This document shows, piece after piece, positions 1 through 64,000 of a stretch of 64,000 nt of DNA. How positions within the stretch are numbered: the first letter of the stretch is position 1; each line of letters starts with the position of its first letter. Below the pieces are notes generated by a model. The model was not told where the DNA came from. It worked only from the letters and a program-made list of their open reading frames with translations, and searched no databases. A program made the translations under genes and the position numbers. Where the stretch lies: positions 124,001 through 188,000 of the forward strand of contig NZ_JYFC01000003.1 of NCBI RefSeq assembly GCF_000938265.1, written 5' to 3'. Source of the DNA: Agreia bicolorata (GTDB taxonomy: Bacteria > Actinomycetota > Actinomycetes > Actinomycetales > Microbacteriaceae).

Positions 1-948
1 CGTCTCGACCGCCGATCCCTGTTGTCTGGAATGGCACTGGCTGCCGCTGTCTCCAATATCGCCGTCGCCTTCGCGCCGAACCTCATTCTGGTGCTGGTGG
101 CCCGCTTTCTGCTGGGGGCCGCCATCAGTTCGTTCTGGGCGATGTCCATCACGGTCGCGGTTCGCGTCGCCGGACCGGAGCGGCTCGGACGTGCGGTGAT
201 GTTCACCTCGGCCGGAGTGTCGCTGGCCACAGTAGCCGGGGTTCCCCTCGGGGTTCTGCTCAGTGAGGTTCTCGACTGGCGCATCGTCTTCGGCCTCGCC
301 GGGGTCGCTACAGGGCTTCTGGCGATCGCGCTCCGGGCTTTTCTTCCGTCGGTGCCCGCCGCCGCCGCATCGAGCCTCTCGCTTCTTGTCGACACGATTC
401 GCCGTCCCGGCATCAGCCTCGGTCTCGTGGGCCACGTTTTCGTCGTTCTGGGGCACTTTCTCGCCTACACCTACATTCGCCTGGCCCTCGAGCGACTGCC
501 CGACACCGACGCGGGCACGATCGTGCTGCTGCTCGCGCTGTTCGGCGCGGGTGGGCTGGTGGGCAACCTCGTCATCGGCCTCGTCGTCGATCGCACCTTC
601 AGCTTCTTCGCCGTGTTCACTCCGATCGTCATCGCAGTGTCCATTGCCGGCATGATCCTGTTCTCGGGATCGATATGGGCGATCGCCATCGTCGCCATCG
701 TCTGGGGCGCCTTCTTCGCCTCATGGCTCATCGTCGCCAACACCTGGGTCGGGCACCGGATGCCGGACCGTCTCGAAGCCGGAGGAAGTCTCGTAGTCGT
801 TGGCTTCCAGAGCGCCATCATGGTGGCGGCGGGCGTCGGCGGGCTTCTCGTTGACACACTGGGGGTCGAACTCGTCTACGGCCTGGGAATCGTTGCCTTG
901 CTGATCGGCGCCGGGTTGTTCGGCGCCTCCAATCGCGTCCGCACCTGA
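1..948 (+). CDS. MFS transporter, C-terminal part (5' end outside window)
   Basis: The reading frame is open from the first base, and its first residues (RLDRRSLL) look like the conserved loop between membrane segments 2 and 3 of major facilitator proteins, so about the first 60-70 residues lie upstream. What remains holds roughly ten hydrophobic segments, including the segment-4/5 region (RFLLGAAISSFWAMS) seen in drug/arabinose-type efflux MFS proteins. By family it would be a proton-driven exporter in the cytoplasmic membrane; the substrate cannot be told. It runs convergently into the AraC-type gene, with a hairpin between them. Good confidence for family, low for substrate. Confidence 0.88.
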   Translation, partial: RLDRRSLLSGMALAAAVSNIAVAFAPNLILVLVARFLLGAAISSFWAMSITVAVRVAGPERLGRAVMFTSAGVSLATVAGVPLGVLLSEVLDWRIVFGLAGVATGLLAIALRAFLPSVPAAAASSLSLLVDTIRRPGISLGLVGHVFVVLGHFLAYTYIRLALERLPDTDAGTIVLLLALFGAGGLVGNLVIGLVVDRTFSFFAVFTPIVIAVSIAGMILFSGSIWAIAIVAIVWGAFFASWLIVANTWVGHRMPDRLEAGGSLVVVGFQSAIMVAAGVGGLLVDTLGVELVYGLGIVALLIGAGLFGASNRVRT

Positions 949-958
949 TTCCGCCGGG

Positions 959-990
959 AGCGGCCGTCTCTTCGGTGTGGGGCGGCCGCT
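959..990. terminator. Hairpin between convergent genes
   Basis: Perfect 8-bp arms AGCGGCCG (959-966) and CGGCCGCT (983-990) with a 16-base loop lie between the converging MFS and AraC genes. There is no U-tract, so this is a possible factor-assisted bidirectional terminator rather than a classical one. Confidence 0.4.
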
Positions 991-1000
991 ACATCCGCGG

Positions 1001-1915
1001 CTAAGCGGACACCGAAATGCTGTGAGCCATCCGCCATGCGGATGGAGTCACCCCGCTATTGCGCCGGAACGCCCGACTGAACCCCTCGTCTGAGGCGTAG
1101 CCGAGTTCGCGAGAGGTCTCGGAGACGGATCGACCGGCATCCAGCATGCGCTTGGCTGCGACCATTCGCACGTCTGTCACGTAGTTCGCCGGGGATTGGC
1201 CCACCACGGCGCGAAACCGCGCGGCGAAGGCCGAGCGCGACATGACGGCCACATTCGCCAGGCTTTCGACGGTCCACTCGCGGCCCGGCTCGTCGTGGAT
1301 TGCATCGACAACCCGATCGAGGAACGGATCCGTGGAGAGCGACGGCCAGCCCTCGGGCGCACATTCGTTTGCGGCCCAGGCCCGAATCAGCGTGAGAAGA
1401 AGCGTGGCGGCCATCATGCGGCAGATCACCGGATCGCCACTTTTCATCGGGCAGACAGCCGGATCAAGAACACCCATGTTCGTGGCGAGCGCGGCCGCTG
1501 CTGGCTCGAGCGCGCCGAATGCCGTGATGGTGACGAACTCGGGAAGCAGGCTGCCGAGGGGTGGCATGGTGTCGGCGAATTCGAGCTCGAGAACCATGAG
1601 GGTGGCGCCGGTCTCGGCCTCGAGCGTGAGCGGCGTGGTTCCGAGAGTGAGAAAGGCGTCGCCTTCGACCAGTTGCGCCTGATCGCGTTCCGTCGTGACG
1701 TGGACGCGCCTCACGCCCTCGTCGATGTCGAGGCGGCAGCCGGATTCGCGCGGCGGGTTGCCGCGCACTCTACCCGCGAGAACGTAAACAAGGGTGGTGG
1801 CATCCGCGGGAAGGCGAAGCGGCGCCCCTGCCTCGAGTGCCACTCGCCGCCCTACGCCGACGCGGAGATCGATGGAGGAGAGAACCTTCGAGAGAGAATC
1901 CGAGTCGACCACCAT
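1001..1915 (-). CDS. AraC-family transcriptional regulator, cupin sensor domain
   Basis: The N-terminal ~170 residues resemble the AraC-binding cupin (cupin_6) sensor, and the C-terminal ~100 residues carry the double helix-turn-helix of AraC/XylS regulators, with the second motif around ETSRELGYASDEGFSRAFRR and the usual G-x-x-P-S-x-W end. It follows the GH43 gene after 62 bases on the same strand, so it may be the last gene of the glycosidase operon. I chose ATG at 1915 because the sequence then starts directly with the family-like DSLSKVL helix; an in-frame GTG at 1939 has a GGAG only two bases upstream. The MFS neighbour is a frequent partner of this subfamily but is convergent here. The effector is unknown. 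Confidence 0.85.
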   Translation of the reverse strand: MVVDSDSLSKVLSSIDLRVGVGRRVALEAGAPLRLPADATTLVYVLAGRVRGNPPRESGCRLDIDEGVRRVHVTTERDQAQLVEGDAFLTLGTTPLTLEAETGATLMVLELEFADTMPPLGSLLPEFVTITAFGALEPAAAALATNMGVLDPAVCPMKSGDPVICRMMAATLLLTLIRAWAANECAPEGWPSLSTDPFLDRVVDAIHDEPGREWTVESLANVAVMSRSAFAARFRAVVGQSPANYVTDVRMVAAKRMLDAGRSVSETSRELGYASDEGFSRAFRRNSGVTPSAWRMAHSISVSA

Positions 1916-1977
1916 GATGGGACACAACGCTCGACGCACAGCTCCTATTCCGGAGCACGGAGCGACCGCAGCGGCGG

Positions 1978-3483
1978 TCAGTCGCGGCCCTTGTAGTGGA
2001 AGGCCGTGAAGGCCACCTCGCCGCTCGTCGCGTAGAGGCCGATGACGCGGCCCGTGAACGAGGCTGCCGTCTCTTGCGAGAGGTAGCGACCGTCGACGCG
2101 GGCGAGCTCATGCCGAACGCCATCGGCGGTCACCGCACTGAGCACGACGATGTCGCTCGTAAGCATCGGCATCATGGTCTCGCCCTGCGGCGCGACGAAG
2201 TCGAGACCGAGAGTGACAGGCGAGTCGGAGGACACATCGAGCGTCCACTCCTGCCGAATTCCGGACACGGCCGCCCGCGCGGTCACGACGCCGCTGCCCA
2301 CCTCGATCTCGTAGTGGTGCAGCTCGTCGTAGCGAACCGCGAGGCCTCCGAGACCGGATGCGCCGGGTTCGACGACAGCAGAGACCGAGGCAAGCGGATG
2401 CTGCTGCCGGTACCCGAGGAACGCCGGCCGCTGATCGTCCAGGCTCGATCCGTCGCCGGTCAACACAACGTGACCGGGGCGCGAGCTCAGCGACGCGAAC
2501 GAAGACGGATACCTCCGCACCCCGATCCACTCGAGCCCCAGAGAAGAGCCGTCGAACGAATCAGAGAACTCGAACTCCCCCGCCCGCGGATTCAATAGAA
2601 CGGGGTCGGCCTCGAGCCACCCGTCCGATGTCCAGCGCGCATCGGTGATGAACGTCTCGCGTCCCATCGCCGAGAACGCCTGCGTGCCGCCGGTCGGGCG
2701 CATGCCGAGCATCACGATGGCCCAGCCGCCTTCCGGAGTCTCGACGAGGTCGCCGTGACCGGTGTTCTGGACGGGTCGCGAGGTGCTGCGCGCCGACACG
2801 ATCGGATTGACCGGTGCGCCCGTGAACGGCCCTGACGGATGCGGACCACGGGCCACGCTGATCCCGTGTCCGCGCTCGGTGCCACCCTCGGCAATCACGA
2901 GGTACCAGTACTCACCGTGCTGGTAGAGATGCGGCGCTTCGGGAAACTTCAGACCCGTTCCACTCCACAGCGAAACCGGCGAAGACAGCGCGGCCCCGGT
3001 CGACAGGTCGACCGTCACCTGCAGGATGCCATCGTGCCCGGTGGGCGGTTCGCCCGAGGTCACATCGAGCCCCGAGTACGTGATGTACGCGAGACCGTCT
3101 GCATCCCAGGCGAGATCGGGGTCGATGCCGTGCACACCCTCGACGACGATGCCGTCGCTCCAGGGGCCGGCGGGATCGGAAGCCGTGAAGACGAGCATGC
3201 CGCGACCCATCGCATCCGTCACGACCACATAGAAGACGCCGTCGCGGTGCCGGATGGTGGGAGCCCACGCGCCGCCGAGCGTCGGCACCGCGTGCGAGTC
3301 GAGCTGACCCGCACGCGAGACCACGTGGCCGATCTGCGTCCAGTCGACGAGATCGCGACTGTGGAAGACCGGGATGCCGGGCAGGTACTCGAAGGTCGAG
3401 TTCACCAGGTAGTAGTCGTCGCCGACCTTCACGACACTCGGGTCGGGGTAGAAGCCCGCGATGAGCGGGTTGGGCCACGTCAT
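1978..3483 (-). CDS. Glycoside hydrolase family 43 (beta-xylosidase / alpha-L-arabinofuranosidase type)
   Basis: 501 residues. The N-terminal five-bladed propeller opens with the hallmark PLIAGFYPDPS; D14 is the expected catalytic base, D121 (GIDPDL) the pKa modulator and E182 (KFPEAPH) the acid. Residues ~330-501 fit the beta-sandwich C-terminal domain of XynB-like GH43 enzymes, and overall length matches that class. There is no signal peptide, so it should act in the cytoplasm on imported oligosaccharides, releasing xylose or arabinose. The start ATG (3483) overlaps the stop of the upstream GH3 gene as ATGA, which fixes the start and implies translational coupling; a longer open frame upstream is only read-through of another frame. 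Exact substrate is not determined. Confidence 0.9.
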   Translation of the reverse strand: MTWPNPLIAGFYPDPSVVKVGDDYYLVNSTFEYLPGIPVFHSRDLVDWTQIGHVVSRAGQLDSHAVPTLGGAWAPTIRHRDGVFYVVVTDAMGRGMLVFTASDPAGPWSDGIVVEGVHGIDPDLAWDADGLAYITYSGLDVTSGEPPTGHDGILQVTVDLSTGAALSSPVSLWSGTGLKFPEAPHLYQHGEYWYLVIAEGGTERGHGISVARGPHPSGPFTGAPVNPIVSARSTSRPVQNTGHGDLVETPEGGWAIVMLGMRPTGGTQAFSAMGRETFITDARWTSDGWLEADPVLLNPRAGEFEFSDSFDGSSLGLEWIGVRRYPSSFASLSSRPGHVVLTGDGSSLDDQRPAFLGYRQQHPLASVSAVVEPGASGLGGLAVRYDELHHYEIEVGSGVVTARAAVSGIRQEWTLDVSSDSPVTLGLDFVAPQGETMMPMLTSDIVVLSAVTADGVRHELARVDGRYLSQETAASFTGRVIGLYATSGEVAFTAFHYKGRD

Positions 3484-5972
3484 GAAGAAATCGCCGTGAC
3501 GTCGATCGACTTGCTGAGAGAGAGGTTCGAGACACTGGTTCCGGCGTGCAGCTGGAACGCGCCCTGCTCGTAGTGCCACCCCGGGTTGCCCTGCGCATCC
3601 ACACCCCAGTCGGCGAACGCGCGAGCCGACACGGGAATGGTGACCCACGTGCTCTCACCGGGCTCGACTCGAACAGAGGCGAAGCCGACGAGCCAGCGAA
3701 TCGGGCGGTCGATCGAGGAGGTCTCGCGCGACGCGTAGAGCTGAACGACCTGCTTGCCCAGGCGCGAGCCCGTGTTCGTGACGCGCACGGCCACAGAGAC
3801 CGAGCCGTCCTCGGCGATCGACGAGCTGTCGAGCGCGAGATCGTCGAGAGACCACGTCGTGTAGCCGAGTCCGTGCCCGAACTCATAGGCGGGCTCGGTG
3901 CCGGCCTTCAGCCAGGCCCGATAACCGATGTGGATGCCCTCGTCGTATGACACCGCGCCGTTCTGGGGCGTTACGTCTATGACGGGCACATCGGCCTGCT
4001 CGATCGGCCAGGTCGTGGGCAGGCGCCCGCCTGGCTCCGCCAGTCCAAGCAGGATGTCGGCGACCGCGTCACCGTATTGCTGTCCTCCGAACCAGCTCAG
4101 CAGCACGGCCGAGACCTCGTTACGCCACGGCAGCAGCACGGGCGATCCCGAGTTGACCACAACGACGGTGCGCGGGTTCGCTGCGGCGACGGCGCGCACC
4201 AGCTCGTCTTGACGACCGGGAAGCACGAGCGAGTCACGGTCGTAGCCCTCGGACTCGACCCGCGAGTTCGTGCCGACGACGACCACGGCCACGTCAGCCG
4301 CGCGTGCAGCCTCGACGGCGTCGGCGATGAGCTGCTCGGGGTTGGAGCGATCCGGCTCGATGCCGATCGTGATGCTCAGTGCGCCGGCGAGCGGGCCGCC
4401 CTGCTCGATGTCGTACTCGATCGTCACGTCGATCGGCTCGCCCTCGATGACAGGAACGGCCACGGAGCTCGAGGGCGGAGAGAGGAACGCGGCGCCGAGG
4501 TCGGTGCCCTCGGTGATGACGTTCTCTTCGTGCAGAAGCTCGCCGTTCACAATGATGCGGCCGTTGCCGGAGCCCGCGAAGCCGAGCAGAATCTCTCCCG
4601 TCGCATCCGGCGTGTACCTCGTGGTGAATTCGAGCATCGACGACTTCGCGATAGGGGCATCGCCGCCGAACCAGACGAGCGCGGATGCGCGGCGTTCTTC
4701 ATCGAAGATCGAGGCGCCGGATGCGTCGAGGAGGCGCACATGCGCGCCCGGTTCACCCGTGACCGGGTTGGTCATGCGGTCGAGAGGAAGCTCGGCGATT
4801 CCCTCCTGCACGACGGCGCCGACCGAGTAGCTGATCGCGGCATCGGGCAGGGCGGCGCGGAGCCCGTCGAGCGGCGTGACGACCTTCTCGGGAAGAACGG
4901 TGGCGCTTCCTCCGCCTTGGGTACGGGCGAAGCGGGCGTTGTGACCGATGACGGCGACCGACGTCAGCGACGACGCGTCCCACGGCAGCTCGGCGTTCTC
5001 GTTGCGCACGAGCACCGCGCCCTCGATCTCGGCGGCGCGGGCGAAGGCGACTCCGTCTTCGACAACGACGGGCTCGGGCACAGCAGCGTCGAAGCCCTCG
5101 AGCGCGCCGACCCGCGCGGCGAGCGCGAGCAGGCGCAGCACCTTGCGATCGACAGCCGACTCGTCGACCTCGCCGGCGCGCACGGCGGCGACGAGCGCGT
5201 CGCCCCACGGACCGGCGGGTCCGGGCATGACCAGGTCTTGCGAGAAGCGGGCACTGTTCACAGAGCGCACGGCGGTCCAGTCGCTGATGACCACGCCGTC
5301 GAAGCCCCACTCCGAGTTCAACGGGGTCTCGAGCAGCTCGTTCTCGGTGACTGTGGCGCCGTTGACCGAGTTGTACGACGACATGACGAGCCATGCGTGC
5401 GCCTCGGTGATGGCCTTCTCAAACGCAAGCAGATAGAGCTCGCGCAGGGGGCGCTCGGCCACCCGCACGTCGACGGTGAAGCGATCTGTCTCGAAGTCGT
5501 TGGCGATGTAGTGCTTGGGCGTCGCGCCCACGCCGTTCTCCTGCATACCCTCGACATAGGCGGCGGCCAGGTCGGCGGTGAGCACCGGATCCTCGCTGAA
5601 CGCTTCGAAGTGGCGACCGCCGAGCGGCGAGCGGTGCAGGTTGATGGTCGGGCCGAGCACCACGTCGACACCCTTGCGACGCGCCTCCACGGCGGCGACG
5701 TTTCCGTAGCGGCGGGCGATCGACGCATCCCACGACGAGCCGAGGGCAGTGGCCGACGGCAGGTTGAGCGAGGGGCTGCGCTCGTCCCACACCTCGCCGC
5801 GCACGCCCGAAGGGCCATCGGAGACGAGGATGCGGCGCAGCCCGATCTTCTCGAGTGGCCAGGTGGCCCAGAAGTCGTGCCCGGTGAGCACAAGCACCTT
5901 CTCTTCGAGGGTCAACTTCTCGAGCAGGTCGATCAGCCGAGGGTCGGTGGGGGCCTGGATGAGGTCGGTCAT
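3480..5972 (-). CDS. Glycoside hydrolase family 3 with PA14 insert (beta-glucosidase/xylosidase class)
   Basis: 830 residues. The order is a GH3 N-terminal barrel (about 20-300), GH3 C-terminal domain interrupted by a PA14-like beta module (about 400-540), then a fibronectin-III-like end (about 710-810). Visible active-site elements are D52 in SDGPSG, K153-H154 in PKHYIAND and the nucleophile D231 in VISDWTAV. PA14-bearing GH3 enzymes typically hydrolyse beta-1,3/1,4 or beta-1,6 linked glucosides or xylosides and the PA14 lid shapes the pocket. No signal peptide. It starts three bases after the upstream GH3 stop and overlaps GH43 by four bases, so the three are one transcript. Confidence 0.92.
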   Translation of the reverse strand: MTDLIQAPTDPRLIDLLEKLTLEEKVLVLTGHDFWATWPLEKIGLRRILVSDGPSGVRGEVWDERSPSLNLPSATALGSSWDASIARRYGNVAAVEARRKGVDVVLGPTINLHRSPLGGRHFEAFSEDPVLTADLAAAYVEGMQENGVGATPKHYIANDFETDRFTVDVRVAERPLRELYLLAFEKAITEAHAWLVMSSYNSVNGATVTENELLETPLNSEWGFDGVVISDWTAVRSVNSARFSQDLVMPGPAGPWGDALVAAVRAGEVDESAVDRKVLRLLALAARVGALEGFDAAVPEPVVVEDGVAFARAAEIEGAVLVRNENAELPWDASSLTSVAVIGHNARFARTQGGGSATVLPEKVVTPLDGLRAALPDAAISYSVGAVVQEGIAELPLDRMTNPVTGEPGAHVRLLDASGASIFDEERRASALVWFGGDAPIAKSSMLEFTTRYTPDATGEILLGFAGSGNGRIIVNGELLHEENVITEGTDLGAAFLSPPSSSVAVPVIEGEPIDVTIEYDIEQGGPLAGALSITIGIEPDRSNPEQLIADAVEAARAADVAVVVVGTNSRVESEGYDRDSLVLPGRQDELVRAVAAANPRTVVVVNSGSPVLLPWRNEVSAVLLSWFGGQQYGDAVADILLGLAEPGGRLPTTWPIEQADVPVIDVTPQNGAVSYDEGIHIGYRAWLKAGTEPAYEFGHGLGYTTWSLDDLALDSSSIAEDGSVSVAVRVTNTGSRLGKQVVQLYASRETSSIDRPIRWLVGFASVRVEPGESTWVTIPVSARAFADWGVDAQGNPGWHYEQGAFQLHAGTSVSNLSLSKSIDVTAISS

Positions 5973-5975
5973 TGC

Positions 5976-7763
5976 TTAGTTGCTTTCTGTTGAACGTGCG
6001 TTGCTGAGGTACGTGAGCCCGTGGCCGAAGTCGAACAGGGGATCGGTGAAGCGGTGCGGCTGGTCAAGATCGCCCGTGAGCACGTCCGCCATGGAACGCG
6101 GCAGCTGGAAGGGAAGCCTGCCCTCGGGCTCGGCACGCCCGAAGAGAACGTCGAGTACGGCCCGATCGCTCGAGCCGAAGTCGCCGACGAGAGCCGCGGC
6201 CTCTGCCGCGATCTCGGGGATGACGGCCGGTCGCTCGAGGTTCTGCACCACGACGGTCGGCCGCGCCGCGAGCGTCTCACGGATCTGCGCGAGCTCGTCG
6301 ACGGCGAAATCGAGCGGCCCCGAGTGGAAGAAGCTCTCGAAGATCGTCGTCTGCCTGTGATCGTGCGGGGTCGCGAGCCGCAGGATCACGACATCGGCGT
6401 CATCGACCGAGGCCGCAACGTCTGCGTACGAGGCCAGCACGGCGTCGTCGATGTCGGGCGCGAATACCGTGAGTCCAGCCCCCAGCGGCAGGGTCGGATG
6501 CGCCGGGTCGCCGTTCGTGAGCAGCGTCAGCGAGCGGCGCTGGGCGTCGAGGCCCGCGGCCACGAGATCGGCCCGGCCCACGACATCCACGGCCTTCGCC
6601 GGGTCGAGCGGATCGGCGTCGAACAGGCCGAGGCGCAACTTCTCGCGCAGGATGCGCCGCACCGACTCGTCGATGCGCGCCTCGCTCACGCGGCCGTCGC
6701 GCACCAGCTGGGCCACGAGGGAGCTGTCGTAGTCGCCGCCGAACTGATCGACGCCCGCCTCGAGTGCGCGCTGCGTGCGGGCAGGCGGGTCGAGCTGCTC
6801 GACGCCCCACGCGCGCGCCACGAAAGGCTGCCCCATGATCTCGTGGTCGTTCAGCACGCCCCAGTCGGTCGAGATGATGCCCTCGAACCCCAGGCCCTCG
6901 CGCAGCATGCCCGTGATGACCTGCCTGTTGAAAGCGAACGCCACCTCTTCGAGGTCGATACCCACGGGCATGCCGTAGTAGGCCATCACCTGGTTGGCTC
7001 CGGCCGCGAGCGCGGGCGGAAACGGGGCGACGTGCTCGGCGAGGTGGCCACCGGGGTAGACCTGCTCCCGGCCGTGCGCAAAGTGCGGATCTTCGCCGTC
7101 TTTCTGCGGGCCTCCGCCTGGGAAGTGTTTGACCATCGTGGCCACGGAATCGGCACCGAGCTCGTCTGTCTGGATCGCCTCGATGAAGGCCGAGGCGAGT
7201 TCGCCCGTGAGGGTCGGGTCGCCGCCCCAGGTTCCTGAGATGCGCGACCAGCGCGGTTCGGTGGCGATGTCGACCTGCGGGCCGAGAAGAAGCCGGATGC
7301 CGATGGCCTTGAACTCCTGCCGCACAGCGTCGCCGAAACGGCGGGCGAGCTCGGGGTCGCGGGTGGCGGCGAGCCCCGTCGGCTCCGGCCAGGCCGAGAA
7401 GGCGCCCGCCATGTGGGAGGCGCCCGCGCGCTCGGTGGCGGCGGATCTCGGATCGCTAGACACGGTCACGGGAACGCCCGAGCCGGTCTGCCGCGCGAGC
7501 ACCTGCAGTGCGTTGTACCAGCGGGCCTGATCGGCGGGCGGCAGCACGTTCACCAGATTCATGTGGGTCACATGGTGCTTCACCACGTAATCGTGCACCG
7601 GGCCGGGAAGCAGGGGGTGCCCGTCTTCGGCGGGAATGACGGCCGCGTCGACGAAGGCCATGGCGTGGAACATCTGGCCGGCCTTCTCGTCGAGGGTCAG
7701 CGACGAGACAATCTCTGCCAGCCGGGCCTCGCCGGCCTCGTCGAGTTCGAGCGAGCGGGTCAT
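5976..7763 (-). CDS. Glycoside hydrolase family 3, compact form
   Basis: 595 residues, without a PA14 or fibronectin module. The barrel has K212-H213 in VKHFPGGGPQ and the nucleophile D300 in GIISTDWGVLND, as in ExoP/beta-glucosidase-like GH3 proteins. The start ATG at 7763 overlaps the GH42 stop (ATGA) and has GGAG five bases upstream; the open frame beyond it is antisense-type read-through. No secretion signal, so a cytoplasmic exo-hydrolase is expected. Having two different GH3 enzymes side by side suggests that the imported oligosaccharide carries more than one beta-linked terminal residue, or that they act on different linkages. Substrate unproven. Confidence 0.9.
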   Translation of the reverse strand: MTRSLELDEAGEARLAEIVSSLTLDEKAGQMFHAMAFVDAAVIPAEDGHPLLPGPVHDYVVKHHVTHMNLVNVLPPADQARWYNALQVLARQTGSGVPVTVSSDPRSAATERAGASHMAGAFSAWPEPTGLAATRDPELARRFGDAVRQEFKAIGIRLLLGPQVDIATEPRWSRISGTWGGDPTLTGELASAFIEAIQTDELGADSVATMVKHFPGGGPQKDGEDPHFAHGREQVYPGGHLAEHVAPFPPALAAGANQVMAYYGMPVGIDLEEVAFAFNRQVITGMLREGLGFEGIISTDWGVLNDHEIMGQPFVARAWGVEQLDPPARTQRALEAGVDQFGGDYDSSLVAQLVRDGRVSEARIDESVRRILREKLRLGLFDADPLDPAKAVDVVGRADLVAAGLDAQRRSLTLLTNGDPAHPTLPLGAGLTVFAPDIDDAVLASYADVAASVDDADVVILRLATPHDHRQTTIFESFFHSGPLDFAVDELAQIRETLAARPTVVVQNLERPAVIPEIAAEAAALVGDFGSSDRAVLDVLFGRAEPEGRLPFQLPRSMADVLTGDLDQPHRFTDPLFDFGHGLTYLSNARSTESN

Positions 7764-9934
7764 GGGGTCTCCTTGTGTGAGGGTGAGTCGGGAGCCGAAA
7801 TCGGAGTCGTCGCGAGCACGCGCACGTCCCAGGCGCCCAGCTCGAGAGCTGAACCGGCGTCGAGAACCGGGCCGTCGGCATCCAGCACGTCGACGAGCCC
7901 TCGCGGAACCGCCACCGACTGCTCGAGCCACGACCAGTTGTGCACGAAGTACACGCGACGCCCGTCCGGCCCGGTCGAACTCGTCACAGTGACACTGGGC
8001 GGCAGTTCGCCCCACGCGGCCACGGGCTCGGGCACGAGCCACTCGGCGATGGAGTGGCCGAGCTGCTGGTTGGGCACGGTTCCGACCATGGTGATACGCC
8101 CTCTGCCGTGGGCGCGAGTCGTGACAGCGGGCCAGCGGCCGAAATGCGGATGCACATACGACACGAGGTCGTCGGCCGTGGTAGGGGTGAGCCCGTCGAT
8201 CCAGTCGGTCGCCGCCGATCCGTCGCGCAGCGCGAGGCCCGCGACTGAATCGGGGGCGTCGGATGCCGTGGTCACCTCGAGCGGTTCGGTCAGGTTCGCG
8301 AGTTCGTCGTACCAGGCGCCCGCCGCATCATCGAGGAGTGCAGGCTTCTGCTCGAGCCGAGCCCTGCCCTCCCGGTCGGCGTATGCGGAGCGCGGGCCGA
8401 GAACGAGGTGTCCGCCGGCCTCGGCGTAGTCGCGAAGCCAGTCGAGCTCGGCATCGGCCGCCGTGAAGAAGGCCGGCACGATGAGCACGGGCAGCTCGGC
8501 CGCAACCGCAGCGGCATGCCGGCCCGCGATCGGCGCGACGCCATCCGCCGCTCTGGTCTCGAACAGCTGCTGCGGGCGCACGAGCCGGGTCTGCAGGCCC
8601 GCGTCGAACGCGCCCCGCACGAACGACGCCATGATCTTGCGGTACGCGTCGGCATCCAGATACTGGCCTGGCGCCTGGAACGGAGCCTGCGAGGACAGCG
8701 CGAACTTGCTGTCGGAGTCGTAGAGCACGGAGACATCGACGTCGGGCGTGCCCTCTGAGATGAGGTCGCCCGCGCGGCCGAACTCGGCACCCAGCCGGGC
8801 CAGCTCGCGATAGGTGCGGCCGGGCTTCTGGCTGTGCGGCAGGATTCCGCCCCAGTAGGTCTCGGTGCCGAAGTGCAGCGTGTGCCAGTGCCAGTACTCG
8901 ATCATGTCTGCGCCGCGGGCCACGAGCGCCCAGGCGGCCTGGCGCCACTGGCCGTCGTAGGGCGAGAAGTTCATCGGCGAGTGCCCGATCGAGCTGGCGT
9001 TCGTTTCAGTCACGAGAAAGCGCGCCTGCTTCGACGAGTACATAACGTCGGCGAGGTGGAACAGCGCCCAGGTGCCCTTCACGATCCAGCCGGTCGAGCG
9101 CTCCTCGGTCGATGGGTGCGCGAGCGACGACTCCATCTCGTAGTAGGCGTTGCCGCTGGCCACGTCGAGTTCGGCCGAGAGGTCGACGTCTTCGACGCCG
9201 AGCTGGTCATACGAGATGCAGGTGGTCACGAAGTGCGCGGGGTCGGCCAGCTCGCGCACGATGCCGGCCTGCCAGCCGATGAAGTCGGTCACGAGCTGCG
9301 CCTGGAAGCGCCGCCACGCGAGGTCGTACTGCGGCTGATAGTTGCCGTCGGGAACCCAGAGATCGTCCCACGTCGAGAGCCGGTGCGACCAGTAGACGAG
9401 GCCCCACTCACGGTTCAGCGTCTCGACGTCTCCGTACTGGTGGCGCAGCGAGTCTGTGAACGCCTCGAAGACGCCGCGGTTGTAGAGCAGTCGGATGCCC
9501 GGCTCGTTGTCGACCTGATAGCCGATGATCGCCGGGTGATCGCGATAGCGCGTGACGATCTTGCGAATGATGCGCTCGGCGTGAAAGAGGAACGCCGGGT
9601 TGGTGAAGTCCATCTCCTGCCGGTTGCCCCAGCGATTCGGCACGCCGGTCGCCACATCGGCCGCGACCTCCGGATGCTTGCGGGCCAGCCACATGGGCAG
9701 GGCGTAGGTCGGCGTGCCGAGAATCACGCCGATGCCGCGCGCGTGGGCGCCGTCGAGCACAGGCTCGAGCCAGTCGAGATCGAAGACCCCGTCTTCGGGC
9801 TCCCAGGTCGACCAGACGGACTCGCCCACGCGGATGACCGTGAATCCGGCCTGCTGCATGAGGTCGAGATCCTCGTCGAGCCGAGGGCTGGGCTGGTACT
9901 CGTGATAGTAAGCGGCTCCGAAACGGATGCTCAC
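7760..9934 (-). CDS. Glycoside hydrolase family 42 beta-galactosidase-like enzyme
   Basis: 724 residues with the three-domain GH42 layout: TIM barrel (1 to about 390), trimerisation domain (about 395-610) and small C-terminal beta domain. The acid/base is E144 in YQVDNEPG and the nucleophile E310 in LVTETNA. Family 42 enzymes hydrolyse beta-D-galactosides (and sometimes alpha-L-arabinopyranosides), usually plant or oligosaccharide derived rather than lactose. The GTG start overlaps the stop of the ATPase gene (GTGA). No signal peptide. Together with GH3 and GH43 partners this points to a galactose- and pentose-containing plant oligosaccharide such as xyloglucan or arabinogalactan fragments; that is inference. 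Confidence 0.92.
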   Translation of the reverse strand: MSIRFGAAYYHEYQPSPRLDEDLDLMQQAGFTVIRVGESVWSTWEPEDGVFDLDWLEPVLDGAHARGIGVILGTPTYALPMWLARKHPEVAADVATGVPNRWGNRQEMDFTNPAFLFHAERIIRKIVTRYRDHPAIIGYQVDNEPGIRLLYNRGVFEAFTDSLRHQYGDVETLNREWGLVYWSHRLSTWDDLWVPDGNYQPQYDLAWRRFQAQLVTDFIGWQAGIVRELADPAHFVTTCISYDQLGVEDVDLSAELDVASGNAYYEMESSLAHPSTEERSTGWIVKGTWALFHLADVMYSSKQARFLVTETNASSIGHSPMNFSPYDGQWRQAAWALVARGADMIEYWHWHTLHFGTETYWGGILPHSQKPGRTYRELARLGAEFGRAGDLISEGTPDVDVSVLYDSDSKFALSSQAPFQAPGQYLDADAYRKIMASFVRGAFDAGLQTRLVRPQQLFETRAADGVAPIAGRHAAAVAAELPVLIVPAFFTAADAELDWLRDYAEAGGHLVLGPRSAYADREGRARLEQKPALLDDAAGAWYDELANLTEPLEVTTASDAPDSVAGLALRDGSAATDWIDGLTPTTADDLVSYVHPHFGRWPAVTTRAHGRGRITMVGTVPNQQLGHSIAEWLVPEPVAAWGELPPSVTVTSSTGPDGRRVYFVHNWSWLEQSVAVPRGLVDVLDADGPVLDAGSALELGAWDVRVLATTPISAPDSPSHKETP

Positions 9935-10782
9935 AGAACCCCCGCCTGCTGCCCCTGCTCGGCGAGAAGCCGCTCACGGTCGGCCCGACGCTGCTCCTGG
10001 CGCACCGGATCGGGCACCGGGGCGGCGAGGAACAGCCGCTGCGTGTACGGGTGCTCGGGGCGCGCGGTGACCTGGTCTCCGTCGCCCCACTCCACGATCT
10101 CTCCGTGGTACATCACGGCGACGCGGTGGCTGAGGTTGCGCACCACCGCGAGGTCGTGAGAGACGAAGAGGTAGGCCACGCCGGTGCGCTCCTGGATCTC
10201 TTTGAAGAGGTCCATGACCCGAGCCTGGGTCGAGAGGTCGAGAGCCGACACCGGCTCGTCGCACACGATCAGTCGCGGCTCGAGGGCGAGAGCGCGGGCG
10301 ATCGCGATGCGCTGACGCTGACCACCCGAGAACTCGCGGGGCAGGCGGTCGGCTGCTGACTGCGGCAGGCCGACCTGGTCGAGCAGAGAGAGAACTCTCC
10401 TCGATGCCTCTTTCGCCGCGATGTTCTTGACTGTCAGCGGCTCGACGAGGATCTGCTCGATCGTGAGCGACGGATTGAGCGAGGTGTACGGGTCTTGGAA
10501 GACAACCTGGATCTCGCTCGACAGCGCGCGACGCGCCCGACGATCGAGGTGCGCGATGTCGGCACCTTTATAGAGGATGGAGCCGCCCGTCACCGGGGCG
10601 AGGCCGAGCACGGCGCGACCGAGCGTCGTCTTGCCCGATCCCGACTCACCAACGAGACCGACGGTCTCTCCGGGTCGAATGTCGAGTGACACACCCTTGA
10701 GCGCCTTGAAGGGCGCCTTGCGGAACCCCTTGATCGGGTATTCGACCACGACGTCTTTGACGTCGAGCAGCAGCTCGCTCAT
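9931..10782 (-). CDS. Oligopeptide/oligosaccharide ABC transporter ATP-binding protein (OppF-like)
   Basis: 283 residues. Walker [10 protein letters not shown] (about 51-59), signature [10 protein letters not shown], Walker [14 protein letters not shown]-loop SHDLAV, and the C-terminal oligopeptide-ABC tail with the HPYTQRLF motif that distinguishes the Opp/Dpp ATPases. It energises import together with the ATPase half of the next gene upstream. The start at ATG 10782 overlaps the upstream stop as ATGA with GAAGG before it; about 58 further in-frame codons upstream belong to another gene's frame. Membership in the glycosidase operon argues that the transporter takes up oligosaccharides. Confidence 0.92.
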
Positions 10783-12722
10783 CGCAGGCCTTCCTTCTCT
10801 GTCTGTGCCACAACGAGCTCGCCGCGGGCTTCGCCCTCCTCGAGGATCGCCGCGAAGAGCGCTTTCGTGTATTCGTGCTCGGGGGCCGCGAAGATCGATC
10901 GCACAGGCCCGGTCTCGACGATGCGGCCGGCCCGCATGACCGAGACCCGGTCGCACAGGTCGGCGACGACACCGAAGTTGTGGGTCACCAGGATCACGCC
11001 CATGTTGAGCTCCGCCTGCAGCTCGCGCAGCAGACTGAGAACCTCGGCCTGCACCGTGACGTCGAGCGCCGTCGTCGGCTCATCAGCGATCAGCAGATCG
11101 GGGTCGCATGAGATCGCCCCGGCGATCAGCACTCGCTGAGCCATACCGCCCGAGACCTCGTGCGGATAGGCATCGAAGGTGCGCTGGGGGTTCGGGATTC
11201 CGACCCGCTCGAGCAGACCGAGGGCACGCTTGGTCGCTTCTGCCTTGCTGAGTCCGAGAACCACGCGCATCGGCTCGACCAGCTGAGAGCCGATCGTGAA
11301 CGACGCGTCGAGGTTCGACATGGGCTCCTGCGGAATGTACGCGATCTTCGCGCCACGGAGCTTGGTCATCTCCTTCTCGGTGGCGTGAGCCAGGTCTTTG
11401 CCCTCGAACGAGATCGACCCGTCGATCACGCGGCCGCCGTCGGGCAGAAGCCGCAGCACGCTCCACGCGGTCTGGGTCTTTCCCGATCCCGACTCGCCGA
11501 TCAGCCCGTGCACCTCGCCACGACGAACTCGCAGCGACACGTCGTTGACCACGACCTTGATCGATCCGTCAGGCTGGTCGTAGCCGACGGCGAGGTTTCG
11601 CACCGAGAGCAGCTCCTCGCCGAACGGGTTGCCGGTCGACGAGCGCCCGCCGTCTTCGGGGTCTGGATGCACGACCACGGGGTGCACGATCTCTCCGGGC
11701 TCCGACGCGGCCGGCTGCTCGAGGGCCAGGCGGCGCTCCTCTTCGGAGATCGTGGCCATGCCGACGGTGGAGAGGTGGGCAGCCTTAACGACGGGAGCCT
11801 CAGCTGCACGGTTGCGGTTCTTGCGGCGCTTGACCGGGCCGGCGGTTCGCTCGAGTTCGTCGCGCATGACGTTGGCGAGCAGTGTCAGCGCGATACAGGT
11901 GAGCGCGATCGCCGACGCCGGCCAGATCATGAGGTCGGGGTTCGTATAGATCTTGGCGAACGCGTCGTTCAGCATCGATCCCCAGCTGGGAACGGACATG
12001 TCGCCGAGGCCGAGGAAGTCGAGACCCGCCTGAATCGCGATCGCGATTCCCGCGATCATTGCGGCCTGGATGATGACGGGGGCGCGCACAACCGTGAGGA
12101 TGTGTCGGGAGATGATTCGTGCATCCGACAGCCCCGCGACCCGCGCGGCGTCGACGTAGAGCTCGTTGCGCACCGCCGACACCGAGGCGTAGACGAGACG
12201 GAAGAAAGCGGGTGAGAGAAGCACGCCGAAGATCGCCATCGACAGCCACATCGACGGGCCGAGCACAGCCCGGGCCGCGAGCAGCACAACGATGCCGGGC
12301 AGGGCCATGAGCAGCCCTGCTAGCCACGACGAGACGGAGTCGAACCACTTGCCGAAGTAGCCCGCGATCAGACCGGCGATAACGCCGATGACCGCCGCGA
12401 CCACGAGGGCCAACAGAGCACCGGCGAGCGAGAACCTCGTCGCAAAGAGAAGGCGTGAGAGAACGTCGCGCCCGGCCGAGTCAGCGCCGAGCGGATGCGC
12501 TGCGCCGGGAGATGCGAGAACGTCTTGCAGCGAGGCGGTGTTCGGATCGGCCGGAGCCAGCAGCGGGGCGAAGATCGCAGAGAGCACAAGCAGTCCGAGG
12601 AAGATGAGCGCGATGAGGCCCACCGGGTTCTTCAGCAGTTTGCGGAACAGCGAGACCCGAGCGGCCCGTTCTTCGAGCGCGGGAGTCAACTGGGGGTCAG
12701 GCAGGGGCATGGAGGAGGTCAC
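10779..12722 (-). CDS. ABC transporter permease-ATPase fusion (DppC-DppD-like)
   Basis: 647 residues combining two usually separate subunits. Residues about 20-285 are a DppC-type permease: an N-terminal membrane helix, [16 protein letters not shown], five further helices and the EAA-like loop ([17 protein letters not shown]). A charged, low-complexity linker (about 285-370) leads to a DppD-type ATPase with Walker [10 protein letters not shown] (about 407), signature [12 protein letters not shown] and Walker [13 protein letters not shown]. Such fusions are known in Actinobacteria. The GTG start overlaps the stop of the upstream permease (GTGA) and has GAAGG at a good distance. It should form half the membrane channel and one of two nucleotide-binding sites. 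Confidence 0.92.
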
Positions 12723-13663
12723 GAGAGTCGCACCTTCGGGTTGAGGAAGCCTTGCAGAATGTCGATGACCAGGTTCACGACCACGACGATGACGGCGGTG
12801 ACCACGACCAGCCCCATGACCAGTGGAATGTCACCCTGGTTGGTGGCGGTGACGGCGACCTGGCCGAGGCCGGGGATGGCGAAGACCTGTTCGACGATGA
12901 CGGCCCCACCGAGCAGACCGACGAATTGCACGGCGAGAACGGCGAGGGCAGGTCCGCCCGCGTTACGCAGAACGTGCTTGTAGATGACACGATTCGCCGA
13001 GAGGCCCCGACTGCGGAGGGTGCGCACGTAGTCCTGGCGCAGAGCGTCGATGACCGATCCCCGGATCTGCTGGGCCACACCGGCGATGCCTCCGATAGCC
13101 AAGGCGATGACGGGAAGGGTGATCGATGACAGCCAGCCCGAGGGCGAGGTCGCGAACTGCACGAAGCCCGTCGGCTTGAACCAGCCGAGGTTGATGGCGA
13201 ACACGATGACCAGGCCGAGAGCGATGAGGAATCCGGGGATGGCGAAGCCGAGAACAGAGATGATCTGCACGAGCCTGTCCGGCCAGCCACGCTGACGGGC
13301 AGCCCACACTCCGAGCAGCACGGCGACGATGGCGCTGATCAGCGTTGCGCCGATCACCAGAGACAGAGTGACGGCCACCCGCGAGGAGATGGCCTGGATG
13401 ACCTCTTGACCGGTGAACCACGACGTGCCGAAGTCGCCGACGACGGCGTGGGACACCCAGTCGACGAACTGCTCGTAGAGAGGCCGGTTGAGACCCAGCT
13501 GTTGCGTCTTCTGAGCGACAGTCTCAGCCGTCGCGGTCTGGCCGAGGATGCGGCGGGCTATGTCGCCACCGCCGACGTAGAGCAGGGCGAAGGCGATCGT
13601 CGAGATGACGACGATCAGCACAACGCCGGAGGCCAAACGCCTCAGGATGAATCTCAACACCAT
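12719..13663 (-). CDS. ABC transporter permease (DppB/OppB-like)
   Basis: 314 residues with six hydrophobic segments: the N-terminal helix MVLRFILRRLASGVVLIVV is typical of OppB/DppB proteins, followed by the long periplasm-side loop and the BPD_transp_1 core with the EAA-type loop (DYVRTLRSRGLSANRVIYKH). It pairs with the permease half of the fusion gene to form the import channel. The open frame extends upstream, but the ATG at 13663 is preceded by the purine-rich AAAGG and begins exactly at the family N-terminus. It lies 97 bases after the binding-protein gene, separated by a strong hairpin. Confidence 0.92.
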   Translation of the reverse strand: MVLRFILRRLASGVVLIVVISTIAFALLYVGGGDIARRILGQTATAETVAQKTQQLGLNRPLYEQFVDWVSHAVVGDFGTSWFTGQEVIQAISSRVAVTLSLVIGATLISAIVAVLLGVWAARQRGWPDRLVQIISVLGFAIPGFLIALGLVIVFAINLGWFKPTGFVQFATSPSGWLSSITLPVIALAIGGIAGVAQQIRGSVIDALRQDYVRTLRSRGLSANRVIYKHVLRNAGGPALAVLAVQFVGLLGGAVIVEQVFAIPGLGQVAVTATNQGDIPLVMGLVVVTAVIVVVVNLVIDILQGFLNPKVRLS

Positions 13664-13706
13664 TGTTCCTTTGCGGGAATGAAGAGGGATGAAGCCGTGC
13701 AGAAAG

Positions 13707-13751
13707 GCCCCGGCGGCGCCGACAACGGAAGGTTGCCGGCGCCGACGGGGC
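13707..13751 (-). promoter_or_regulatory. Intercistronic hairpin after the binding-protein gene
   Basis: Arms 13707-13721 and 13737-13751 are complementary over 15 bases with one mismatch, around a 15-base loop. It sits between the stop of the binding-protein gene and the start of the permease gene. In ABC-transporter operons such structures commonly protect the upstream message or partly terminate, giving an excess of binding protein; here that role is inferred from position and structure. Confidence 0.55.
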
Positions 13752-13760
13752 ACCGAGGGA

Positions 13761-15278
13761 TTAGGCCTTCGGCTTGATGTTCCAGAGGTAGGGCACGGCG
13801 TTGCCGGGCTGCACAACCGCCGTGGTGTTCGCGTCGGTCACGTACGTCGACTGCGGGCGGTACCACGGGGCGAACCAGGCGTTGTCGACCAGGTACTTGT
13901 TGAGGTCCTTGGCGGCCTTGGCTGCTTCTTCTTCGGTACCGTTCTGCACGGTGGCGATATATCCATTCACCGTGTCATCCGACGTGTGGTACGGGTTGAA
14001 CGTCGCCGTGGGAGAGATCAGGAACTGGATCAGCTCCCAGTCGCCACCCTGCTGCAGCGGGATGTAGACCACGGGGTACTTCGGGGTCAGGATGTCGGAG
14101 ATGAAGTTGTTGCCGGGCTCCGTGTATTCGACGGTGATTCCGACATCCGCCAGCTGCTGCTGGATCAGCGTGAAGGTCGCCGTTCCGAGAAGGGGCGAAC
14201 TGGGCATCTGGATGGTGACACCGTTTGCGTAGCCTGCCTCGGCCAGAAGCTCCTTGGCCTTGGCCGGGTTGTAGTCGTACTCCGAGTCGAGGCTCTTGTC
14301 ATAGGCAGCGGAACGCTCCGGGAACACCTGCGTGGTCACCGTGCCGAAGCCGCTCTCTACCGTCTTCAGCATCGCGTCCTTGTCGAACGCGTAGTTGATG
14401 GCCTGTCGTACCTTGACGTTGGCGAGCGCGGGATCGACGGTGCCGTTGCGGTCCATCAAGGTGAGCCCGGCCCAGTTGAGCTCGAGGGGGTTCGCCGTGA
14501 AGCCGGAGGCCTCCATCTGCGCGACGTCGTTGTTGTTGAGGGTGTTCGCCGCGTTGACCTGTCCGCCCTTGATCGCGTTGAGCAGCGCCGTGGGGTCGGC
14601 GTAGACATTCATCACGATCTTGTCGTAGTGCTGGTTCTCGGGGTTCCAGTAGTCGGGGTTCTTGTCGAACACGTAGGAGGTTCCGACGACGGTCGCTGCG
14701 GTGTCGAGCGTGTAGGGACCGCTGCCGACGGGAACCGTCTGGATGTCGGCCGAATCGAAGGCGCTCGGCGCCTCGACGAGTCCGGCGTTCTGCGAGAGGT
14801 AGGTGAGAAGCGCCGGGTTGGAGGCCTTCATGGTGATCGTGACGGTCTTCGCGTCGGTGGCGACGGCATCCGTCATGTCGACGAGGTAGGAGGCGTTGGG
14901 GCCGGCGCCGTCGCGGAAGCGCACGAGGTTCTTGGCCACGGCCTCGGCGTCGAGCGCCGTGCCATCGGTGAACTTCACGTCGTCACGCAGAGTAAGCGTG
15001 AGCTGCGTCTTGTCGTCGTTGTACTCCCACTTGGTCGCGAGGCCGGGCTGAAGCTCACCCTTGGTGTCAGCCGTGAGGAGGGTGTCGTAGACAGCCTGCA
15101 TGTAGGGGGACTCGTTCGCCCAGTTCGACTGCGCTGCAGCGAACGTGCTCGGTTGAAGGATCTGACCGATGGTCAGGGTTCCTGCCGAATTCCCACCATC
15201 ACCGGATGCAGCTGAGCAGCCGGTCAGGCCCAGTGCGACGACGGCGGCCACCGCCGCCAATCTCTTCCATCGGAACAT
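13761..15278 (-). CDS. Extracellular solute-binding protein family 5 (lipoprotein)
   Basis: 505 residues. A lipoprotein signal (MFRWKRLAAV..., lipobox LTGC with C21) is followed by a glycine/serine linker and the SBP_bac_5 fold, with the family signature around the FTDGTALDAEAV loop (HSDG-like region) and KVRQAINYAFDK. It would be tethered to the outer face of the membrane and deliver oligosaccharide or peptide to the DppBCDF-like transporter. I chose ATG 15278 because it gives a proper lipoprotein signal; in-frame ATGs at 15299 and 15311 would lengthen the leader. First gene of the nine-gene operon, transcribed divergently from the TetR gene. Confidence 0.92.
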   Translation of the reverse strand: MFRWKRLAAVAAVVALGLTGCSAASGDGGNSAGTLTIGQILQPSTFAAAQSNWANESPYMQAVYDTLLTADTKGELQPGLATKWEYNDDKTQLTLTLRDDVKFTDGTALDAEAVAKNLVRFRDGAGPNASYLVDMTDAVATDAKTVTITMKASNPALLTYLSQNAGLVEAPSAFDSADIQTVPVGSGPYTLDTAATVVGTSYVFDKNPDYWNPENQHYDKIVMNVYADPTALLNAIKGGQVNAANTLNNNDVAQMEASGFTANPLELNWAGLTLMDRNGTVDPALANVKVRQAINYAFDKDAMLKTVESGFGTVTTQVFPERSAAYDKSLDSEYDYNPAKAKELLAEAGYANGVTIQMPSSPLLGTATFTLIQQQLADVGITVEYTEPGNNFISDILTPKYPVVYIPLQQGGDWELIQFLISPTATFNPYHTSDDTVNGYIATVQNGTEEEAAKAAKDLNKYLVDNAWFAPWYRPQSTYVTDANTTAVVQPGNAVPYLWNIKPKA

Positions 15279-15362
15279 CGTTGTCTCTTTCGGGTGCATG
15301 TAGACCCCCATTGGGCTACGTCTGGAGTGACGCTAACACGAAAAGCGAGCGATCACTAGGTT

Positions 15363-15393
15363 TTGATTGAATCGTTATTATCGCGGGTAGAGT
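15363..15393 (+). promoter_or_regulatory. Possible promoter and small palindrome between TetR gene and transporter operon
   Basis: TTGATT (15363-15368) and TAGAGT (15388-15393) are 19 bases apart, and the latter ends seven bases before the TetR ATG, so transcription could be nearly leaderless. The -35 overlaps the short palindrome GATTGAATC (15365-15373), a candidate TetR contact point. The spacing is longer than ideal; tentative. Confidence 0.3.
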
Positions 15394-15400
15394 CACCTTC

Positions 15401-16006
15401 ATGACTGTGAACGGAAAGCCCCGCGGCTCTTACAAGAAGACAGCCGAACGGCGACGCGAGATCCTGCAGGCCGGCATCGAGGTTTTCTCGACGAACGGGT
15501 TCCGCAGCGGATCGATCCGCGAAATCGCCGAACGCGTCGGAATGAGCCAGGCCGGGCTGCTGCATCACTTCTCGAACAAGAACGAGCTGCTCGCGGGCGT
15601 ACTCGAACTGCGTGACGACGAGTCCCGCCGCATCTCGAATCTCGAGAGCCCTGACGGCCTGGAGCATCTTCGCGGCCTGGTGAGAGTAGTCGAATACAAC
15701 TCGAGCGTTCCCGGGCTCGTCGAGCTGCACTGCGTGCTCTCGGCGGAGGCCACCTCGCCCGACCACCCGGCTCACAGCTACTTCGTGAATCGCTATCGAT
15801 GGGTCGTCGGCATAACGAAGGAGTCATTCGAGGGCGCCCGTGCCGCCGGCCAGCTCGCTGCGGGAGTCGACCCCGACAGCGCCGCGCGCTCCTTCGTCGC
15901 ACTCATGGACGGCCTCCAGGTGCAGTGGCTGCTCGACAAGGATTCCGTCGATATGGCCGAAGAGACGCGGCGATTCCTGCGCCCCCTCCTCACCGTGCCG
16001 CTCTAG
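15401..16006 (+). CDS. TetR/AcrR-family transcriptional regulator
   Basis: 201 residues. The N-terminal helix-turn-helix spans about 15-62 (REILQAGIEVF...SIREIAERVGMSQAGLLHHFSNKNELL), with the C-terminal ligand-binding helices typical of the AefR/BetI-like TetR_C groups. It is divergent from the nine-gene transporter-glycosidase operon with a ~120-base intergenic region, the standard arrangement for a local repressor that senses an imported sugar or its degradation product. Its last 17 bases overlap the convergent esterase gene. Ligand unknown. Confidence 0.9.
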   Translation: MTVNGKPRGSYKKTAERRREILQAGIEVFSTNGFRSGSIREIAERVGMSQAGLLHHFSNKNELLAGVLELRDDESRRISNLESPDGLEHLRGLVRVVEYNSSVPGLVELHCVLSAEATSPDHPAHSYFVNRYRWVVGITKESFEGARAAGQLAAGVDPDSAARSFVALMDGLQVQWLLDKDSVDMAEETRRFLRPLLTVPL

Positions 16007-16940
16007 CACCGTCCGCAAGGACCCCGGCCACGAAGGCTAGGTCGTCATCGGCTTGCGGAACGGCAGCGCTCCGATTGAAATGCCCATGAAGCATCCCAGG
16101 CGCCAGTCGCAGAGTAGTTTTCACGCCGTCATCGTGCGCCCGAGCAGCAAGCACCTCTCCAGACGTGCGGAGGTCGTCGTACTCGTCGACGATGACCGTC
16201 ATGGGCGGGAATCCGACGAACGAACGGTTGTCCATCGCAAGATAGGGAGCGTCGACGGCACCGTTAGCGTAAGCGGCGTACATGGATGATATGACCGCTG
16301 GAGTGAAACGCAACATGGGCGGCAGAGTGCTCGTCAGCTTCTCGACCTCAGCCGAGACTTGGAGATCGCGGTGCGCGGTCGGGTAAGCGAGGATGAGTTG
16401 CGCAGGGAGCGGCGACCGGGTGTCAATCGATTCTGCAACACTGCCCAAAACCAGGTTCGCGCCGGCACTTGCGCCTCCGAGGGCGACGCTGTCTGTGGAG
16501 ATGCTCCATCTGTGTGCGGCGGCACGGGCCCACATGAACGCTGCGGTGACCTGTCGATGAAGGGTCGGGTACCCAATGCCGGCCCCCGCCACCGCATAGT
16601 CGACTGAGATCACAACAGCAGATGCGCGTTGACATATCTCCCTGCTGAAGAAATCTCCCTCGGGCATGTCGATCGTGCCGCCGGTGAATCCTCCGCCATG
16701 CGCCCATACAAGAACTCTCTGCGGCTGCGCATCAGGTTCGTAGACCCGAATACTGAACTCTCCAGCGTCCGAGCCGATGGATTCGTCATGGTGGCGTACC
16801 GCAGGTGGGGCATACTCGTTGCCGTCGTTGAGAAATGCGAGAAGCCGCGACGCCTTCTCCGGATCAGCGAATGCTTCATCAAAAGACGTAATACCGTCAA
16901 GCAGATGCAGCTTTTCGGCAATGGTCGGGTCCAAAGGCAT
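15990..16940 (-). CDS. Alpha/beta hydrolase, HSL/Aes-type esterase
   Basis: 316 residues with the hormone-sensitive-lipase family landmarks: oxyanion motif HGGG (81-84), nucleophile S158 in GGASAG, acid D255 in the EYDDLR segment and H285 in GMLHGHF. It should hydrolyse short-chain esters in the cytoplasm, for example acetyl groups on plant sugars. The start ATG 16940 has AGAGGAG about 12 bases upstream. Three 60-base lines I counted here are 57-63 percent GC, lower than the neighbouring operon, which may hint at separate acquisition. It follows the nucleoside-hydrolase-like gene on the same strand. Confidence 0.85.
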   Translation of the reverse strand: MPLDPTIAEKLHLLDGITSFDEAFADPEKASRLLAFLNDGNEYAPPAVRHHDESIGSDAGEFSIRVYEPDAQPQRVLVWAHGGGFTGGTIDMPEGDFFSREICQRASAVVISVDYAVAGAGIGYPTLHRQVTAAFMWARAAAHRWSISTDSVALGGASAGANLVLGSVAESIDTRSPLPAQLILAYPTAHRDLQVSAEVEKLTSTLPPMLRFTPAVISSMYAAYANGAVDAPYLAMDNRSFVGFPPMTVIVDEYDDLRTSGEVLAARAHDDGVKTTLRLAPGMLHGHFNRSAAVPQADDDLAFVAGVLADGARAAR

Positions 16941-17030
16941 AGTGGGTTGTACTCCTCTTCTGTTGTGGGCTTACGCGCTTGGACATCTCGTCTGCCCGAC
17001 TGATTTCACATCTATCCGTCTATGCGGCGC

Positions 17031-17999
17031 CTATGCGGCCGCGAGCAACTTCAGCTTCGCAAAAAGGTCGTCGAACATCAGCCGCACGTCGAGACGGGTG
17101 TAGACGCGCATGTGTCGCGCATCCGACACCTCGACGTACTCTCCTGCATCGTTGAAACCGGGGGTGAAACGAACCACGTACTCGCTCGACGATGGATCGG
17201 GCTCGAATGCCGACTGCAGCGCAGTGAGCAGAACCAGCGGACTGTCGCCGGCAATGTAGGTCTCGCCGAGAAAAATGCCGTGCGCTCCCGCCATCACGGA
17301 TACCCGGGTGATCGCCCGTTCGAGATGCTCGCCGAGAGCCCCCGCTGGCGCCACGCGCGTGATCAGCTCAGCGGTCGAGAGCAAGGTCTGCCGGTACGCG
17401 TCGCGGGGAACCTGCCAGATCGGGATGTCGGAGTCACCGAAGACCACCTGCCCCGCGATGAGGTCGATGTTGAGGTTGTATTCCGGGCCGGTCGATCCGG
17501 GCGGCGCAACCGCGATCCCCTTATGCTCGGGGCCGCCGATCCACACCAGCGTGAGCCGCTCGGCGATGCGCGGCTCGAGCAGCCAGGCGCTGGCGACCTC
17601 GGTGAGCCCGGCCCCGCACGCGAGGTAGAGCGGCAGCTCGGTATCGTCGCGCATCGCCTCCGCGATGATCGCGTCGGTGGCCGCAGACCGGATGGGCGTC
17701 GCCCGATCGGCCAGCCCGACGTTCGAGCCGGCCAGCACCGGTACGCGACCGTTGAGACCGGCGAGCGCCACGACATCCTGCGCCGCACGCGCGGCATTGT
17801 CGGCGGTGACCTCAGAGGCGTCGAACGGATCACCGGGGCGCAGGTGGGAGCCGATCACGGCGCGGATGTCGACCGACGGCGAGAGCAGGTGGTGTGCAAG
17901 CTGCAGCAGTCCGTCGGGGTCGCCCGAGAAGTCGTTGTCGATGATCACGCGTGCGCGGGCGGGAACGAGATCGCGGAGTCGGGCGAGAGAGGCTGGCAT
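17031..17999 (-). CDS. Nucleoside hydrolase-like protein (IUNH fold) with variant metal motif
   Basis: 322 residues resembling inosine-uridine nucleoside hydrolases, which cleave the N-glycosidic bond of ribonucleosides with a bound calcium. The N-terminal motif reads D21-N-D23-F-S-G-D27-P-D29 instead of the usual D-x-D-P-G-x-D-D, and the later GGPEHKG region and NLNIDL segment fit the family's second half. ATG 17999 is preferred because AAGGA lies seven bases upstream; ATG 18008 and 18032 have none. It is followed 90 bases on by the esterase gene. Function could be nucleoside salvage, but the variant motif leaves activity and substrate open. Confidence 0.75.
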   Translation of the reverse strand: MPASLARLRDLVPARARVIIDNDFSGDPDGLLQLAHHLLSPSVDIRAVIGSHLRPGDPFDASEVTADNAARAAQDVVALAGLNGRVPVLAGSNVGLADRATPIRSAATDAIIAEAMRDDTELPLYLACGAGLTEVASAWLLEPRIAERLTLVWIGGPEHKGIAVAPPGSTGPEYNLNIDLIAGQVVFGDSDIPIWQVPRDAYRQTLLSTAELITRVAPAGALGEHLERAITRVSVMAGAHGIFLGETYIAGDSPLVLLTALQSAFEPDPSSSEYVVRFTPGFNDAGEYVEVSDARHMRVYTRLDVRLMFDDLFAKLKLLAAA

Positions 18000-18070
18000 C
18001 GGCGGCATCCTTGGCGTCTGGAGTAAAACCAAGCAGGTACTCGGTTTTGAAGAATTCTAGTGTGGGTCAG

Positions 18071-18130
18071 TTGCCAGTAGTTGCCAGCGCGGACTGTATG
18101 TACCGGCACACCTGTCACTACAGTCCGCGC
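18071..18130. promoter_or_regulatory. Direct and inverted repeats in the intergenic region before the thioredoxin-fold gene
   Basis: Two copies of TTGCCAG (18071-18077 and 18081-18087) are followed by a perfect 12-bp inverted repeat, GCGCGGACTGTA (18087-18098) and TACAGTCCGCGC (18119-18130), with a 20-base interior that contains TGTACCGGCACA. The region lies between two divergent genes, so it could hold operators for either; a cruciform or dimer-binding site is more likely than a terminator since no gene ends here. Confidence 0.5.
18091..18112 (+). repeat. 22-bp motif shared with 52295-52316 (copy 1)
   Basis: GGACnGTATGTnCCGGCACA followed by CC occurs here and at 52295-52316, matching at 20 of 22 positions. 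The centre, TGTACCGGCACA, is a near palindrome (the second copy, TGTGCCGGCACA, is perfect). Both copies lie in intergenic DNA upstream of a minus-strand start codon, which suggests a regulator binding site. Confidence 0.5.
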
Positions 18131-18253
18131 CGGGCACAACTGCCGCGCTCGGTTCTTCTTCAGCTTTTTGAGAGCAAGGTCGAAGCGACGCCGAAGCTGC
18201 GCTCACTAGTGTCGGTGCGTTCGTTCTGCGCACCGCCGAGGAGAGACCATCCG

Positions 18254-19156
18254 ATGAAAGCCGACAAGACCCTGTTCAGCGGACTCGGCAAGAAGGATCG
18301 CCGCGCCCTCGCACGCGAACTCGCTCGTCTCGAGCGCGAAGAGGCTGCCCGGCGGCGCAGGCGCAATCGCATCGTGCGGCGCACGAGCCTGGCGGTGGTC
18401 GGCGTCGCCATTCTGTCCGTCGGCACGGTGACCATCGTCTCCGCGCTGGAACCGGCGCCGACGCTCGGTCCGCTGAACATGGCGAGCGACGGCATCCAGC
18501 TCTCGGGCGACGGCAAGACGATCACCGCGGCGACCACGGCCGCGCTCGAGGCGGGAGCAGCTCCCGAGACCAGCACGCTCGACACGAGCGACGGCATCCT
18601 GCACCTGGTCGTGTACGCCGACTACGGAAGCGCCGATTCGGCGAAGTTCGACGCCACGAACGGCAGCACCATTCTGTCGTGGGTGACGTCGGGCAACGCG
18701 ACGCTCGAGCTGCACCCCGTGGCGCTCGACGACTCGGTGAACCAGAACTACTCACAGCGGGCGGCCAATACGGTCGCCTGTGTCGCCGATGCATCGCCCG
18801 ACAGCGTGCCGGCCGTGAACACCGCTCTGGCCGCCGCCCAGTCGACGGCCGGTGATGCAGGTCTTGCAGCCACCGACCTTGTCACCCTGGTTCAGAAGGC
18901 AGGGGTGAGCGACAAGGGCGTGGCCGACTGCATCACCTCGGGCGCATTCAACGACTGGGTGAAGGATGCGACGGCCCGGGCCCGCGCGTCGGTTCCGAAC
19001 TCCGATGTGTCGGCCCTCAAGACGGCGCCGCTCGTACTCGTGAACGGAAAGGCGTACACCGGTGCGCTGGACGACGCGAGCGCGTTCACGTCGTTCGTGC
19101 AGAGCGTCTACGCGCCCGGAGCGACCGCGCCGGCCACGGAGGCGCCGGTCGAGTAG
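18254..19156 (+). CDS. Membrane-anchored DsbA-like thioredoxin-fold protein lacking the CxxC motif
   Basis: 300 residues. A basic, coiled N-terminus (about 1-42, KKDRRALARELARLEREEAAR) precedes one membrane segment (about 43-65), leaving a ~235-residue external domain. The external part has the DsbA/Thioredoxin_4 outline: LHLVVYADYGSADSAKF stands where oxidoreductases have a strand followed by CxxC, and the end has the APLVLVNGKAYTG cis-proline-like region. The redox pair is absent; the only cysteines lie in NTVACVADAS and VADCITSG. Start ATG 18254 follows GAGGAGAG. It may be a redox-inactive chaperone or binding domain; role unknown. Confidence 0.75.
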   Translation: MKADKTLFSGLGKKDRRALARELARLEREEAARRRRRNRIVRRTSLAVVGVAILSVGTVTIVSALEPAPTLGPLNMASDGIQLSGDGKTITAATTAALEAGAAPETSTLDTSDGILHLVVYADYGSADSAKFDATNGSTILSWVTSGNATLELHPVALDDSVNQNYSQRAANTVACVADASPDSVPAVNTALAAAQSTAGDAGLAATDLVTLVQKAGVSDKGVADCITSGAFNDWVKDATARARASVPNSDVSALKTAPLVLVNGKAYTGALDDASAFTSFVQSVYAPGATAPATEAPVE

Positions 19157-19170
19157 CCGCATCCAGGTGA

Positions 19171-20406
19171 CTAGGCCTTGAACGACTCCAGCGTGGCCGC
19201 GAGCTCGTCGACCAGCCAGTCGAGGTCTTCCTTCGAGATCACGATCGGCGGCGCGAGGCGAATGGTCGACCCGTGCGTGTCCTTCGCCAGAATTCCGCGG
19301 GCCAGCAGCGCCTCGCAGACCTCGCGTCCCGATGCGAGCATGGGGTCGATATCGATGCCCGCCCAGAGGCCGGCTCCACGAACCTCGACCACGCCGAGAC
19401 CCACGAGCGTGAGCAGGCGCGAGTGCAGGTGCGCCCCCAGCTCGGCCGCCCGGGCCTGATACTCGCCGGTGGCCAGCAGGTCGACCACGGCGTGGCCTAC
19501 AGCGGCGGCCAGCGGGTTACCCCCGAAGGTCGACCCGTGCTCACCGGGGTTCAGCACCCCGAGAATGTCGGCGTTGCCGACCACGGCCGACACCGGAACG
19601 ATTCCGCCGCCCAGCGCCTTGCCCAGAAGATAGAGATCGGGAACGACGCCCACGAGATCGCACGCGAACGTGGCTCCCGTGCGGCCAAGCCCCGACTGGA
19701 TCTCGTCGGCGATCATGAGCACGTTCTGCGCCGTGCACAGTTCACGCAGCGCGGGCAGGTACGACGCGGGCGGAACCACGATTCCCGCCTCGCCCTGGAT
19801 CGGCTCGACCAGCACGGCGACCGTGTTCTCATCGATGGCGTTCGCGATCGCATCCACGTCGCCGTACGGCACACTGCGGAACCCGGGCGTGAACGGGCCG
19901 AAGCCGTCGCGGGCCGTCGCGTCGTCGGAGAAGCTGATGATCGAGATCGTGCGGCCGTGGAAGTTGCCGTCCATGACCACGATGTTCGCCTTCTCGGGAG
20001 CGACACCCTTGACCCGGTAGCCCCAGGCGCGGGCGACCTTGATGCCCGACTCCACAGCTTCGGCACCGGTGTTCATGGGCAGCACCATGTCTTTGCCCGC
20101 GAGCTCGGCCAGCGCGGCGACGAACGGGCCGAGGCGGTCGGAGTGGAACGCCCGCGACGTGAGCGTGATGCGGTCGAGCTGCGCCTTGGCGGCGTTGATC
20201 AGCACGGGGTTCGAGTGGCCGAAATTGACCGCCGAATACGCGGCGAGGCAATCGAGGTAGCGACGCCCGTCGATGTCGGTGACCCACGCTCCGTCGCCCG
20301 ATTCCACGACCACCTGAAGCGGGTGATAGTTGTGCGCGGCATGCTCTTCGACGAGCCGGATGGCCGCCGCCTGAGTGGCCGACAACTCCACGGCCACCGC
20401 ACTCAT
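19171..20406 (-). CDS. rocD: Ornithine aminotransferase
   Basis: 411 residues, a full-length class-III PLP aminotransferase. PLP contacts visible are the GAEAVE loop (115-120), D234 in IADEIQSGLGRTG and the Schiff-base lysine K263 in LLGKALGGG; the NFGHSNP and HGSTFGGNP segments match ornithine--oxo-acid transaminases. It transfers the delta-amino group of ornithine to 2-oxoglutarate, giving glutamate semialdehyde/P5C, which the PutA enzyme encoded at 37511-40999 can oxidise to glutamate. The start overlaps the upstream guanidino-hydrolase stop as ATGA, which fixes ATG 20406. Confidence 0.93.
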   Translation of the reverse strand: MSAVAVELSATQAAAIRLVEEHAAHNYHPLQVVVESGDGAWVTDIDGRRYLDCLAAYSAVNFGHSNPVLINAAKAQLDRITLTSRAFHSDRLGPFVAALAELAGKDMVLPMNTGAEAVESGIKVARAWGYRVKGVAPEKANIVVMDGNFHGRTISIISFSDDATARDGFGPFTPGFRSVPYGDVDAIANAIDENTVAVLVEPIQGEAGIVVPPASYLPALRELCTAQNVLMIADEIQSGLGRTGATFACDLVGVVPDLYLLGKALGGGIVPVSAVVGNADILGVLNPGEHGSTFGGNPLAAAVGHAVVDLLATGEYQARAAELGAHLHSRLLTLVGLGVVEVRGAGLWAGIDIDPMLASGREVCEALLARGILAKDTHGSTIRLAPPIVISKEDLDWLVDELAATLESFKA

Positions 20407-21263
20407 CGCAGTTCCAGCGTGCAGCACTTGACGCCGCCACCACCGAGCAGCAGCTCGGAGAGGTCGACCTTGATCGGGTTGTAGCCGCGCTCGCGCAGCT
20501 GCTTCTCGAAGCCCACCGCGCGGTTCGCGATGACCACGTTGTAGCCGTCGGAGATGGAGTTGAGGCCGAGGATCGCGCCGTCTTCTTCGCTGACGAGGAT
20601 CGCGTCGGGGAAGCGCTTCTCGAGCTCGAGACGGCTTGCCGTGTCGAACGCGCTCGGCAGGTAGGCGATGTTCGCGGTCTTGTCACCCGTCAGCGGATCG
20701 AGCACGGAGATCGCCGTGTCGAGGTGGTAGAAACGCGGATCGACGAGGGTGAGTGTGACGACCTCGCGGCCGTAGATCTCTCCGAGCTCCTCGTGGCTGT
20801 TCGACGCGCTGCGGAAGCCGGTGCCCGCAAGGATCACGTCGCCGACGAGAAGGAAATCGCCCTCACCCTCGTTCGTGTTGGCAGGCTCGGCTACCTCGTA
20901 GCCGTGTTCGCGGAACCACTCCATGAACGCGGGGCCCTCGGGCTGGCGCTCGGGGTGCGTGAACAGGGCGCCATAGGCCACGTTATCGATGATGAATCCG
21001 CCGTTAGCCGTGTAGACCATGTCGGGCAGGCCCGGTACCTGGTCGATCAGTTCGACGGTGTGGCCGAGCGAGAGGTAGGTCTCGTAGAGGGTGTTCCACT
21101 GGGCCACGGCAAGCGACGTGTCGGTGGGAACCGCCGGGTCCATCCAGGGGTTGATGCGGTACGCGACCGTGAAGTGGTCGGGACGGCACATGAGGTAGTG
21201 CCGCTTGGTGGCGACGCGAGCGGGAGCCGCAGACTGGCCTGAGGTTTCGAGAGTGGACGTCAT
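20403..21263 (-). CDS. Guanidino-group hydrolase of the amidinotransferase/DDAH superfamily (possible arginine dihydrolase)
   Basis: 286 residues with the pentein fold: E134-D136 in NEGEGDF, H180 in RFYHLDT and cysteines 280/281 in GGGGVKCC form the expected catalytic set. Databases usually call such proteins dimethylargininase. Here the substrate-binding loop reads MVYTANGG, with Asn where dimethylarginases have an acidic residue; an Asn at the corresponding site is, from memory, the feature of cyanobacterial ArgZ/AgrE that convert arginine directly to ornithine. The coupled rocD gene would then use that ornithine. Start ATG 21263 has GGAGGA eight bases upstream. The Lrp gene is divergent. 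The same gene order (AsnC regulator, this family, rocD) is found in Mycobacterium tuberculosis. Confidence 0.85.
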   Translation of the reverse strand: MTSTLETSGQSAAPARVATKRHYLMCRPDHFTVAYRINPWMDPAVPTDTSLAVAQWNTLYETYLSLGHTVELIDQVPGLPDMVYTANGGFIIDNVAYGALFTHPERQPEGPAFMEWFREHGYEVAEPANTNEGEGDFLLVGDVILAGTGFRSASNSHEELGEIYGREVVTLTLVDPRFYHLDTAISVLDPLTGDKTANIAYLPSAFDTASRLELEKRFPDAILVSEEDGAILGLNSISDGYNVVIANRAVGFEKQLRERGYNPIKVDLSELLLGGGGVKCCTLELR

Positions 21264-21319
21264 GGGGAGTTCCTCCGAGGATTGTCACGGGAGGCGGACT
21301 GAGTCCAGTGGCCCAGGCC

Positions 21320-21364
21320 TGTTGCACAGCCGGGCACGCCTGCAACAAGTCTTGCACGCAGCAA
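21320..21364. promoter_or_regulatory. Candidate Lrp/AsnC operators
   Basis: In the region between the divergent arginine operon and the Lrp-type gene, TGTTGCA (21320-21326) and TGCAACA (21341-21347) form a perfect 7-bp inverted repeat with a 14-base spacer, and TTGC(ACGCA)GCAA follows at 21352-21364. Repeated TTGC/GCAA half-sites at about 24-25-bp centre spacing fit the multimeric binding of Lrp proteins. Inference from position and symmetry. Confidence 0.45.
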
Positions 21365-21443
21365 TCCACGCGTGACGATCGTTCGACGCCGAACTCGTGC
21401 GCGAAGTGCCCGCCGCTGCAAGAATTCCGCGTATCCTCGCTGT

Positions 21444-21872
21444 ATGGACGCCCTTGACTACAAGATTCTCGACCTGCTCAAGCTCAATTCCCGCTCGGGC
21501 TACGGCGACATCGGGCAGGTCATCGGACTGTCGGCCTCGGCGGTCAAGCGACGCATCGACAGGCTCGTCGGCAGCGGCATCATCCGCGGATTCACCATCC
21601 AGCTCGATCCCACCCTCGACGGCACCGTGACCGAGGCCTACGTCGAGCTGTTCTGCCGCGGAACCGTCGCGCCTGCCGAGCTCAAACGCATCCTCTCGTC
21701 TGTGCCGGAGGTCGTCGATGCGGGAACCGTGACGGGCAGCGCCGACGCCATCGTGCACATGCGCTCGCGCGACATCCCGAGCCTCGAGCTGGCCCTCGAG
21801 AAGGTGCGGATCGCGCCGAACGTCGACCACACCCGCAGTGCCATCGTGCTCTCGAACCTGATCCGCAGGTAG
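21444..21872 (+). CDS. Lrp/AsnC-family transcriptional regulator
   Basis: 142 residues: an N-terminal winged helix-turn-helix (about 1-50, LDYKILDLLKLNSRSGYGDIG...SASAVKRRIDRLVGSGII) and a C-terminal RAM-type ligand-binding domain (about 62-135). ATG 21444 opens directly with the family's MDxLDxKIL start; the longer open frame upstream has no such homology. Divergent orientation to the arginine hydrolase-rocD pair makes it the likely activator of that operon, with arginine or ornithine as plausible effector. Confidence 0.92.
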   Translation: MDALDYKILDLLKLNSRSGYGDIGQVIGLSASAVKRRIDRLVGSGIIRGFTIQLDPTLDGTVTEAYVELFCRGTVAPAELKRILSSVPEVVDAGTVTGSADAIVHMRSRDIPSLELALEKVRIAPNVDHTRSAIVLSNLIRR

Positions 21873-21891
21873 CGCTGGCAGACTTCGGATC

Positions 21892-22662
21892 GTGCATGCC
21901 CCAGACAATCTGTCCGACTCCGACCTTCGGGCCGAATTCACACGTTTCATGATGTCGTACAAATTCGGCATCGACGAGATCATGACGAAGATCAATATCC
22001 TGCGCGAAGAACTCAACCACGTGCACGACTACAACCCCATCGAGCACGTGAACTCGAGACTGAAGTCGCCCGAATCGATCCTCGAGAAGGTGCAGCGCAA
22101 GGGGCTCGAGATCGACACCGCGGTGATCCGCGAGCACATCCACGACATCGCCGGCATCCGCATCACCTGCAGCTTTCTGAGCGACATCTACAAGATCCGC
22201 GACATGCTCGCGAGCCAGGTCGACCTCACGGTAATCGCCGAGCGCGACTACGTCGCAGCCCCCAAGGCCAACGGCTACACGAGCCTGCACCTCATCGTGT
22301 CGATTCCCGTCTTTATGTCAGACCGGGTGGAGCAGGTGCCCGTCGAGATCCAGATCCGCACCATCGCCATGGACTTCTGGGCCAGCCTCGAGCACAAGAT
22401 CTACTACAAGTACAACCGCGAGGTTCCGGCAACCCTGCTCGATGAGCTCAAAGACGCGGCGGCCACGGCGAACCGCCTCGACCTGAAGATGCAGAAGCTG
22501 CACACGCAGGTTCGGGAGTTGAGCGCGAGCGCAGACGTGCCGGCCGCTTCCGACGACGGCGCGGTGCCTTTCGGCGATCTCGAACGACTCATCGTGCCCA
22601 AGGCCCTGCTCGAGTCACTTGCAGAGCGATCTCCCGGCCCGAACGAGGCATCCGATGCCTGA
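21892..22662 (+). CDS. Small alarmone synthetase, RelQ/YwaC-like GTP pyrophosphokinase
   Basis: 256 residues containing a single RelA/SpoT synthetase domain (about 30-190) with no hydrolase, TGS or ACT domain. Conserved elements include DIAGIRITC, the GYTSLHLIV segment (G-loop region) and the EIQIRT catalytic strand; a helical tail follows. Such enzymes transfer pyrophosphate from ATP to GTP or GDP to make (p)ppGpp, and are often induced by cell-envelope stress. The GTG start at 21892 lies 19 bases after the Lrp stop with only weak ribosome-site character, and the 3' end overlaps the GntR gene by eight bases, suggesting co-expression. Confidence 0.9.
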   Translation: MHAPDNLSDSDLRAEFTRFMMSYKFGIDEIMTKINILREELNHVHDYNPIEHVNSRLKSPESILEKVQRKGLEIDTAVIREHIHDIAGIRITCSFLSDIYKIRDMLASQVDLTVIAERDYVAAPKANGYTSLHLIVSIPVFMSDRVEQVPVEIQIRTIAMDFWASLEHKIYYKYNREVPATLLDELKDAAATANRLDLKMQKLHTQVRELSASADVPAASDDGAVPFGDLERLIVPKALLESLAERSPGPNEASDA

Positions 22663-23032
22663 GGCGACTTTTCCCGGCGACTGGTCGGTGGATGCCGAGG
22701 GCTCGACTCCCCCGTTCGAACAGCTGCGGGCGCGCGTTCTCGAACAGGTCACCTCGGGCGAACTGCCCGCGGGCTTCCGACTTCCACCCGTGCGCTCCCT
22801 CGCCGAGCAGCTGGGGCTCGCGGCGAACACCGTGGCCCGCGCCTACAAGGAACTCGAGGCCGACGGCATCGTCGAGACTCACGGCCGGGGTGGAACTCTC
22901 GTCTCAGCGCAGGGCGACGCTGCCCACCGGGCAGCACAGCACGCGGCGACGGAGTACGCGGCGAAGACCCGCTCGCTGGGCCTCCCCTCCGACCAGGCTC
23001 TTGCTCTGGTCGAGGCAGCCCTCCGCGCCTGA
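22655..23032 (+). CDS. GntR-family transcriptional regulator, YtrA-like short form
   Basis: 125 residues. A GntR winged helix fills about 20-85 (PPFEQLRARVLEQVTSGELPAGFRLPPVRSLAEQLG...), followed by a ~40-residue helical tail instead of an effector domain, as in the YtrA subgroup. The start ATG 22655 is inside the end of the alarmone-synthetase gene (stop 22660-22662), so the two are translated together. YtrA-type regulators usually control transporter or cell-envelope genes; no such target is adjacent. Confidence 0.88.
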   Translation: MPEATFPGDWSVDAEGSTPPFEQLRARVLEQVTSGELPAGFRLPPVRSLAEQLGLAANTVARAYKELEADGIVETHGRGGTLVSAQGDAAHRAAQHAATEYAAKTRSLGLPSDQALALVEAALRA

Positions 23033-23036
23033 AGGC

Positions 23037-23059
23037 CCGCTCCCTGAGCCTGTCGAAGG
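23037..23059 (+). repeat. Dispersed 23-bp repeat (copy 1)
   Basis: The 23 bases here, containing CCCTGAGCCTGTCGAAGG, recur exactly at 39594-39616 inside the putA gene. This copy lies five bases after the GntR stop codon. Motifs of this kind are scattered in many bacterial genomes; function unknown. Confidence 0.7.
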
Positions 23060-23086
23060 AGGATCGCAGACGTGTGCGCGCAGAGC

Positions 23087-23115
23087 GGCTCCTCGTCGCA
23101 TAACGACGAGGAGCC
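23087..23115. terminator. Bidirectional terminator-like hairpin
   Basis: GGCTCCTCGTCG (23087-23098) and CGACGAGGAGCC (23104-23115) form a perfect 12-bp stem with a five-base loop, located between the convergent GntR and solute-binding-protein genes. No U-tract follows on either strand, as is usual in high-GC actinobacteria. Confidence 0.65.
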
Positions 23116-23157
23116 ACTCAGGCTGCACACGTTTCGCGATCAGCGGCCGGCGGAGGC

Positions 23158-24507
23158 TCAGCCGGCCGCCGTGTTGTACGCCGCGATCTGGTCCGCTGCC
23201 TTCGACTCGGCGTCCTTCATCGTGGAGGTAACGTCGGCCCCCTCGACGATCTGGTTGAACGCGCCGATGACCGTGGCGCGCACCGTCGGAAAGGCGCCCG
23301 TGCGGCATCCGGCTGCGGCCTGGCTGGCCGGCGTGTTCGCGAGCTGGTCAGCCATCGCCGCGACGTTCGGATCGGAAAGAGACTGCTTGCCGGCCGTCGT
23401 GTCGGCGGCTCCCGTGTTCGATGCAAGGTAGCCCGTGGCGCTCGACCACTCGGCCTGCACATCGGCCGAGTGCAGGTAGGTGAGGAACTCGTATGCAGCC
23501 TGCTGCTGCGCCTCGGAGTGCCCGTCGCCCGAGATCCACAGAGCGTTGCCACCGACCACCACACCGGCGTCTTTCGAGTTCGAGGTCTTCGGGAAGGCAG
23601 AAACCTTCGAGGCGGTCTTGCTGGGGTCGGCGGTCGTGTATGCGCCCGATGAGGTGAGCATGATGCCCACCTTGTTGCTGGCGAACGCCGAGACCATGGC
23701 GCTGTTGTCTGTGCCGGGGTTCAACGCGGTTCCGTCGGAGAACAGTTTCTGCAGCTGACCCATGAACGCCACCTGGGTCGGGGTCGTCAGGTCGAGTCCC
23801 GTCACCTTGTCGGAACCGCGGCCGTTCTCGGGAGTGCAGAAGTTCTCCCCACCCGAGGCGGACATCTCCTCCAGCATCCACGAATCGCTCATGTTCATGG
23901 TCATGCCGTACGCGCCCGTCGAGGCGTGGATCTTCTCGGCCCAGTCAGCCACCTCGGCGAGTGTCGTCGGCGGGGTATCGGGGTTGAGCCCGGCCTGCGT
24001 GACCAGCGAACGGTTCAGGTACAGCACCGGCTGCGACACTGAGAACGGCATGGCCGCGAGGCCACCGGATGCTGCCGCGTAGTACGAGCTGACGATCGGG
24101 GGAAAGCTGTCGGCGTCGAACGATGAGTCCTTGTCGGTGAACGTCGACAGGGGCACGGTCTTCTTCGAGTCGACCATAAAGCCTGTCGAGATGTCGTTCA
24201 TCATCAGCACGTCGGGCGTCGAGTTTGACTGCACCGCGGCCGTGTACTTGGTCTGCACATCGGCGTAGCTGCCCTGGAACGAGGCGTCGACCGTGATCTT
24301 GCCCGCCTCCTGCGCGTTGAACTGCGAGACGAGGGTGTCGAGCTCGGTGGCCGCGGGTCCGGTCATCGCGTGCCAGAACGTGAGGGTGACAGGGCCGGAT
24401 GCGGTGGCCGGGTCGGCGTCGGAGCCGGGCGCCGCGCATCCGGACAGGGCGAAGAGCATCGCTGCACCGGCGGTCGCCGCGAGGAGGGTGCGTTTACGTA
24501 CGGACAT
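23158..24507 (-). CDS. Extracellular solute-binding protein family 1, UgpB-like lipoprotein
   Basis: 449 residues. Lipoprotein signal with lipobox LSGC (C24), then the family-1 binding fold beginning VTLTFWHAMTGPAATELDTLV, a strand typical of glycerol-3-phosphate-binding UgpB and related proteins; the GENFCTPENG insertion is also UgpB-like. It should capture a solute outside the membrane for the two permeases encoded just upstream on the same transcript. No ATPase gene is nearby, so a shared MsiK/UgpC-type ATPase elsewhere is expected. Start ATG 24507 has AAGGAA about 10 bases upstream. Context (phosphatase, 2H phosphoesterase) favours a phosphorylated solute. Confidence 0.9.
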   Translation of the reverse strand: MSVRKRTLLAATAGAAMLFALSGCAAPGSDADPATASGPVTLTFWHAMTGPAATELDTLVSQFNAQEAGKITVDASFQGSYADVQTKYTAAVQSNSTPDVLMMNDISTGFMVDSKKTVPLSTFTDKDSSFDADSFPPIVSSYYAAASGGLAAMPFSVSQPVLYLNRSLVTQAGLNPDTPPTTLAEVADWAEKIHASTGAYGMTMNMSDSWMLEEMSASGGENFCTPENGRGSDKVTGLDLTTPTQVAFMGQLQKLFSDGTALNPGTDNSAMVSAFASNKVGIMLTSSGAYTTADPSKTASKVSAFPKTSNSKDAGVVVGGNALWISGDGHSEAQQQAAYEFLTYLHSADVQAEWSSATGYLASNTGAADTTAGKQSLSDPNVAAMADQLANTPASQAAAGCRTGAFPTVRATVIGAFNQIVEGADVTSTMKDAESKAADQIAAYNTAAG

Positions 24508-24534
24508 AGCTTTCGAATTCCTTCTGTTCGGGTT

Positions 24535-25380
24535 CTATTTGAGGGCACCGGCGGTGATGCCGCCGGCGAGAAAGCGCTGTGCGAGGAGCACAACGATGAG
24601 CACGGGGAGTGTGACCATGGCGGCGCCCGCCAGCACGACGCCGATGTCGGTGGCCTCGGCGCTGGAGAGCTGGGCAATGCCCACCTGCACGGTTCGGTTG
24701 TCGGGCGAGTTGGTGACGAGCAGCGGCCAGAAGAAGCCGTTCCAGGCCGCCGTCGCGCTGACCAGGGTCACCGAGATCAGAGTCGGTCGAACGACGGGCA
24801 ACAGCATTGATCGGATGAAGCGAAAGTGCCCGGCTCCGTCGAGCAGCGCGGCGTCTCGCAGCTCGCCCGGAAAACTCAGGAACGCCTGCCGGAACAGGAA
24901 GATGCTGAGCGCCGAGGCGACGAAGGGCAGGAAGACGGCGGGCACGGTGTCGATGAGGTGCCACGACGAGATCGTGAGGTAGTTCGCGATAAGGGTGGTC
25001 TCGGCGGGGATCATCATGCTCGAGAGCAGAACCAGAAAGAGCGCTCGGGTGCCGCGCAGTCGACAGAAGACCAGAGCGTAGGCTGTGGCGATGCCGATCG
25101 CGACCTGCAGGAGCGTCTGGCAGATCGTGACCACGACGCTATTGCCGAACTGCCGGCCGAGCGGAATGACCTGGGTAGCTCGAATCACGTTGTCGAGCGT
25201 GAGGTGGATGGGCACGAGCCCTTCCAGACCCTGGTCGAGCCAGGCAGTCGGCGTCAGCGCCCCCTCGAAGATGTAGTACAGCGGAAAGCAGACGACGATC
25301 ACCGCTGCGACGAGCCAGACATAGAGCAGCGCGCTGCGCATCCGGGCCCGCATGGACGAGCGTCTTTTCGGCGAGCGCAT
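24535..25380 (-). CDS. Carbohydrate/glycerophosphodiester ABC transporter permease (UgpE-like)
   Basis: 281 residues with six membrane helices and the EAA motif around ELRDAALLDGAGHFRFIRSMLLPVVRP, ending GGITAGALK as MalG/UgpE proteins do. Its ATG overlaps the upstream permease stop as TGATG at 25380, fixing the start; a much longer open frame that continues through the upstream gene is not coding. It forms the channel with the UgpA-like partner. Confidence 0.92.
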   Translation of the reverse strand: MRSPKRRSSMRARMRSALLYVWLVAAVIVVCFPLYYIFEGALTPTAWLDQGLEGLVPIHLTLDNVIRATQVIPLGRQFGNSVVVTICQTLLQVAIGIATAYALVFCRLRGTRALFLVLLSSMMIPAETTLIANYLTISSWHLIDTVPAVFLPFVASALSIFLFRQAFLSFPGELRDAALLDGAGHFRFIRSMLLPVVRPTLISVTLVSATAAWNGFFWPLLVTNSPDNRTVQVGIAQLSSAEATDIGVVLAGAAMVTLPVLIVVLLAQRFLAGGITAGALK

Positions 25381-26324
25381 CAGTAGTTCACCCGCTTCTC
25401 GAGCACGCCGAACTGCACGAGCGACAGCGCGAGCACCAGCAGAAAGAGCACCACGCCGAGCGCCGCGGCGAGGCCGAAGTTGGCGCTGCCCGCACCGAAC
25501 GCCGACTGATAGATGTTGTAGACGAGCGTTGTGGTGGAGTTCGCCGGGCCACCGCCCGTGAGAATCTGGATCTGGCCGAAGGTGGTGAGCCCCTCGACCG
25601 CCCCGGTGACAACGATGAAGAACAGCGTGGGGGTCACGAGCGGCAGCGAGATCGACCAGAGGGTTCGAAAGGGTCCGGCTCCGTCGAGGTGTGCGGCCTC
25701 GACGACGTCGTGATCGATGGCACCGAAGGCGCCGAGCATCAACAGCACGGTGAAGCCGATCGAGCCCCACACCGTGACGACGATCACGCTCGCGAACGCC
25801 CACTGCGTGCTGGTGAGAAAAGGAATGGCTGAGCCGCCGAAACGCGTGATCACCGAGTTGACGAGTCCGTTGCCCGGCGCGAGCATGGCCGCGAAGGCGA
25901 CGGATGCCGCCGAGACGCTGACGACCATCGGCGACGTCAACAGCGCCCGGAACACGGGAATACCGCGCAGCTTCGTTGTGAGCGGGATGGTGATGAGCAG
26001 CCCGAGAACGATGCGCCCGGCCACCACGGCGAGACAGAACGCCCCGGTGCGCAGCATGGTGGCGCCGAACTGCGGATCGGTGAAGATCGTCACGAAGTTC
26101 TTGGCTCCGACGAAGCCCGCCGCCTGCCCGAAGATGTCGGTTCCCTGCGTGCTGAGCCAGATGACCTTGCCGAGCGGATAGAACACGAACACGGCGAACG
26201 CAGCAAAGGCGGGCGCAAGGAGCGCGACCCCGACGCGTCGGTCGGAACGAAGCCAGGACTGCGCCGACGGGGCACGGCGCTGACCCACGGCGACGCGCCG
26301 CTCTGCAGTTGTGGAGGCTGACAT
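25380..26324 (-). CDS. ABC transporter permease (UgpA-like), first gene of the LacI-controlled operon
   Basis: 314 residues: cytoplasmic N-terminus (1-30), six membrane helices, and the EAA loop DHDVVEAAHLDGAGPFRTLWSISLPLVTPT. It is the UgpA/MalF-type half of the importer. ATG 26324 has AAAGGA a few bases upstream, and the leader contains a perfect GGGAACGTTCCC operator. The operon order is permease, permease, binding protein, without an ATPase. Confidence 0.92.
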   Translation of the reverse strand: MSASTTAERRVAVGQRRAPSAQSWLRSDRRVGVALLAPAFAAFAVFVFYPLGKVIWLSTQGTDIFGQAAGFVGAKNFVTIFTDPQFGATMLRTGAFCLAVVAGRIVLGLLITIPLTTKLRGIPVFRALLTSPMVVSVSAASVAFAAMLAPGNGLVNSVITRFGGSAIPFLTSTQWAFASVIVVTVWGSIGFTVLLMLGAFGAIDHDVVEAAHLDGAGPFRTLWSISLPLVTPTLFFIVVTGAVEGLTTFGQIQILTGGGPANSTTTLVYNIYQSAFGAGSANFGLAAALGVVLFLLVLALSLVQFGVLEKRVNY

Positions 26325-26339
26325 TCAGCATCCTTTCGG

Positions 26340-26375
26340 ATAATAGGGAACGTTCCCTTTTTTGGAACGGGTCAA
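26340..26375 (-). promoter_or_regulatory. Operator GGGAACGTTCCC and promoter of the UgpA-like operon
   Basis: The 12-bp palindrome GGGAACGTTCCC (26346-26357) is identical to one at 28083-28094 upstream of the 2H phosphoesterase gene. On the minus strand a -10-like TATTAT (26340-26345) abuts it and TTCCAA (26362-26367) lies 16 bases upstream; TTGACC at 26370-26375 is an alternative -35. The operator would thus sit between promoter boxes, fitting repression by the nearby LacI protein. Confidence 0.7.
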
Positions 26376-26490
26376 CTCTCCGACACCCTCGGTAGTGCGG
26401 TCAAGCGGTGCGAGCATCCGGTTGCCGAGCGTTCACGCGGTGTTAAGGAAGGCCTGAATCAATCCCTACTGACCACGAACAGGAGCACCC

Positions 26491-27324
26491 ATGACACCCG
26501 ACATGACGTACAACCCGAACGAGCTTGTTGACCTCGCCGAGACTGCAGCTCGAACCGCCGCCCCCGCCCTTGTTGCGGCCTTCCGCTCCGACATGGACAT
26601 CTCGTTCAAGCGCGACGCGCACGACGTGGTGACCAAGTACGACCGCGAGGCCGAAAGGGTCATCAGCGAGGTATTGCAGGCCGGAGCCCCCGGATCACAG
26701 GTGCTCGGCGAAGAGACGGGCAGCTCGGGCGAGGCCCGACTGCGCTGGATCATCGACCCCATCGACGGCACGGCGAACTTCGCCCGCGGCCTGGCCTACT
26801 GGTGCGTCTCGATCGCGGCAGAGGTCGACGGCGAGGTGGTCGCGGGCGTCGTGCTCGACCCCATGGCAGACCATCTCTTCGCTGCGGGCGACGGCGAGGC
26901 CACCCTCGACGGCAAGACCATGCGATCGGCATCGGCCGACGACGACCGCTCGACGCTCCTCACGAGCTTTCCCAACCAGCACGACGTCGATCTGCTCGGC
27001 GACGCAGCCTTCGAGCTACTCGCGCAGATAACGAGCACCTACCAGCACCACCACAGCACCGGCAGCGGAGCGCTCAACCTGGTGCACGTCGCCGCGGGCT
27101 GGTCTGACGCAACAATGGGCTTCGATACGGGCGCTTGGGATGTCGCGGCCGGCGCCCACATTCTGCGTCGCGCGGGCGGACGCTACGCAGGATTCCGCGA
27201 AGGCGCCGCCGTCGACCACCCACAGCAGAGCCTCGACTACGTGGCCATGGGCGCGGGCGGCGACCACGCAGCCCTCATCGCCCGGGTGCGCGAGCTGTCG
27301 TCGAGCCGGCGCCCGGCGGCCTAG
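26491..27324 (+). CDS. Inositol monophosphatase family protein
   Basis: 277 residues with the metal- and phosphate-binding motifs of the family: GEET (73-76), DPIDGTANF (89-97) and the C-terminal WD217 in GAWDVAAG. Members remove phosphate from inositol phosphates, histidinol phosphate, PAP or similar small molecules; actinobacterial paralogues differ in substrate. It has a good GGAG six bases before ATG 26491. It diverges from the UgpA-like operon, sharing the operator-bearing intergenic region, and faces the 2H phosphoesterase gene. The context suggests it finishes dephosphorylation of an imported phosphate ester; this is inference. Confidence 0.9.
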   Translation: MTPDMTYNPNELVDLAETAARTAAPALVAAFRSDMDISFKRDAHDVVTKYDREAERVISEVLQAGAPGSQVLGEETGSSGEARLRWIIDPIDGTANFARGLAYWCVSIAAEVDGEVVAGVVLDPMADHLFAAGDGEATLDGKTMRSASADDDRSTLLTSFPNQHDVDLLGDAAFELLAQITSTYQHHHSTGSGALNLVHVAAGWSDATMGFDTGAWDVAAGAHILRRAGGRYAGFREGAAVDHPQQSLDYVAMGAGGDHAALIARVRELSSSRRPAA

Positions 27325-27333
27325 CGAAAGACT

Positions 27334-27378
27334 GGATGCCGTGGGCCGCCGCGCGCGCGGCCTCGGCCCGCGGCATCC
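27334..27378. terminator. Bidirectional terminator-like hairpin
   Basis: Arms 27334-27348 and 27364-27378 pair over 15 bases with one mismatch (left GGATGCCG..., right ...CGGCATCC), loop 15 bases, between the convergent phosphatase and 2H phosphoesterase genes. No U-tract. Confidence 0.55.
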
Positions 27379-27388
27379 GGACCCTGGG

Positions 27389-28045
27389 TCACGCGCCGGC
27401 CAGCACCCAGCTGTGCACGTGCTCCCAGGTCATCGTCTGCCACCAGCGACCCGACCAGTCGGGGCTGGCCGTGCGGTACATCACCACGGAGCGGCCGGCG
27501 AACGAGGCGGGCACGGGTACGTCGAGCTCCCTGATGAACTCGCCGACCTCCTCGTGCAGATCAGGGCGCACGTAGAGGTCGTGCGAGGCGAGCGAGAGGT
27601 GGCCGCGAAACAGCTCGGGCACGAAGTCGTTCGGCAGCGGGTTGTTCATGGGGCGCCTGAGCGGCTCGACCGCGGCATCGATGTCTCGGGCGAGGCTCAC
27701 CAGTTCGTCGTTCACCGTTCCGTCGGCGTTCTGGCTCACGTCGTAGACGTAGCCGATTCCCTGAGACCGGATGCCCGCGTTATGCACCTCGAACGCCTCG
27801 CGATTCGCGAGCAGCGCGGTCACGGCCTCGATGACCTCGTTCTCGTTGAAGCCGAAGGGCTGGCTGCCGACGAGCGTGGCGTGCGGGGGGAACGCGCCCG
27901 CCGAGAGCAGCCCGTATTGCGCGCGCAGCTGGTCGGTGACGACGGTCACGGCACGGCAGGTCTTCGCGTCGGGGCGCAGGTAGATGCCATAGCGGTAGGG
28001 ATCGCTGTCGTCGCGGGGCAGCTTATGGGCGATGTGGTCGTTCAC
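27389..28045 (-). CDS. 2H phosphoesterase superfamily protein (2'-5' RNA ligase / cyclic phosphodiesterase fold)
   Basis: 218 residues carrying both H-x-(T/S) signatures of the superfamily: H55-A-T57 in FPPHATLVG and H149-L-S151 in FRGHLSLASHD. Members hydrolyse or form 2',3'- or 2',5'-phosphodiesters and nucleotide or sugar cyclic phosphates. The GTG start (28045) is preceded at 28081-28096 by the same palindromic operator as the UgpA-like operon, so it belongs to the same LacI regulon. With an importer and an inositol-phosphatase-like enzyme nearby, a cyclic or glyceryl phosphodiester such as inositol 1,2-cyclic phosphate is an attractive substrate, unproven. An RNA-processing role is the alternative. 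Confidence 0.85.
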   Translation of the reverse strand: MNDHIAHKLPRDDSDPYRYGIYLRPDAKTCRAVTVVTDQLRAQYGLLSAGAFPPHATLVGSQPFGFNENEVIEAVTALLANREAFEVHNAGIRSQGIGYVYDVSQNADGTVNDELVSLARDIDAAVEPLRRPMNNPLPNDFVPELFRGHLSLASHDLYVRPDLHEEVGEFIRELDVPVPASFAGRSVVMYRTASPDWSGRWWQTMTWEHVHSWVLAGA

Positions 28046-28074
28046 ACGATCTCGCTTTCTAGGGTGAGTGTCAT
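28042..28074 (-). other. Possible 10-codon leader ORF coupled to the 2H phosphoesterase gene
   Basis: Between operator and gene, ATG at 28074 opens a 10-codon frame (MTLTLESEIV) whose stop overlaps the GTG start of the phosphoesterase as GTGA. No ribosome-binding site is visible, but the main GTG also has only a weak one, so coupling could be how it is translated. May be coincidence. Confidence 0.25.
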
Positions 28075-28080
28075 TCAGAG

Positions 28081-28096
28081 TAGGGAACGTTCCCTA
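28081..28096. promoter_or_regulatory. LacI-type operator TAGGGAACGTTCCCTA
   Basis: A perfect 16-bp palindrome 36 bases upstream of the 2H phosphoesterase start; its 12-bp core equals the site at 26346-26357. The even-length, CG-centred symmetry is typical of LacI-family operators, and a LacI gene ends 72 bases away. Confidence 0.75.
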
Positions 28097-28167
28097 TTCT
28101 CGGACACAATCACAACGGGAGGAGTGAACGCGCAGGCGTCCAGTGGGTGAACGAACGGTGACGAGGG

Positions 28168-29238
28168 CTAGACGGCCGCGGCGGTTCGCCCGGGGATCAG
28201 CTCGCCGTCGATCGAGCGATGCCTCGCTCCCTGGGAGAGCCCCTCGATCTGATCGACCACATCGTCGACGGAGAGCTGCCCGATGAGCGTCAGCGGCTGG
28301 CGCCACGAGGTGAATCCGAGAATGCTCGATGTGAAGGGCTTCACCCCGTCGTAGCCGGTAACGGAGATGTCATTCGGGGCGGTGAGGCCCCGCCTCTGCA
28401 GCGATTCGAGAACGGCGAGCGCCCACGAGTCGCTCGGCGCCATCAACGCGGTGACGCCGCCGACGTCGAGGATCGCCTGCACGATACTGTCAGTGCCCTC
28501 GATCTCGAGCCCGTAGTCCTCGCAGCGGAACGGCAGAACGTCGACACCGGCGTCGCGCAGGTACTGCACCATGGCCTCGGTTCTCGCCGACTGAGTGAGC
28601 GAAGAGGCGGCCGTATGCGTCATCACAGCCACCCGGCGGTGGCCGAGTCCGACGACGTGCTCTGCCATTCCACGCCCACCGCCGACCTCGTCGCAGTAGA
28701 TGCTGCTCACCGAGGGGTCCGCCTCTGGGCGACCCGCGATGACGGTCGGGATGCGCCGGGCAAAGGGAATGATGTCTTCGACGGGCAGAGCGCCGCTGCA
28801 GACGATCAACCCCTCGACGCGCAGCGACACGAGTGTCTCGAGCGCCCGACGCTCCTCCTCGATCGGGAACGAGCCGGATCCGGTGGCCGTGACCGCGCGA
28901 TATCCCCTGGCCGATGCCTGCTCTTGGAACGCCGTCAGCAGGTGTCCATAGAACGGCGTCGCGGCATCCCGCACGAAGACGCCCAGAGTGTGGGTGCGGT
29001 GCGCCGACATGCCGCGGGCGTTCGCGTTGGCCACATAGCCGATCGCCTCCGCCGCCGCCTTGACCTTCATGACCGTGCGCGCGGCCACCCCTGGCGCTCC
29101 CGACAAGGCCCTTGAGACAACCGACTTCGAAACGCCGGCAGCTGCCGCGACGTCGTGAATGGTGGGCACCGAACCGGGGTGGCGCTCGCCATGCGCGCGA
29201 CCCACGGGCTCGTTGTCTTCGGGAGTCAGCTCGCGCAC
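28168..29238 (-). CDS. LacI-family transcriptional regulator
   Basis: 356 residues. The N-terminal HTH is at about 26-46 (TIHDVAAAAGVSKSVVSRALSG) with the hinge helix just after (YVANANARGMSAHRT), followed by the periplasmic-binding-protein-like effector domain. It is co-directional with and upstream of the 2H phosphoesterase gene and is the obvious binder of the two GGGAACGTTCCC sites. Effector unknown, presumably the imported solute or a breakdown product. GTG 29238 is taken as the start; a later GTG near residue 24 would also leave a complete DNA-binding domain. Confidence 0.9.
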   Translation of the reverse strand: MRELTPEDNEPVGRAHGERHPGSVPTIHDVAAAAGVSKSVVSRALSGAPGVAARTVMKVKAAAEAIGYVANANARGMSAHRTHTLGVFVRDAATPFYGHLLTAFQEQASARGYRAVTATGSGSFPIEEERRALETLVSLRVEGLIVCSGALPVEDIIPFARRIPTVIAGRPEADPSVSSIYCDEVGGGRGMAEHVVGLGHRRVAVMTHTAASSLTQSARTEAMVQYLRDAGVDVLPFRCEDYGLEIEGTDSIVQAILDVGGVTALMAPSDSWALAVLESLQRRGLTAPNDISVTGYDGVKPFTSSILGFTSWRQPLTLIGQLSVDDVVDQIEGLSQGARHRSIDGELIPGRTAAAV

Positions 29239-29247
29239 GCTCCTACG

Positions 29248-29568
29248 CTATAGGGCGCCACGCGCCAGCTGCTCCATGACGGCGCCTTCAATACCCTCCC
29301 TGTGGGCGCCGTAGCGATCCACCAGTAGAGCGGTCATGCCCACGGCGCGCGCCCCATCGATGTCGTGCAGAGGATTGTCTCCGACGAACAGGCACTCCCC
29401 CGGCTCCACGCCCAGACTTGCTGCCAGCATGCGAAAGGCCGCCCCATCTGGCTTCTGCACGCCGATCCGCTCCGAGATGCAGATGTGGTCGAAGACCTCG
29501 AGCAGCCCCGTAAAGCGCAGCTTGTCGAGGCCACCGCACGATTCAATCCCCAAAAGACGCCGCCCGGG
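29248..29568 (-). pseudogene. Truncated HAD-superfamily hydrolase
   Basis: The frame ending at 29248 encodes the second half of a YjjG/phosphoglycolate-phosphatase-like HAD enzyme: GLLEVFDHICISERIGVQKPD (motif III lysine) and FVGDNPLHDIDGARAVGM (motif IV acidic pair). The first half, with the DxDxT nucleophile motif and cap, is missing; upstream codons to 29700 show no such similarity, and the divergent esterase gene begins at 29692. It is therefore most likely a remnant, inactive as a phosphatase. Its last base is nine bases from the LacI start on the same strand. Confidence 0.65.
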
Positions 29569-29691
29569 CTGAGAATCGTCCCAGAAATGGCCCGATCTTT
29601 GGGCACTTGATGCTGCTTCGGTCTCAAGACTGATCGACCCGCAACGGAAAGACAGCCGCAGAAGTGAGAAGGTGTCATGAGGAGGCGCACA

Positions 29692-31011
29692 GTGCTGCAT
29701 TGGTTCTACAACATCAACATCATCGACGGACCGCTCCCTATCGTTCTCTGGTCATTGGCCGCTGTGGGCGTTCTTCTGCTTCTTATTCGCCGGCCAACGC
29801 GGCGATGGCTGTTGGTCGCCGTCGGCAGCATGCTGGGCGGTGCCGCGCTGGGTCTTGCCCTTGTGATCGTCGTCGACATGACCGGCGTTGTCGGTGTGCC
29901 CTTGCCCACACCGACGGCCCCGTGGCTCGCAGCAATGTTCGCAGCCATCGGTCTCGCGATCGCGAGCTTCACCAAATCGTCACGCCGCCGAAAAGTCATC
30001 GCCGTGGGCCTGGTCGTTTTCTCTCTACTGTCTGCCGGCCTCGGCATCAACGCCGGGTTCGGGATCGACCGCACTATCGGGTCGGCTTTGGGTGTATCAA
30101 CTCAGGAGGCGATCGAAGGACTCGACGGCCCCAAGCCACTCGATACGGCCACCACCCCCGCCGCGCCTCTCTACGCCAGCTGGGAGCCTCCGGCCGACAT
30201 GCCCACCACGGGCAAGACGGGCCTTCTCACAGGCTCCAACGCCATCACGTCGAGCGCCGGGTTCGCGCCGCGCGAAGCCTCGATCTACCTTCCGCCGGCG
30301 GCTCAGGTCGCGAATGCTCCCGCCCTTCCGCTGGTGGTCATGATGATGGGTCAACCCGGAAATCCCCAGCCAGACTTCATCGCCGCAGCACTCGACGAGG
30401 TGGCAGCGAGGAACAAGGGGCTCGCGCCCATTGTGATCATCGCCGATCAACTCGGAGACCCCGACACCGACCCGGTCTGCGCCGACTCGGCCAGATACGG
30501 TGGAGTCGACACCTATTTCAATAAAGACATCGTCGCCTACGCGAAAAAGACGCTGCATATTCTGCAGGACCCCCAGTACTGGACGATCGCGGGGTACTCG
30601 AACGGTGGAGCCTGTGCATTCACCTGGGCGGCCAAATACCCTGAAATCTGGGGCAACATCATCGACATCTCGGGCAACGAATGGCCCGGAGACGAGAACG
30701 AAGCAGCGGCCATCGCCGACGGATACGGCGGAGACGCGAATGCCTTCGCCGCGGCCAAGCCCGCATCGTGGCTCGAGAAGAACAAGGGAAAGTTCGCGGC
30801 GCACATGGCGGTCTTCACCGCGGGCGAGAACGACCCGGAGTACACGCAATTCGCCGCAAGCAACGCGGCCCTGGCCGAGACGGCCGGTTTCACGACCAAG
30901 AACTATGTCGTGCCGGGCGCCGACCACGTTGTGACTGCCCTGCGGGGCGGGCTTCCCTATGCCTTCACCGAGCTCTACCCACGGCTCGGACTCGCGGCGC
31001 CCACCCCCTGA
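29692..31011 (+). CDS. Membrane-anchored alpha/beta hydrolase (esterase-D/mycolyltransferase-like fold)
   Basis: 439 residues. Four hydrophobic segments occupy the first ~125 residues, then a ~300-residue external esterase-family domain with nucleophile S303 in AGYSNGGA, likely acid D381 (GENDPEY) and H412 (GADHVV). This layout, with a multi-span N-terminus, is common in actinobacterial putative esterases related to the antigen-85 group. GTG 29692 is preferred since AGGAGG lies six bases upstream; an in-frame ATG at 29677 exists. It probably acts on the cell surface on an ester; substrate unknown. Confidence 0.8.
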   Translation: MLHWFYNINIIDGPLPIVLWSLAAVGVLLLLIRRPTRRWLLVAVGSMLGGAALGLALVIVVDMTGVVGVPLPTPTAPWLAAMFAAIGLAIASFTKSSRRRKVIAVGLVVFSLLSAGLGINAGFGIDRTIGSALGVSTQEAIEGLDGPKPLDTATTPAAPLYASWEPPADMPTTGKTGLLTGSNAITSSAGFAPREASIYLPPAAQVANAPALPLVVMMMGQPGNPQPDFIAAALDEVAARNKGLAPIVIIADQLGDPDTDPVCADSARYGGVDTYFNKDIVAYAKKTLHILQDPQYWTIAGYSNGGACAFTWAAKYPEIWGNIIDISGNEWPGDENEAAAIADGYGGDANAFAAAKPASWLEKNKGKFAAHMAVFTAGENDPEYTQFAASNAALAETAGFTTKNYVVPGADHVVTALRGGLPYAFTELYPRLGLAAPTP

Positions 31012-31107
31012 TCCGATCTCCCCGGGCCGGTTTTGGCCGAGCACGGCTCGGCGGCGGCACTCCCCCATCGTCAGCGGCGACACTGGATACAAGGGGAGAT
31101 AGGCACC

Positions 31108-34100
31108 ATGACCAACAACACCGGCGAGCCAGTCAGGCGCGCACCGAGACACGCGGCACCGATCATCGACGGCGACGAGCCCACACCCGACGAGCCCCTC
31201 GCTGACGCTCCCGTCGAAGACGCCCCGAATCAGGACGCCCCGCCGGTCGGCGAGCCCGTGCACGACGCCGCAATCGACCCCGAAGACGCCGCCACCCTCA
31301 GTCGCCTGGAACGCAACGACGACTCCCCCGCCCGCGTGCGCAACTGGAAGCGCGACCTGCTCGATCTCACCCTGCGCAATCCTCTGCTCAACATGCCGCG
31401 CACCCAGAAGGTGCTCGACCTCGTTGTGCCGCCGGGCCTGCTCCCCTCGATCGACGACGCCGTGCACGCGGGCCGCAAGCTGCGCCTCTCGAGCGGCCTC
31501 GACGCATCCGGCCGCAAACGGGTCGACGGCATCGACTCGCACACACCCCTCGCGCACGACGAGCTGAGCGCCGTCTTCCGAACCTCGCGCACGCTCTTTT
31601 CGCAACTCGACGACGAGAAGCACCGCAAGCAGCTGCGGGCCATGAAGCGCGAGGCCGAGTCGCTCGAGCAGGAGACCGGCAGCAATTACCTGTACCTCAC
31701 GCTCGGCACGCTGATTCACACACGACCGGATGGGCGCGAGGCCCGCGCTCCCCTGTTCCTGCTGCCGGTTCGGCTCACCGGCGGCCTCTCGTTCACCCCC
31801 TACTTCCTCGCCGCCGAGGGCGACGATCTGGCGACGCCGAACCTGTGCCTTCTGCAGTGGTTCGAGACCACGCAGGGGCTCGATCTCAGCGAGCTGCGCG
31901 AGCCGGCGATCGACGACTCTGGGCTGGCGATCGAGGCGGTATTCGACGGAATCCGCCGGCAGCTCGCCGAAGCCGAGCTGCCCTACCGACTCGAGGAGTC
32001 GGTGAGCCTCGCCATCCTGCGCTTCTCGACCTTTCAGATCTGGAAGGACCTCGAGCGCAACTGGCGTTCACTGCTCTCGAACCCGGTGGTCAGGCACCTG
32101 GTCGAGCGGCCGGGAGAGACGTTCATCGAGCCGGCGGGAAAGGAACGTCCCGAGATCGATGAGGCCGGCCTGAGGCTGCCGATCGCGGCAGACGGCTCGC
32201 AGATGGCGGCCGTGGTGCGCGCCACGAGCGGCCAGTCGTTCGTGCTCGAGGGCCCTCCCGGCACGGGCAAGTCGCAGACCATCACGAACCTCATCGCCCA
32301 CGCGCTCACCGAGGGCAAGACCGTGCTCTTCGTGGCCGAGAAACAGGCAGCCCTCGAGGTCGTGAAGCGTCGGCTCGACGCCATTGGTCTCGGCGCGTTC
32401 AGCCTCGAACTGCACGGCGCAAAGCAGTCGATGAACACGATTCGCGAGCAGCTGCGCGAGTCGCTGCGTCTGCGCGTACCCACCGATCCGCACGCCTGGG
32501 CGCTGGCCGACACCCGGTTGCGCTCGGCGATCGCCGAACTCGAGCGGCATCCGACACGGGTGCACTCACCCAACGCACTCGGTTACACGGTGTGGTCGGC
32601 CTACGACGCACTGGCGACCCTCGGCGAGGGGCCTACCGCCGCTGTCCCCGCGACCTGGCTCACCACGACTCCCGCCGAGAGCCCCACGATTCTCACCCGC
32701 GACTTCCGCGATGCCGCGCAGCGCTTCGGGCTGCGCGCTGGGCACCCGTGGCTCATTGCCGGAGCGACGGATCCGGCCCAGCTGCAGGTTGCACCCGTCA
32801 CCGATTCGTTGCGCGACCTCGCCGCCGTGCGCCCCCGCCTCGACGAGCTCTCGCCCGAGGCACGCCTCGCCCTCGGAGACCTTCGTCCAGCGACAGAACT
32901 GCCCGTCGCATCCCGTCTGCTCGAGGCCCGCTCGCGCGGTCTGCTGCCAGAGACCGACGCGCTGGCGACCATCGACCGCTCGAGCTGGCGCGAGGCATCC
33001 GACGCGCTGCGTGCCGGTCTTGCCGACTACCTCGAGCGTCACGCCGCCGTGCTCGCGAACTCCTCGGCCGCAGCGATCGAGGCGCCCAAGCTCGACGAGT
33101 GGGCCGAGCGATCGGCTGCCCTCGACGCCGCCTGGTTCCTGCCCGAGCTGCGTCGCCGCTCGATCCGCGCAGGTCTACGACCGCTGCTTCGCGTCGGGTT
33201 CGAGCCGAGCGGCAAGGCGGTCACGCCACTGCTCGTCGCGCTTCAGGCCGCCCGATCGGATGCGCAGGAGCTGCAGCGCCAGGCCGCTGCTCTGGCGGGC
33301 CTCGTGCTTCCAGCTGGATGGCAGCCCTACGCACCCGACGCGAAGAACGTTCTCGACACGGCCGTGCGCACCTCTCTCGGCTCGGTCTGGCTGGCGAAGC
33401 GCACCCCGCGCGCCTGGGGTTGGATCTCGAACGCGCGCGAATCCGGCGAGGCCGACACTGCGGTGCGCGACGGCGCCATTGTTCGCGACATCGACGCCAG
33501 CTGGAATCGCTGGCTCGCCGCTATCGGAGCTACCGGGCTTACCGTTCGACAGTGGGCCCACGGTCGCGACTGGGTCTCGGCCTGGGCCACCGACGAGGTC
33601 GCCTGGCTGATCGACGTGCGCGCAACGGGTCTTCTGCAGCTGCAGCGCTTCGCCGAGACCAGGCGCCAGCTCGAGCACCTGCGCGAACTGGGTCTCGCCG
33701 GCTTCAGCACGCAGTTGGCGACCGGCCAGATCGAGGCGGCCGACGCATCCGAGGCCCTTCTGCGGGGTCTTGCCATCGCGTCGCTCGACGAGCGACTGGC
33801 GGCCATGCAGCTCGACAGCTTCGACGGCGACGCCCAAGACAGGAGCGTCTCCGCCTATCGCGACCAGGGCGCCCTGGTGCGCGAACAGCTGCGCAGCGAG
33901 CTTGCCTCGGAACTGCTCGCAGCCCGCCCCTTCGACGCCGACGAGCTGCGCGGCGAAGTCGCCGAGCTCGCCCGCCAGATCGAGCGCAAGCGCGGTGGGC
34001 TCGCCTTCCGCGAGGTGGCCCGCCGCTATCCGCGGGCGCTCACGTCGATCGTGCCCGTGTTCCTCATGAGCCCGGGCTCGGTGGCACACTTCCTCGATCC

Positions 34101-36057
34101 AGACAGCATCGAATTCGACCTCGTGATCTTCGACGAAGCCTCGCAGATCAGGGTGCCGCAGGCCATCGGGGCGATGGGGCGCGGCAAGGCCGTGATCGTG
34201 GTCGGCGACTCCAAGCAGATGCCGCCCACGCGCATCATGCAGGTGGATGCGACGGGTCCCGACACTCCCGCCCCCGAGCGAGACGAGCCGCTCGTCGTCG
34301 AAGACCTCGAGTCGATTCTCACCGAATCGGTGGAGTCGGGGCTGCCGCAGCTCTGGCTCAACTGGCACTACCGCAGTCAAGACGAGAGCCTCATCGCGTT
34401 CTCGAACGCCGCGTACTACGGCAACAAGCTCGTGAGCCTGCCATCGCCGAACAGCGCGGGTGCCGGCGGCGGCACTTCAGCGGGCACCGGGCTCAGCTGG
34501 CGCCGCGTCGACGGCGTCTTCGACCGCGGACGCACTCGCACGAACGAGGTCGAAGCTCAGGCCATCGTCGACGAGATCGTGTCGCGCCTCAGAGCGCCCG
34601 CCACGATGCGCGAGTCGATCGGAGTGGTCTGCTTCAACGTGCAGCAGCGCGACCTGATTCTCGACAAGCTCGAAGACAGCACCGATCCGGTCATTCAGAA
34701 GGCCCTTCTCGCGGCTCCCGGCTCCGAACTCTTCGTGAAGAACCTCGAGAACGTGCAGGGCGACGAGCGCGACACGATCCTGTTCTCGCTGGCCTTCTCG
34801 AAAGACCCCGACACCGCTGTTCTGCCCCTGAACTTCGGGCCGCTGAACCTCCCAGGCGGCGAGCGCCGACTCAACGTGGCCGTCACTCGCGCCAAGCGAC
34901 AAGTCGTGCTGTTCAGCTCGTTCGACGCGGCCGACATCCAGCTCACCCGTTCTCGCGCCCAGGGCATCGCCGACCTCAAGGCCTACCTGAACTTCGCCGC
35001 CACCCGCAGCATCGACGCCCTTCCCGGCGGCCGCCGCGGCGGGGCGCAGGATGCCGTGGCCGGCAACCACGGACGATTCGTCGACGAGATCGCCACCGCT
35101 CTCCGCGACCGCGGCCTCGAGGTCGAGACGGGGCTCGGACTCTCTTCGTTCACGGTCGACCTCGCCGTGCGCCGCCCGGGACAGGCATCCTGGGCTGTGG
35201 CCGTGATGGTCGACGGGCCCGGTTGGGCATCACGGGCAACCGTCAGCGACCGCGATGGCGCGCCGAACCTGCTCGTCGACGTGATGTCGTGGCCCGCCGT
35301 GATCCGTGCGTGGCTGCCCGCGTGGATCAGAGACCGCAGCGCTCTCATCGCACGCATCGTCGTCGCGGTCGATCACCCCGCGAGCGCACGACTGCCCGAT
35401 GCGGATGCGGCCCAGGCCGTGCGCGAAGCAGGCAAGGCCGCCGATCGGGCCGCTGCAGACGCGGCGGCCGAGAAGGCGTTCCCCACCGCCGTCTCCACCT
35501 CGACGCTCGCCCGCGAACTGCCGATCTTCGAGCCCGCAGACGACAGCGCGATCCATCCGCAATCTGCACTCGAGACCGCAGATGCCGCGCAGCTCATCGA
35601 GTCAGTGGCGGCAAGCATCCTCGAGGCCGAGGGACCGATCCCCGTCGACCGTCTGGTCGGCGCGATCGCTCGCCGCTTTGACTACAGCCGCGTCGGCGAT
35701 GCGAAGCGCTCTCTTCTTCAGCAGACCGTGCACGACGCCTTCACCATCTCGTCCGACGGCTTCGTGTGGCCCGCGGCCCTCGACGCGTCGACCTGGCGCG
35801 GCGCTCGGCGCACCTCATCGAGCGCCGATCGACCAGTCACCGATGTGAGCCCGCAGGAGATCTCGAATGCCATCGAGCTGCTGCTGGCCGAGTCGCTCAG
35901 TATCGACTCCGACGAGCTGCTGCGCGAGACCGCGTCGGTGCTCGGCTACTCGAGACTCACCGAGCAGACGCGCACGTGGATCGAGCGCGGCTTGGCCCTC
36001 GCCCTCTCCGAGAACCGAGCGCGGCGCGAGGGAACGAGGCTCGTTCGCCCGAGCTGA
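31108..36057 (+). CDS. DUF4011 / SF1 helicase / restriction-endonuclease-like / DUF3320 protein
   Basis: 1649 residues. The first ~60 residues are acidic and proline-rich. DUF4011 begins about residue 79 (NWKRDLLDLTLRNPLLN). An Upf1-like superfamily-1 helicase follows: Walker A GPPGTGKSQT (382-391), DEAS (1009-1012), VVGDSKQMPPT, NWHYRS (about 1086) and NVAVTRAKRQV. Residues ~1320-1420 resemble the MTES_1575-type PD-(D/E)XK endonuclease domain (E1327, D1351 in FTVDLAV, D1369 in VMVDG). DUF3320 lies at about 1500-1545. ATG 31108 follows GGGGAG; an upstream start would add 25 codons. Family members are suspected nucleic-acid processors or phage-defence factors. No partner gene is obvious. Confidence 0.88.
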   Translation: MTNNTGEPVRRAPRHAAPIIDGDEPTPDEPLADAPVEDAPNQDAPPVGEPVHDAAIDPEDAATLSRLERNDDSPARVRNWKRDLLDLTLRNPLLNMPRTQKVLDLVVPPGLLPSIDDAVHAGRKLRLSSGLDASGRKRVDGIDSHTPLAHDELSAVFRTSRTLFSQLDDEKHRKQLRAMKREAESLEQETGSNYLYLTLGTLIHTRPDGREARAPLFLLPVRLTGGLSFTPYFLAAEGDDLATPNLCLLQWFETTQGLDLSELREPAIDDSGLAIEAVFDGIRRQLAEAELPYRLEESVSLAILRFSTFQIWKDLERNWRSLLSNPVVRHLVERPGETFIEPAGKERPEIDEAGLRLPIAADGSQMAAVVRATSGQSFVLEGPPGTGKSQTITNLIAHALTEGKTVLFVAEKQAALEVVKRRLDAIGLGAFSLELHGAKQSMNTIREQLRESLRLRVPTDPHAWALADTRLRSAIAELERHPTRVHSPNALGYTVWSAYDALATLGEGPTAAVPATWLTTTPAESPTILTRDFRDAAQRFGLRAGHPWLIAGATDPAQLQVAPVTDSLRDLAAVRPRLDELSPEARLALGDLRPATELPVASRLLEARSRGLLPETDALATIDRSSWREASDALRAGLADYLERHAAVLANSSAAAIEAPKLDEWAERSAALDAAWFLPELRRRSIRAGLRPLLRVGFEPSGKAVTPLLVALQAARSDAQELQRQAAALAGLVLPAGWQPYAPDAKNVLDTAVRTSLGSVWLAKRTPRAWGWISNARESGEADTAVRDGAIVRDIDASWNRWLAAIGATGLTVRQWAHGRDWVSAWATDEVAWLIDVRATGLLQLQRFAETRRQLEHLRELGLAGFSTQLATGQIEAADASEALLRGLAIASLDERLAAMQLDSFDGDAQDRSVSAYRDQGALVREQLRSELASELLAARPFDADELRGEVAELARQIERKRGGLAFREVARRYPRALTSIVPVFLMSPGSVAHFLDPDSIEFDLVIFDEASQIRVPQAIGAMGRGKAVIVVGDSKQMPPTRIMQVDATGPDTPAPERDEPLVVEDLESILTESVESGLPQLWLNWHYRSQDESLIAFSNAAYYGNKLVSLPSPNSAGAGGGTSAGTGLSWRRVDGVFDRGRTRTNEVEAQAIVDEIVSRLRAPATMRESIGVVCFNVQQRDLILDKLEDSTDPVIQKALLAAPGSELFVKNLENVQGDERDTILFSLAFSKDPDTAVLPLNFGPLNLPGGERRLNVAVTRAKRQVVLFSSFDAADIQLTRSRAQGIADLKAYLNFAATRSIDALPGGRRGGAQDAVAGNHGRFVDEIATALRDRGLEVETGLGLSSFTVDLAVRRPGQASWAVAVMVDGPGWASRATVSDRDGAPNLLVDVMSWPAVIRAWLPAWIRDRSALIARIVVAVDHPASARLPDADAAQAVREAGKAADRAAADAAAEKAFPTAVSTSTLARELPIFEPADDSAIHPQSALETADAAQLIESVAASILEAEGPIPVDRLVGAIARRFDYSRVGDAKRSLLQQTVHDAFTISSDGFVWPAALDASTWRGARRTSSSADRPVTDVSPQEISNAIELLLAESLSIDSDELLRETASVLGYSRLTEQTRTWIERGLALALSENRARREGTRLVRPS

Positions 36058-36081
36058 CCCCCTCGCGTGGGTGTCGCCATG

Positions 36082-36207
36082 TGTCACACATCGACCCAAC
36101 TTCGCGGTCTTGGGTCGATTCGCGCCACATCGCGAGAGTAGTCCCCGAGGTATCTGTCACAGATCGACCTCCCCCGCGAAATTAGGGTCGATTCGCGCCA
36201 AGTCGCG
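36082..36207. repeat. 73-bp tandem repeat, two units, each with a hairpin
   Basis: TGTCACA(C/G)ATCGACC at 36082-36096 and 36155-36169, and GGGTCGATTCGCGCCA plus TCGCG at 36112-36134 and 36185-36207, repeat with a period of 73 bases. In unit 1 ATCGACCCAA (36090-36099) and TTGGGTCGAT (36110-36119) form a perfect 10-bp stem; unit 2 has a 7-bp version. The second unit runs into the 3' end of the APC permease gene. It may act as a bidirectional terminator between convergent genes. Confidence 0.65.
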
Positions 36208-37450
36208 GGCCACGCAAGCGCACCTCGCGCAGCGCGAAGCCAGCGAGCACCACGAGTGCGCCCGTCACCACGGCGGGCAGCGGCAGCGTGACCACGAGCA
36301 CCGCGCAGCCGAGCGCCCCCAGCACGCTCACCGCGCGCGGATACCTCCGATACGCAGCTCTCTGCCGAAAGGCCGCGAGGTTCGCCACGAAGTAGTACAG
36401 CAGAACCCCGAACGACGAGAACCCGATCACGCCGCGCAGATCCGCTGCGAGAACCAGCACGACGACCACCGCGCCCACCACGAGCTCCGCGCGATAGGGC
36501 GTGCTGTAGCGCGGATGCACGGCGCTGAACCAGCGCGGCAGATCCCCCTCGCGCGCCATCGCGAAGGCGGTTCGTCCGATGCCGGCAATCAGCGCCAGCA
36601 GCGCCCCGAGGGAGGCGAGAGCGGCCCCGACGCGCACCAACGGCGCGGCCCACGCCCATCCATTCGTCGTCACGACATCGACGAGCGGGTTGTCGGTGAC
36701 CGCGAGACCGGATGCGCCGAGCGCCCCGAGCGCGGTCACTCCGATCGCGGCGTAAATCACCACGACAACCGCGAAGGCGATGCCGATCGCGCGGGGGATG
36801 TTCTTCGACGGGTCGCGCACCTCTTCGCCGAGCGTCGCGATGCGCGCGTACCCCGCGAAGGCGAAGAACAGCAGGCCCGCCGACTGCAGCACCGCGAGTG
36901 GTCCGCCGACATCGGCTGTGCCCGACCAGCCTGTAGCAGGCGTCGAACCCGAACCCAGCACACCGGATGCGACGACCACCGCGAGCAGGGCCAGCACGGG
37001 AATCACGATCATCTTCGTGAGCAGGGCGGTGCGGGTGATGCCGAACAGGTTCACCGTGACGAGCAGCACGACCACGGCAACCGCGACCGGACGTGCCCAT
37101 TGCGAGGGCACAGCGTAGGCCGCGAAGACCATCGCCATCGCGGCCGAGCTGGCGATCTTGCCGACGAGAAAGCTCCAGCCGGCAGCGAAGCCCCAGCGCG
37201 GTCCGAGCTCCTCGCGGCCGTAGACATAGGTGCCTCCGGCCGACGGATACTGCGCGGCCAGCTGCGCCGACGACGAGGCGTTGCAGAACGCGACGATGGC
37301 CGCGACGACGAGACCCACGAGCATCCCGGCCCCGGCGATCTGCGCGGCGGGCTGGAACACCGCGAAGACGCCGGCGCCGATCATCGAGCCGAGACCGATG
37401 AAGACGGCGTCGCCGAGACCGAGTCGACGCTCCAGACGAGATGAAGTCAC
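36182..37450 (-). CDS. APC-family amino acid permease
   Basis: 422 residues with about 12 hydrophobic segments and the APC signature near the start (GLGDAVFIGLGSMIGAGVFAVF), plus the FAFAGYARIATLGEEVRDPSKNIPRAI segment in the helix-6/7 region. Family members import amino acids with protons or exchange them. GTG 37450 is the start; no strong ribosome site. The putA gene follows upstream on the same strand (its stop at 37511 is 60 bases before), so this permease may supply proline or another amino acid to it, though the family does not establish the substrate. Confidence 0.9.
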   Translation of the reverse strand: MTSSRLERRLGLGDAVFIGLGSMIGAGVFAVFQPAAQIAGAGMLVGLVVAAIVAFCNASSSAQLAAQYPSAGGTYVYGREELGPRWGFAAGWSFLVGKIASSAAMAMVFAAYAVPSQWARPVAVAVVVLLVTVNLFGITRTALLTKMIVIPVLALLAVVVASGVLGSGSTPATGWSGTADVGGPLAVLQSAGLLFFAFAGYARIATLGEEVRDPSKNIPRAIGIAFAVVVVIYAAIGVTALGALGASGLAVTDNPLVDVVTTNGWAWAAPLVRVGAALASLGALLALIAGIGRTAFAMAREGDLPRWFSAVHPRYSTPYRAELVVGAVVVVLVLAADLRGVIGFSSFGVLLYYFVANLAAFRQRAAYRRYPRAVSVLGALGCAVLVVTLPLPAVVTGALVVLAGFALREVRLRGPRLGANRP

Positions 37451-37510
37451 GCCCGAACGCTAGGGCACCCGAGTGAACGGCAGGTATCCGAGGGCAGCGC
37501 GCAGCTGCGC

Positions 37511-40500
37511 CTACAGCAGGCCGTCGGTGAGGGTGCTCGGGTTGCCGAAGCGGTGGTTTGTCATCGACACCGCCTGCTCACGCAGGAACGGCAGCAGCTC
37601 GATGCGACCGGCGCGAGTGACCTCACCGGCGTACACCGCGACATCTGGTTCGTCACCGAGCGCATCGGCCAGGCGAGCGGCCGAGCCGCCGATGAGCCGG
37701 ATGCGCGGGGTCGCGATACCTTCCGCGGCGACCCGGGCGAGCCACGCCTCGTCGTTCTCGATCACGACCCGCACGGCCCACTCCTTGAGCAGGGCACGCA
37801 TCGGGCGAGGAAGCTTGTGAGCCGACGACACGGTGAACTTCGATCTCGCCAGCGTCGCTGCCGAGAGCACGCGGAGCAACTCGTGCCGCTCACCGTCGTC
37901 GGAGAGCCGCACCGTGACGGGAACGGGCCGGTAGCGCAGCACATTGCGCTCGACTCCGAGCCCCGAGCGGTCGACGGGGGCGAACGACTGCGACCACGCG
38001 ACCGCGTCGCTCTTGGCCCCGCGACGCGCGATGTCGAAGTGGTTCCAGTCGAGGCCTGCCTGCGCTGAATCAAGCAGTGCTCCGACGCGGCCGTCGAGCC
38101 CTGCATTGCTGAGGCCCTGGCTCGGTTCGCCCTCTTCGGTCGTCCACGAACCCAGGTGCACCAGGTAGTTCGGGCCTCCGGCCTTGGCTCCCGCGCCCAC
38201 GGCCGAGCGCTTCCATCCGCCGAACGGCTGCCGCTGCACGATAGCACCGGTGATGCCGCGGTTCACATAGAGGTTGCCCGCCTCGACGGTCGCGAGCCAC
38301 TGTTCGATCTCGGCCGCATCGAGCGAGTGCAGCCCAGCGGTCAGCCCGTAGTCTGTGCCGTTCTGGTATTCCACGGCCTGCTCGAGCGTCGACGCGTGCA
38401 TGATTCCGAGAACGGGCCCGAAGTACTCGGTGGTGTGGAAGGTCGAGGCCGGCAGCACGCCCTCGCGCACCCCCGGGGTCCAGAGCCGCCCGTCGGAGCT
38501 GCGCCGCACCGGCTCGACGAGCCACTTCTCGCCGGGGCCGAGCGTGGTGAGGCCTTCGAGCAGCTTGCCCTCGGCGGGCTCGATGAGCGGGCCCATCTCG
38601 GTGAGAGGGTCGGACGCGTAGCCGACCCGCAGCGACGACACCGCATCCACGAGCTGTCGATGAAAGCGCTCGGAGCGCGCAGCGGAGCCGACGAGTATGA
38701 CGAGCGACGCCGCCGAGCACTTCTGCCCTGCGTGCCCGAAAGCGCTCTTCACGATGTCGGCCACCGCCAGGTCGAGGTCGGCGGCGGGGGTTACGACGAT
38801 GGCGTTCTTGCCACTCGTCTCCGCGAGAAGATCGAGGTCTCGCCGCCACGAGCGGAAGAGCTTGGCGGTCTCGTAAGCACCGGTGAGAATGACGCGGTCG
38901 ACGCTCTTATGAGCGATCAGCTGCCGAGAGAGGTCGCCCTCGTCGATATCGACGAGCGCGAGCAGATCGCGTGGGATGCCGGATTCCCACAGGGCCTCGA
39001 GCAGCACCGCGGCCGAGCGTCGCGCCTGGGGTGCCTGCTTGATGATCACACCGCTTCCGGCGGCGAGCGCCGAGAGAACGGAGCCGGCCGGGATGGCCAC
39101 CGGGAAGTTCCACGGCGGCGTCACGACCGTGAGCGCCGACGGCACGAACACCGCACCGTCGACGTGGTCGAGCTCCTCGGCGCGGGCCGCGTAGTAGTTG
39201 GCGAAGTCGATCGCTTCGCTCACCTCGGGGTCGCCCTCGGCGATGGTCTTGCCGGTCTCCGTGGCCATGACCTCGATGAGCCGGTCGCGGTTCGCCTCGA
39301 GCGCCAGCGCCGCCCGGCGCAGAACGGCGGCGCGCTCGGCTCCGGGCTGCGCTCCCCAGCGGCGCCCCGCCTCGCGCACCGAGTGGATGACCTCATCCAG
39401 AACCCCAGAATCGGTCACCCGAGCCGCGTCGATCGTGTCGATGCCGATGCGGTTGTTCGGCCCGACGAGACTCAGGATGCGTCGTCCCCAGCTTCGATTG
39501 GCGGCCAGCGATGGATCGGTGTCGGCCGCGTTCTCGAACCCCGTGGCGCGCGCAAGCTCAGAGAGATCGCCGCGATCCTGGGTGCGGTTCGATCCGCTCC
39601 CTGAGCCTGTCGAAGGGAACTGCTCCGACTCCAGCGCATCGACCGAGACCAAAAACCGATTCTTCTCGCGCTCGAACGCCGTGTCACTGGTAGCGATGTC
39701 GAAGACCGAAGACATGAAGTTCTCATCGCTCGCGTTCTCTTCGAGACGTCGCACGAGGTAGCTGATCGCCACGTCGAATTCCTTGGGGTGCACAACGGGC
39801 GTATAGAGCAGCAGCTGCCCGACCTCTCGGCGAACCGCGTCGGCCTGGGCGGTCGCCATGCCGAGCAGCATCTCGAAATCGATGCTCTCGGTCACGCCGC
39901 GGTGCTTGGCCAGCAGCCAGGCGAGGGCGATGTCGAACAGGTTGTGGCCCGCGACCCCGATGCGCACCGCGTCGGTGCGCTCGGGGGTCAGCGCCCACTC
40001 GAGAACGCGTTTGTAGTTGGTGTCGGTCTCACGTTTGGTGTCGTAGGTGGCGAGCGGCCAGCCGTGGATCGCCGCGTCGACGTGCTCCATAGCGAGGTTG
40101 GCGCCCTTCACGACGCGCACCTTGATGGGGGCCCCGCCCCGTGAACGACGCGCGGCCGCCCATGTCTGCAGGCGGTGCATCGCGCCCAGCGCATCCGGCA
40201 GATAGGCCTGCAGCACGATGCCGCCGGTGTAGCCGAGCAGTTCTTCTCGGTCGAGAATTCTCATGAACACCGCGAGCGTCAGATCGAGGTCGCGGTACTC
40301 CTCCATATCGAGATTGATGAACTTGTTCGCAGGCAACGCGATTCGATACAGCGGCAGCAGAGTCTCGGCCACACGCTCGACCGTCTCGTCGAACGCCCAC
40401 ATCGAGAGGTCGCTGGCGATTGCAGACACCTTCACCGACACGTAGTCGACGTCGTCTCGCGCAAGCAGCTTCTCGGTGCCCTCGAGCCGTCGCCGGGCCT

Positions 40501-40999
40501 CCGCCGAGCCGAGCACCGCCTCTCCGAGCAGGTTGAGGTTGAGACGAGATCCATCGGCGCGCAGCTTCTCGATAGCGGGGCCGAGCTTCGAGGGCGTCGC
40601 GTCGACCACCAGGTGCCCGACCATCTGCCGCAGAACCTTGCGGGCCGCCGGTACGACGACGCCCGGAACGACCTCTCCGAAGACTCCGCCGGCCGCGACC
40701 GCGCTGCGCAGATACCAGGGAAGAAAAGCCGGCACTCGGCGGCCGAGAGTCTGTAGGTTCTTGGCGGCGACCGCCATGTCTTCGGGCCGGGCGACACCGT
40801 CGACGAAGCCCACGGTGAACGCGAGGCCGTCGGGGTCTTCGAGCACCCCTGCGAGGCGCTCGGCCGAGGGGTCGGGAGCCACGTCTTTCGACTCGTCGAG
40901 CCAGCGGCGCACGAGCGCTACGGCCTGCGCCGCAAGATCGGCGGGCGTGAGGCTCGGGTCGGCCTCGAATTCGGGCGAGTTCGGGTTCGCAGAGGTCAC
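37511..40999 (-). CDS. putA: Bifunctional proline dehydrogenase / P5C dehydrogenase
   Basis: 1162 residues. The N-terminal half (about 60-430) is an FAD proline-dehydrogenase barrel (GGIVLQAYLPDALGAM, IKVRVVKGANLAMEHV, YDTKRETDTNY); the second half (about 510-980) is an aldehyde dehydrogenase with glutamate in LLAETSGKNA (about 726) and nucleophile cysteine in GQKCSAASL (about 759). It oxidises proline to glutamate through P5C, channelled between the sites. No N-terminal DNA-binding domain. GTG 40999 is chosen as the first start clear of the divergent gene. Residues ~461-469 (STGSGSGS) come from a dispersed repeat inserted in the linker between the two enzymes. Confidence 0.93.
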   Translation of the reverse strand: MTSANPNSPEFEADPSLTPADLAAQAVALVRRWLDESKDVAPDPSAERLAGVLEDPDGLAFTVGFVDGVARPEDMAVAAKNLQTLGRRVPAFLPWYLRSAVAAGGVFGEVVPGVVVPAARKVLRQMVGHLVVDATPSKLGPAIEKLRADGSRLNLNLLGEAVLGSAEARRRLEGTEKLLARDDVDYVSVKVSAIASDLSMWAFDETVERVAETLLPLYRIALPANKFINLDMEEYRDLDLTLAVFMRILDREELLGYTGGIVLQAYLPDALGAMHRLQTWAAARRSRGGAPIKVRVVKGANLAMEHVDAAIHGWPLATYDTKRETDTNYKRVLEWALTPERTDAVRIGVAGHNLFDIALAWLLAKHRGVTESIDFEMLLGMATAQADAVRREVGQLLLYTPVVHPKEFDVAISYLVRRLEENASDENFMSSVFDIATSDTAFEREKNRFLVSVDALESEQFPSTGSGSGSNRTQDRGDLSELARATGFENAADTDPSLAANRSWGRRILSLVGPNNRIGIDTIDAARVTDSGVLDEVIHSVREAGRRWGAQPGAERAAVLRRAALALEANRDRLIEVMATETGKTIAEGDPEVSEAIDFANYYAARAEELDHVDGAVFVPSALTVVTPPWNFPVAIPAGSVLSALAAGSGVIIKQAPQARRSAAVLLEALWESGIPRDLLALVDIDEGDLSRQLIAHKSVDRVILTGAYETAKLFRSWRRDLDLLAETSGKNAIVVTPAADLDLAVADIVKSAFGHAGQKCSAASLVILVGSAARSERFHRQLVDAVSSLRVGYASDPLTEMGPLIEPAEGKLLEGLTTLGPGEKWLVEPVRRSSDGRLWTPGVREGVLPASTFHTTEYFGPVLGIMHASTLEQAVEYQNGTDYGLTAGLHSLDAAEIEQWLATVEAGNLYVNRGITGAIVQRQPFGGWKRSAVGAGAKAGGPNYLVHLGSWTTEEGEPSQGLSNAGLDGRVGALLDSAQAGLDWNHFDIARRGAKSDAVAWSQSFAPVDRSGLGVERNVLRYRPVPVTVRLSDDGERHELLRVLSAATLARSKFTVSSAHKLPRPMRALLKEWAVRVVIENDEAWLARVAAEGIATPRIRLIGGSAARLADALGDEPDVAVYAGEVTRAGRIELLPFLREQAVSMTNHRFGNPSTLTDGLL
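39594..39616 (-). repeat. Dispersed 23-bp repeat (copy 2), inside putA
   Basis: Identical over 23 bases to 23037-23059. Here it is read in frame within putA and encodes a glycine/serine-rich stretch between the proline-dehydrogenase and aldehyde-dehydrogenase domains. Confidence 0.7.
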
Positions 41000-41069
41000 T
41001 CTTCGAGGATATGACGTGGGCACCCCCAACGGCCGGAGGCGGAGCGCAGCCCGCAACTATGCTCGACGC

Positions 41070-42656
41070 ATGAGCACCGCAGCCTTGCCCTCCGAATCCG
41101 ACGTCGTGATCGTGGGCGGAGGCCACAACGGCCTCGTCGCCGCCGCGTACCTCGCACAGGCCGGCCGGTCGGTGATGCTGCTCGAGCGGCTCGATCACAC
41201 GGGCGGCGCGGCCGTGTCGGCCCAGGCCTTCTCGGGCCACGACGCCCGGCTCTCGCGCTACTCCTACCTCGTGAGCCTGCTGCCGCAGCGCATCATCGAC
41301 GACCTCGGCCTCGACATCACTCTGCTGCGCCGCCGCTACTCCTCCTACACTCCCCTACCTAGCACCGACACCGGGCTTCTGATCGACAACGGCGACGCCG
41401 ATGCGACGACCGCATCGTTCGCCGCGATCGGCGCCGAACCGGATGCGCAGGGTTTCGCCGACTTCCAGCGGCGCACGACGCGGCTCGCCGAGACGCTCTG
41501 GCCGAGCCTGACCGAGCCCCTGATGACCCGCTCGGAGGCGAGGGCCCTCGTGGCCGACGACGCGACTTGGGACGCATTCATCGAGCGTCCCGTCGGCGCC
41601 GCCATCGAGGCCGACGTCGAGAACGACCTGGTGCGGGGCGTTCTGCTCACCGACGCGCTCATCGGAACGTTCGCCCGAGCATCCGACGACGACCTCGCGC
41701 AGAACCGCTGCTTTCTCTACCACGTGATCGGCGGAGGAACCGGAGACTGGGACGTTCCCGTCGGCGGAATGGGCGCGGTCAGCGGCGCCCTGTGGCACGC
41801 GGCCACCGAGGCCGGTGCCACGATCGTGACCGGTGCCGAGGTCACGAAGGTCGACCCGTCGGGGGCCGTCACGTTCACGCTCGACGGCGAGGAGACGGTG
41901 GTGCACGGTGGCCACGTACTCTCGAACGTGGCGCCGTACGTGCTCGACCGCTTGCTCGGCGAAGGCAGCAGAGACGCCGACAACCGAGCCAAGCCGGAGG
42001 GCGCACAGGTGAAGGTCAATCTGCTGCTGTCACGCCTGCCGAAGCTCCTCGACGAGTCCGTGTCACCCGAGGCCGCGTTCGGCGGAACGTTCCACATTCA
42101 CGAGGGCTATGCCGAACTCGACCGGGCCGTGGATGCGGCCGAGGCGGGCGCGATCCCGTCGCCGCTGCCCGCCGAGATCTATTGCCACTCGCTCACCGAT
42201 CCGTCGATCCTGTCACCTGAGCTGCAGGCATCCGGCGCCCAGACACTCACGGTGTTCGGCCTGCACGTGCCGTCTCGGCTGATCACCGACGAGAACAACG
42301 ACGAGATGCGCGAGCGCTTGCAGGCCGCGGTCATCGAGTCGCTGAACAGCGTGCTCGCCGAGCCGATCGAGGGATGCCTGCTGCTCGATTCAGAGGGACG
42401 GCCCTGCATCGAGACCAAGACCACGCTCGACATCGAACGCGCCCTCGGCATGCCGGGAGGCAACATCTTCCACGGCCCCCTGTCGTGGCCCTTCGTCGAA
42501 GACGGCTCCCCGCTTGACAGCCCCGCCGAACGCTGGGGCGTGGCCACCGCCCACGAGCGCGTTCTGCTCTGCGGCTCGGGAGCTCGGCGCGGCGGAGCGG
42601 TGAGCGGTCTCGGCGGCCACAATGCGGCGATGGCGGTGCTCGAACTGTCGACCTGA
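41070..42656 (+). CDS. FAD-dependent phytoene dehydrogenase-like oxidoreductase
   Basis: 528 residues. An N-terminal Rossmann dinucleotide-binding motif DVVIVGGGHNGLVAAAYLAQ (11-30) and a C-terminal FAD motif (ERVLLCGSGARRGGAVSGLGGHNAA, about 495-520) match the CrtI/PYROXD2-like flavoprotein group. No carotenoid genes are nearby, so a role outside carotenoid synthesis is likely. ATG 41070 begins at the expected N-terminus; the long upstream extension of the frame runs antisense to putA and is not coding. It diverges from putA with a 70-base gap that must hold both promoters. Confidence 0.88.
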   Translation: MSTAALPSESDVVIVGGGHNGLVAAAYLAQAGRSVMLLERLDHTGGAAVSAQAFSGHDARLSRYSYLVSLLPQRIIDDLGLDITLLRRRYSSYTPLPSTDTGLLIDNGDADATTASFAAIGAEPDAQGFADFQRRTTRLAETLWPSLTEPLMTRSEARALVADDATWDAFIERPVGAAIEADVENDLVRGVLLTDALIGTFARASDDDLAQNRCFLYHVIGGGTGDWDVPVGGMGAVSGALWHAATEAGATIVTGAEVTKVDPSGAVTFTLDGEETVVHGGHVLSNVAPYVLDRLLGEGSRDADNRAKPEGAQVKVNLLLSRLPKLLDESVSPEAAFGGTFHIHEGYAELDRAVDAAEAGAIPSPLPAEIYCHSLTDPSILSPELQASGAQTLTVFGLHVPSRLITDENNDEMRERLQAAVIESLNSVLAEPIEGCLLLDSEGRPCIETKTTLDIERALGMPGGNIFHGPLSWPFVEDGSPLDSPAERWGVATAHERVLLCGSGARRGGAVSGLGGHNAAMAVLELST

Positions 42657-42692
42657 CGCGACGATCGCTAGAATGATCATTTCTCATAAGTC

Positions 42693-42723
42693 TTGACTCG
42701 ACCTGAGTCGCTGTGTCTACGAT
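42693..42723 (+). promoter_or_regulatory. Possible sigma-70-type promoter
   Basis: TTGACT (42693-42698) and TACGAT (42718-42723) are separated by 19 bases, 47 bases upstream of the next ATG. A 10-bp palindrome AATGATCATT (42672-42681) sits just upstream. Plausible but spacing is long. Confidence 0.35.
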
Positions 42724-42770
42724 GAATCATTCGCATCCGATCGCCGCGGAGTGGCGCGTCCACGATTCGG

Positions 42771-43148
42771 ATGCTCGACCAGATTGCGGCCATGAATCTC
42801 GGTTTTCGAGCGAAGAAGTGGTTCGGCCCCGCCGAACAACCCCTGCGACCCGCTGTGGTGCAGGGCATCGATGACGAGACCGAGAACCCTTTCGACGTCG
42901 ATTCCGCGATGACGCGCCACTGGTTGCGCGCGACCGCGACGATCGTCACCGTCGAGCGCACCGGCGAATGGGTCGACCGCAACGAGTTCTTCGATGTGAC
43001 CCTCGAGATCGAACTCGACGGCGTCGGGCGCTACCCCGTGCGCCAACGACAGCTCATTCCCGAAAAGACGCAGTTCGAGTGGCTGCCCGGCGGCGAGGTC
43101 GGCGTGCTGGTGAACCCGAGCGATCACTCGAAGGCCGTGCTGGCCTGA
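42771..43148 (+). CDS. Hypothetical protein
   Basis: 125 residues (or 118 from ATG 42792, MNLGFRAKKW). I do not recognise it. It is soluble, with a basic N-terminus (FRAKKWFGP) and a predicted beta-rich remainder with alternating acidic strands (FFDVTLEIELDGVGRYPVRQRQLIPEK is a clear beta hairpin region), ending HSKAVLA. Codon pattern and strong third-position GC match neighbours, supporting a real gene. It stands alone between a flavoprotein gene and a convergent DNA-glycosylase gene. Confidence 0.6.
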   Translation: MLDQIAAMNLGFRAKKWFGPAEQPLRPAVVQGIDDETENPFDVDSAMTRHWLRATATIVTVERTGEWVDRNEFFDVTLEIELDGVGRYPVRQRQLIPEKTQFEWLPGGEVGVLVNPSDHSKAVLA

Positions 43149-43166
43149 GTCGTGCAGCCGCCCAGG

Positions 43167-44102
43167 TCAGTGCGCGCGGTGATCCTGGATCGTCATACGC
43201 GCGCCGTGCCTCGGCTTGGCGAATCCGCTGGCCAGAATCAGGCGCACGATGCGCTGCCTGTGCCCGCGCCACGGTTCGAGCAGTTCGAGCATGCCGTCGT
43301 CGTCGACGGGTGAGCCGGTCAGCGCGTAGCCCACGTGAGCGGCGAGGTGGTAGTCGCCCACGCTCACCGCGTCGGGGTCGCCGTGGGTGCGCTGCGTGGT
43401 CTCGGCCGCCGTCCACCGACCGATGCCCGGCAGAGTCTGCAGCCGTTTCGCGGCCGTCTCCGCATCCACGCCCGCAGCCCGTTCGAGGGCCGTGGCGATC
43501 TGGCACGCCGACACCACCGTGCGGCTGCGGCGCGGGTCGACACCGGCGCGATGCCACTGCCACGAGGGCACCCCGCGCCAGATATCGGCGTGCGGGGCAA
43601 CGTGCATGCCTACAGGAGCGGGGCCCGGGGCCGTCTCGCCGTAGATGCGGATGAGCTTGTACCAGGCCCGATGCGCTTCGAGCGTGGTGACTTTCTGCTC
43701 GATGATGGCCGGCACGAGGGCCTCCATCATGAGCCCTGAACGACTGAGCCGCATGCCCGGGTTGCGCCGCCGCACCTCCGCGAGCGCCGGATGCGTGTGC
43801 AGCGACAGCTCGGACCAATCGTCGTCGTGGCCCAGAAGCGCGGGAACCCGCTCGATCACCCAGTGCGCTCCGTCGCCCCAGGCATAGGCCTCGATGCCGT
43901 GCCTCCGCTGACGCAGAAGCAGAGTCGCCGCCCCGATAGGCGTTCGCACCGTGCGCCAGAACCCCTCCGGCGTCGTACGGCAGGTCGGGTCACCCGTTCC
44001 CCGGCCGTGCACACCCATTGTTCGCGCGACGTCGACCTCGTGCGTCGGCGCGTACACAGTGGCGACGACATCGGATGCCGCGGGCGCCGCTTCGAGAGTC
44101 AT
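43167..44102 (-). CDS. DNA-3-methyladenine glycosylase family protein (HhH-GPD, AlkA-like)
   Basis: 311 residues. The helix-hairpin-helix LPGIGRWTAAETTQ (224-237) is followed by the catalytic aspartate D250 in VSVGDYHL, and SRSGLMMEALVPAIIEQKVT opens the HhH-GPD core. Such enzymes excise alkylated or otherwise damaged bases to start base-excision repair. There is no N-terminal Ada-like methyltransferase domain. ATG 44102 opens directly on a plausible N-terminus. Single gene, convergent with the preceding hypothetical protein. Confidence 0.9.
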   Translation of the reverse strand: MTLEAAPAASDVVATVYAPTHEVDVARTMGVHGRGTGDPTCRTTPEGFWRTVRTPIGAATLLLRQRRHGIEAYAWGDGAHWVIERVPALLGHDDDWSELSLHTHPALAEVRRRNPGMRLSRSGLMMEALVPAIIEQKVTTLEAHRAWYKLIRIYGETAPGPAPVGMHVAPHADIWRGVPSWQWHRAGVDPRRSRTVVSACQIATALERAAGVDAETAAKRLQTLPGIGRWTAAETTQRTHGDPDAVSVGDYHLAAHVGYALTGSPVDDDGMLELLEPWRGHRQRIVRLILASGFAKPRHGARMTIQDHRAH

Positions 44103-44211
44103 GGTGACGGCAGGCTAACCCGAGGGTCGGACAATCGCCGCATCGACGCGTGATCATCTCTCGTTACGGCGCGTTCACCCCCGCGTCACCGGCCCCTGAC
44201 ACAGTGGCGCA

Positions 44212-44535
44212 ATGCAGACGTCGACGGCGACCCTCACCGCCCTCCACTCCCCCTACGCCCTGTCGATCTTCACCGATCGGCTGGCTCGCTATCGGCGCAT
44301 GCCGGTGGATGCCCACGGCTTCATCGTGTCGATTCCCGACGCGGGGCGCGTGCTGGTGCGTCAGGAGGGTCGATCACTGACGCTGAACGTGGTGGCGACC
44401 GACGAGAAGACTCTCGCCGCCTCGATGGCGGCGGTCGTGAACGAACTCGAGCAGGGCTTCGGCCGTTCCGACTTCAGGCGCAGCATCTCTCTTCGCTGGC
44501 AGCGTCGCGACGTGGTGCCGACCGCTCTACGCTGA
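44212..44535 (+). CDS. DUF2218-like protein
   Basis: 107 residues that follow the DUF2218 pattern: an N-terminal ALHSPYALSIFTDRLARYRRMPV segment (cf. the family's sRYL..L.kHf..k), a short beta strand region with GRVLVRQEGRSLTLNVVATDEKTLAASM, and a C-terminal basic/aromatic end (ISLRWQR). Function of the family is unknown; members are often near siderophore or iron genes, which are not seen here. No clear ribosome site upstream of ATG 44212. Confidence 0.6.
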   Translation: MQTSTATLTALHSPYALSIFTDRLARYRRMPVDAHGFIVSIPDAGRVLVRQEGRSLTLNVVATDEKTLAASMAAVVNELEQGFGRSDFRRSISLRWQRRDVVPTALR

Positions 44536-44584
44536 TCAGCCGCACCTCACCTCTCATGCATGCCGCTTTCGGCATACTGACTAG

Positions 44585-44980
44585 ATGGACTCCGACACGC
44601 GCTGCCCCTGCGGCTCCGGCCTGAGCTATGGCGAGTGCTGCGGCCCGCTCCACAGCGGGGCCGTGAGCGCCCCGACCGCCGAGCGCCTGATGCGGTCGCG
44701 ATTCTCGGCGTTCGCGGTGGGTGACCCTGCCTACCTGCTGCGGTCGTGGCATCCAGATACCCGGCCCGCGTCGATCGAGATCGACCCCGACACGCGCTGG
44801 CTGTGGCTCGAGATCGTGCGCACGGAGAGCGGAGGCGAGCGCGATGCAGACGGAATCGTCGAGTTCCGCGCGAAGTACCGGGTGGATGCGCCGGAGGGCC
44901 GATCGTCCGGCGTGCAGCACGAGGTCAGCACGTTCACCCGCGTCGCGGGCGCCTGGGTTTACGTCGACGGAACGTCGTAG
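44585..44980 (+). CDS. ychJ: YchJ family protein (UPF0225, SEC-C zinc-binding motif)
   Basis: 131 residues. The N-terminal CPCGSGLSYGECCGPLH is the SEC-C-type metal-binding motif and the family-specific TAERLMRSRFSAFAVGDPAYLLRSWHPDTRP follows, leading into an NTF2-like cone ending AWVYVDG. Length is typical of YchJ. Function is not known in detail; it is cytosolic. It is followed by a large hairpin before the convergent stress cluster. Confidence 0.88.
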   Translation: MDSDTRCPCGSGLSYGECCGPLHSGAVSAPTAERLMRSRFSAFAVGDPAYLLRSWHPDTRPASIEIDPDTRWLWLEIVRTESGGERDADGIVEFRAKYRVDAPEGRSSGVQHEVSTFTRVAGAWVYVDGTS

Positions 44981-44993
44981 TCCGCACGCAAAA

Positions 44994-45052
44994 GTGCCCG
45001 AACACCTCCGTCTGTTCGCGTACGGGTATCGCGAATGGAAGTATTCGGGCAC
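44994..45052. terminator. Nested hairpin between convergent genes
   Basis: Outer arms GTGCCCGAA (44994-45002) and TTCGGGCAC (45044-45052) enclose an inner stem TTCGCG (45015-45020) / CGCGAA (45030-45035). The outer left arm is preceded by four A residues (44990-44993), which read as a U-tract on the minus strand, so it could terminate the minus-strand Asp23 cluster intrinsically. Confidence 0.6.
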
Positions 45053-45074
45053 GAAAGCTCGCTCGGCAGCCGAG

Positions 45075-45284
45075 CTACTTGGTGATCCTCTTCACGGCTT
45101 TCTTCGCCGCCTTCTGGGTCTTCTTCTGAGCGCGCACACGGGCCTTCTTCACGGCGGGATCGTTCCAGAAGGCCTTCGCCGTCTCGCTGATCTCGGTGTA
45201 GCGGCCGTGGCCGGCCTTGGCTCCGACGACGTAGGCGGTCGTGCCGACGGCGATGACGACGAGCCACACGATGGGTTTCGGCAT
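45075..45284 (-). CDS. Small membrane protein with a basic tail
   Basis: 69 residues: one N-terminal membrane helix (about 5-22), then a charged helix ending in repeated lysine/alanine turns (KKTQKAAKKAVKRITK). It is the last gene of the Asp23-type cluster, 22 bases after the preceding gene. The basic tail could bind nucleic acid, polyphosphate or the membrane surface. I do not recognise a named family. Confidence 0.65.
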   Translation of the reverse strand: MPKPIVWLVVIAVGTTAYVVGAKAGHGRYTEISETAKAFWNDPAVKKARVRAQKKTQKAAKKAVKRITK

Positions 45285-45306
45285 GTGCTTCTTCTCTCTT
45301 GGGGTT

Positions 45307-45912
45307 CTACTGCAGGCGGGTCGTCTTGCCGACCCGGGCTCGGAACCCGCCGCTGACCTGGATCAGTGCGGGCAGTTCGCGCCCGAGCAGTCCGTCGAGG
45401 GCGAGCAGTTTCGACTCGACGATGGCCGCCGCGTCTTTCGGGGACACCCCGCGGCGGCAGGTGACAGACACCTTCAGCACGGGTGTGCGGCGGACTTTGT
45501 AGGTGGAGACGTGCGACGCGACGAACTCGGAATGACCACCGAGGGCATCCTGAAGAGCCTGCTCGGCCACCGCCGACTCGACGATCGTGCTGCCGTGCTC
45601 TCCGCTGGAATCGGTGACGGCCCTCGACGTGTGTCCGTGCCCGTGACGGGCGATGAACACGATGAGGAGCACGATCGCGATGACGAGGAGCGCGACGATG
45701 GCGATGAGGATCCAGCTCACCTCGAGGCCCGCGAGTCGCGTCTGCTGCAACCACGAACCGACCTGATCGGTGACCTGTGCGCCCGTGTCCTTCCAGACAT
45801 CCCGGATACCGGGCACGAGCACCGCAGCGGCAGCCGCGCCGCCCACCGCGAGCAGCACGAGGCCGCAGACGAAGATCAGTAGCCTGTTCGCGAAACGATT
45901 GGTACTGGTCAT
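45307..45912 (-). CDS. Two-helix membrane protein of the Asp23 cluster (AmaP-like)
   Basis: 201 residues with two membrane helices (about 8-35 and 65-90) and a C-terminal cytoplasmic domain of about 90 residues. The topology and position resemble AmaP, the membrane anchor of Asp23 in Firmicutes, but similarity is only architectural. The start overlaps the next upstream gene by four bases (ATGA), so it is translated with the DUF6286 protein. Confidence 0.7.
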   Translation of the reverse strand: MTSTNRFANRLLIFVCGLVLLAVGGAAAAAVLVPGIRDVWKDTGAQVTDQVGSWLQQTRLAGLEVSWILIAIVALLVIAIVLLIVFIARHGHGHTSRAVTDSSGEHGSTIVESAVAEQALQDALGGHSEFVASHVSTYKVRRTPVLKVSVTCRRGVSPKDAAAIVESKLLALDGLLGRELPALIQVSGGFRARVGKTTRLQ

Positions 45913-46493
45913 GCCCCCACCTTGCCTTTCTCAGCGATGCGTACCCGAGCGCGAACCGTGGGCCGCAGCCCGTAGGAGTCGAGTTGCTCGGTCACGGCGC
46001 GGGTGACGGCGTCGCGGTCTGCGGGAATGCCCGAGGCGGGCGTGAGGTCGACGACGCCGAGTCGATGAGACACCGACACGGTTGCGTTGTCGGGGTCGAC
46101 ATTGCCGGCGTACGACGCGTGACGGGCGAGGGCGGATGCGATCACCTCGTTGTCGACGACGGTCACGGCCCGTTCGGTGTCGATCAGGTGCCGCGCGCGG
46201 CGGCCCGGCGAGAGCGACGTGATGATCAGCACGAGGCCGATCACGGCAGCTACTATGCCGGCGGCCGCCACGAAAGCGGCCGGCTGTTCTGGCAGGCCGA
46301 CGGCCGACGCGAACATGTCGGATGGCGCGACGAGCAGCGCGGGCATTCCGAGCAACGCGATCACGACCTCGGTTCCGACCCAGGCGAAGACCACGATCAA
46401 GACGATCGCAAGGACGATGGCGAGCATCGAGCGCGAGGAGTGGGTCTCTCGCCGGCCGATGCGGGCGTAGAGAGCCGTGTTACTGGAGCTCAT
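45909..46493 (-). CDS. DUF6286-like membrane protein
   Basis: 194 residues with two membrane helices (about 25-52 and 70-95) and a soluble C-terminal domain that contains a RARHLIDTERAVTVVDNEVIASALARHAS segment. It matches proteins labelled DUF6286 that accompany actinobacterial Asp23 genes. ATGA overlaps at both ends tie it to its neighbours. Probably part of a membrane-bound envelope-stress complex. Confidence 0.72.
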   Translation of the reverse strand: MSSSNTALYARIGRRETHSSRSMLAIVLAIVLIVVFAWVGTEVVIALLGMPALLVAPSDMFASAVGLPEQPAAFVAAAGIVAAVIGLVLIITSLSPGRRARHLIDTERAVTVVDNEVIASALARHASYAGNVDPDNATVSVSHRLGVVDLTPASGIPADRDAVTRAVTEQLDSYGLRPTVRARVRIAEKGKVGA

Positions 46494-46870
46494 TTCACTC
46501 TCTCTTCTGGCTGGATGGTGACACCGGAGACCTTCACGATCACCTGTGCGATCTGCGATCCGGTGAGCGTCGTGACCCGCTCGCGGATGTCGCCCTGGGC
46601 GTGTGCGGCGCGCTCGAGAATGGATCCCCCGGAGCGGTTCACGACCGAGCTATCCGACTGGATTCGATTGAGCGACACGACTCGGATGGGGGTCGTCACC
46701 GTCAGGGCGAGGAGCCCGTCGCGGTCGGCGAGGTCGACCCCCACGTGATTCGAGTCGACTCCGAGCGCGTCCGCCGTGACGGCGGACACAACACGATTCA
46801 GAGCTTTCGACGTGATGCGGGTACGACCGCGCTGTGCCGCGCCGGCCGGAGACGTCGCGGCGGGACTCAT
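46490..46870 (-). CDS. Asp23/Gls24-like protein (second, divergent copy)
   Basis: 126 residues with a recognisable alpha/beta Asp23 core (ITSKALNRVVSAVTADALGV, a central beta segment, and RERVTTLTGSQIAQVIVKVSGV) but much less conserved than the 47061-47504 copy. Asp23 proteins coat the inner membrane face in Firmicutes and respond to alkaline and envelope stress. Overlaps neighbours by four bases on both sides. Confidence 0.75.
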   Translation of the reverse strand: MSPAATSPAGAAQRGRTRITSKALNRVVSAVTADALGVDSNHVGVDLADRDGLLALTVTTPIRVVSLNRIQSDSSVVNRSGGSILERAAHAQGDIRERVTTLTGSQIAQVIVKVSGVTIQPEERVK

Positions 46871-47064
46871 GACGAAGATCGCTTTCCGCGGAATGCGTCG
46901 ACGAGGCCAGCCACGCTGAGCTTGCCGTCGACGATGCGGCCGACGAGGGCTCCGACGGCCATCGCTACCGCGACGAAAAGGAACGCCCAGAAGCCGAAGG
47001 CGACGCCGGTGAGCGCGAGGACCGCGCCGATCAGGATGCCCGTGCGGGTTGCCGAGGGGGTCAC
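46867..47064 (-). CDS. DUF2273-type small membrane protein
   Basis: 65 residues, with two membrane helices formed by GILIGAVLALTGVAFGFWAF and LFVAVAMAVGALVGRIVDG, matching the length and layout of DUF2273 proteins found beside asp23 genes. It overlaps the upstream Asp23 gene by four bases. Likely a membrane partner of the Asp23 proteins. Confidence 0.78.
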   Translation of the reverse strand: MTPSATRTGILIGAVLALTGVAFGFWAFLFVAVAMAVGALVGRIVDGKLSVAGLVDAFRGKRSSS

Positions 47065-47504
47065 TGGACTCGAGCCTCAGCGTCGTCGGAGTTGTCGTCC
47101 GAAGGAAGGTGCACGTCGTTGACGGTCACGTTGACCTCGGTGACCTCCATACCCACGATCGACTCGACCGCCTTGATGATGTTGGCGCGGACACCGTCCG
47201 AGACATCCTGCAGCGGGGCCGGGTACTCGGCAACGATGGTGACGTCGACGGCGACCTGGGTCTCGCCGACCTCGACGCTGATGCCCTGGCTCTTGTCTTC
47301 ACCGGCGACGGCCTCGCGGATGGCGCCGAAGGCGCGAGCTGCTCCACCGCCGAGGGCGAAGACGCCGCGGGACTCGCGGGCTGCGATGCCGGCGACCTTG
47401 GCTACGACGGAGTCGTTGATGGTGGTCTTGCCGAGGCTGCTCGACGCGGTCGAGGAGCTTGCGGGAGCGACAGAGGCGGGGGTGACGGGGGTGGTGCTGG
47501 CCAT
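47061..47504 (-). CDS. Asp23/Gls24 family envelope stress response protein
   Basis: 147 residues. A ~25-residue serine/alanine/proline-rich leader precedes the family core: INDSVVAKVAGIAARESRGVFAL, ISVEVGETQVAVDVTIVAEY, and the end VGMEVTEVNVTVNDVHLP, all diagnostic. First gene of a six-gene overlapping cluster (47061, 46867, 46490, 45909, 45307, 45075). ATG 47504 has a strong GAAGGAG ribosome site. By family it is an abundant membrane-associated stress protein; regulation by an alternative sigma factor is likely but no consensus promoter is certain. Confidence 0.9.
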   Translation of the reverse strand: MASTTPVTPASVAPASSSTASSSLGKTTINDSVVAKVAGIAARESRGVFALGGGAARAFGAIREAVAGEDKSQGISVEVGETQVAVDVTIVAEYPAPLQDVSDGVRANIIKAVESIVGMEVTEVNVTVNDVHLPSDDNSDDAEARVQ

Positions 47505-47528
47505 GATGATCTCCTTCAGTTTTCAATG

Positions 47529-47543
47529 CCCGGATCTTCCGGG
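47529..47543 (-). promoter_or_regulatory. Short hairpin in the Asp23 leader
   Basis: CCCGGA (47529-47534) and TCCGGG (47538-47543) form a six-bp stem with a three-base loop between the membrane-protein gene at 47625 and the Asp23 ribosome site. It could be a weak terminator for the upstream pair or a leader structure. Confidence 0.3.
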
Positions 47544-47624
47544 GCTTCGTTGTGCTTCATGGATAGGTCGTTGGTGGCGACGGATTCGTCACGCGGATTG
47601 AGAGATTTTTTTCGAGAGACTTTC

Positions 47625-48008
47625 TCAGGACAGCTGCTGCTGCAGTCTGCCGATCCATTCGACGATGATCGGAATCACCTCACCGGCCTCGTTCGCCGCT
47701 GCGATGGCGGCGGCGACCAGCGGATAGATCGACACGACCAGCGCCGCGATAACAGCCGCGACGGAGCAGATCCAGGCGAGCGCACCATGACGGATGCGCA
47801 GAATCAGCGCCAGAAATCCGGCCGCCAGCGCGTAACCGCCGATGACGGCCACGATCATGCTGTCGATCGGAAAGTCGACGAAAGGAGCGGCGGCGACGGC
47901 GGACGTCACGAGGCCGATCACAGGTACGAGCACGATCGTCGCCACAATGACGGTGACGATCACGCCTGTGCCGAGGGCGAACCAGACGCTCCGCGGGCGA
48001 CGCTTCAT
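47625..48008 (-). CDS. Hypothetical membrane protein
   Basis: 127 residues with three hydrophobic segments (about 8-38, 45-68, 72-98) and a basic N-terminus (MKRRPRSVW). I do not recognise a family. ATG 48008 overlaps the stop of the DUF7882-type gene as ATGA, which supports this start over the longer open frame. Probably belongs to the stress island by position and orientation. Confidence 0.7.
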   Translation of the reverse strand: MKRRPRSVWFALGTGVIVTVIVATIVLVPVIGLVTSAVAAAPFVDFPIDSMIVAVIGGYALAAGFLALILRIRHGALAWICSVAAVIAALVVSIYPLVAAAIAAANEAGEVIPIIVEWIGRLQQQLS

Positions 48009-48304
48009 CGCTCGAGTTCCGCGGGTTCTGCGACGATCTCGAGCCCACTGGGCGAGTTCGCCGTGCGCATCAGCGCATCGATCCACGCCCGATTGAGCAG
48101 AGGATGCCGTTTGCCGGAAAAAGTGAAGTAGAGGGGAATCGAGGGGTGGAGCCACATCATGTGGTGACCGCGATCGTTCTCCCACGAGAGACCGAAGCTC
48201 TCGCCCCGGCGGAGTTTTGCGAGTATGACCACTCGAACATGGTTGAGCGGTCGATCGTCGAGCACCATTTCGACGCCCGAGTTGCCATAGATGAGCTTGC
48301 CCAT
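48005..48304 (-). CDS. DUF7882 family protein
   Basis: 99 residues with the family pattern: GKLIYGNSGVEMVLDDRPLNHV at the start, AKLRRGESFGLSW, then WLHPSIPLYFTFSGKRHPLLNRAWIDALM and a glycine/proline-rich end. In databases such proteins are sometimes mislabelled ATP-dependent DNA ligase. They are common, in many copies, in Microbacteriaceae, which is a useful taxonomic clue. Function unknown; small and soluble. Coupled to the following membrane protein. Confidence 0.85.
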   Translation of the reverse strand: MGKLIYGNSGVEMVLDDRPLNHVRVVILAKLRRGESFGLSWENDRGHHMMWLHPSIPLYFTFSGKRHPLLNRAWIDALMRTANSPSGLEIVAEPAELER

Positions 48305-48371
48305 CAGTGGTCGTTCTGCGAGTGGATGGATGTATTCACGTTCTGTGTCTTTGGCCTTTCTTACGAGACAG

Positions 48372-48402
48372 GCCGACCCCGGCCTCGTGGGCCGGGGTCG
48401 GC
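48372..48402. terminator. Strong GC hairpin
   Basis: GCCGACCCCGGC (48372-48383) and GCCGGGGTCGGC (48391-48402) form a perfect 12-bp stem with a seven-base loop, nine bases beyond the CsbD stop codon on the minus strand. Likely terminator for csbD; no U-tract. Confidence 0.7.
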
Positions 48403-48411
48403 AAAGGGCAC

Positions 48412-48585
48412 TTAGTGCTTGAACGCGTCCTTCACGTTCTCGCCGGCCTTCTTCGCGTCGGCCTTGACCTGCTCAGCCTTGCCCTCGGCGACCAGGCTGT
48501 CGTCTTTCGTGATGTTTCCGAGAGCCTCTTTGGCCTTGCCCTTGAGGTCTTCGGCGGCGTTCTGGATCTTGTCTGCTGCACTCAT
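48412..48585 (-). CDS. CsbD family stress protein
   Basis: 57 residues fitting CsbD: ADKIQNAAEDLKGKAKEALGNITKDDSLVAEGKAEQVKADAK is spread over one long amphipathic, highly charged helix. In Bacillus the family is sigma-B controlled; actual biochemistry is unknown. ATG 48585 has AGGA six to seven bases upstream. Lies at the start side of the stress island, divergent from the DedA gene. Confidence 0.88.
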   Translation of the reverse strand: MSAADKIQNAAEDLKGKAKEALGNITKDDSLVAEGKAEQVKADAKKAGENVKDAFKH

Positions 48586-48777
48586 GATTCGTTCCTGTCT
48601 TTCTCGTTTGATGAAGAACCGGCGTGTGCGGCTCTCACGTCTATGACGCACGCCGACTGCAGATCGTCACGCCCGAAGTGCGTCGAAATGCTGAGAAAAT
48701 CCTGGATGCCGAATTCGTCCGCTCGTTCCCAGGGCCTTGGGAGGATCGGCTTTCTGCGACATGCCACCCTTGAAGGG

Positions 48778-49419
48778 ATGATTCGTACAGCAGGCAACCC
48801 CACCGAGCTCGGCGGGCTCGCCGGCTTCGCACTCACTCTGATGGAGGGCATCGGCGAGTGGGGCGTGGGTCTCTTCACTCTGATCGAGACGGTATTCCCT
48901 CCGATTCCCAGCGAGGTCATCCTGCCGCTCGCCGGATTCTTGTCACAGCGCGGCGAGCTCAGCATCGTTCTCGTCGTCGTCACAAGCACCCTCGGAGCCT
49001 ACGCGGGATCGCTCATTCTCTACTGGCTCGGCGCCAAGCTCGGAATGGATCGGGCGATCGAGTGGCTGTCGAAGCTGCCACTGGTCGAAAAGCACGACTT
49101 CGAGAAGGCCGCATCGTGGTTCTCCAGGCACGGCAAGTCGGCGGTGTTCTTCGGCAGGTTCATTCCCGGGGTGCGCAGCCTCATCTCGCTGCCGGCAGGA
49201 GCCGAACGCATGAACCTGGTGAGCTTCAGCATCTTCACTGTCGCGGGAAGCGCGATCTGGAACGGTCTGCTCATCGGCCTCGGCGCAGCGCTCGGAACCC
49301 AGTACGAGATCATCGAGAAGTACAGCGACTACCTGAACTACGTCGTTTACGCTGCGATCGTCGGCGTGGTCGTGTGGCTCGTCATCCGGCGCATCCGCCG
49401 CAACCTCGCCGAGGCTTGA
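48778..49419 (+). CDS. DedA family membrane protein
   Basis: 213 residues with about five hydrophobic segments and the family hallmarks FPPIPSEVILPLAGF, and FFGRFIPGVRSLISLPAGAERM with the conserved arginines. DedA proteins are now viewed as lipid (polyprenyl phosphate or phospholipid) flippases/scramblases needed for envelope homeostasis. ATG 48778 follows AAGGG directly; ATG 48841 (MEGIGEWGVG) is an alternative start closer to the family core. Divergent from csbD. Confidence 0.9.
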   Translation: MIRTAGNPTELGGLAGFALTLMEGIGEWGVGLFTLIETVFPPIPSEVILPLAGFLSQRGELSIVLVVVTSTLGAYAGSLILYWLGAKLGMDRAIEWLSKLPLVEKHDFEKAASWFSRHGKSAVFFGRFIPGVRSLISLPAGAERMNLVSFSIFTVAGSAIWNGLLIGLGAALGTQYEIIEKYSDYLNYVVYAAIVGVVVWLVIRRIRRNLAEA

Positions 49420-49460
49420 CGCGTTCGCGCCCCTAAAACACCGAGCGCATGCTGCCCGCC

Positions 49461-49498
49461 GCGACGGATGTTGCTGGTCGGCCGGCAACATCCGTCGC
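49461..49498. repeat. Dispersed palindrome (copy 1)
   Basis: GCGACGGATGTTGC (49461-49474) and GCAACATCCGTCGC (49485-49498) are perfect 14-bp arms with a 10-base loop. A sister element with the same arm and loop lengths is at 53297-53334. It lies between the DedA and acetyltransferase genes. Confidence 0.7.
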
Positions 49499-49560
49499 CG
49501 CGAGCAACACCCGCGAGCGCACCGAAAGCGACGCCCGCACGTCGAGTACTCTGGGGCACC

Positions 49561-50211
49561 ATGCTGACTCTCGACGACGTGTGGCCCCTCTTCGCGTTGC
49601 GCCTCCGCTCGCCGCGGCTCGAGCTGCGTCTGATGCGCGACGACGATCTCCCGGCCCTTGTCGAGGCAGTGCTGGCGGGCATCCATCCGCCCGAGCGCAT
49701 GCCGTTCGACGCACCCTGGACCGATGCCGAGCCCGAGCAGCTCGCCCGCGACTTCGCGAAGTACCACTGGCACCTGCGCACCACCGTGCAACCCGGAACA
49801 TGGACGCTCGACTTCGTGGTTCTGCGCGAGGGCCGCGTCATCGGAATGCAGGATCTGCGCGCCGAGAACCTGGCCCGCACGAAGACCGTCTCGTCGGGGT
49901 CGTGGCTCACCCGGTCGGCGCAGGGCCAAGGGTTCGGCAAGGAGATGCGAGCCGCCATCCTATTGTTCGCCTTCGATCATCTCGATGTCGAGGTCGCCGA
50001 ATCGAGCGCGGCCACCTGGAACGAGTCGTCGCTCGGCGTCTCGCGCCGACTGGGCTACGTCGACGCGGGCATAACCGTGGTCGAACCGCGCCCGGGCGAA
50101 CCGAACACGATGCAGAAATTGCGCCTCGCCCGCGAAAACTTCGCCCGCCCCAGTTGGCCCCTCGAGGTGCACGGCGCGGCCGCCGCCCGCGCAGAACTGC
50201 TCAAACCCTGA
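49561..50211 (+). CDS. GNAT-family N-acetyltransferase (RimJ/RimL type)
   Basis: 216 residues. The RimJ-like start (LRSPRLELRLMRDDDLPALVE), an acetyl-CoA loop in SAQGQGFGKEMRAAIL and the end LGYVDAG identify the Acetyltransf_3 group, which acetylates protein N-termini, small molecules or antibiotics. ATG 49561 is chosen because upstream codons derive from the palindromic repeat. Convergent with the antiporter gene. Substrate unknown. Confidence 0.87.
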   Translation: MLTLDDVWPLFALRLRSPRLELRLMRDDDLPALVEAVLAGIHPPERMPFDAPWTDAEPEQLARDFAKYHWHLRTTVQPGTWTLDFVVLREGRVIGMQDLRAENLARTKTVSSGSWLTRSAQGQGFGKEMRAAILLFAFDHLDVEVAESSAATWNESSLGVSRRLGYVDAGITVVEPRPGEPNTMQKLRLARENFARPSWPLEVHGAAAARAELLKP

Positions 50212-50225
50212 GCGCACCGAGCAGC

Positions 50226-51818
50226 TCAGGTGAGGTTCGAGCCCGGCTTCGGCGGCTTATGCATGTCGAGGGCGGACTCCTCCGCGTCGATGAACGCCAG
50301 CGTCGTCTTGACCGCGCGCTCCTGGTAGCGGCCCTCCGCCCGGGCATCGAGCACCGCCTGTCGCTCTGCCTGCACCATGAGCCGACGCAGCCTGTTGTAT
50401 GACGCGGGGCGGGTCTCGCGGTCGGCCTCGGGTGGGTTCTCAAGAGCCTCGGCGAGAAAGCGCGCGTTCGTGCGCAGGCGTTCCACGACCCGGGGCTCCA
50501 CGCCCTCGAGCTCCTGTTGCTCGAGAAGCTCGAGCCCTGCGGTCTGCGCCTCGACCATAAGCCGCTGCGTCTCTCCGCGCTCCTGGTCGACGTCGGGCGG
50601 AGGTAGGCGCAGCCGACGGATGAGCCAGGGCAGCCCCAGCCCCTCGACCAGCGTGCCCGCCACCACGACAAACGCGAGGAACTGCAGGAACTCCCTGTTC
50701 GGCGTCTCCTCCGGCAGCAGGAACACAGCCGCCAGCGTGACCACACCCCGGATGCCCGCGAACGACACCGCGATTCCGGTGCGCCAGCTCCATCCGCGGC
50801 CGCGCAACCACTGGGGGCCGAACCGGTAGACCGAGGTGGTGATGAGCATCCAGACCACCCGCGACACAACGAGCGCGAGCAGGATGATCGCCGAGATGCC
50901 CACCGTGGGCCAGAACCCCGGGCCCGAGTCGACGACACCGTCGAAGATCTCGGCGAGGGCGAGGCCCATAAGAAGAAAAACGGCATTCTCGAGCAGAAAC
51001 TGGATCGTGCGCCAGTTGATCGACTCGGCGATGCGCGCCTCGGCCGTCTGGATGACAGGCGACCGGTAGCCGAGGAACAGTCCGGCCACGACCACGGCCA
51101 GCACGCCCGATCCGTGCAACAGCTGCGCGGGGATGAACGCGAGGTAGGGGGTAACCAGCGACAGGCTCGTGTCGAGCACGGGGGCACGCAGCTGCTGCCG
51201 GATCTTGGCGAGCACCCATCCCACGCCCAGCCCGACCGCAACGCCGACGACCACGGCGATCACAAAGTCGGCCGCCACCATCCACGGGTTGATGATGCTG
51301 ACCATCGCGAGCACGGCCGCATTGAGGGCGACCAGGGCGGTGGCGTCGTTCAGCAGGCTCTCGCCCTCGAGCACGGTCACGAGCCGCCGGGGCAGCCCGA
51401 GGCGACCGGCCACGGCCGTGACGGCCACGGCATCCGTCGGCGCGACCACGGCGCCGAACGCGAACGCGGCGGCCATCGTGATCGCGGGAATGATGAGCCA
51501 CGCGGTGAAGCCGACGACCACCACGGTGAAGGCGACAAGACCCACAGACAGAAGCAGGATGCCGTCGCGCCGGGCGCGCACGTCGACGAACGACGTTCGG
51601 ATGGCCGCCGCGAAGAGCAGCGGGGGCAGCAGCCCGTAGAGGATGAGGTCGGGCTCGATTTCGAGGTGAGGCACTCCTGGAACGAACGAGGCCACGGCAC
51701 CGACAAGCACGAGCGACACGGGAGCCGACCAGCCGATACGCTTCGTCAGTCCGCTGACCGCGACGGTGACCACCACGAACGACACGATCCAGATGATCGT
51801 GACAACGGAGTCCTGCAC
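50226..51818 (-). CDS. Na+/H+ antiporter, CPA1 family
   Basis: 530 residues: about 12 membrane helices over the first ~410 residues, with the ion-binding region FGAVVAPTDAVAVTAVA and LEGESLLNDATALVAL typical of NhaP-type CPA1 exchangers, then a ~110-residue cytoplasmic helical tail (VDQERGETQRLMVEAQTAGLE...). It would exchange sodium or potassium for protons in pH and salt homeostasis. GTG 51818 has GGAGGG five bases upstream. The next gene upstream on the strand is the UBP zinc finger, 33 bases away. Confidence 0.92.
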   Translation of the reverse strand: MQDSVVTIIWIVSFVVVTVAVSGLTKRIGWSAPVSLVLVGAVASFVPGVPHLEIEPDLILYGLLPPLLFAAAIRTSFVDVRARRDGILLLSVGLVAFTVVVVGFTAWLIIPAITMAAAFAFGAVVAPTDAVAVTAVAGRLGLPRRLVTVLEGESLLNDATALVALNAAVLAMVSIINPWMVAADFVIAVVVGVAVGLGVGWVLAKIRQQLRAPVLDTSLSLVTPYLAFIPAQLLHGSGVLAVVVAGLFLGYRSPVIQTAEARIAESINWRTIQFLLENAVFLLMGLALAEIFDGVVDSGPGFWPTVGISAIILLALVVSRVVWMLITTSVYRFGPQWLRGRGWSWRTGIAVSFAGIRGVVTLAAVFLLPEETPNREFLQFLAFVVVAGTLVEGLGLPWLIRRLRLPPPDVDQERGETQRLMVEAQTAGLELLEQQELEGVEPRVVERLRTNARFLAEALENPPEADRETRPASYNRLRRLMVQAERQAVLDARAEGRYQERAVKTTLAFIDAEESALDMHKPPKPGSNLT

Positions 51819-51851
51819 GGTGCCCTCCCTCTCTGTCGATCACCAACCGCT

Positions 51852-52208
51852 CTACTGGTTCAACAATTCCTGCCAGTTGGCGGGCACGCGCCCCGCCGGA
51901 CCGGGAACGGGCTGGTCGGCGGGATGACTGTCGGGAGCGGCGAGCTGCGGGGCCCCCTCGTAGTACTGGTTCGTCTCGAAGCTCCACACCCAGTCCTCGC
52001 CGGACTCGAAACTCTGAATGATCGGGTGCCCCGTTTCGGCCCCGTGCTTCGACGCGTGCTGGTTCGGCGAGCTGTCGCAGCATCCGATGTGTCCGCACTG
52101 CGCGCACCGGCGCAGGTGGAACCACCACTGATCGTCGGTCTCGAGACACTCCACGCAGCCGCTGCCGCTCGGCGGCACAGACGGATCGATTCCCCGAATC
52201 GTGCTCAT
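51852..52208 (-). CDS. UBP-type zinc finger domain protein
   Basis: 118 residues. Cysteines and histidines in GCVECLETDDQWWFHLRRCAQCGHIGCCD, then HASKHGAETGHPIIQSFE, match the zinc-binding UBP (ZnF-UBP) domain seen in bacterial stand-alone proteins, often next to Na+/H+ antiporters as here. Bacteria lack ubiquitin, so the ligand is unknown; a regulatory partner role for the antiporter is plausible. ATG 52208 follows GGGGAG. Upstream lies a shared 22-bp motif. Confidence 0.88.
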   Translation of the reverse strand: MSTIRGIDPSVPPSGSGCVECLETDDQWWFHLRRCAQCGHIGCCDSSPNQHASKHGAETGHPIIQSFESGEDWVWSFETNQYYEGAPQLAAPDSHPADQPVPGPAGRVPANWQELLNQ

Positions 52209-52280
52209 AGTTCTCCCCGTTCTCCCCTGATGAAGCACATGCGATGTGCCCTCACACTAGCGGCGCGGCGCACGCCTGTA

Positions 52281-52316
52281 ACTGTCCCCGCTGCGGACAG
52301 TATGTGCCGGCACACC
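52281..52316. promoter_or_regulatory. Inverted repeat plus shared 22-bp motif (copy 2)
   Basis: ACTGTCC (52281-52287) and GGACAGT (52295-52301) form a 7-bp inverted repeat, and the right arm begins the 22-bp motif (52295-52316) that recurs at 18091-18112. Its centre TGTGCCGGCACA (52303-52314) is a perfect 12-bp palindrome. It lies 73-108 bases upstream of the UBP gene start, a suitable operator position. Confidence 0.5.
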
Positions 52317-52372
52317 GGTACCCACTGACCGCATCGGTACCTACTACTCCAGGGACTGAGCGCTATTACGGG

Positions 52373-52648
52373 CTAAGGACTGAACAGAAGGGTGGTCATG
52401 AGCCACCCGGCCACGAACAGCACGAGAGCGATGTTGATGCCGATCAGCACCGCACTCGATGCAATCGGAATAGCGGGTTCCGCCATCGCCTGACGGACGA
52501 GACGAACCACGTTCCACGCTGCGATAGCTACGACGACGACAAACCAGAATGGCGAGAGAAAGAGGGCCGCGAATACGGCAGCGACCCCGACGAGAACAGC
52601 GAGGGCACCGCGTGCAGCTAGCTTGCGCGGCTGAGTAGCAATGGTCAT
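52373..52648 (-). CDS. Small hypothetical membrane protein
   Basis: 91 residues with three hydrophobic segments (about 12-30, 31-45, 62-88) separated by a VRLVRQAMAEPAIP loop. No family recognised. ATG 52648 has AGGAGGG right before it, which decides against the longer frame. Stands alone between the zinc-finger and thioesterase genes. Confidence 0.65.
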   Translation of the reverse strand: MTIATQPRKLAARGALAVLVGVAAVFAALFLSPFWFVVVVAIAAWNVVRLVRQAMAEPAIPIASSAVLIGINIALVLFVAGWLMTTLLFSP

Positions 52649-52717
52649 GTTCCCTCCTCTTAACGGGTGTGGCCGGACGATTCCTCCGTCTGTCAGTCCG
52701 ACCTCATCAATCATCCG

Positions 52718-53263
52718 TCACCACTCGCTGGGCGCGGGAGCCTTCGTCGCAGGCAGCGCCGTCTTCTGGCCCCACTCGTGCAGCCATTCCGGAACCGTGA
52801 CCTCGGCGGGGATCGGGCCCACGGCATCCAGAAGCTCGGGCATCGGAACGACGCCGCCACTGCGCTTCAGGAAGCGGCCGCGGATGAATGCGTGCGCGTA
52901 GATCTCGCCGTCGACCGTGAAGCGCTGCTCCACGTAGACGGCCTTGTCGTCGAAGCCGAGCACGCGCGATTCCACGTCGAAGCGCTGCCAGAGGGTGAGC
53001 GACTTGCGAAAGCTGATGGTCTCGGCGACGACCACCGGGTACCAGCCGCGGCCGTTCACGATCGCCCAGATGCCGCTGCGCACGAGCATGTCGAGCCGCC
53101 CCAGGTCGAGGATCGACAGGTAGACGCCGTTGTTCATGTGCTTGAAGATGTCGAGGTCACTGGGCAGCACGCGAAAGGGCGTGGACACAACATCGAACGC
53201 CCCCACCCGACGCCTCGATCGCGCGCGCCACTGGTACCAGACCGTGCGGAAGAAGAGGTGCAT
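52718..53263 (-). CDS. Acyl-CoA thioesterase (4HBT hotdog fold)
   Basis: 181 residues. DLDIFKHMNNGVYLSILDLGR is the hotdog 4HBT active-site region (aspartate and HMNN-Y), followed by the SFRKSLTLWQRFDVESRVLGFDDKAVYVEQRF beta sheet, as in THEM6/FcbC-like thioesterases. It should hydrolyse acyl-CoA thioesters in the cytosol. ATG 53263 gives the normal length for this subgroup, including a basic N-terminal helix. Confidence 0.87.
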   Translation of the reverse strand: MHLFFRTVWYQWRARSRRRVGAFDVVSTPFRVLPSDLDIFKHMNNGVYLSILDLGRLDMLVRSGIWAIVNGRGWYPVVVAETISFRKSLTLWQRFDVESRVLGFDDKAVYVEQRFTVDGEIYAHAFIRGRFLKRSGGVVPMPELLDAVGPIPAEVTVPEWLHEWGQKTALPATKAPAPSEW

Positions 53264-53284
53264 GAGCCGACCCTATCGCCACGA

Positions 53285-53345
53285 ATGTTGCTGCGCGCGA
53301 CGGGTGTTGCCCGTCGACCGGCAACATCTGTCGCGCCCAGCAACA
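53285..53345. repeat. Dispersed palindrome (copy 2) with outer arms
   Basis: GCGACGGGTGTTGC (53297-53310) and GCAACATCTGTCGC (53321-53334) are imperfect 14-bp arms with a 10-base loop, equivalent to 49461-49498. Here a second, outer pair TGTTGCTG / CAGCAACA (about 53286-53293 and 53338-53345) extends the structure. It fills the gap between divergent thioesterase and SDR genes. Confidence 0.65.
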
Positions 53346-53373
53346 GGCGCCAGCCGCGACATAAGCTTGACCA

Positions 53374-54348
53374 ATGACAACTACGCCGCAGCACGCCCTG
53401 CCCTCCGGATTCACCGACCGCTCCACGGCGAGCGACGTGCTGGAGGGCATCGACTTGACGGGCAAGACGGCCATCGTCACGGGCGGCTACTCGGGGCTCG
53501 GAATCGAGACGGTCACTGCACTGTCGGATGCCGGCGCGCACGTCGTCGTGCCCGCCCGCCGCCCCGAGGTGGCGCGGCAGGCCCTGGATGCGCGCGGCCT
53601 CACCACGGTCGAGGTCGACACACTCGACCTCTCTGATCTCGACAGCGTTCGCGCGTTCGCGGAGCGCTTTGTGGCATCGGGGCGCAGCCTCGACATCCTG
53701 ATCAACAACGCGGCGATCATGGCCTCGCCCGAGGCGCGCGTCGGCGACGGCTGGGAGTCGCAGTTCGCCACGAATCACCTGGGCCACTACGTGCTCACGA
53801 ATCTGCTGTGGCCCGCGCTCGTCGCAGGCGGCGGAGCCCGCGTCGTGGCACTGTCGTCGACGGGGCACAAGCTCAGCCCGATGCGCTTCGACGACCCGCA
53901 GTTCACGTCCGGCTACGACAAGTGGCAGGCGTACGGCCAGGCGAAGACGGCTGACAGCCTGTTCGCGGTGCAACTGGATGCGCTGGGTCAATCGCACGGC
54001 GTCAGAGCCTTCGCGGCGCATCCGGGCGGAATCATGACCGAGTTGCAACGCCACCTGCCTCGCGAAGAGATGATCGCCTCGGGCTGGATCACCGAGGACG
54101 GCACCGTGAACGAGCGGTTCAAGACGCCGGCCCAGGGCGCGGCCACCTCGACGTGGGCGGCGACATCACCGCAGCTCGAGGGAATGGGCGGCGTCTATTG
54201 CGAGGACTGCGACATCGCAGAACCCACCGTCGCCGGCAGCCCGACGGCCCGCTTCGCGGGGGTGGATGCCCACGCGATCGATCGCGAGGATGCCGCCAGA
54301 CTGTGGGCTCTCTCGGCCGAGCTCACGGGCGTGAACGCGTTCGCGTAA
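53374..54348 (+). CDS. Short-chain dehydrogenase/reductase (SDR)
   Basis: 324 residues. Cofactor motif TGGYSGLG (about 36-43), NNAA (about 111-114), and the active-site set with S in ALSSTGHK and Y-x-x-x-K in AYGQAKTADS, as in retinol-dehydrogenase/WW-oxidoreductase-like SDRs. Probably NADP(H)-dependent, oxidising or reducing a hydroxyl/carbonyl; substrate unknown. ATG 53374 follows the dispersed palindrome. The HTH protein gene follows six bases after the stop. Confidence 0.9.
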   Translation: MTTTPQHALPSGFTDRSTASDVLEGIDLTGKTAIVTGGYSGLGIETVTALSDAGAHVVVPARRPEVARQALDARGLTTVEVDTLDLSDLDSVRAFAERFVASGRSLDILINNAAIMASPEARVGDGWESQFATNHLGHYVLTNLLWPALVAGGGARVVALSSTGHKLSPMRFDDPQFTSGYDKWQAYGQAKTADSLFAVQLDALGQSHGVRAFAAHPGGIMTELQRHLPREEMIASGWITEDGTVNERFKTPAQGAATSTWAATSPQLEGMGGVYCEDCDIAEPTVAGSPTARFAGVDAHAIDREDAARLWALSAELTGVNAFA

Positions 54349-54353
54349 CGGCG

Positions 54354-54797
54354 ATGACGGTAGAAGCATTCGATGCGGCGGCCGGATTGCGGAGACTCCT
54401 CGCCGAAGGCGGCATAACCGAAGAGGGCCTCCAGTCGCTCACCGGCGTCAGTCCGGACGCGCTTCGAGCCTTCCTCTCGGCAGGCCAGTCAGACACTGGG
54501 CTCACGACGACTCCCCCGGCGTTCTCCTCTGAGGAGAGCATGCGACTGTCGATTCTTGCCGCGCAGCTCATCGAGGGGATGACGATTCCCGACGATGAGC
54601 GACTCACAGGGATCCTCGATTCGCTGATGTTCGAGCTTCATCTGACCGCCGAGAACATCGCCACCCTTGCCGGCCTCGATGCCGACGACGTGCACGCGGC
54701 GCGGAGAGATCCGCGATCCGTACCGGCTGAGAAGAAGTACGCGATAGCCATTCGAGTCTCTTACCTTCTGAACGCCTTCACTCGCGCGGCCAAATAG
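54354..54797 (+). CDS. Helix-turn-helix domain protein
   Basis: 147 residues with two HTH-like segments, about 11-34 (GLRRLLAEGGITEEGLQSLTGVSPDALRAFL) and about 97-125 (LTAENIATLAGLDADDVHAARRDP). No named family is evident, and no effector domain exists. ATG 54354 is six bases after the SDR stop, so the two are co-transcribed; the longer frame upstream overlaps SDR coding. It could regulate the SDR gene or serve as an unrelated DNA-binding protein. Confidence 0.65.
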   Translation: MTVEAFDAAAGLRRLLAEGGITEEGLQSLTGVSPDALRAFLSAGQSDTGLTTTPPAFSSEESMRLSILAAQLIEGMTIPDDERLTGILDSLMFELHLTAENIATLAGLDADDVHAARRDPRSVPAEKKYAIAIRVSYLLNAFTRAAK

Positions 54798-54821
54798 GTG
54801 AAGCCTCCACGCCTGCCCTGA

Positions 54822-57497
54822 TCATCGATGCTCGGAATCCGACACGAAGGGCACGACGAAGCGATGCTCGCCGTGCGCCACCACTAGTTCCTCATCGCCA
54901 GGTAGAGCGATCTCGGCAGTAACGCCCACGGGCACGACTACGTCGACTGCCAATTCGCCTCCAACGACTCGCCAGGAAACGCTGATGCGTCCGTACGGCG
55001 ACTCGTGCGCAACCGCCGCCGACGTGAGTCGAGGGTCGGGGCGCGGCGCTATCCGCACCCGCCGGTATCCCGGAGCGACGCTCGTCAGGCCGCCGATGGT
55101 GCGGTGCATCCAGTCGGCGACGGCTCCCAGGGCGTAGTGGTTGAACGAGGTCATGCCGCCGGGGTTCACCGATCCGTCGGGGCGCAGGCTGTCCCAGCGC
55201 TCCCAGATGGTGGTGCCGCCCTGCTTCACCGTATACAACCATGACGGGCACTCGTCCTCGAACAGCAGGTCGTAGGCAGTCCGGAGGTGCCCGCTGTCGG
55301 TCAGCGCGTCGGTGATCAGCGGCGTACCCGCGAACCCGGTCGCGATCCGATTTCCGGCTTGCGCCACGAGCTCGGCGAGGCGTCCGCCCGCCCACTCCCG
55401 CTGCTCGAACGTCGGGAACAGTCCGAACTCCAACGCGAGCGAATACGCCGTCTGGGCATCGCTCGTGAGCTCGCCTGACTCGAGCACGTATTCGGCGGCG
55501 AAGGCCTCACGGATCGCGGCGGCCAACCGACCATAGTGGGCGGCGTCGTCTTCGCGGCCGAGTTCCACCGCGGTCTCCGCCAGTCGCTGCGCGGAGCGCG
55601 CGAAGTAGGCGGTCGCGACGAGGTAGCGGTCGGTCGCAGCATCGGCAGGGTCCTCCGGCGGCGCAGCCGGGTCGAGCCAGTCGCCGAGCTGGAACCCGCT
55701 GTTCCACAGGTGCGAGGGGCCGGCGAGACGATCGACGAGGTCCACCCACCGCTTCGCACTCTCGTACTGGGTCGCCAGCACACCGCGATCGCCGAACCGC
55801 TCGAACAGGGTCCACGGCGTCAGCACGGCCACGTCTCCCCAGACCGCTCCGGGCCGGATCGGCGTCCACTCGCTGCCGCCGGGGATGACCGGCACGTACC
55901 AGGGAACGGTGCCGTCGGAGAGCTGCTCCGCCTCGACATCGCGCAACCAGCCGCCGAGGAACCCGGCGCAATCGTAGAGAAAGGATGCCGTGGGCGCGAA
56001 CACCTGGATGTCGCCCGTCCAGCCGAGACGTTCGTCACGCTGGGGGCAATCCGTCGGCAGGCCGACGAAGTTGCCGCGCATGCCCCAGACAACGTTCTCG
56101 TGCAGGCGGTCGAGGAGCGGGTCTGACGACTCGAACCAGCCCGTGCGCTCCATATCACTGTGGTAGACGAGCGCCTCGACATCGGAGGCGTCGAACTCGC
56201 CCGGCCATCCGGTGATCTCGGCGTAGCGGAAACCGTGGAAGGTGAAGCGCGGTTCCCATACCTCGACGTGGTCGGTATCGGAGTCGGCGGCACCGCGCAG
56301 CGTGTACCTGTCGGTTGCGAGGGCGCCACGGAGCGGACGCGTATAGATTTCACCGTCTTGCATGACCTCGGCGTGCCGCAGCTGCACCGTCGCGCCGCGC
56401 GCACCCGACACCCGGATGCGCAGTCGGCCGACGAGATTCTGTCCGAAATCGAGCACGGTCGCGCCGGAGGGCGAGGTGATCACCTGCACGGGCGAAACGA
56501 TCTGGGTATTGCGGACCGGTGGGCCCTGCGGCGCGACGAGAGTGGCGGCATCCCTCGACCGCACGGCCACCGGCGAGAACCCGTCGCCCGTGAACCCGGG
56601 CAGAGACCACCCGGCGATCTCCTCGCGGGCGTCGTAATGCTCGCCGAAGTAGAGGTTGCTGCGCAGGATCGGCCCGAAGCCGGCACTCCAGTCTTCATCG
56701 GTGGCGATCGTGGTGCGTCGGCCGTCGGCATGCGTCATCTCGAGCTGCGCGATGAGCGAGAGATCGGCACCGTAGAGGTTCGGGTAGCCGCCGTGAAAGC
56801 CGATGCGACCCCGGTACCACCCGTCGCCGAGCCACGCACCGATCGCATTGTCGCCGGTGCGCAGCGCGTCGAGCACGTCGTAGGTGCGGTAGGTGAGGCG
56901 TTTGCCGTACACGGTCCAGTCCGGCGCGAGCGCGTCCTGCCCGATACGTCGTCCGTTGATCTCCACCTCCGCGAGTCCGTGCGCGGTCACATACAGACGG
57001 GCACCGACAACATCGTCCGGCAGGGAGAACTCCCGGCGCACGAGCGACGGACGACGCTCGGCATCCGGGTCTTCGGCCCACGCGCCGCCCACGGGCAGGG
57101 CACTCCACTCACTCGGTTCGAGCAGGCCCGCTTCCACGGTCGCGGCTGGACTCCACGCCGACCACTCTCCGTCGCCATCCTGCACTCGAACCCGCACCGC
57201 GGCCGACTCACGCGAGACGAGTGGCTCGAACGGCCATTCGACGAGCAGTTGCTCCGACGAGACGGCTGCTTCGCTCTGCGTTCGTCCTCCTCGACGCACT
57301 GCTTCGATCTGATACGCGGACTGCTCGAACCCCGCGGGCGCCGCGAGCTTCCATGACAGCCTCGGAGAGGCGACGCCGATGCCGAGTGGCTCGCGGAGGT
57401 GTTCGAATCGGGGCGCGCTCACGATGACGGGGGCGGCGTAGGCCGGAACCGACCCCGTGAGGTCAGCGGTCTGGGTTGTGGTGGGTGAAGCGGTCAT
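54822..57497 (-). CDS. Alpha-L-rhamnosidase, glycoside hydrolase family 78
   Basis: 891 residues in the usual GH78 order: N-terminal beta domains (about 20-300, including the Bac_rhamnosid_N segment LYVTAHGLAEVEINGRRIG), a middle beta domain (about 310-420), the (alpha/alpha)6 catalytic barrel (about 425-790) with CPQRDERLGWTGD (C484-D496; E489 likely acid) and a C-terminal beta domain. It cleaves terminal alpha-L-rhamnose from flavonoid glycosides, pectin or saponins. No signal peptide, so it works on imported rhamnosides. Last gene of an operon with a three-component ABC importer; ATG 57497. Confidence 0.93.
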   Translation of the reverse strand: MTASPTTTQTADLTGSVPAYAAPVIVSAPRFEHLREPLGIGVASPRLSWKLAAPAGFEQSAYQIEAVRRGGRTQSEAAVSSEQLLVEWPFEPLVSRESAAVRVRVQDGDGEWSAWSPAATVEAGLLEPSEWSALPVGGAWAEDPDAERRPSLVRREFSLPDDVVGARLYVTAHGLAEVEINGRRIGQDALAPDWTVYGKRLTYRTYDVLDALRTGDNAIGAWLGDGWYRGRIGFHGGYPNLYGADLSLIAQLEMTHADGRRTTIATDEDWSAGFGPILRSNLYFGEHYDAREEIAGWSLPGFTGDGFSPVAVRSRDAATLVAPQGPPVRNTQIVSPVQVITSPSGATVLDFGQNLVGRLRIRVSGARGATVQLRHAEVMQDGEIYTRPLRGALATDRYTLRGAADSDTDHVEVWEPRFTFHGFRYAEITGWPGEFDASDVEALVYHSDMERTGWFESSDPLLDRLHENVVWGMRGNFVGLPTDCPQRDERLGWTGDIQVFAPTASFLYDCAGFLGGWLRDVEAEQLSDGTVPWYVPVIPGGSEWTPIRPGAVWGDVAVLTPWTLFERFGDRGVLATQYESAKRWVDLVDRLAGPSHLWNSGFQLGDWLDPAAPPEDPADAATDRYLVATAYFARSAQRLAETAVELGREDDAAHYGRLAAAIREAFAAEYVLESGELTSDAQTAYSLALEFGLFPTFEQREWAGGRLAELVAQAGNRIATGFAGTPLITDALTDSGHLRTAYDLLFEDECPSWLYTVKQGGTTIWERWDSLRPDGSVNPGGMTSFNHYALGAVADWMHRTIGGLTSVAPGYRRVRIAPRPDPRLTSAAVAHESPYGRISVSWRVVGGELAVDVVVPVGVTAEIALPGDEELVVAHGEHRFVVPFVSDSEHR

Positions 57498-57570
57498 GGC
57501 GAAGCATCGCCTTTCTCCCGATCGCGGACGACCGGGCGCGCAGAGTGGTTGAAGGCAGCGGAGGAACGGG

Positions 57571-58482
57571 TCAGCCCTTGACGGCCCCCGCTGTGAGGCC
57601 TTTCATCACGCGCTGGTTCAGCACGAGGTAGAGCACGAGCGTGCCGAAGACATTGATGCAGATAGCGGCGAAGAGCGGACCGTACTGGGTCGCTCCGAAC
57701 TCGCCCGTGAAGTTGAGCAGTCCCACCTGGATCGTGCGGAGATCGGAGCTGTTCGTGAACGTCAGCGCGATGAGAAGGTCATTCCAGATGAAGAAGAACT
57801 GCACGAGCGCGATGGTGAAGATGCCGTTGCGAACCATCGGAAACCCGATGACGAAGAACGAACGGATGATGCTTGCCCCGTCAAGGGTCGACGCTTCGAA
57901 CACCTCGCGCGGGATCGCACGGAAGAACGTCGCCATCATGAACACGGTCAAGGGAAGACCGATGGCCGTGTAGGTGATGATGAGCGGCCAGAGGGTGCCG
58001 GAGAGACCGGTCTGGAAGTAGACGGTGAAGAGCGGAAGCAGGATCATCTGCCCGGGAACCATGATGCCGACGAGAAAGGCCAACAGGACGGCGTTTCGGC
58101 CCTTCCAGACCATGACCTCGAGTGCGAAGCCGGCCGCGGTGCCGAACACGATGATGAGGGCGAGCGCCGGGAACACCGCGAGTGCACTGTTCGTGAGGTA
58201 CTGGCCCATATTGCCGGTGGTCCACGCCTCGACGTAGTTCTGCCAGTTGATCGTGCTCGGCAGTGCGAAAGCGTCTCCGTTGATGAACTCGTCGTTCGTT
58301 TTGAACGAGCTGATCACGAGCCAGAAGAGCGGGTAGATCGTGATGACGAGGATGAGCGCGACGACGATGTTCAGCGGGAGCTTCACGAGGAATCGACGCA
58401 GGCGACGCGCGCCGGCCGAGGGTCGAGGACGACGCTCGGGAGCCTTCACGGCGCCGGGTGCGGAAACGGTGGTGGAGGTCAT
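57571..58482 (-). CDS. Carbohydrate ABC transporter permease (MalG/UgpE type)
   Basis: 303 residues: a ~35-residue proline/arginine-rich N-terminus, six membrane helices and the EAA loop IPREVFEASTLDGASIIRSFFVIGFPMVRN, ending MKGLTAGAVKG. It forms the rhamnoside importer channel with the neighbouring permease, whose stop lies four bases upstream of this ATG. No ATPase gene is in the operon. Confidence 0.93.
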   Translation of the reverse strand: MTSTTVSAPGAVKAPERRPRPSAGARRLRRFLVKLPLNIVVALILVITIYPLFWLVISSFKTNDEFINGDAFALPSTINWQNYVEAWTTGNMGQYLTNSALAVFPALALIIVFGTAAGFALEVMVWKGRNAVLLAFLVGIMVPGQMILLPLFTVYFQTGLSGTLWPLIITYTAIGLPLTVFMMATFFRAIPREVFEASTLDGASIIRSFFVIGFPMVRNGIFTIALVQFFFIWNDLLIALTFTNSSDLRTIQVGLLNFTGEFGATQYGPLFAAICINVFGTLVLYLVLNQRVMKGLTAGAVKG

Positions 58483-58486
58483 CGGT

Positions 58487-59371
58487 TCAGGCTTTCGTGA
58501 GGTCGCGACGCGAGGAGCGGAAGATGAACACGGTCACGATGAGGCAGATGATCGTCAGCAGGAGCGCGATGGTGCTGCCGTAGCCGTACTCGCCATACGA
58601 GAACGACGTCTGGAACATGTACAGCGTGAGTGGACTCGTGGAGTTTCCTGGGCCGCCGTTCGTCAGGGCGATGATCGAGTCGAATACCTTGAGCGTGCCG
58701 TTGACGCTGAAGATGATCGCCGAGAGCAGCACGGGGAGCGACAGCGGAATGACGATGTGAAGCACGAGACTCCAGCCGGTGGCGCCGTCGAGCCGAGCGG
58801 ATTCGAGCGTGTCCTCGGGGATCTCGACGATGCCCGCGTAGAGCAGCACGCCATAGAAACCGATGGAGCGCCAGATGTCCATGATCGCGATGATCAGAAA
58901 GGCGTTCGCGCCGCTGCCGAACCAGTCGACCGAGTCTCCGCCGAAGGCGTTGATGACCGTGTTGACGATGCCGGTGGTCGGGGCGACCTCGAACATCTTC
59001 TGGAACAGGAGTGCGACGGCGACCGTCGGAAGGACGACAGGGAAGAAGACGAGCGTACGGATGATGCCGGACGAGCGCTTGAGTACGAAGACGTAGAGAA
59101 GCGACATCAGATAGCCCATGAAGACCTGGCCGACGGTGACGACCACCGCGTACTTGATCGTGAACAGCACCGCGTCCCACACCTTCGGGTCGCCCGCCGC
59201 GCGCACGAAGTTGTCGAAGCCCACGAACGTGAAGCCCGTGATCGCGTTGCCTTCGAAGACGGTGTAGCCGAGCGACCAGATGACCGGCACGAGCATCACC
59301 AGGGTGTAGACGAGGAGGGCGGGGCCGAGCAGGATCGCGATCGCCCGCTTGTCGCCGAGTACGTGTTTCAT
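58487..59371 (-). CDS. Carbohydrate ABC transporter permease (MalF/UgpA type)
   Basis: 294 residues with six membrane helices and the EAA loop IPEDTLESARLDGATGWSLVLHIVIPLSLP. It is the partner channel subunit in the rhamnoside locus. ATG 59371 has GGAAG about nine bases upstream. A 10-bp hairpin separates it from the binding-protein gene upstream. Confidence 0.93.
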   Translation of the reverse strand: MKHVLGDKRAIAILLGPALLVYTLVMLVPVIWSLGYTVFEGNAITGFTFVGFDNFVRAAGDPKVWDAVLFTIKYAVVVTVGQVFMGYLMSLLYVFVLKRSSGIIRTLVFFPVVLPTVAVALLFQKMFEVAPTTGIVNTVINAFGGDSVDWFGSGANAFLIIAIMDIWRSIGFYGVLLYAGIVEIPEDTLESARLDGATGWSLVLHIVIPLSLPVLLSAIIFSVNGTLKVFDSIIALTNGGPGNSTSPLTLYMFQTSFSYGEYGYGSTIALLLTIICLIVTVFIFRSSRRDLTKA

Positions 59372-59410
59372 GTCATGTCACTTCCGTGTGCGTCCGCGAA
59401 CCAGATGCGA

Positions 59411-59435
59411 GTGGCGGCGGATGTGCCGCCGCCAC
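59411..59435 (-). promoter_or_regulatory. Intercistronic hairpin after the binding-protein gene
   Basis: GTGGCGGCGG (59411-59420) and CCGCCGCCAC (59426-59435) form a perfect 10-bp stem with a five-base loop, ten bases downstream of the binding-protein stop. Same placement as the hairpin at 13707-13751 in the other transporter operon, consistent with limiting expression of the downstream permeases. Confidence 0.55.
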
Positions 59436-59445
59436 CCGCTTCGGA

Positions 59446-60753
59446 TCAGTTGTCGAGGTCGGCCTGCACGAGCTTCATGAAGTCCTCAGGGCTGATCGCC
59501 CCGGTCACGAGCTGTGCGGCGTTCGTCTGGCTGGTGGTCGTGGCCTTCGTCGAGAACAGGGCCTCGAACCAGAGCACACTTGAGGTCGACTTGGAGATCG
59601 TCGTCTGGATCTCCTGGGTGAGCGGAGCGACGCCCGTGACCTCGGTGTTCGCCTTGAAGCCGGAGATGCTGCCCTCGCTCTGGAGCGCCGCGCTGCCATA
59701 GTTCTCGGCGATGCAGCCGAGCCAGGCGCCGACCTTGTCGTCGTAGACCTTCGCGTTCAGCGTGCTCGGCAGGCCCACGTTCGCCGGGTACTCATCGATC
59801 GAGCCCTTGCCGCCGTCGACAGCGGGGAACGGCATAAAGCCGACGTTGTCACTGCCGATCTTGTTCGCGTCAGGGTTGTTCATCGAGTCGAGGATCCAGC
59901 TGCCCATGTAGAACATCGCGGCCTTGCCGGTGAGGAACTGCTGGGCGGCCGTGTCGTAGTCGATCGAGCCGACGCCCTGCCCGAAGTAGCCCTTGGCGCC
60001 AAGGTCTGCAACCGCGGCGGCCGCCTTGACGTACTCGGGGTCGGTGAGCTTCGCGTCGCCATCGGCAACCTTCTGCAGTGCATCGGGACCGAGGTCGCGG
60101 AAGAGGTAGTCGCCGACCAGACGGGTGAGCGGCCAGCCCTGCTCCCCGGAGGCGGCGAACGGCGTGACGCCCGTCTTCGAGATGGTGTCGGCGGCTGCAA
60201 CCAGCTCGTCCCACGTCTGCGGCACCTCGATGCCGGCGTCGGCGAAGATCTGCTTGTTGTACCAGATGCCCTCGATGTTGTACTGGTACGGGAGCACGTT
60301 GAACTTGCCGCCGTAGAGAGCCTTGATGGTGCTGACCGCAGCCGGCTCGATGTCATCGATTGCACCGAGATCGGTCAGGGCCTTCTCGAAGTCGACGACG
60401 TTGCCGGACTTGTCGAGGGTCTTGGTGAGGTCGGGAGCGTTGCCGGCCGCGTACATCACGGGAAGAGAGTTCTGCCCGGCCAGCAGCTGGAGCTTCTGGT
60501 CGAGGTTCGTCTGGGGCACGGTCTCGACCTTGAGCGGCAGTGCCGTGTTCTCCGCCTTGCACTGGTCGTCGGCGAGCGCGGTGAGCTGACCGGGAATGGT
60601 GGTGTTCTCGGAGTTGATGAGGTACGTGAACTGCGTGGCCGCGGAGCTAGCGCCTCCTCCACCGCCACCACAGCCGGTGAGCAAGAGGGCGAGCGCTCCC
60701 GCGCTGGCCACGATCGGAACCAGAGCGGCCCTTCGGCGCATAGGTCGTGTCAT
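59446..60753 (-). CDS. Extracellular solute-binding protein family 1 (lipoprotein)
   Basis: 435 residues. A basic leader (MTRPMRRRAA) and lipobox LLTGC (C28) are followed by a poly-glycine spacer and a carbohydrate-binding family-1 fold (YNIEGIWYNKQIFADAGIEVPQTWDEL is the typical hinge signature). It should present rhamnose-containing glycosides to the two downstream permeases. ATG 60753 has a near-perfect AAGGAGG eight bases upstream, implying high translation. First gene of the operon; two abutting operators lie 45-72 bases upstream. Confidence 0.93.
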   Translation of the reverse strand: MTRPMRRRAALVPIVASAGALALLLTGCGGGGGGASSAATQFTYLINSENTTIPGQLTALADDQCKAENTALPLKVETVPQTNLDQKLQLLAGQNSLPVMYAAGNAPDLTKTLDKSGNVVDFEKALTDLGAIDDIEPAAVSTIKALYGGKFNVLPYQYNIEGIWYNKQIFADAGIEVPQTWDELVAAADTISKTGVTPFAASGEQGWPLTRLVGDYLFRDLGPDALQKVADGDAKLTDPEYVKAAAAVADLGAKGYFGQGVGSIDYDTAAQQFLTGKAAMFYMGSWILDSMNNPDANKIGSDNVGFMPFPAVDGGKGSIDEYPANVGLPSTLNAKVYDDKVGAWLGCIAENYGSAALQSEGSISGFKANTEVTGVAPLTQEIQTTISKSTSSVLWFEALFSTKATTTSQTNAAQLVTGAISPEDFMKLVQADLDN

Positions 60754-60797
60754 TGCAATTCCTCCTTGAATGCAGGCGCCAAGCGGTGCCGCTGCTG

Positions 60798-60825
60798 TTG
60801 ATGCGCATCAATTGATGCGCGTCAA
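60798..60825. promoter_or_regulatory. Two abutting LacI-type operators
   Basis: TTGATGCGCATCAA (60798-60811) is a perfect 14-bp palindrome and TTGATGCGCGTCAA (60812-60825) is the same with one substitution, immediately adjacent. They lie between the divergent binding-protein and LacI genes and probably bind two LacI dimers to control both directions. Confidence 0.75.
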
Positions 60826-60910
60826 CTCACGAGAATAGGTAAAGTGGACTCGATCCGCAAGGTGAGAATTGTAACGATTCACTGAACAACGCAGATCAGA
60901 ACGAAAGCAG

Positions 60911-61954
60911 ATGACGATGTCGGAATCAAGAGCGCGCAGCCCGCAGCAAAGCGATTCGCGAATGGGTGACGTCGCGGAACGCGCCGGCGTCTCCCACGGC
61001 ACCGTCTCGAATTTCTTCAACCGCCCACACCTGCTGAGCGCCGCGACCCGTGAGAAGGTCGCCGCCGCGGTCGACGAACTCGCCTTCGTTCCGAACGACG
61101 CGGCACGCACCCTCGCCAAGGGGACGGGCAACACCGTGGGCGCCGTGCTGGTCGATATCGGCAACTCGTTCTTCGTCGACATCGCTCGCGGCATCGAGTC
61201 TGCAGCGGCCGAGGCTGGACTCAAGCTGCTTCTCGCCAACAGCGACGTTGACCTCCGACGCCAGAACGACTATCTCGACCTGTTCGACGAGACTCGCGTG
61301 CGCGGCGTCATCCTGGCTCCCCTCGACGGCGAACAGCTCGGCGCCGCCCGGGTGCGGAGCCACGGGCGCCCGGTGGTGTTCGTGAACTGGCCCGGTGAAG
61401 ACGAGCAGTCGTGCGGCGTCATCGTCGACGAGCAGCACGGCGGCTACCTCGCGGCAAGTCACCTGATCAATCTAGGACGCACCAAGCTGCTCTATGCAGG
61501 CGGGCCGCTCCATCTGCACGCCGTCGCCGACCGCCTCGCGGGCGTCGAGCGTGCAGTCGCGGAGCACGAGGGAGTCACCCTCGAGATCATCGAGACTCAC
61601 AGTCTCACGACAAAGGTCGGACGCATTCTCGGCGAGCAACTCGCCGACCGACACGCTGACGATCGACCCGATGCCGTCATCTGCGCCGCCGACTCGCTCG
61701 CCGTCGGATGCATCGAGCACCTCACCTCCGCCGGAGTCAGGGTGCCTGACGACATCGCGTTCACGGGCTACGACAACAATCACTATGCAGCCGAGAGCGC
61801 CGTGCCGGTCACCACGATCGCTCAGCCCGGGCGCGAGATGGGCGTGATCGCCGCCGGGCTTCTCGCCGAGGAGGTCGACAACCCGGCAACGCACGAGCAC
61901 CGCACGGTGGTACTGAAGCCGCAGCTCGTCGTGAGGCGCAGCTCGGCGCAGTGA
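60911..61954 (+). CDS. LacI-family transcriptional regulator of the rhamnoside locus
   Basis: 347 residues. HTH at about 18-38 (MGDVAERAGVSHGTVSNFFNR) with the hinge helix near DAARTLAKGTG, then a periplasmic-binding-protein-like sensor. Divergent from the rhamnoside transporter-GH78 operon, with two abutting palindromes between them. The effector is probably rhamnose or a rhamnoside. ATG 60911 was chosen; ATG 60917 two codons on is equally possible. Confidence 0.92.
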   Translation: MTMSESRARSPQQSDSRMGDVAERAGVSHGTVSNFFNRPHLLSAATREKVAAAVDELAFVPNDAARTLAKGTGNTVGAVLVDIGNSFFVDIARGIESAAAEAGLKLLLANSDVDLRRQNDYLDLFDETRVRGVILAPLDGEQLGAARVRSHGRPVVFVNWPGEDEQSCGVIVDEQHGGYLAASHLINLGRTKLLYAGGPLHLHAVADRLAGVERAVAEHEGVTLEIIETHSLTTKVGRILGEQLADRHADDRPDAVICAADSLAVGCIEHLTSAGVRVPDDIAFTGYDNNHYAAESAVPVTTIAQPGREMGVIAAGLLAEEVDNPATHEHRTVVLKPQLVVRRSSAQ

Positions 61955-61991
61955 GTGTGATCGACGCTGGCGGAGTATCGAACTGAGGCGC

Positions 61992-62465
61992 TCAGCTCGA
62001 TGAAGTCCAGTACTCGCTCATCAATTCGGACGCCCAGGCCGGCTGGCGAATGTCGCCCCTGGGACCGAACTCTTTCATATATGGCTTGATATCGACTACT
62101 GGCGTGCCTGCGACGGCGTCGAGTCCCTCGACTTCAATGGTGAGTCCATGCACCCGGAGGATTCGGCAGACGGTGACCCCGAGACGGTTCGGCCTGTTCT
62201 TGCCCCGCTGCGCAAAGATTCCCACCAGCGGCCACTCCGTGTTGCCGCGGGGGTGTCGGGCTCCGTGTTCGATCTTCTCAGGGGCGACCTGATCGAAGAA
62301 GTAAACGACCTCGACATGACTGAAACTGTCGAGTTCACGCAACGCCTCAGACGTGAACGAGTCACCGTCGACGACGATCGACGTCGTTTCCGCGTCCCAG
62401 AGGTCGTCGCGCACCTCAGCCCGACTGCTGTGCACGTGGCCGATCGGATTCAGGGTGATCTGCAT
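61992..62465 (-). CDS. trmO: TrmO/TsaA-type tRNA (t6A37) N6-methyltransferase
   Basis: 157 residues from ATG 62465, with the beta-barrel TsaA/YaeB pattern: ITLNPIGHVHSSR, the conserved ELDSFSHVEVVYFFDQV, HPRGNTEWPLVGIFAQRGKNRPNRLGVTVCRI and DIKPYMKEFGP. Family members use SAM to methylate t6A at tRNA position 37. It is shorter than E. coli TrmO, lacking the C-terminal extension, like many actinobacterial versions, so other SAM-dependent roles are possible. It begins two bases after the DinB-like gene stop (TAG-TG-ATG). Confidence 0.82.
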   Translation of the reverse strand: MQITLNPIGHVHSSRAEVRDDLWDAETTSIVVDGDSFTSEALRELDSFSHVEVVYFFDQVAPEKIEHGARHPRGNTEWPLVGIFAQRGKNRPNRLGVTVCRILRVHGLTIEVEGLDAVAGTPVVDIKPYMKEFGPRGDIRQPAWASELMSEYWTSSS

Positions 62466-62467
62466 CA

Positions 62468-63049
62468 CTAGGACACCCAGAAGCCGATGGCACACAGCAG
62501 CCGCGTCTCATCGTCGGCATCGGCCGGCGGCTCGATCGCGGGAGGGAAGACCCCGAAGCTGCGCCACTCGTCTGCGTGAGGAACGACCCACTCGTTCAGC
62601 CCGTCGATGAGTTCGGGTGAGAGATGGAAGGGGATTCCGAGGTGCTTGGCGATCATCCACGCCTGAGTCGCTCGGTACATGGCGAGATGCGAGAGACCCT
62701 CGTCGGCCGGGTAGTCGCCGTACTGAAAATGGAACGTCGACTCGAGGTCGACGCCGCCCTGCACCAGCGCCGTCGCTGCGTCGTTCAGTGCGTCGTAGGC
62801 GGCGACGGGGTTGTCGCCGAGCAGATCTTTGTCACGCAGCTCGTCGCCGTCGGCGATGGACTTGCCGGCCAGCACCCCGGGAATCCAGGCTTCGTCGTAG
62901 GCATGCGACTTGAGGATGTCGAGGACAGTGGGGTTTTCGATGGACGTCCACGAGGCAGGAACGGGCTTGTCAAAGTCGCCCGGCTGCACTCGATCGATGA
63001 CGCTGCGAAGTGCGGCGTCTGACAGAAGAAAAAAGGTATCGGCTCTCAT
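62468..63049 (-). CDS. DinB-like / mycothiol-maleylpyruvate isomerase N-terminal-like protein
   Basis: 193 residues with a four-helix-bundle DinB outline: DAALRSVIDRVQPGDFDKPVPASW at the start, HAYDEAWIPGVLAG (histidine-aspartate metal region) and later LSHLAMYRATQAWMIAKHLG (second histidine). Members bind metal and often depend on bacillithiol or mycothiol for S-transfer, detoxification or isomerisation. Reaction unknown here. It is co-transcribed with trmO. Confidence 0.72.
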   Translation of the reverse strand: MRADTFFLLSDAALRSVIDRVQPGDFDKPVPASWTSIENPTVLDILKSHAYDEAWIPGVLAGKSIADGDELRDKDLLGDNPVAAYDALNDAATALVQGGVDLESTFHFQYGDYPADEGLSHLAMYRATQAWMIAKHLGIPFHLSPELIDGLNEWVVPHADEWRSFGVFPPAIEPPADADDETRLLCAIGFWVS

Positions 63050-63081
63050 ATCCGAAGTGTAAGCACAGCCCCCGACGCTGG

Positions 63082-64000
63082 CTAGGCCTCGAAGAACGAC
63101 GCGACGATCGACGGCAAAACCTGCTCGAGGGTGCCCGGCGCCCAGCGCGGTGTGCGGTCCTTGTCGATGACCTGCGCGCGCACTCCCTCGCGAAAGTCGG
63201 GGTGCGCCAGGGCGTGCGCCATAATGCGAAGCTCCTGGTTGAAGCAGGCCTCGAGGGTGGGCAGCTCGCGAGCGCGACGCAGCGACTCCAGGGTGACGGC
63301 CACCGCGGTCGGCGACTTGGTTCTGATGAGCGCTGCAGTCTCCACCGCTGCCGGGGCGCCCGACGTCGCCAGGGCATCCAGAATCTCACCGACGGTATCG
63401 TGCGCGAAGGCCGGCTCGATCCACGACGCGTCAGAGATCAAGCCATCGGATGCGCGGGCGCCCCGCGGCGGCTCGGCGGCAAGGGCGGCAACGGCCTCGT
63501 CGGCCGGCAACTCCTCCAACGATGCGACAAGAGAGGAGAGTCGATCCTCGGGCACGAACGCATCCGCGAGGCCGAGTTCAATCGCGTCGGCCGCCGAGGC
63601 GGTGCGCGCGGTGAGGGCGAGGTAGGTGCCCAGCTCTCGGGGCGCGCGGCTCAGTAGCCAGCTGCCGCCGACATCCGGCGTGAGACCGATGCTGACCTCG
63701 GGCATGCCGAGCGCCGAATCGTCGGTGACCACCCGGTGCGAAGCATGGCCCGAGAGACCGATTCCACCGCCGAGTACAAAGCCATTCATGATCGCCACGA
63801 ACGGCTTCCGGTAGCGCGCGATGAGGTTGTTCACCCGGTACTCGTCGCGCAGAAACCCCACGGCCGCGGCCACGTCGTCCGCCGCGACACGGCTATACAA
63901 CTGGGTCACGTCGCCGCCCGCGCACAGCCCGCGAGTGCCGTTGCCGGTGAGCAGAACCGTGCTGATCGAATCGTCGAGAGCCCATGCGTCGAGGGCCACT
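63082..64000 (-). CDS. 3-hydroxyisobutyryl-CoA hydrolase-like protein (5' end outside window)
   Basis: The frame is open to the window edge; about 306 residues are visible of an expected ~340-360. RGLCAGGDVTQLY and MNGFVLGGGIGLSGHASHRVVTDDSALGMPEVSIGLTPDVGGSWLLSR are the crotonase-fold oxyanion and active-site segments, and the presence of the ECH_2-specific C-terminal helical region ending SFFEA favours 3-hydroxyisobutyryl-CoA hydrolase of valine degradation over simple enoyl-CoA hydratase. It probably lies with other branched-chain amino acid genes further on. Confidence 0.82.
   Translation of the reverse strand, partial: VALDAWALDDSISTVLLTGNGTRGLCAGGDVTQLYSRVAADDVAAAVGFLRDEYRVNNLIARYRKPFVAIMNGFVLGGGIGLSGHASHRVVTDDSALGMPEVSIGLTPDVGGSWLLSRAPRELGTYLALTARTASAADAIELGLADAFVPEDRLSSLVASLEELPADEAVAALAAEPPRGARASDGLISDASWIEPAFAHDTVGEILDALATSGAPAAVETAALIRTKSPTAVAVTLESLRRARELPTLEACFNQELRIMAHALAHPDFREGVRAQVIDKDRTPRWAPGTLEQVLPSIVASFFEA

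Follow-up and report, generated by a model that had tools for sequence, protein, structure and literature searches.

What does a locus take up and degrade in which the genes of a UgpB-type importer, a 2H phosphoesterase, an inositol-monophosphatase (IMPase) family enzyme and a LacI-family repressor lie side by side? The locus occupies positions 23,158 to 29,238 of the window, i.e. of the 64,000-nt stretch of DNA that was analysed, and gene and operator coordinates are given as positions within this window. All six genes described in an earlier note on this DNA are present. We propose, with a probability of roughly 60%, that its genes form a regulon, repressed by LacI and induced by the substrate, that serves the uptake and use of small water-soluble phosphodiesters, with glycerophosphodiesters or related, possibly cyclic, polyol phosphates as the most likely substrates. 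The imported compounds would probably be phosphate-linked small molecules, for instance lipid head groups, taken up by some plant and soil bacteria. The evidence established by sequence comprises the genes and their families, the predicted fold of the 2H protein, the operators, their conservation and the pocket residues of the binding protein.

The importer operon is encoded on the minus strand and starts with a UgpA-like permease (25,380 to 26,324), followed by a UgpE-like permease (24,535 to 25,377) and a UgpB-type solute-binding lipoprotein (SBP; 23,158 to 24,507). Both permeases match Pfam BPD_transp_1, and their best NCBIfam models are UgpA and UgpE, respectively, with scores below the cut-off. 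The gene of the IMPase-family phosphatase (26,491 to 27,324, plus strand) is divergent from ugpA, and operator 1 (26,346 to 26,357) lies in the gap common to both. Operator 2 (28,083 to 28,094) is located upstream of the 2H phosphoesterase gene (27,389 to 28,045, minus strand), and next to it lies the gene of the LacI-family repressor (28,168 to 29,238, minus strand; Pfam LacI 44.8 bits, Peripla_BP_3 78.1 bits), the presumed reader of both operators. A HAD phosphatase adjoining the LacI gene was rejected as a member of the set, because only its C-terminal piece is present within the window and because an SDR or TetR gene is found instead upstream of the LacI gene in locus L019 and in Frondihabitans. 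An Rfam scan of positions 20,000 to 32,000 gave no match at the gathering score.

The two operators are identical palindromes at the positions given in the earlier note. The 12-mer GGGAACGTTCCC occurs in exactly two copies in the whole assembly of 3,920,719 bases, both of them at this locus, so that a genome-wide site in front of unrelated genes is ruled out. Base composition predicts about 0.46 chance occurrences of the 12-mer in the genome, and 0.013 for the 14-mer AGGGAACGTTCCCT. When up to two mismatches to the operator were allowed, the window contained 11 matches versus 3.15 expected, a number reached in none of 100 shuffles. Operator 1 is located 21 bp from the start codon of ugpA and operator 2 is located 37 bp from that of the 2H gene. 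Because operator 1 is 133 bp away from the start codon of the IMPase gene, compared with 21 bp for ugpA, its control of the IMPase gene is putative. Operator 1 was also flagged as a terminator with a 5-pair stem, a reading that we rejected, as 1.4 such matches are expected by chance and its position is conserved in keeping with an operator. A sigma-70 promoter scan found no site. Among 299 genomes of the host family, the 14-mer was found in 12, namely in 11 having a close 2H gene and in one (G278) whose copy was set aside, as it forms part of a longer inverted repeat and has no member of the gene set nearby. The operator pair and the adjacent LacI gene thus support the suggestion of one LacI-type regulon with two sites, and binding of the LacI protein to both is presumed on the basis of their co-conservation. 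The core of the operator alone is not new, since the published operator consensus of CebR2, a LacI-family regulator of Streptomyces scabiei belonging to a cello-oligosaccharide importer, is given as TGGGAACGTTCCCA and contains the whole identical 12-bp core, while the base flanking the core differs, with T instead of A (PMC9953190).

The SBP carries the lipobox LSGC, as seen by eye. Its sole NCBIfam match is UgpB with 183.5 bits, below the equivalog cut-off of 411, and its best match in the PDB is UgpB of E. coli (158 bits). It retains the Tyr/Ser/Ser/Tyr residues that coordinate phosphate and are described as the phosphate signature of UgpB, together with the Gly, Asp and Arg of the UgpB pocket, where Arg and Gly are described as holding the glycerol hydroxyls (PMC12718374). 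The Tyr/Ser/Ser/Tyr signature was found in 15 of the 16 SBPs compared, among them every one of the 11 window-family members. One Trp of the two-Trp clamp for glycerol phosphate is present, and its equivalence to W169 or W172 varies with the alignment. Judged by these residues, the pocket resembles UgpB and not the sugar binders, which supports the assignment as a UgpB-like importer and speaks against a preference for ordinary sugars; although it falls outside the UgpB equivalog, the SBP may well work like UgpB. SBPs of the window type (E ≤ 1e-40) were detected at 8 places in at least 7 of 299 family genomes when the best 5 candidates per genome were scored, and each of these 8 places has a 2H gene either directly beside the SBP gene or within a few genes of it, which in two cases belongs to another family, DUF1868.

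The 2H protein contains the motifs HATL and HLSL, and both His are invariant in 14 of 14 sequences, while the Ser of the second motif is replaced by Gly or Thr in both copies of one genome (G115). Against its nearest Pfam family, PF13563, named 2'-5' RNA ligase superfamily, the protein scores 22.7 bits, below the cut-off of 27 bits, and the assignment therefore rests on the motifs and the predicted fold. The structure model is modest (pLDDT 62, pTM 0.66), and its top matches are LigT, plant CPDase, YjcG and other 2H proteins; together with both His motifs this fold supports the proposed 2H identity. No sequence-profile link was found between the window 2H family and solved 2H structures. By eye, no signal peptide is apparent, and the enzyme is presumably cytosolic. 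The family is uncommon: it was found in 15 of 299 family genomes. In the phylum, where the best 7 candidates per genome were scored, at least 2 of 396 genomes have it, namely its own genome and one with a weak match.

The IMPase shows the motifs GEET, DPIDGT and WD by eye and exceeds the cut-off of Pfam Inositol_P clearly (166.2 bits versus 27), confirming the family named before, and its best PDB matches are bacterial IMPase/SuhB. However, it misses all equivalog cut-offs, with 119.3 bits versus 332 for the NCBIfam inositol-1-monophosphatase and 125.2 bits versus 275 for HisN. IMPase-family enzymes are broad in substrate.

The earlier note had suggested the co-occurrence of the genes across family genomes as a check. 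The six-gene set is complete in nine of ten full-length named relatives, and Frondihabitans lacks the IMPase only. The LacI gene adjoins the 2H gene in all 10 of these loci, in six genomes of genus g35 and on a Paenarthrobacter plasmid, and the 2H gene keeps its own operator in five named genera and in g35, down to 42% identity. The Paenarthrobacter plasmid, from another family, has LacI, 2H, UgpA, UgpE and SBP together at 37–49% protein identity; TAGGGAACGTTCCCTA precedes both ugpA and the 2H gene, and no further exact 12-mer is present in 162 kb. In all six g35 genomes the 12-mer precedes the 2H gene and also a different importer at a distant locus. This importer is of the glycerophosphocholine-binding type (GPC-type); its SBP, tested in genome G109, has UgpB of Mycobacterium tuberculosis, itself a GPC-type binding protein, as nearest solved relative (277 bits), whereas the window SBP is closer to UgpB of E. 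coli. In 2 of the 6 genomes the g35 operon runs into a GDPD gene whose start overlaps the stop codon of the SBP gene. In Frondihabitans, g35, genome G024 and the Paenarthrobacter locus, the importer and 2H genes have no IMPase gene next to them, and the IMPase thus is not an obligatory partner; none was seen in the short pieces of genome G247 either. The two stretches inspected in G024 contain no strong palindrome, and near the distant 2H homologues of genomes G209 and G203 no importer of the window type was found.

A parallel set exists on plasmids of R. etli 8C-3, Thioclava (p4) and Rhizobium SSA_523, which encode a UgpB-type SBP, two permeases, UgpC, a DUF1868-type 2H protein and an IMPase. 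DUF1868, which is linked to the solved Atu0111 (2FSQ), is regarded as 2H on the basis of the name given by Pfam and of two His motifs; the profile link from the window 2H family to DUF1868 is weak (probability 16.6%). DUF1868 matched 0 of 396 phylum genomes in a search in which the controls gave no match either, and a search of 5.39 million papers did not find the name. DUF1868 proteins also occur near other importer types, or near none. The Thioclava set carries a GDPD besides the 2H protein, and due to this joint occurrence there and in two of the six g35 genomes, 2H is not simply a substitute for GDPD in these cases.

The statement that no pathway with this gene set has been described was too strong, as the acc genes and ugpBAECQ are close functional precedents and the alphaproteobacterial plasmids offer a parallel. 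We regard ugpBAECQ, the agrocinopine acc genes and the 2H enzymes replacing PhnP as probably the closest precedents. In E. coli the ugp genes, in the order BAECQ, serve the uptake of glycerol phosphate and glycerophosphodiesters, with UgpQ as the GDPD. The window locus is similar in its UgpB/A/E-type importer, its co-encoded phosphodiester-cleaving enzyme and the pocket residues. In contrast, it has a 2H enzyme instead of a GDPD, all GDPD matches in this genome, three in number, being located at other loci; a LacI-type repressor is next door, an IMPase is added, and the importer operon is without an ATPase gene. Of the acc proteins, AccF is GDPD-like and AccG is IMPase-like. For agrocinopine in Agrobacterium, an ABC importer, the cytosolic phosphodiesterase AccF, the phosphatase AccG and a dedicated repressor are described, with the phosphomonoester product as inducer, and at the level of this functional description the window set has the same combination of importer, phosphodiesterase, phosphatase and repressor (PMC4526662). 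Enzymes of the 2H class (RcsF-type) are described as replacing PhnP in C-P lyase clusters, where their proposed task, as part of a catabolic operon, is the ring opening of a small cyclic phosphate, albeit in a phosphonate pathway (PMC3840354).

The substrate, the reactions, the inducer and the place of the IMPase gene under the operator would fit together in the following scheme. The LacI protein would occupy the two operators near the start codons of ugpA and the 2H gene, and would probably be released by the phosphomonoester intermediate. The UgpB-type lipoprotein and the permeases would import the intact diester, energized by a UgpC-type ATPase encoded elsewhere; such a protein is found in the same genome (477 bits, cut-off 432). 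The cytosolic 2H enzyme would open or cut the diester via a neighbouring hydroxyl to yield a phosphomonoester, from which the IMPase-family enzyme would free phosphate and polyol. For G3P released by a GDPD no phosphatase is required, and the IMPase step must therefore act on another monoester. The system would thus be a Ugp system with a 2H enzyme in the usual place of UgpQ. Regulon, pocket, 2H fold and IMPase family in combination point to import and dephosphorylation of a phosphodiester, the substrate class suggested before. A GDPD-IMPase fusion protein, encoded in a further importer operon of the same genome, also speaks for this reading. Points against it are the SBP and IMPase scores below the equivalog cut-offs, the relatives without an IMPase, the sugar-type SBP beside the 2H genes of G115, the 2H homologues and DUF1868 proteins that occur away from importers of this type, the modest 2H model and the operator core shared with CebR2.

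Among narrower or different explanations, a pathway specific for inositol is the best placed, though improbable. Glycerophosphoinositol or inositol 1,2-cyclic phosphate would be converted by 2H to inositol phosphate and by IMPase to myo-inositol, a route that suits the IMPase family, the vicinal hydroxyls favourable to 2H chemistry, the frequent occurrence of the named relatives' genera on plants and a Gfo/Idh/MocA oxidoreductase near the Paenarthrobacter set. But the IMPase family is broad and the window protein stays below every equivalog cut-off, no inositol dehydrogenase is found among the six genes, and several relatives lack the IMPase. Somewhat less probable are diesters linking sugars or sugar alcohols, agrocinopine-like or from cell-wall fragments, with a sugar phosphate monoester inducing LacI. 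AccA-AccF-AccG with a sugar-2-phosphate inducer is the described precedent (PMC4526662), genome G115 has two 2H genes beside a HAD phosphatase and a sugar-type SBP devoid of the phosphate signature, and our genome encodes a GDPD-IMPase fusion protein inside an importer operon of another type; yet the UgpB pocket, with the Arg and Gly described for glycerol hydroxyls (PMC12718374), is conserved in SBPs of the window type. Less probable still is the import of RNA fragments or nucleoside 2',3'-cyclic phosphates, which 2H would convert to 2'-nucleotides and IMPase would dephosphorylate. The 2H activities reviewed concern mostly 2',3'-cyclic phosphates and RNA ends (PMC5283653), a UgpB relative of Thermus is described to bind the dinucleotide U3G (PMC12718374), and Thermus homologues of the window SBP, which may be proteins other than the U3G binder, adjoin a SurE nucleotidase gene. 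However, the six genes include neither a nucleoside hydrolase nor a ribokinase, and the g35 operator precedes a GPC-type importer, with a GDPD in two of six genomes. That 2H is an RNA-repair or tRNA-processing enzyme sharing the operator by chance only, as the name of its nearest Pfam family might suggest, is very unlikely given its rarity, its widely kept operator and the second 2H family that takes its position next to this type of SBP.

Within the phosphodiester regulon that we favor, we tentatively consider a dedicated pathway for small cyclic polyol phosphates (e.g. the 1,2-cyclic phosphates of glycerol or inositol) or glycerophosphodiesters with vicinal diols, in which two distinct 2H families would independently have joined UgpB-type importers and, in either lineage, an IMPase. 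If this holds true, 2H phosphoesterases would also act in metabolism, in the use of nutrients, and not on RNA only. The physiological role of many 2H enzymes is stated to be unknown (PMC5283653), and the regulon, the operator, the importer pocket and the parallel in another phylum suggest a concrete one, the cytosolic cleavage of imported phosphodiesters. This would predict functions for DUF1868 proteins and would show how bacteria associated with plants and soil may use organic phosphorus derived from lipids or cells.

The two identical 12-bp palindromes (operator 1, 26346-26357, before ugpA; operator 2, 28083-28094, before the 2H phosphoesterase gene) and six genes of the locus were confirmed where the earlier note had placed them. 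The genes encode a solute-binding protein (SBP; 23158-24507, minus strand), UgpE-like and UgpA-like permeases, a protein of the inositol monophosphatase (IMPase) family (26491-27324, plus strand), the 2H protein (27389-28045, minus strand) and a LacI-type regulator (28168-29238, minus strand). Directly upstream of the LacI gene lies a HAD-type ORF (29248-29700, minus strand) whose domain is reduced to its C-terminal portion; a related Agreia locus encodes a 224-residue HAD protein (L021:6989-7663). The operator is not distributed genome-wide: the 3.92-Mb assembly has two exact copies of the 12-mer, both at this locus, against ~0.46 copies per genome expected from composition (0.013 for the 14-mer AGGGAACGTTCCCT). 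Its core is already known from CebR2 (PMC9953190). Operator 1 lies 21 bp upstream of the ugpA start codon and operator 2 lies 37 bp upstream of that of the 2H gene. Spacing to the 2H gene is 19–43 bp in the 12 loci measured (L028 and L029 with two operators each), and spacing to ugpA is 19–21 bp in 10 loci and 27 bp in four loci of another genus, g35. Such proximity to start codons would fit repression by a blocked promoter; the promoter scan recognised no sigma-70-type promoter. Three operator relatives with two mismatches each (41663, 41748 and 42083) lie within 430 bp (41663-42094) and may belong to another LacI-type regulator.

The gene set recurs within Microbacteriaceae. A scan of named genomes yielded 12 loci from Agreia, a Microbacteriaceae MAG (two contigs), Microbacterium, Frondihabitans and Curtobacterium. 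Among the 10 loci with ~20 kb of DNA, nine hold all six genes, the sole exception being a Frondihabitans locus without IMPase; the other two loci are short contigs with five and four of the genes. Since the flanking genes vary from genus to genus, the six genes form a unit. In Curtobacterium an additional LacI-type regulator gene lies between the 2H and IMPase genes. The 12-mer precedes ugpA in all 12 loci and the 2H gene in 11, the twelfth contig beginning too near the 2H gene. Across the 299 family genomes surveyed, a close 2H gene (at least 69% identity) is present in 11 and any 2H homologue in 15. The 14-mer was traced to 12 genomes, namely the 11 with a close 2H gene and G278, where it sits inside a longer inverted repeat without any genes of the set (Fisher test 3e-19, a descriptive value only, as the genomes are related). 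IMPase of the window type (at least 88% identity) was present in four of 17 genomes examined, all of the same genus and carrying the cluster; the other matches, both in these four and in the remaining genomes (two cluster-free ones of that genus included), are distant paralogues (at most 39% identity).

The importance of both operators is best supported by a locus outside the family. A conjugative Paenarthrobacter plasmid groups genes for LacI, 2H (42%), UgpA (49%), UgpE (47%) and SBP (37%) near genes for MgtC and a Gfo/Idh/MocA oxidoreductase; no IMPase was found at the locus. Both ugpA and the 2H gene are preceded by TAGGGAACGTTCCCTA, and the 162-kb record holds no further exact 12-mer. In genus g35, all six genomes carry LacI and 2H genes with the 12-mer, and in each a further copy of it precedes another importer at a remote site. 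The SBP of this importer in G109 is close to M. tuberculosis UgpB structures (277 bits), and those of the other five genomes are 91–98% identical to it. M. tuberculosis UgpB is described as the GPC binder (PMC12718374). The g35 operator thus ties the regulon to glycerophosphodiester uptake through a second, sequence-distinct importer. A glycerophosphodiester phosphodiesterase (GDPD) gene overlaps the SBP stop codon in two g35 genomes (G109 and G259) and was not found at that place in the other four; G203, without operator or close 2H gene, also combines this importer type with a downstream GDPD gene.

In the SBP pocket of UgpB and of GPC and U3G binders, the phosphate is reported to be coordinated by two Tyr and two Ser, which is not the case in glucose binders (PMC12718374). 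Of 16 aligned SBPs, 15 carry these four residues (11 window-family proteins, G024 and three from g35), G115 being the exception. In a second alignment, from which four near-duplicate rows were left out, they also occur in Paenarthrobacter, L. brevis, Thermus, both G247 copies, G203 and Thioclava; R. etli has two of the four, and Rhizobium BT04 and Deinococcus lack them. By these alignments the window family and G024 retain the Arg that holds glycerol hydroxyls, and g35 does not. The acidic position holds Asp, matching the GPC binder, and one of two clamp Trp is kept, its exact position depending on the alignment. For its ATPase the importer probably relies on a UgpC-type protein (477 bits) whose gene lies elsewhere in the genome. 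Thermus UgpB-type importers adjoin genes for a SurE nucleotidase and a TIM-barrel protein (L077:7317-8051; L078:7331-8065), possibly a counterpart of this system for nucleotides.

A second 2H family occupies the same place in other sets. With the best five candidates per genome scored, window-type SBPs (E ≤ 1e-40) were found in seven of 299 genomes at eight places; at six of these the gene set includes a 2H gene of the same family as in the window. Both SBP genes of G247 overlap the next gene, a member of PF08975 (DUF1868; Pfam name 2H-phosphodiest), scoring 66.7 and 76.1 bits at a cut-off of 21. DUF1868 homologues occur in 13 records of the plasmid collection, 10 of which were looked into. 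Three (R. etli 8C-3, Thioclava p4 and Rhizobium SSA_523, an unannotated record read by tblastn) share the order UgpB-type SBP, two permeases, UgpC, DUF1868, IMPase, with GDPD in addition in Thioclava p4. DUF1868 lies within operons with other ABC importers in Rhizobium BT04, CIAT894 and Deinococcus; in Vibrio THAF191d another type of ABC importer lies ~1.9 kb away on the opposite strand, and in V. nigripulchritudo DUF1868 is immediately preceded by an ATPase gene, and an SBP gene follows after 1.4 kb on the opposite strand. No importer was found near DUF1868 in Rhizobium NLR16a. A Streptomyces plasmid combines MFS, LacI, two DUF1868 genes and MgtC; MgtC/SapB genes adjoin LacI and 2H here (L084:5609-6313) and in Paenarthrobacter (L076:7005-7721), the 2H families differing. 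Because profile comparison shows hardly any similarity between the two 2H families and the IMPases of the two sets are 28–29% identical, the triad of UgpB-type importer, 2H and IMPase seems to have arisen more than once; the alternative is one ancestral triad whose components were replaced later.

Fused domains often act in sequence, and the pairing of phosphodiesterase and IMPase in the window is supported by a 507-residue GDPD-IMPase fusion protein (L090:8501-10024) in a second importer operon of this genome. This operon, 7.5 kb past the window end and beside a LacI-type gene, also holds SBP, permease and ATPase, and a second permease judged by eye. GDPD and IMPase matches are closely spaced also in G077, G238, G192, G004 and the six g35 genomes. 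In G024, a 776-residue protein with a signal-peptide-like hydrophobic start and a partial GDPD domain (L033:14422-16752) is encoded some 2 kb away from the UgpA-UgpE-SBP-2H-LacI set; regular repeats at L033:5875-6930 look like a CRISPR array by eye.

Best supported is a LacI-controlled pathway in which the UgpB-type system would import a phosphodiester, the 2H enzyme would cleave it, and the IMPase-type enzyme would remove the phosphate. If the 2H enzyme used a vicinal hydroxyl, it would yield glycerol 2-phosphate, an inositol phosphate or a sugar 2-phosphate, monoesters for which an IMPase-type enzyme is apt by its general enzymology. The product of GDPD is glycerol 3-phosphate, for which no phosphatase is required. 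Because the inducer of AccR is such a phosphomonoester (PMC4526662), our guess is that the LacI protein senses one as well. The window 2H protein scores below the Pfam threshold with both His motifs conserved. Its modest AF2 model (pLDDT 62, pTM 0.66) resembles LigT, Arabidopsis CPDase and YjcG most, with archaeal RNA-ligase-like proteins, AKAP18 and Usb1 next in rank; the predicted fold does not show a substrate.

Several observations count against this pathway. IMPase is not constant among the loci, GDPD and 2H coexist in some sets, SBP and IMPase both score below equivalog cut-offs, and the 2H homologues of G209 and G203 have no importer of this type beside them. In G115 the partners of 2H are an importer of the sugar type and a HAD phosphatase (L035:5519-11987); its LacI and HAD phosphatase genes diverge from the row SBP-2H-UgpA-UgpE-2H, and operator relatives with a single mismatch lie at 7395 in the divergent gap and at 7252 within the 5' end of the HAD ORF. 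The structure nearest to its SBP is 6LCE, an arabinobiose binder. Without claiming priority, we consider two things to be new as far as the literature was searched: the regulon itself, and the repeated association of 2H enzymes with importers of the UgpB type.
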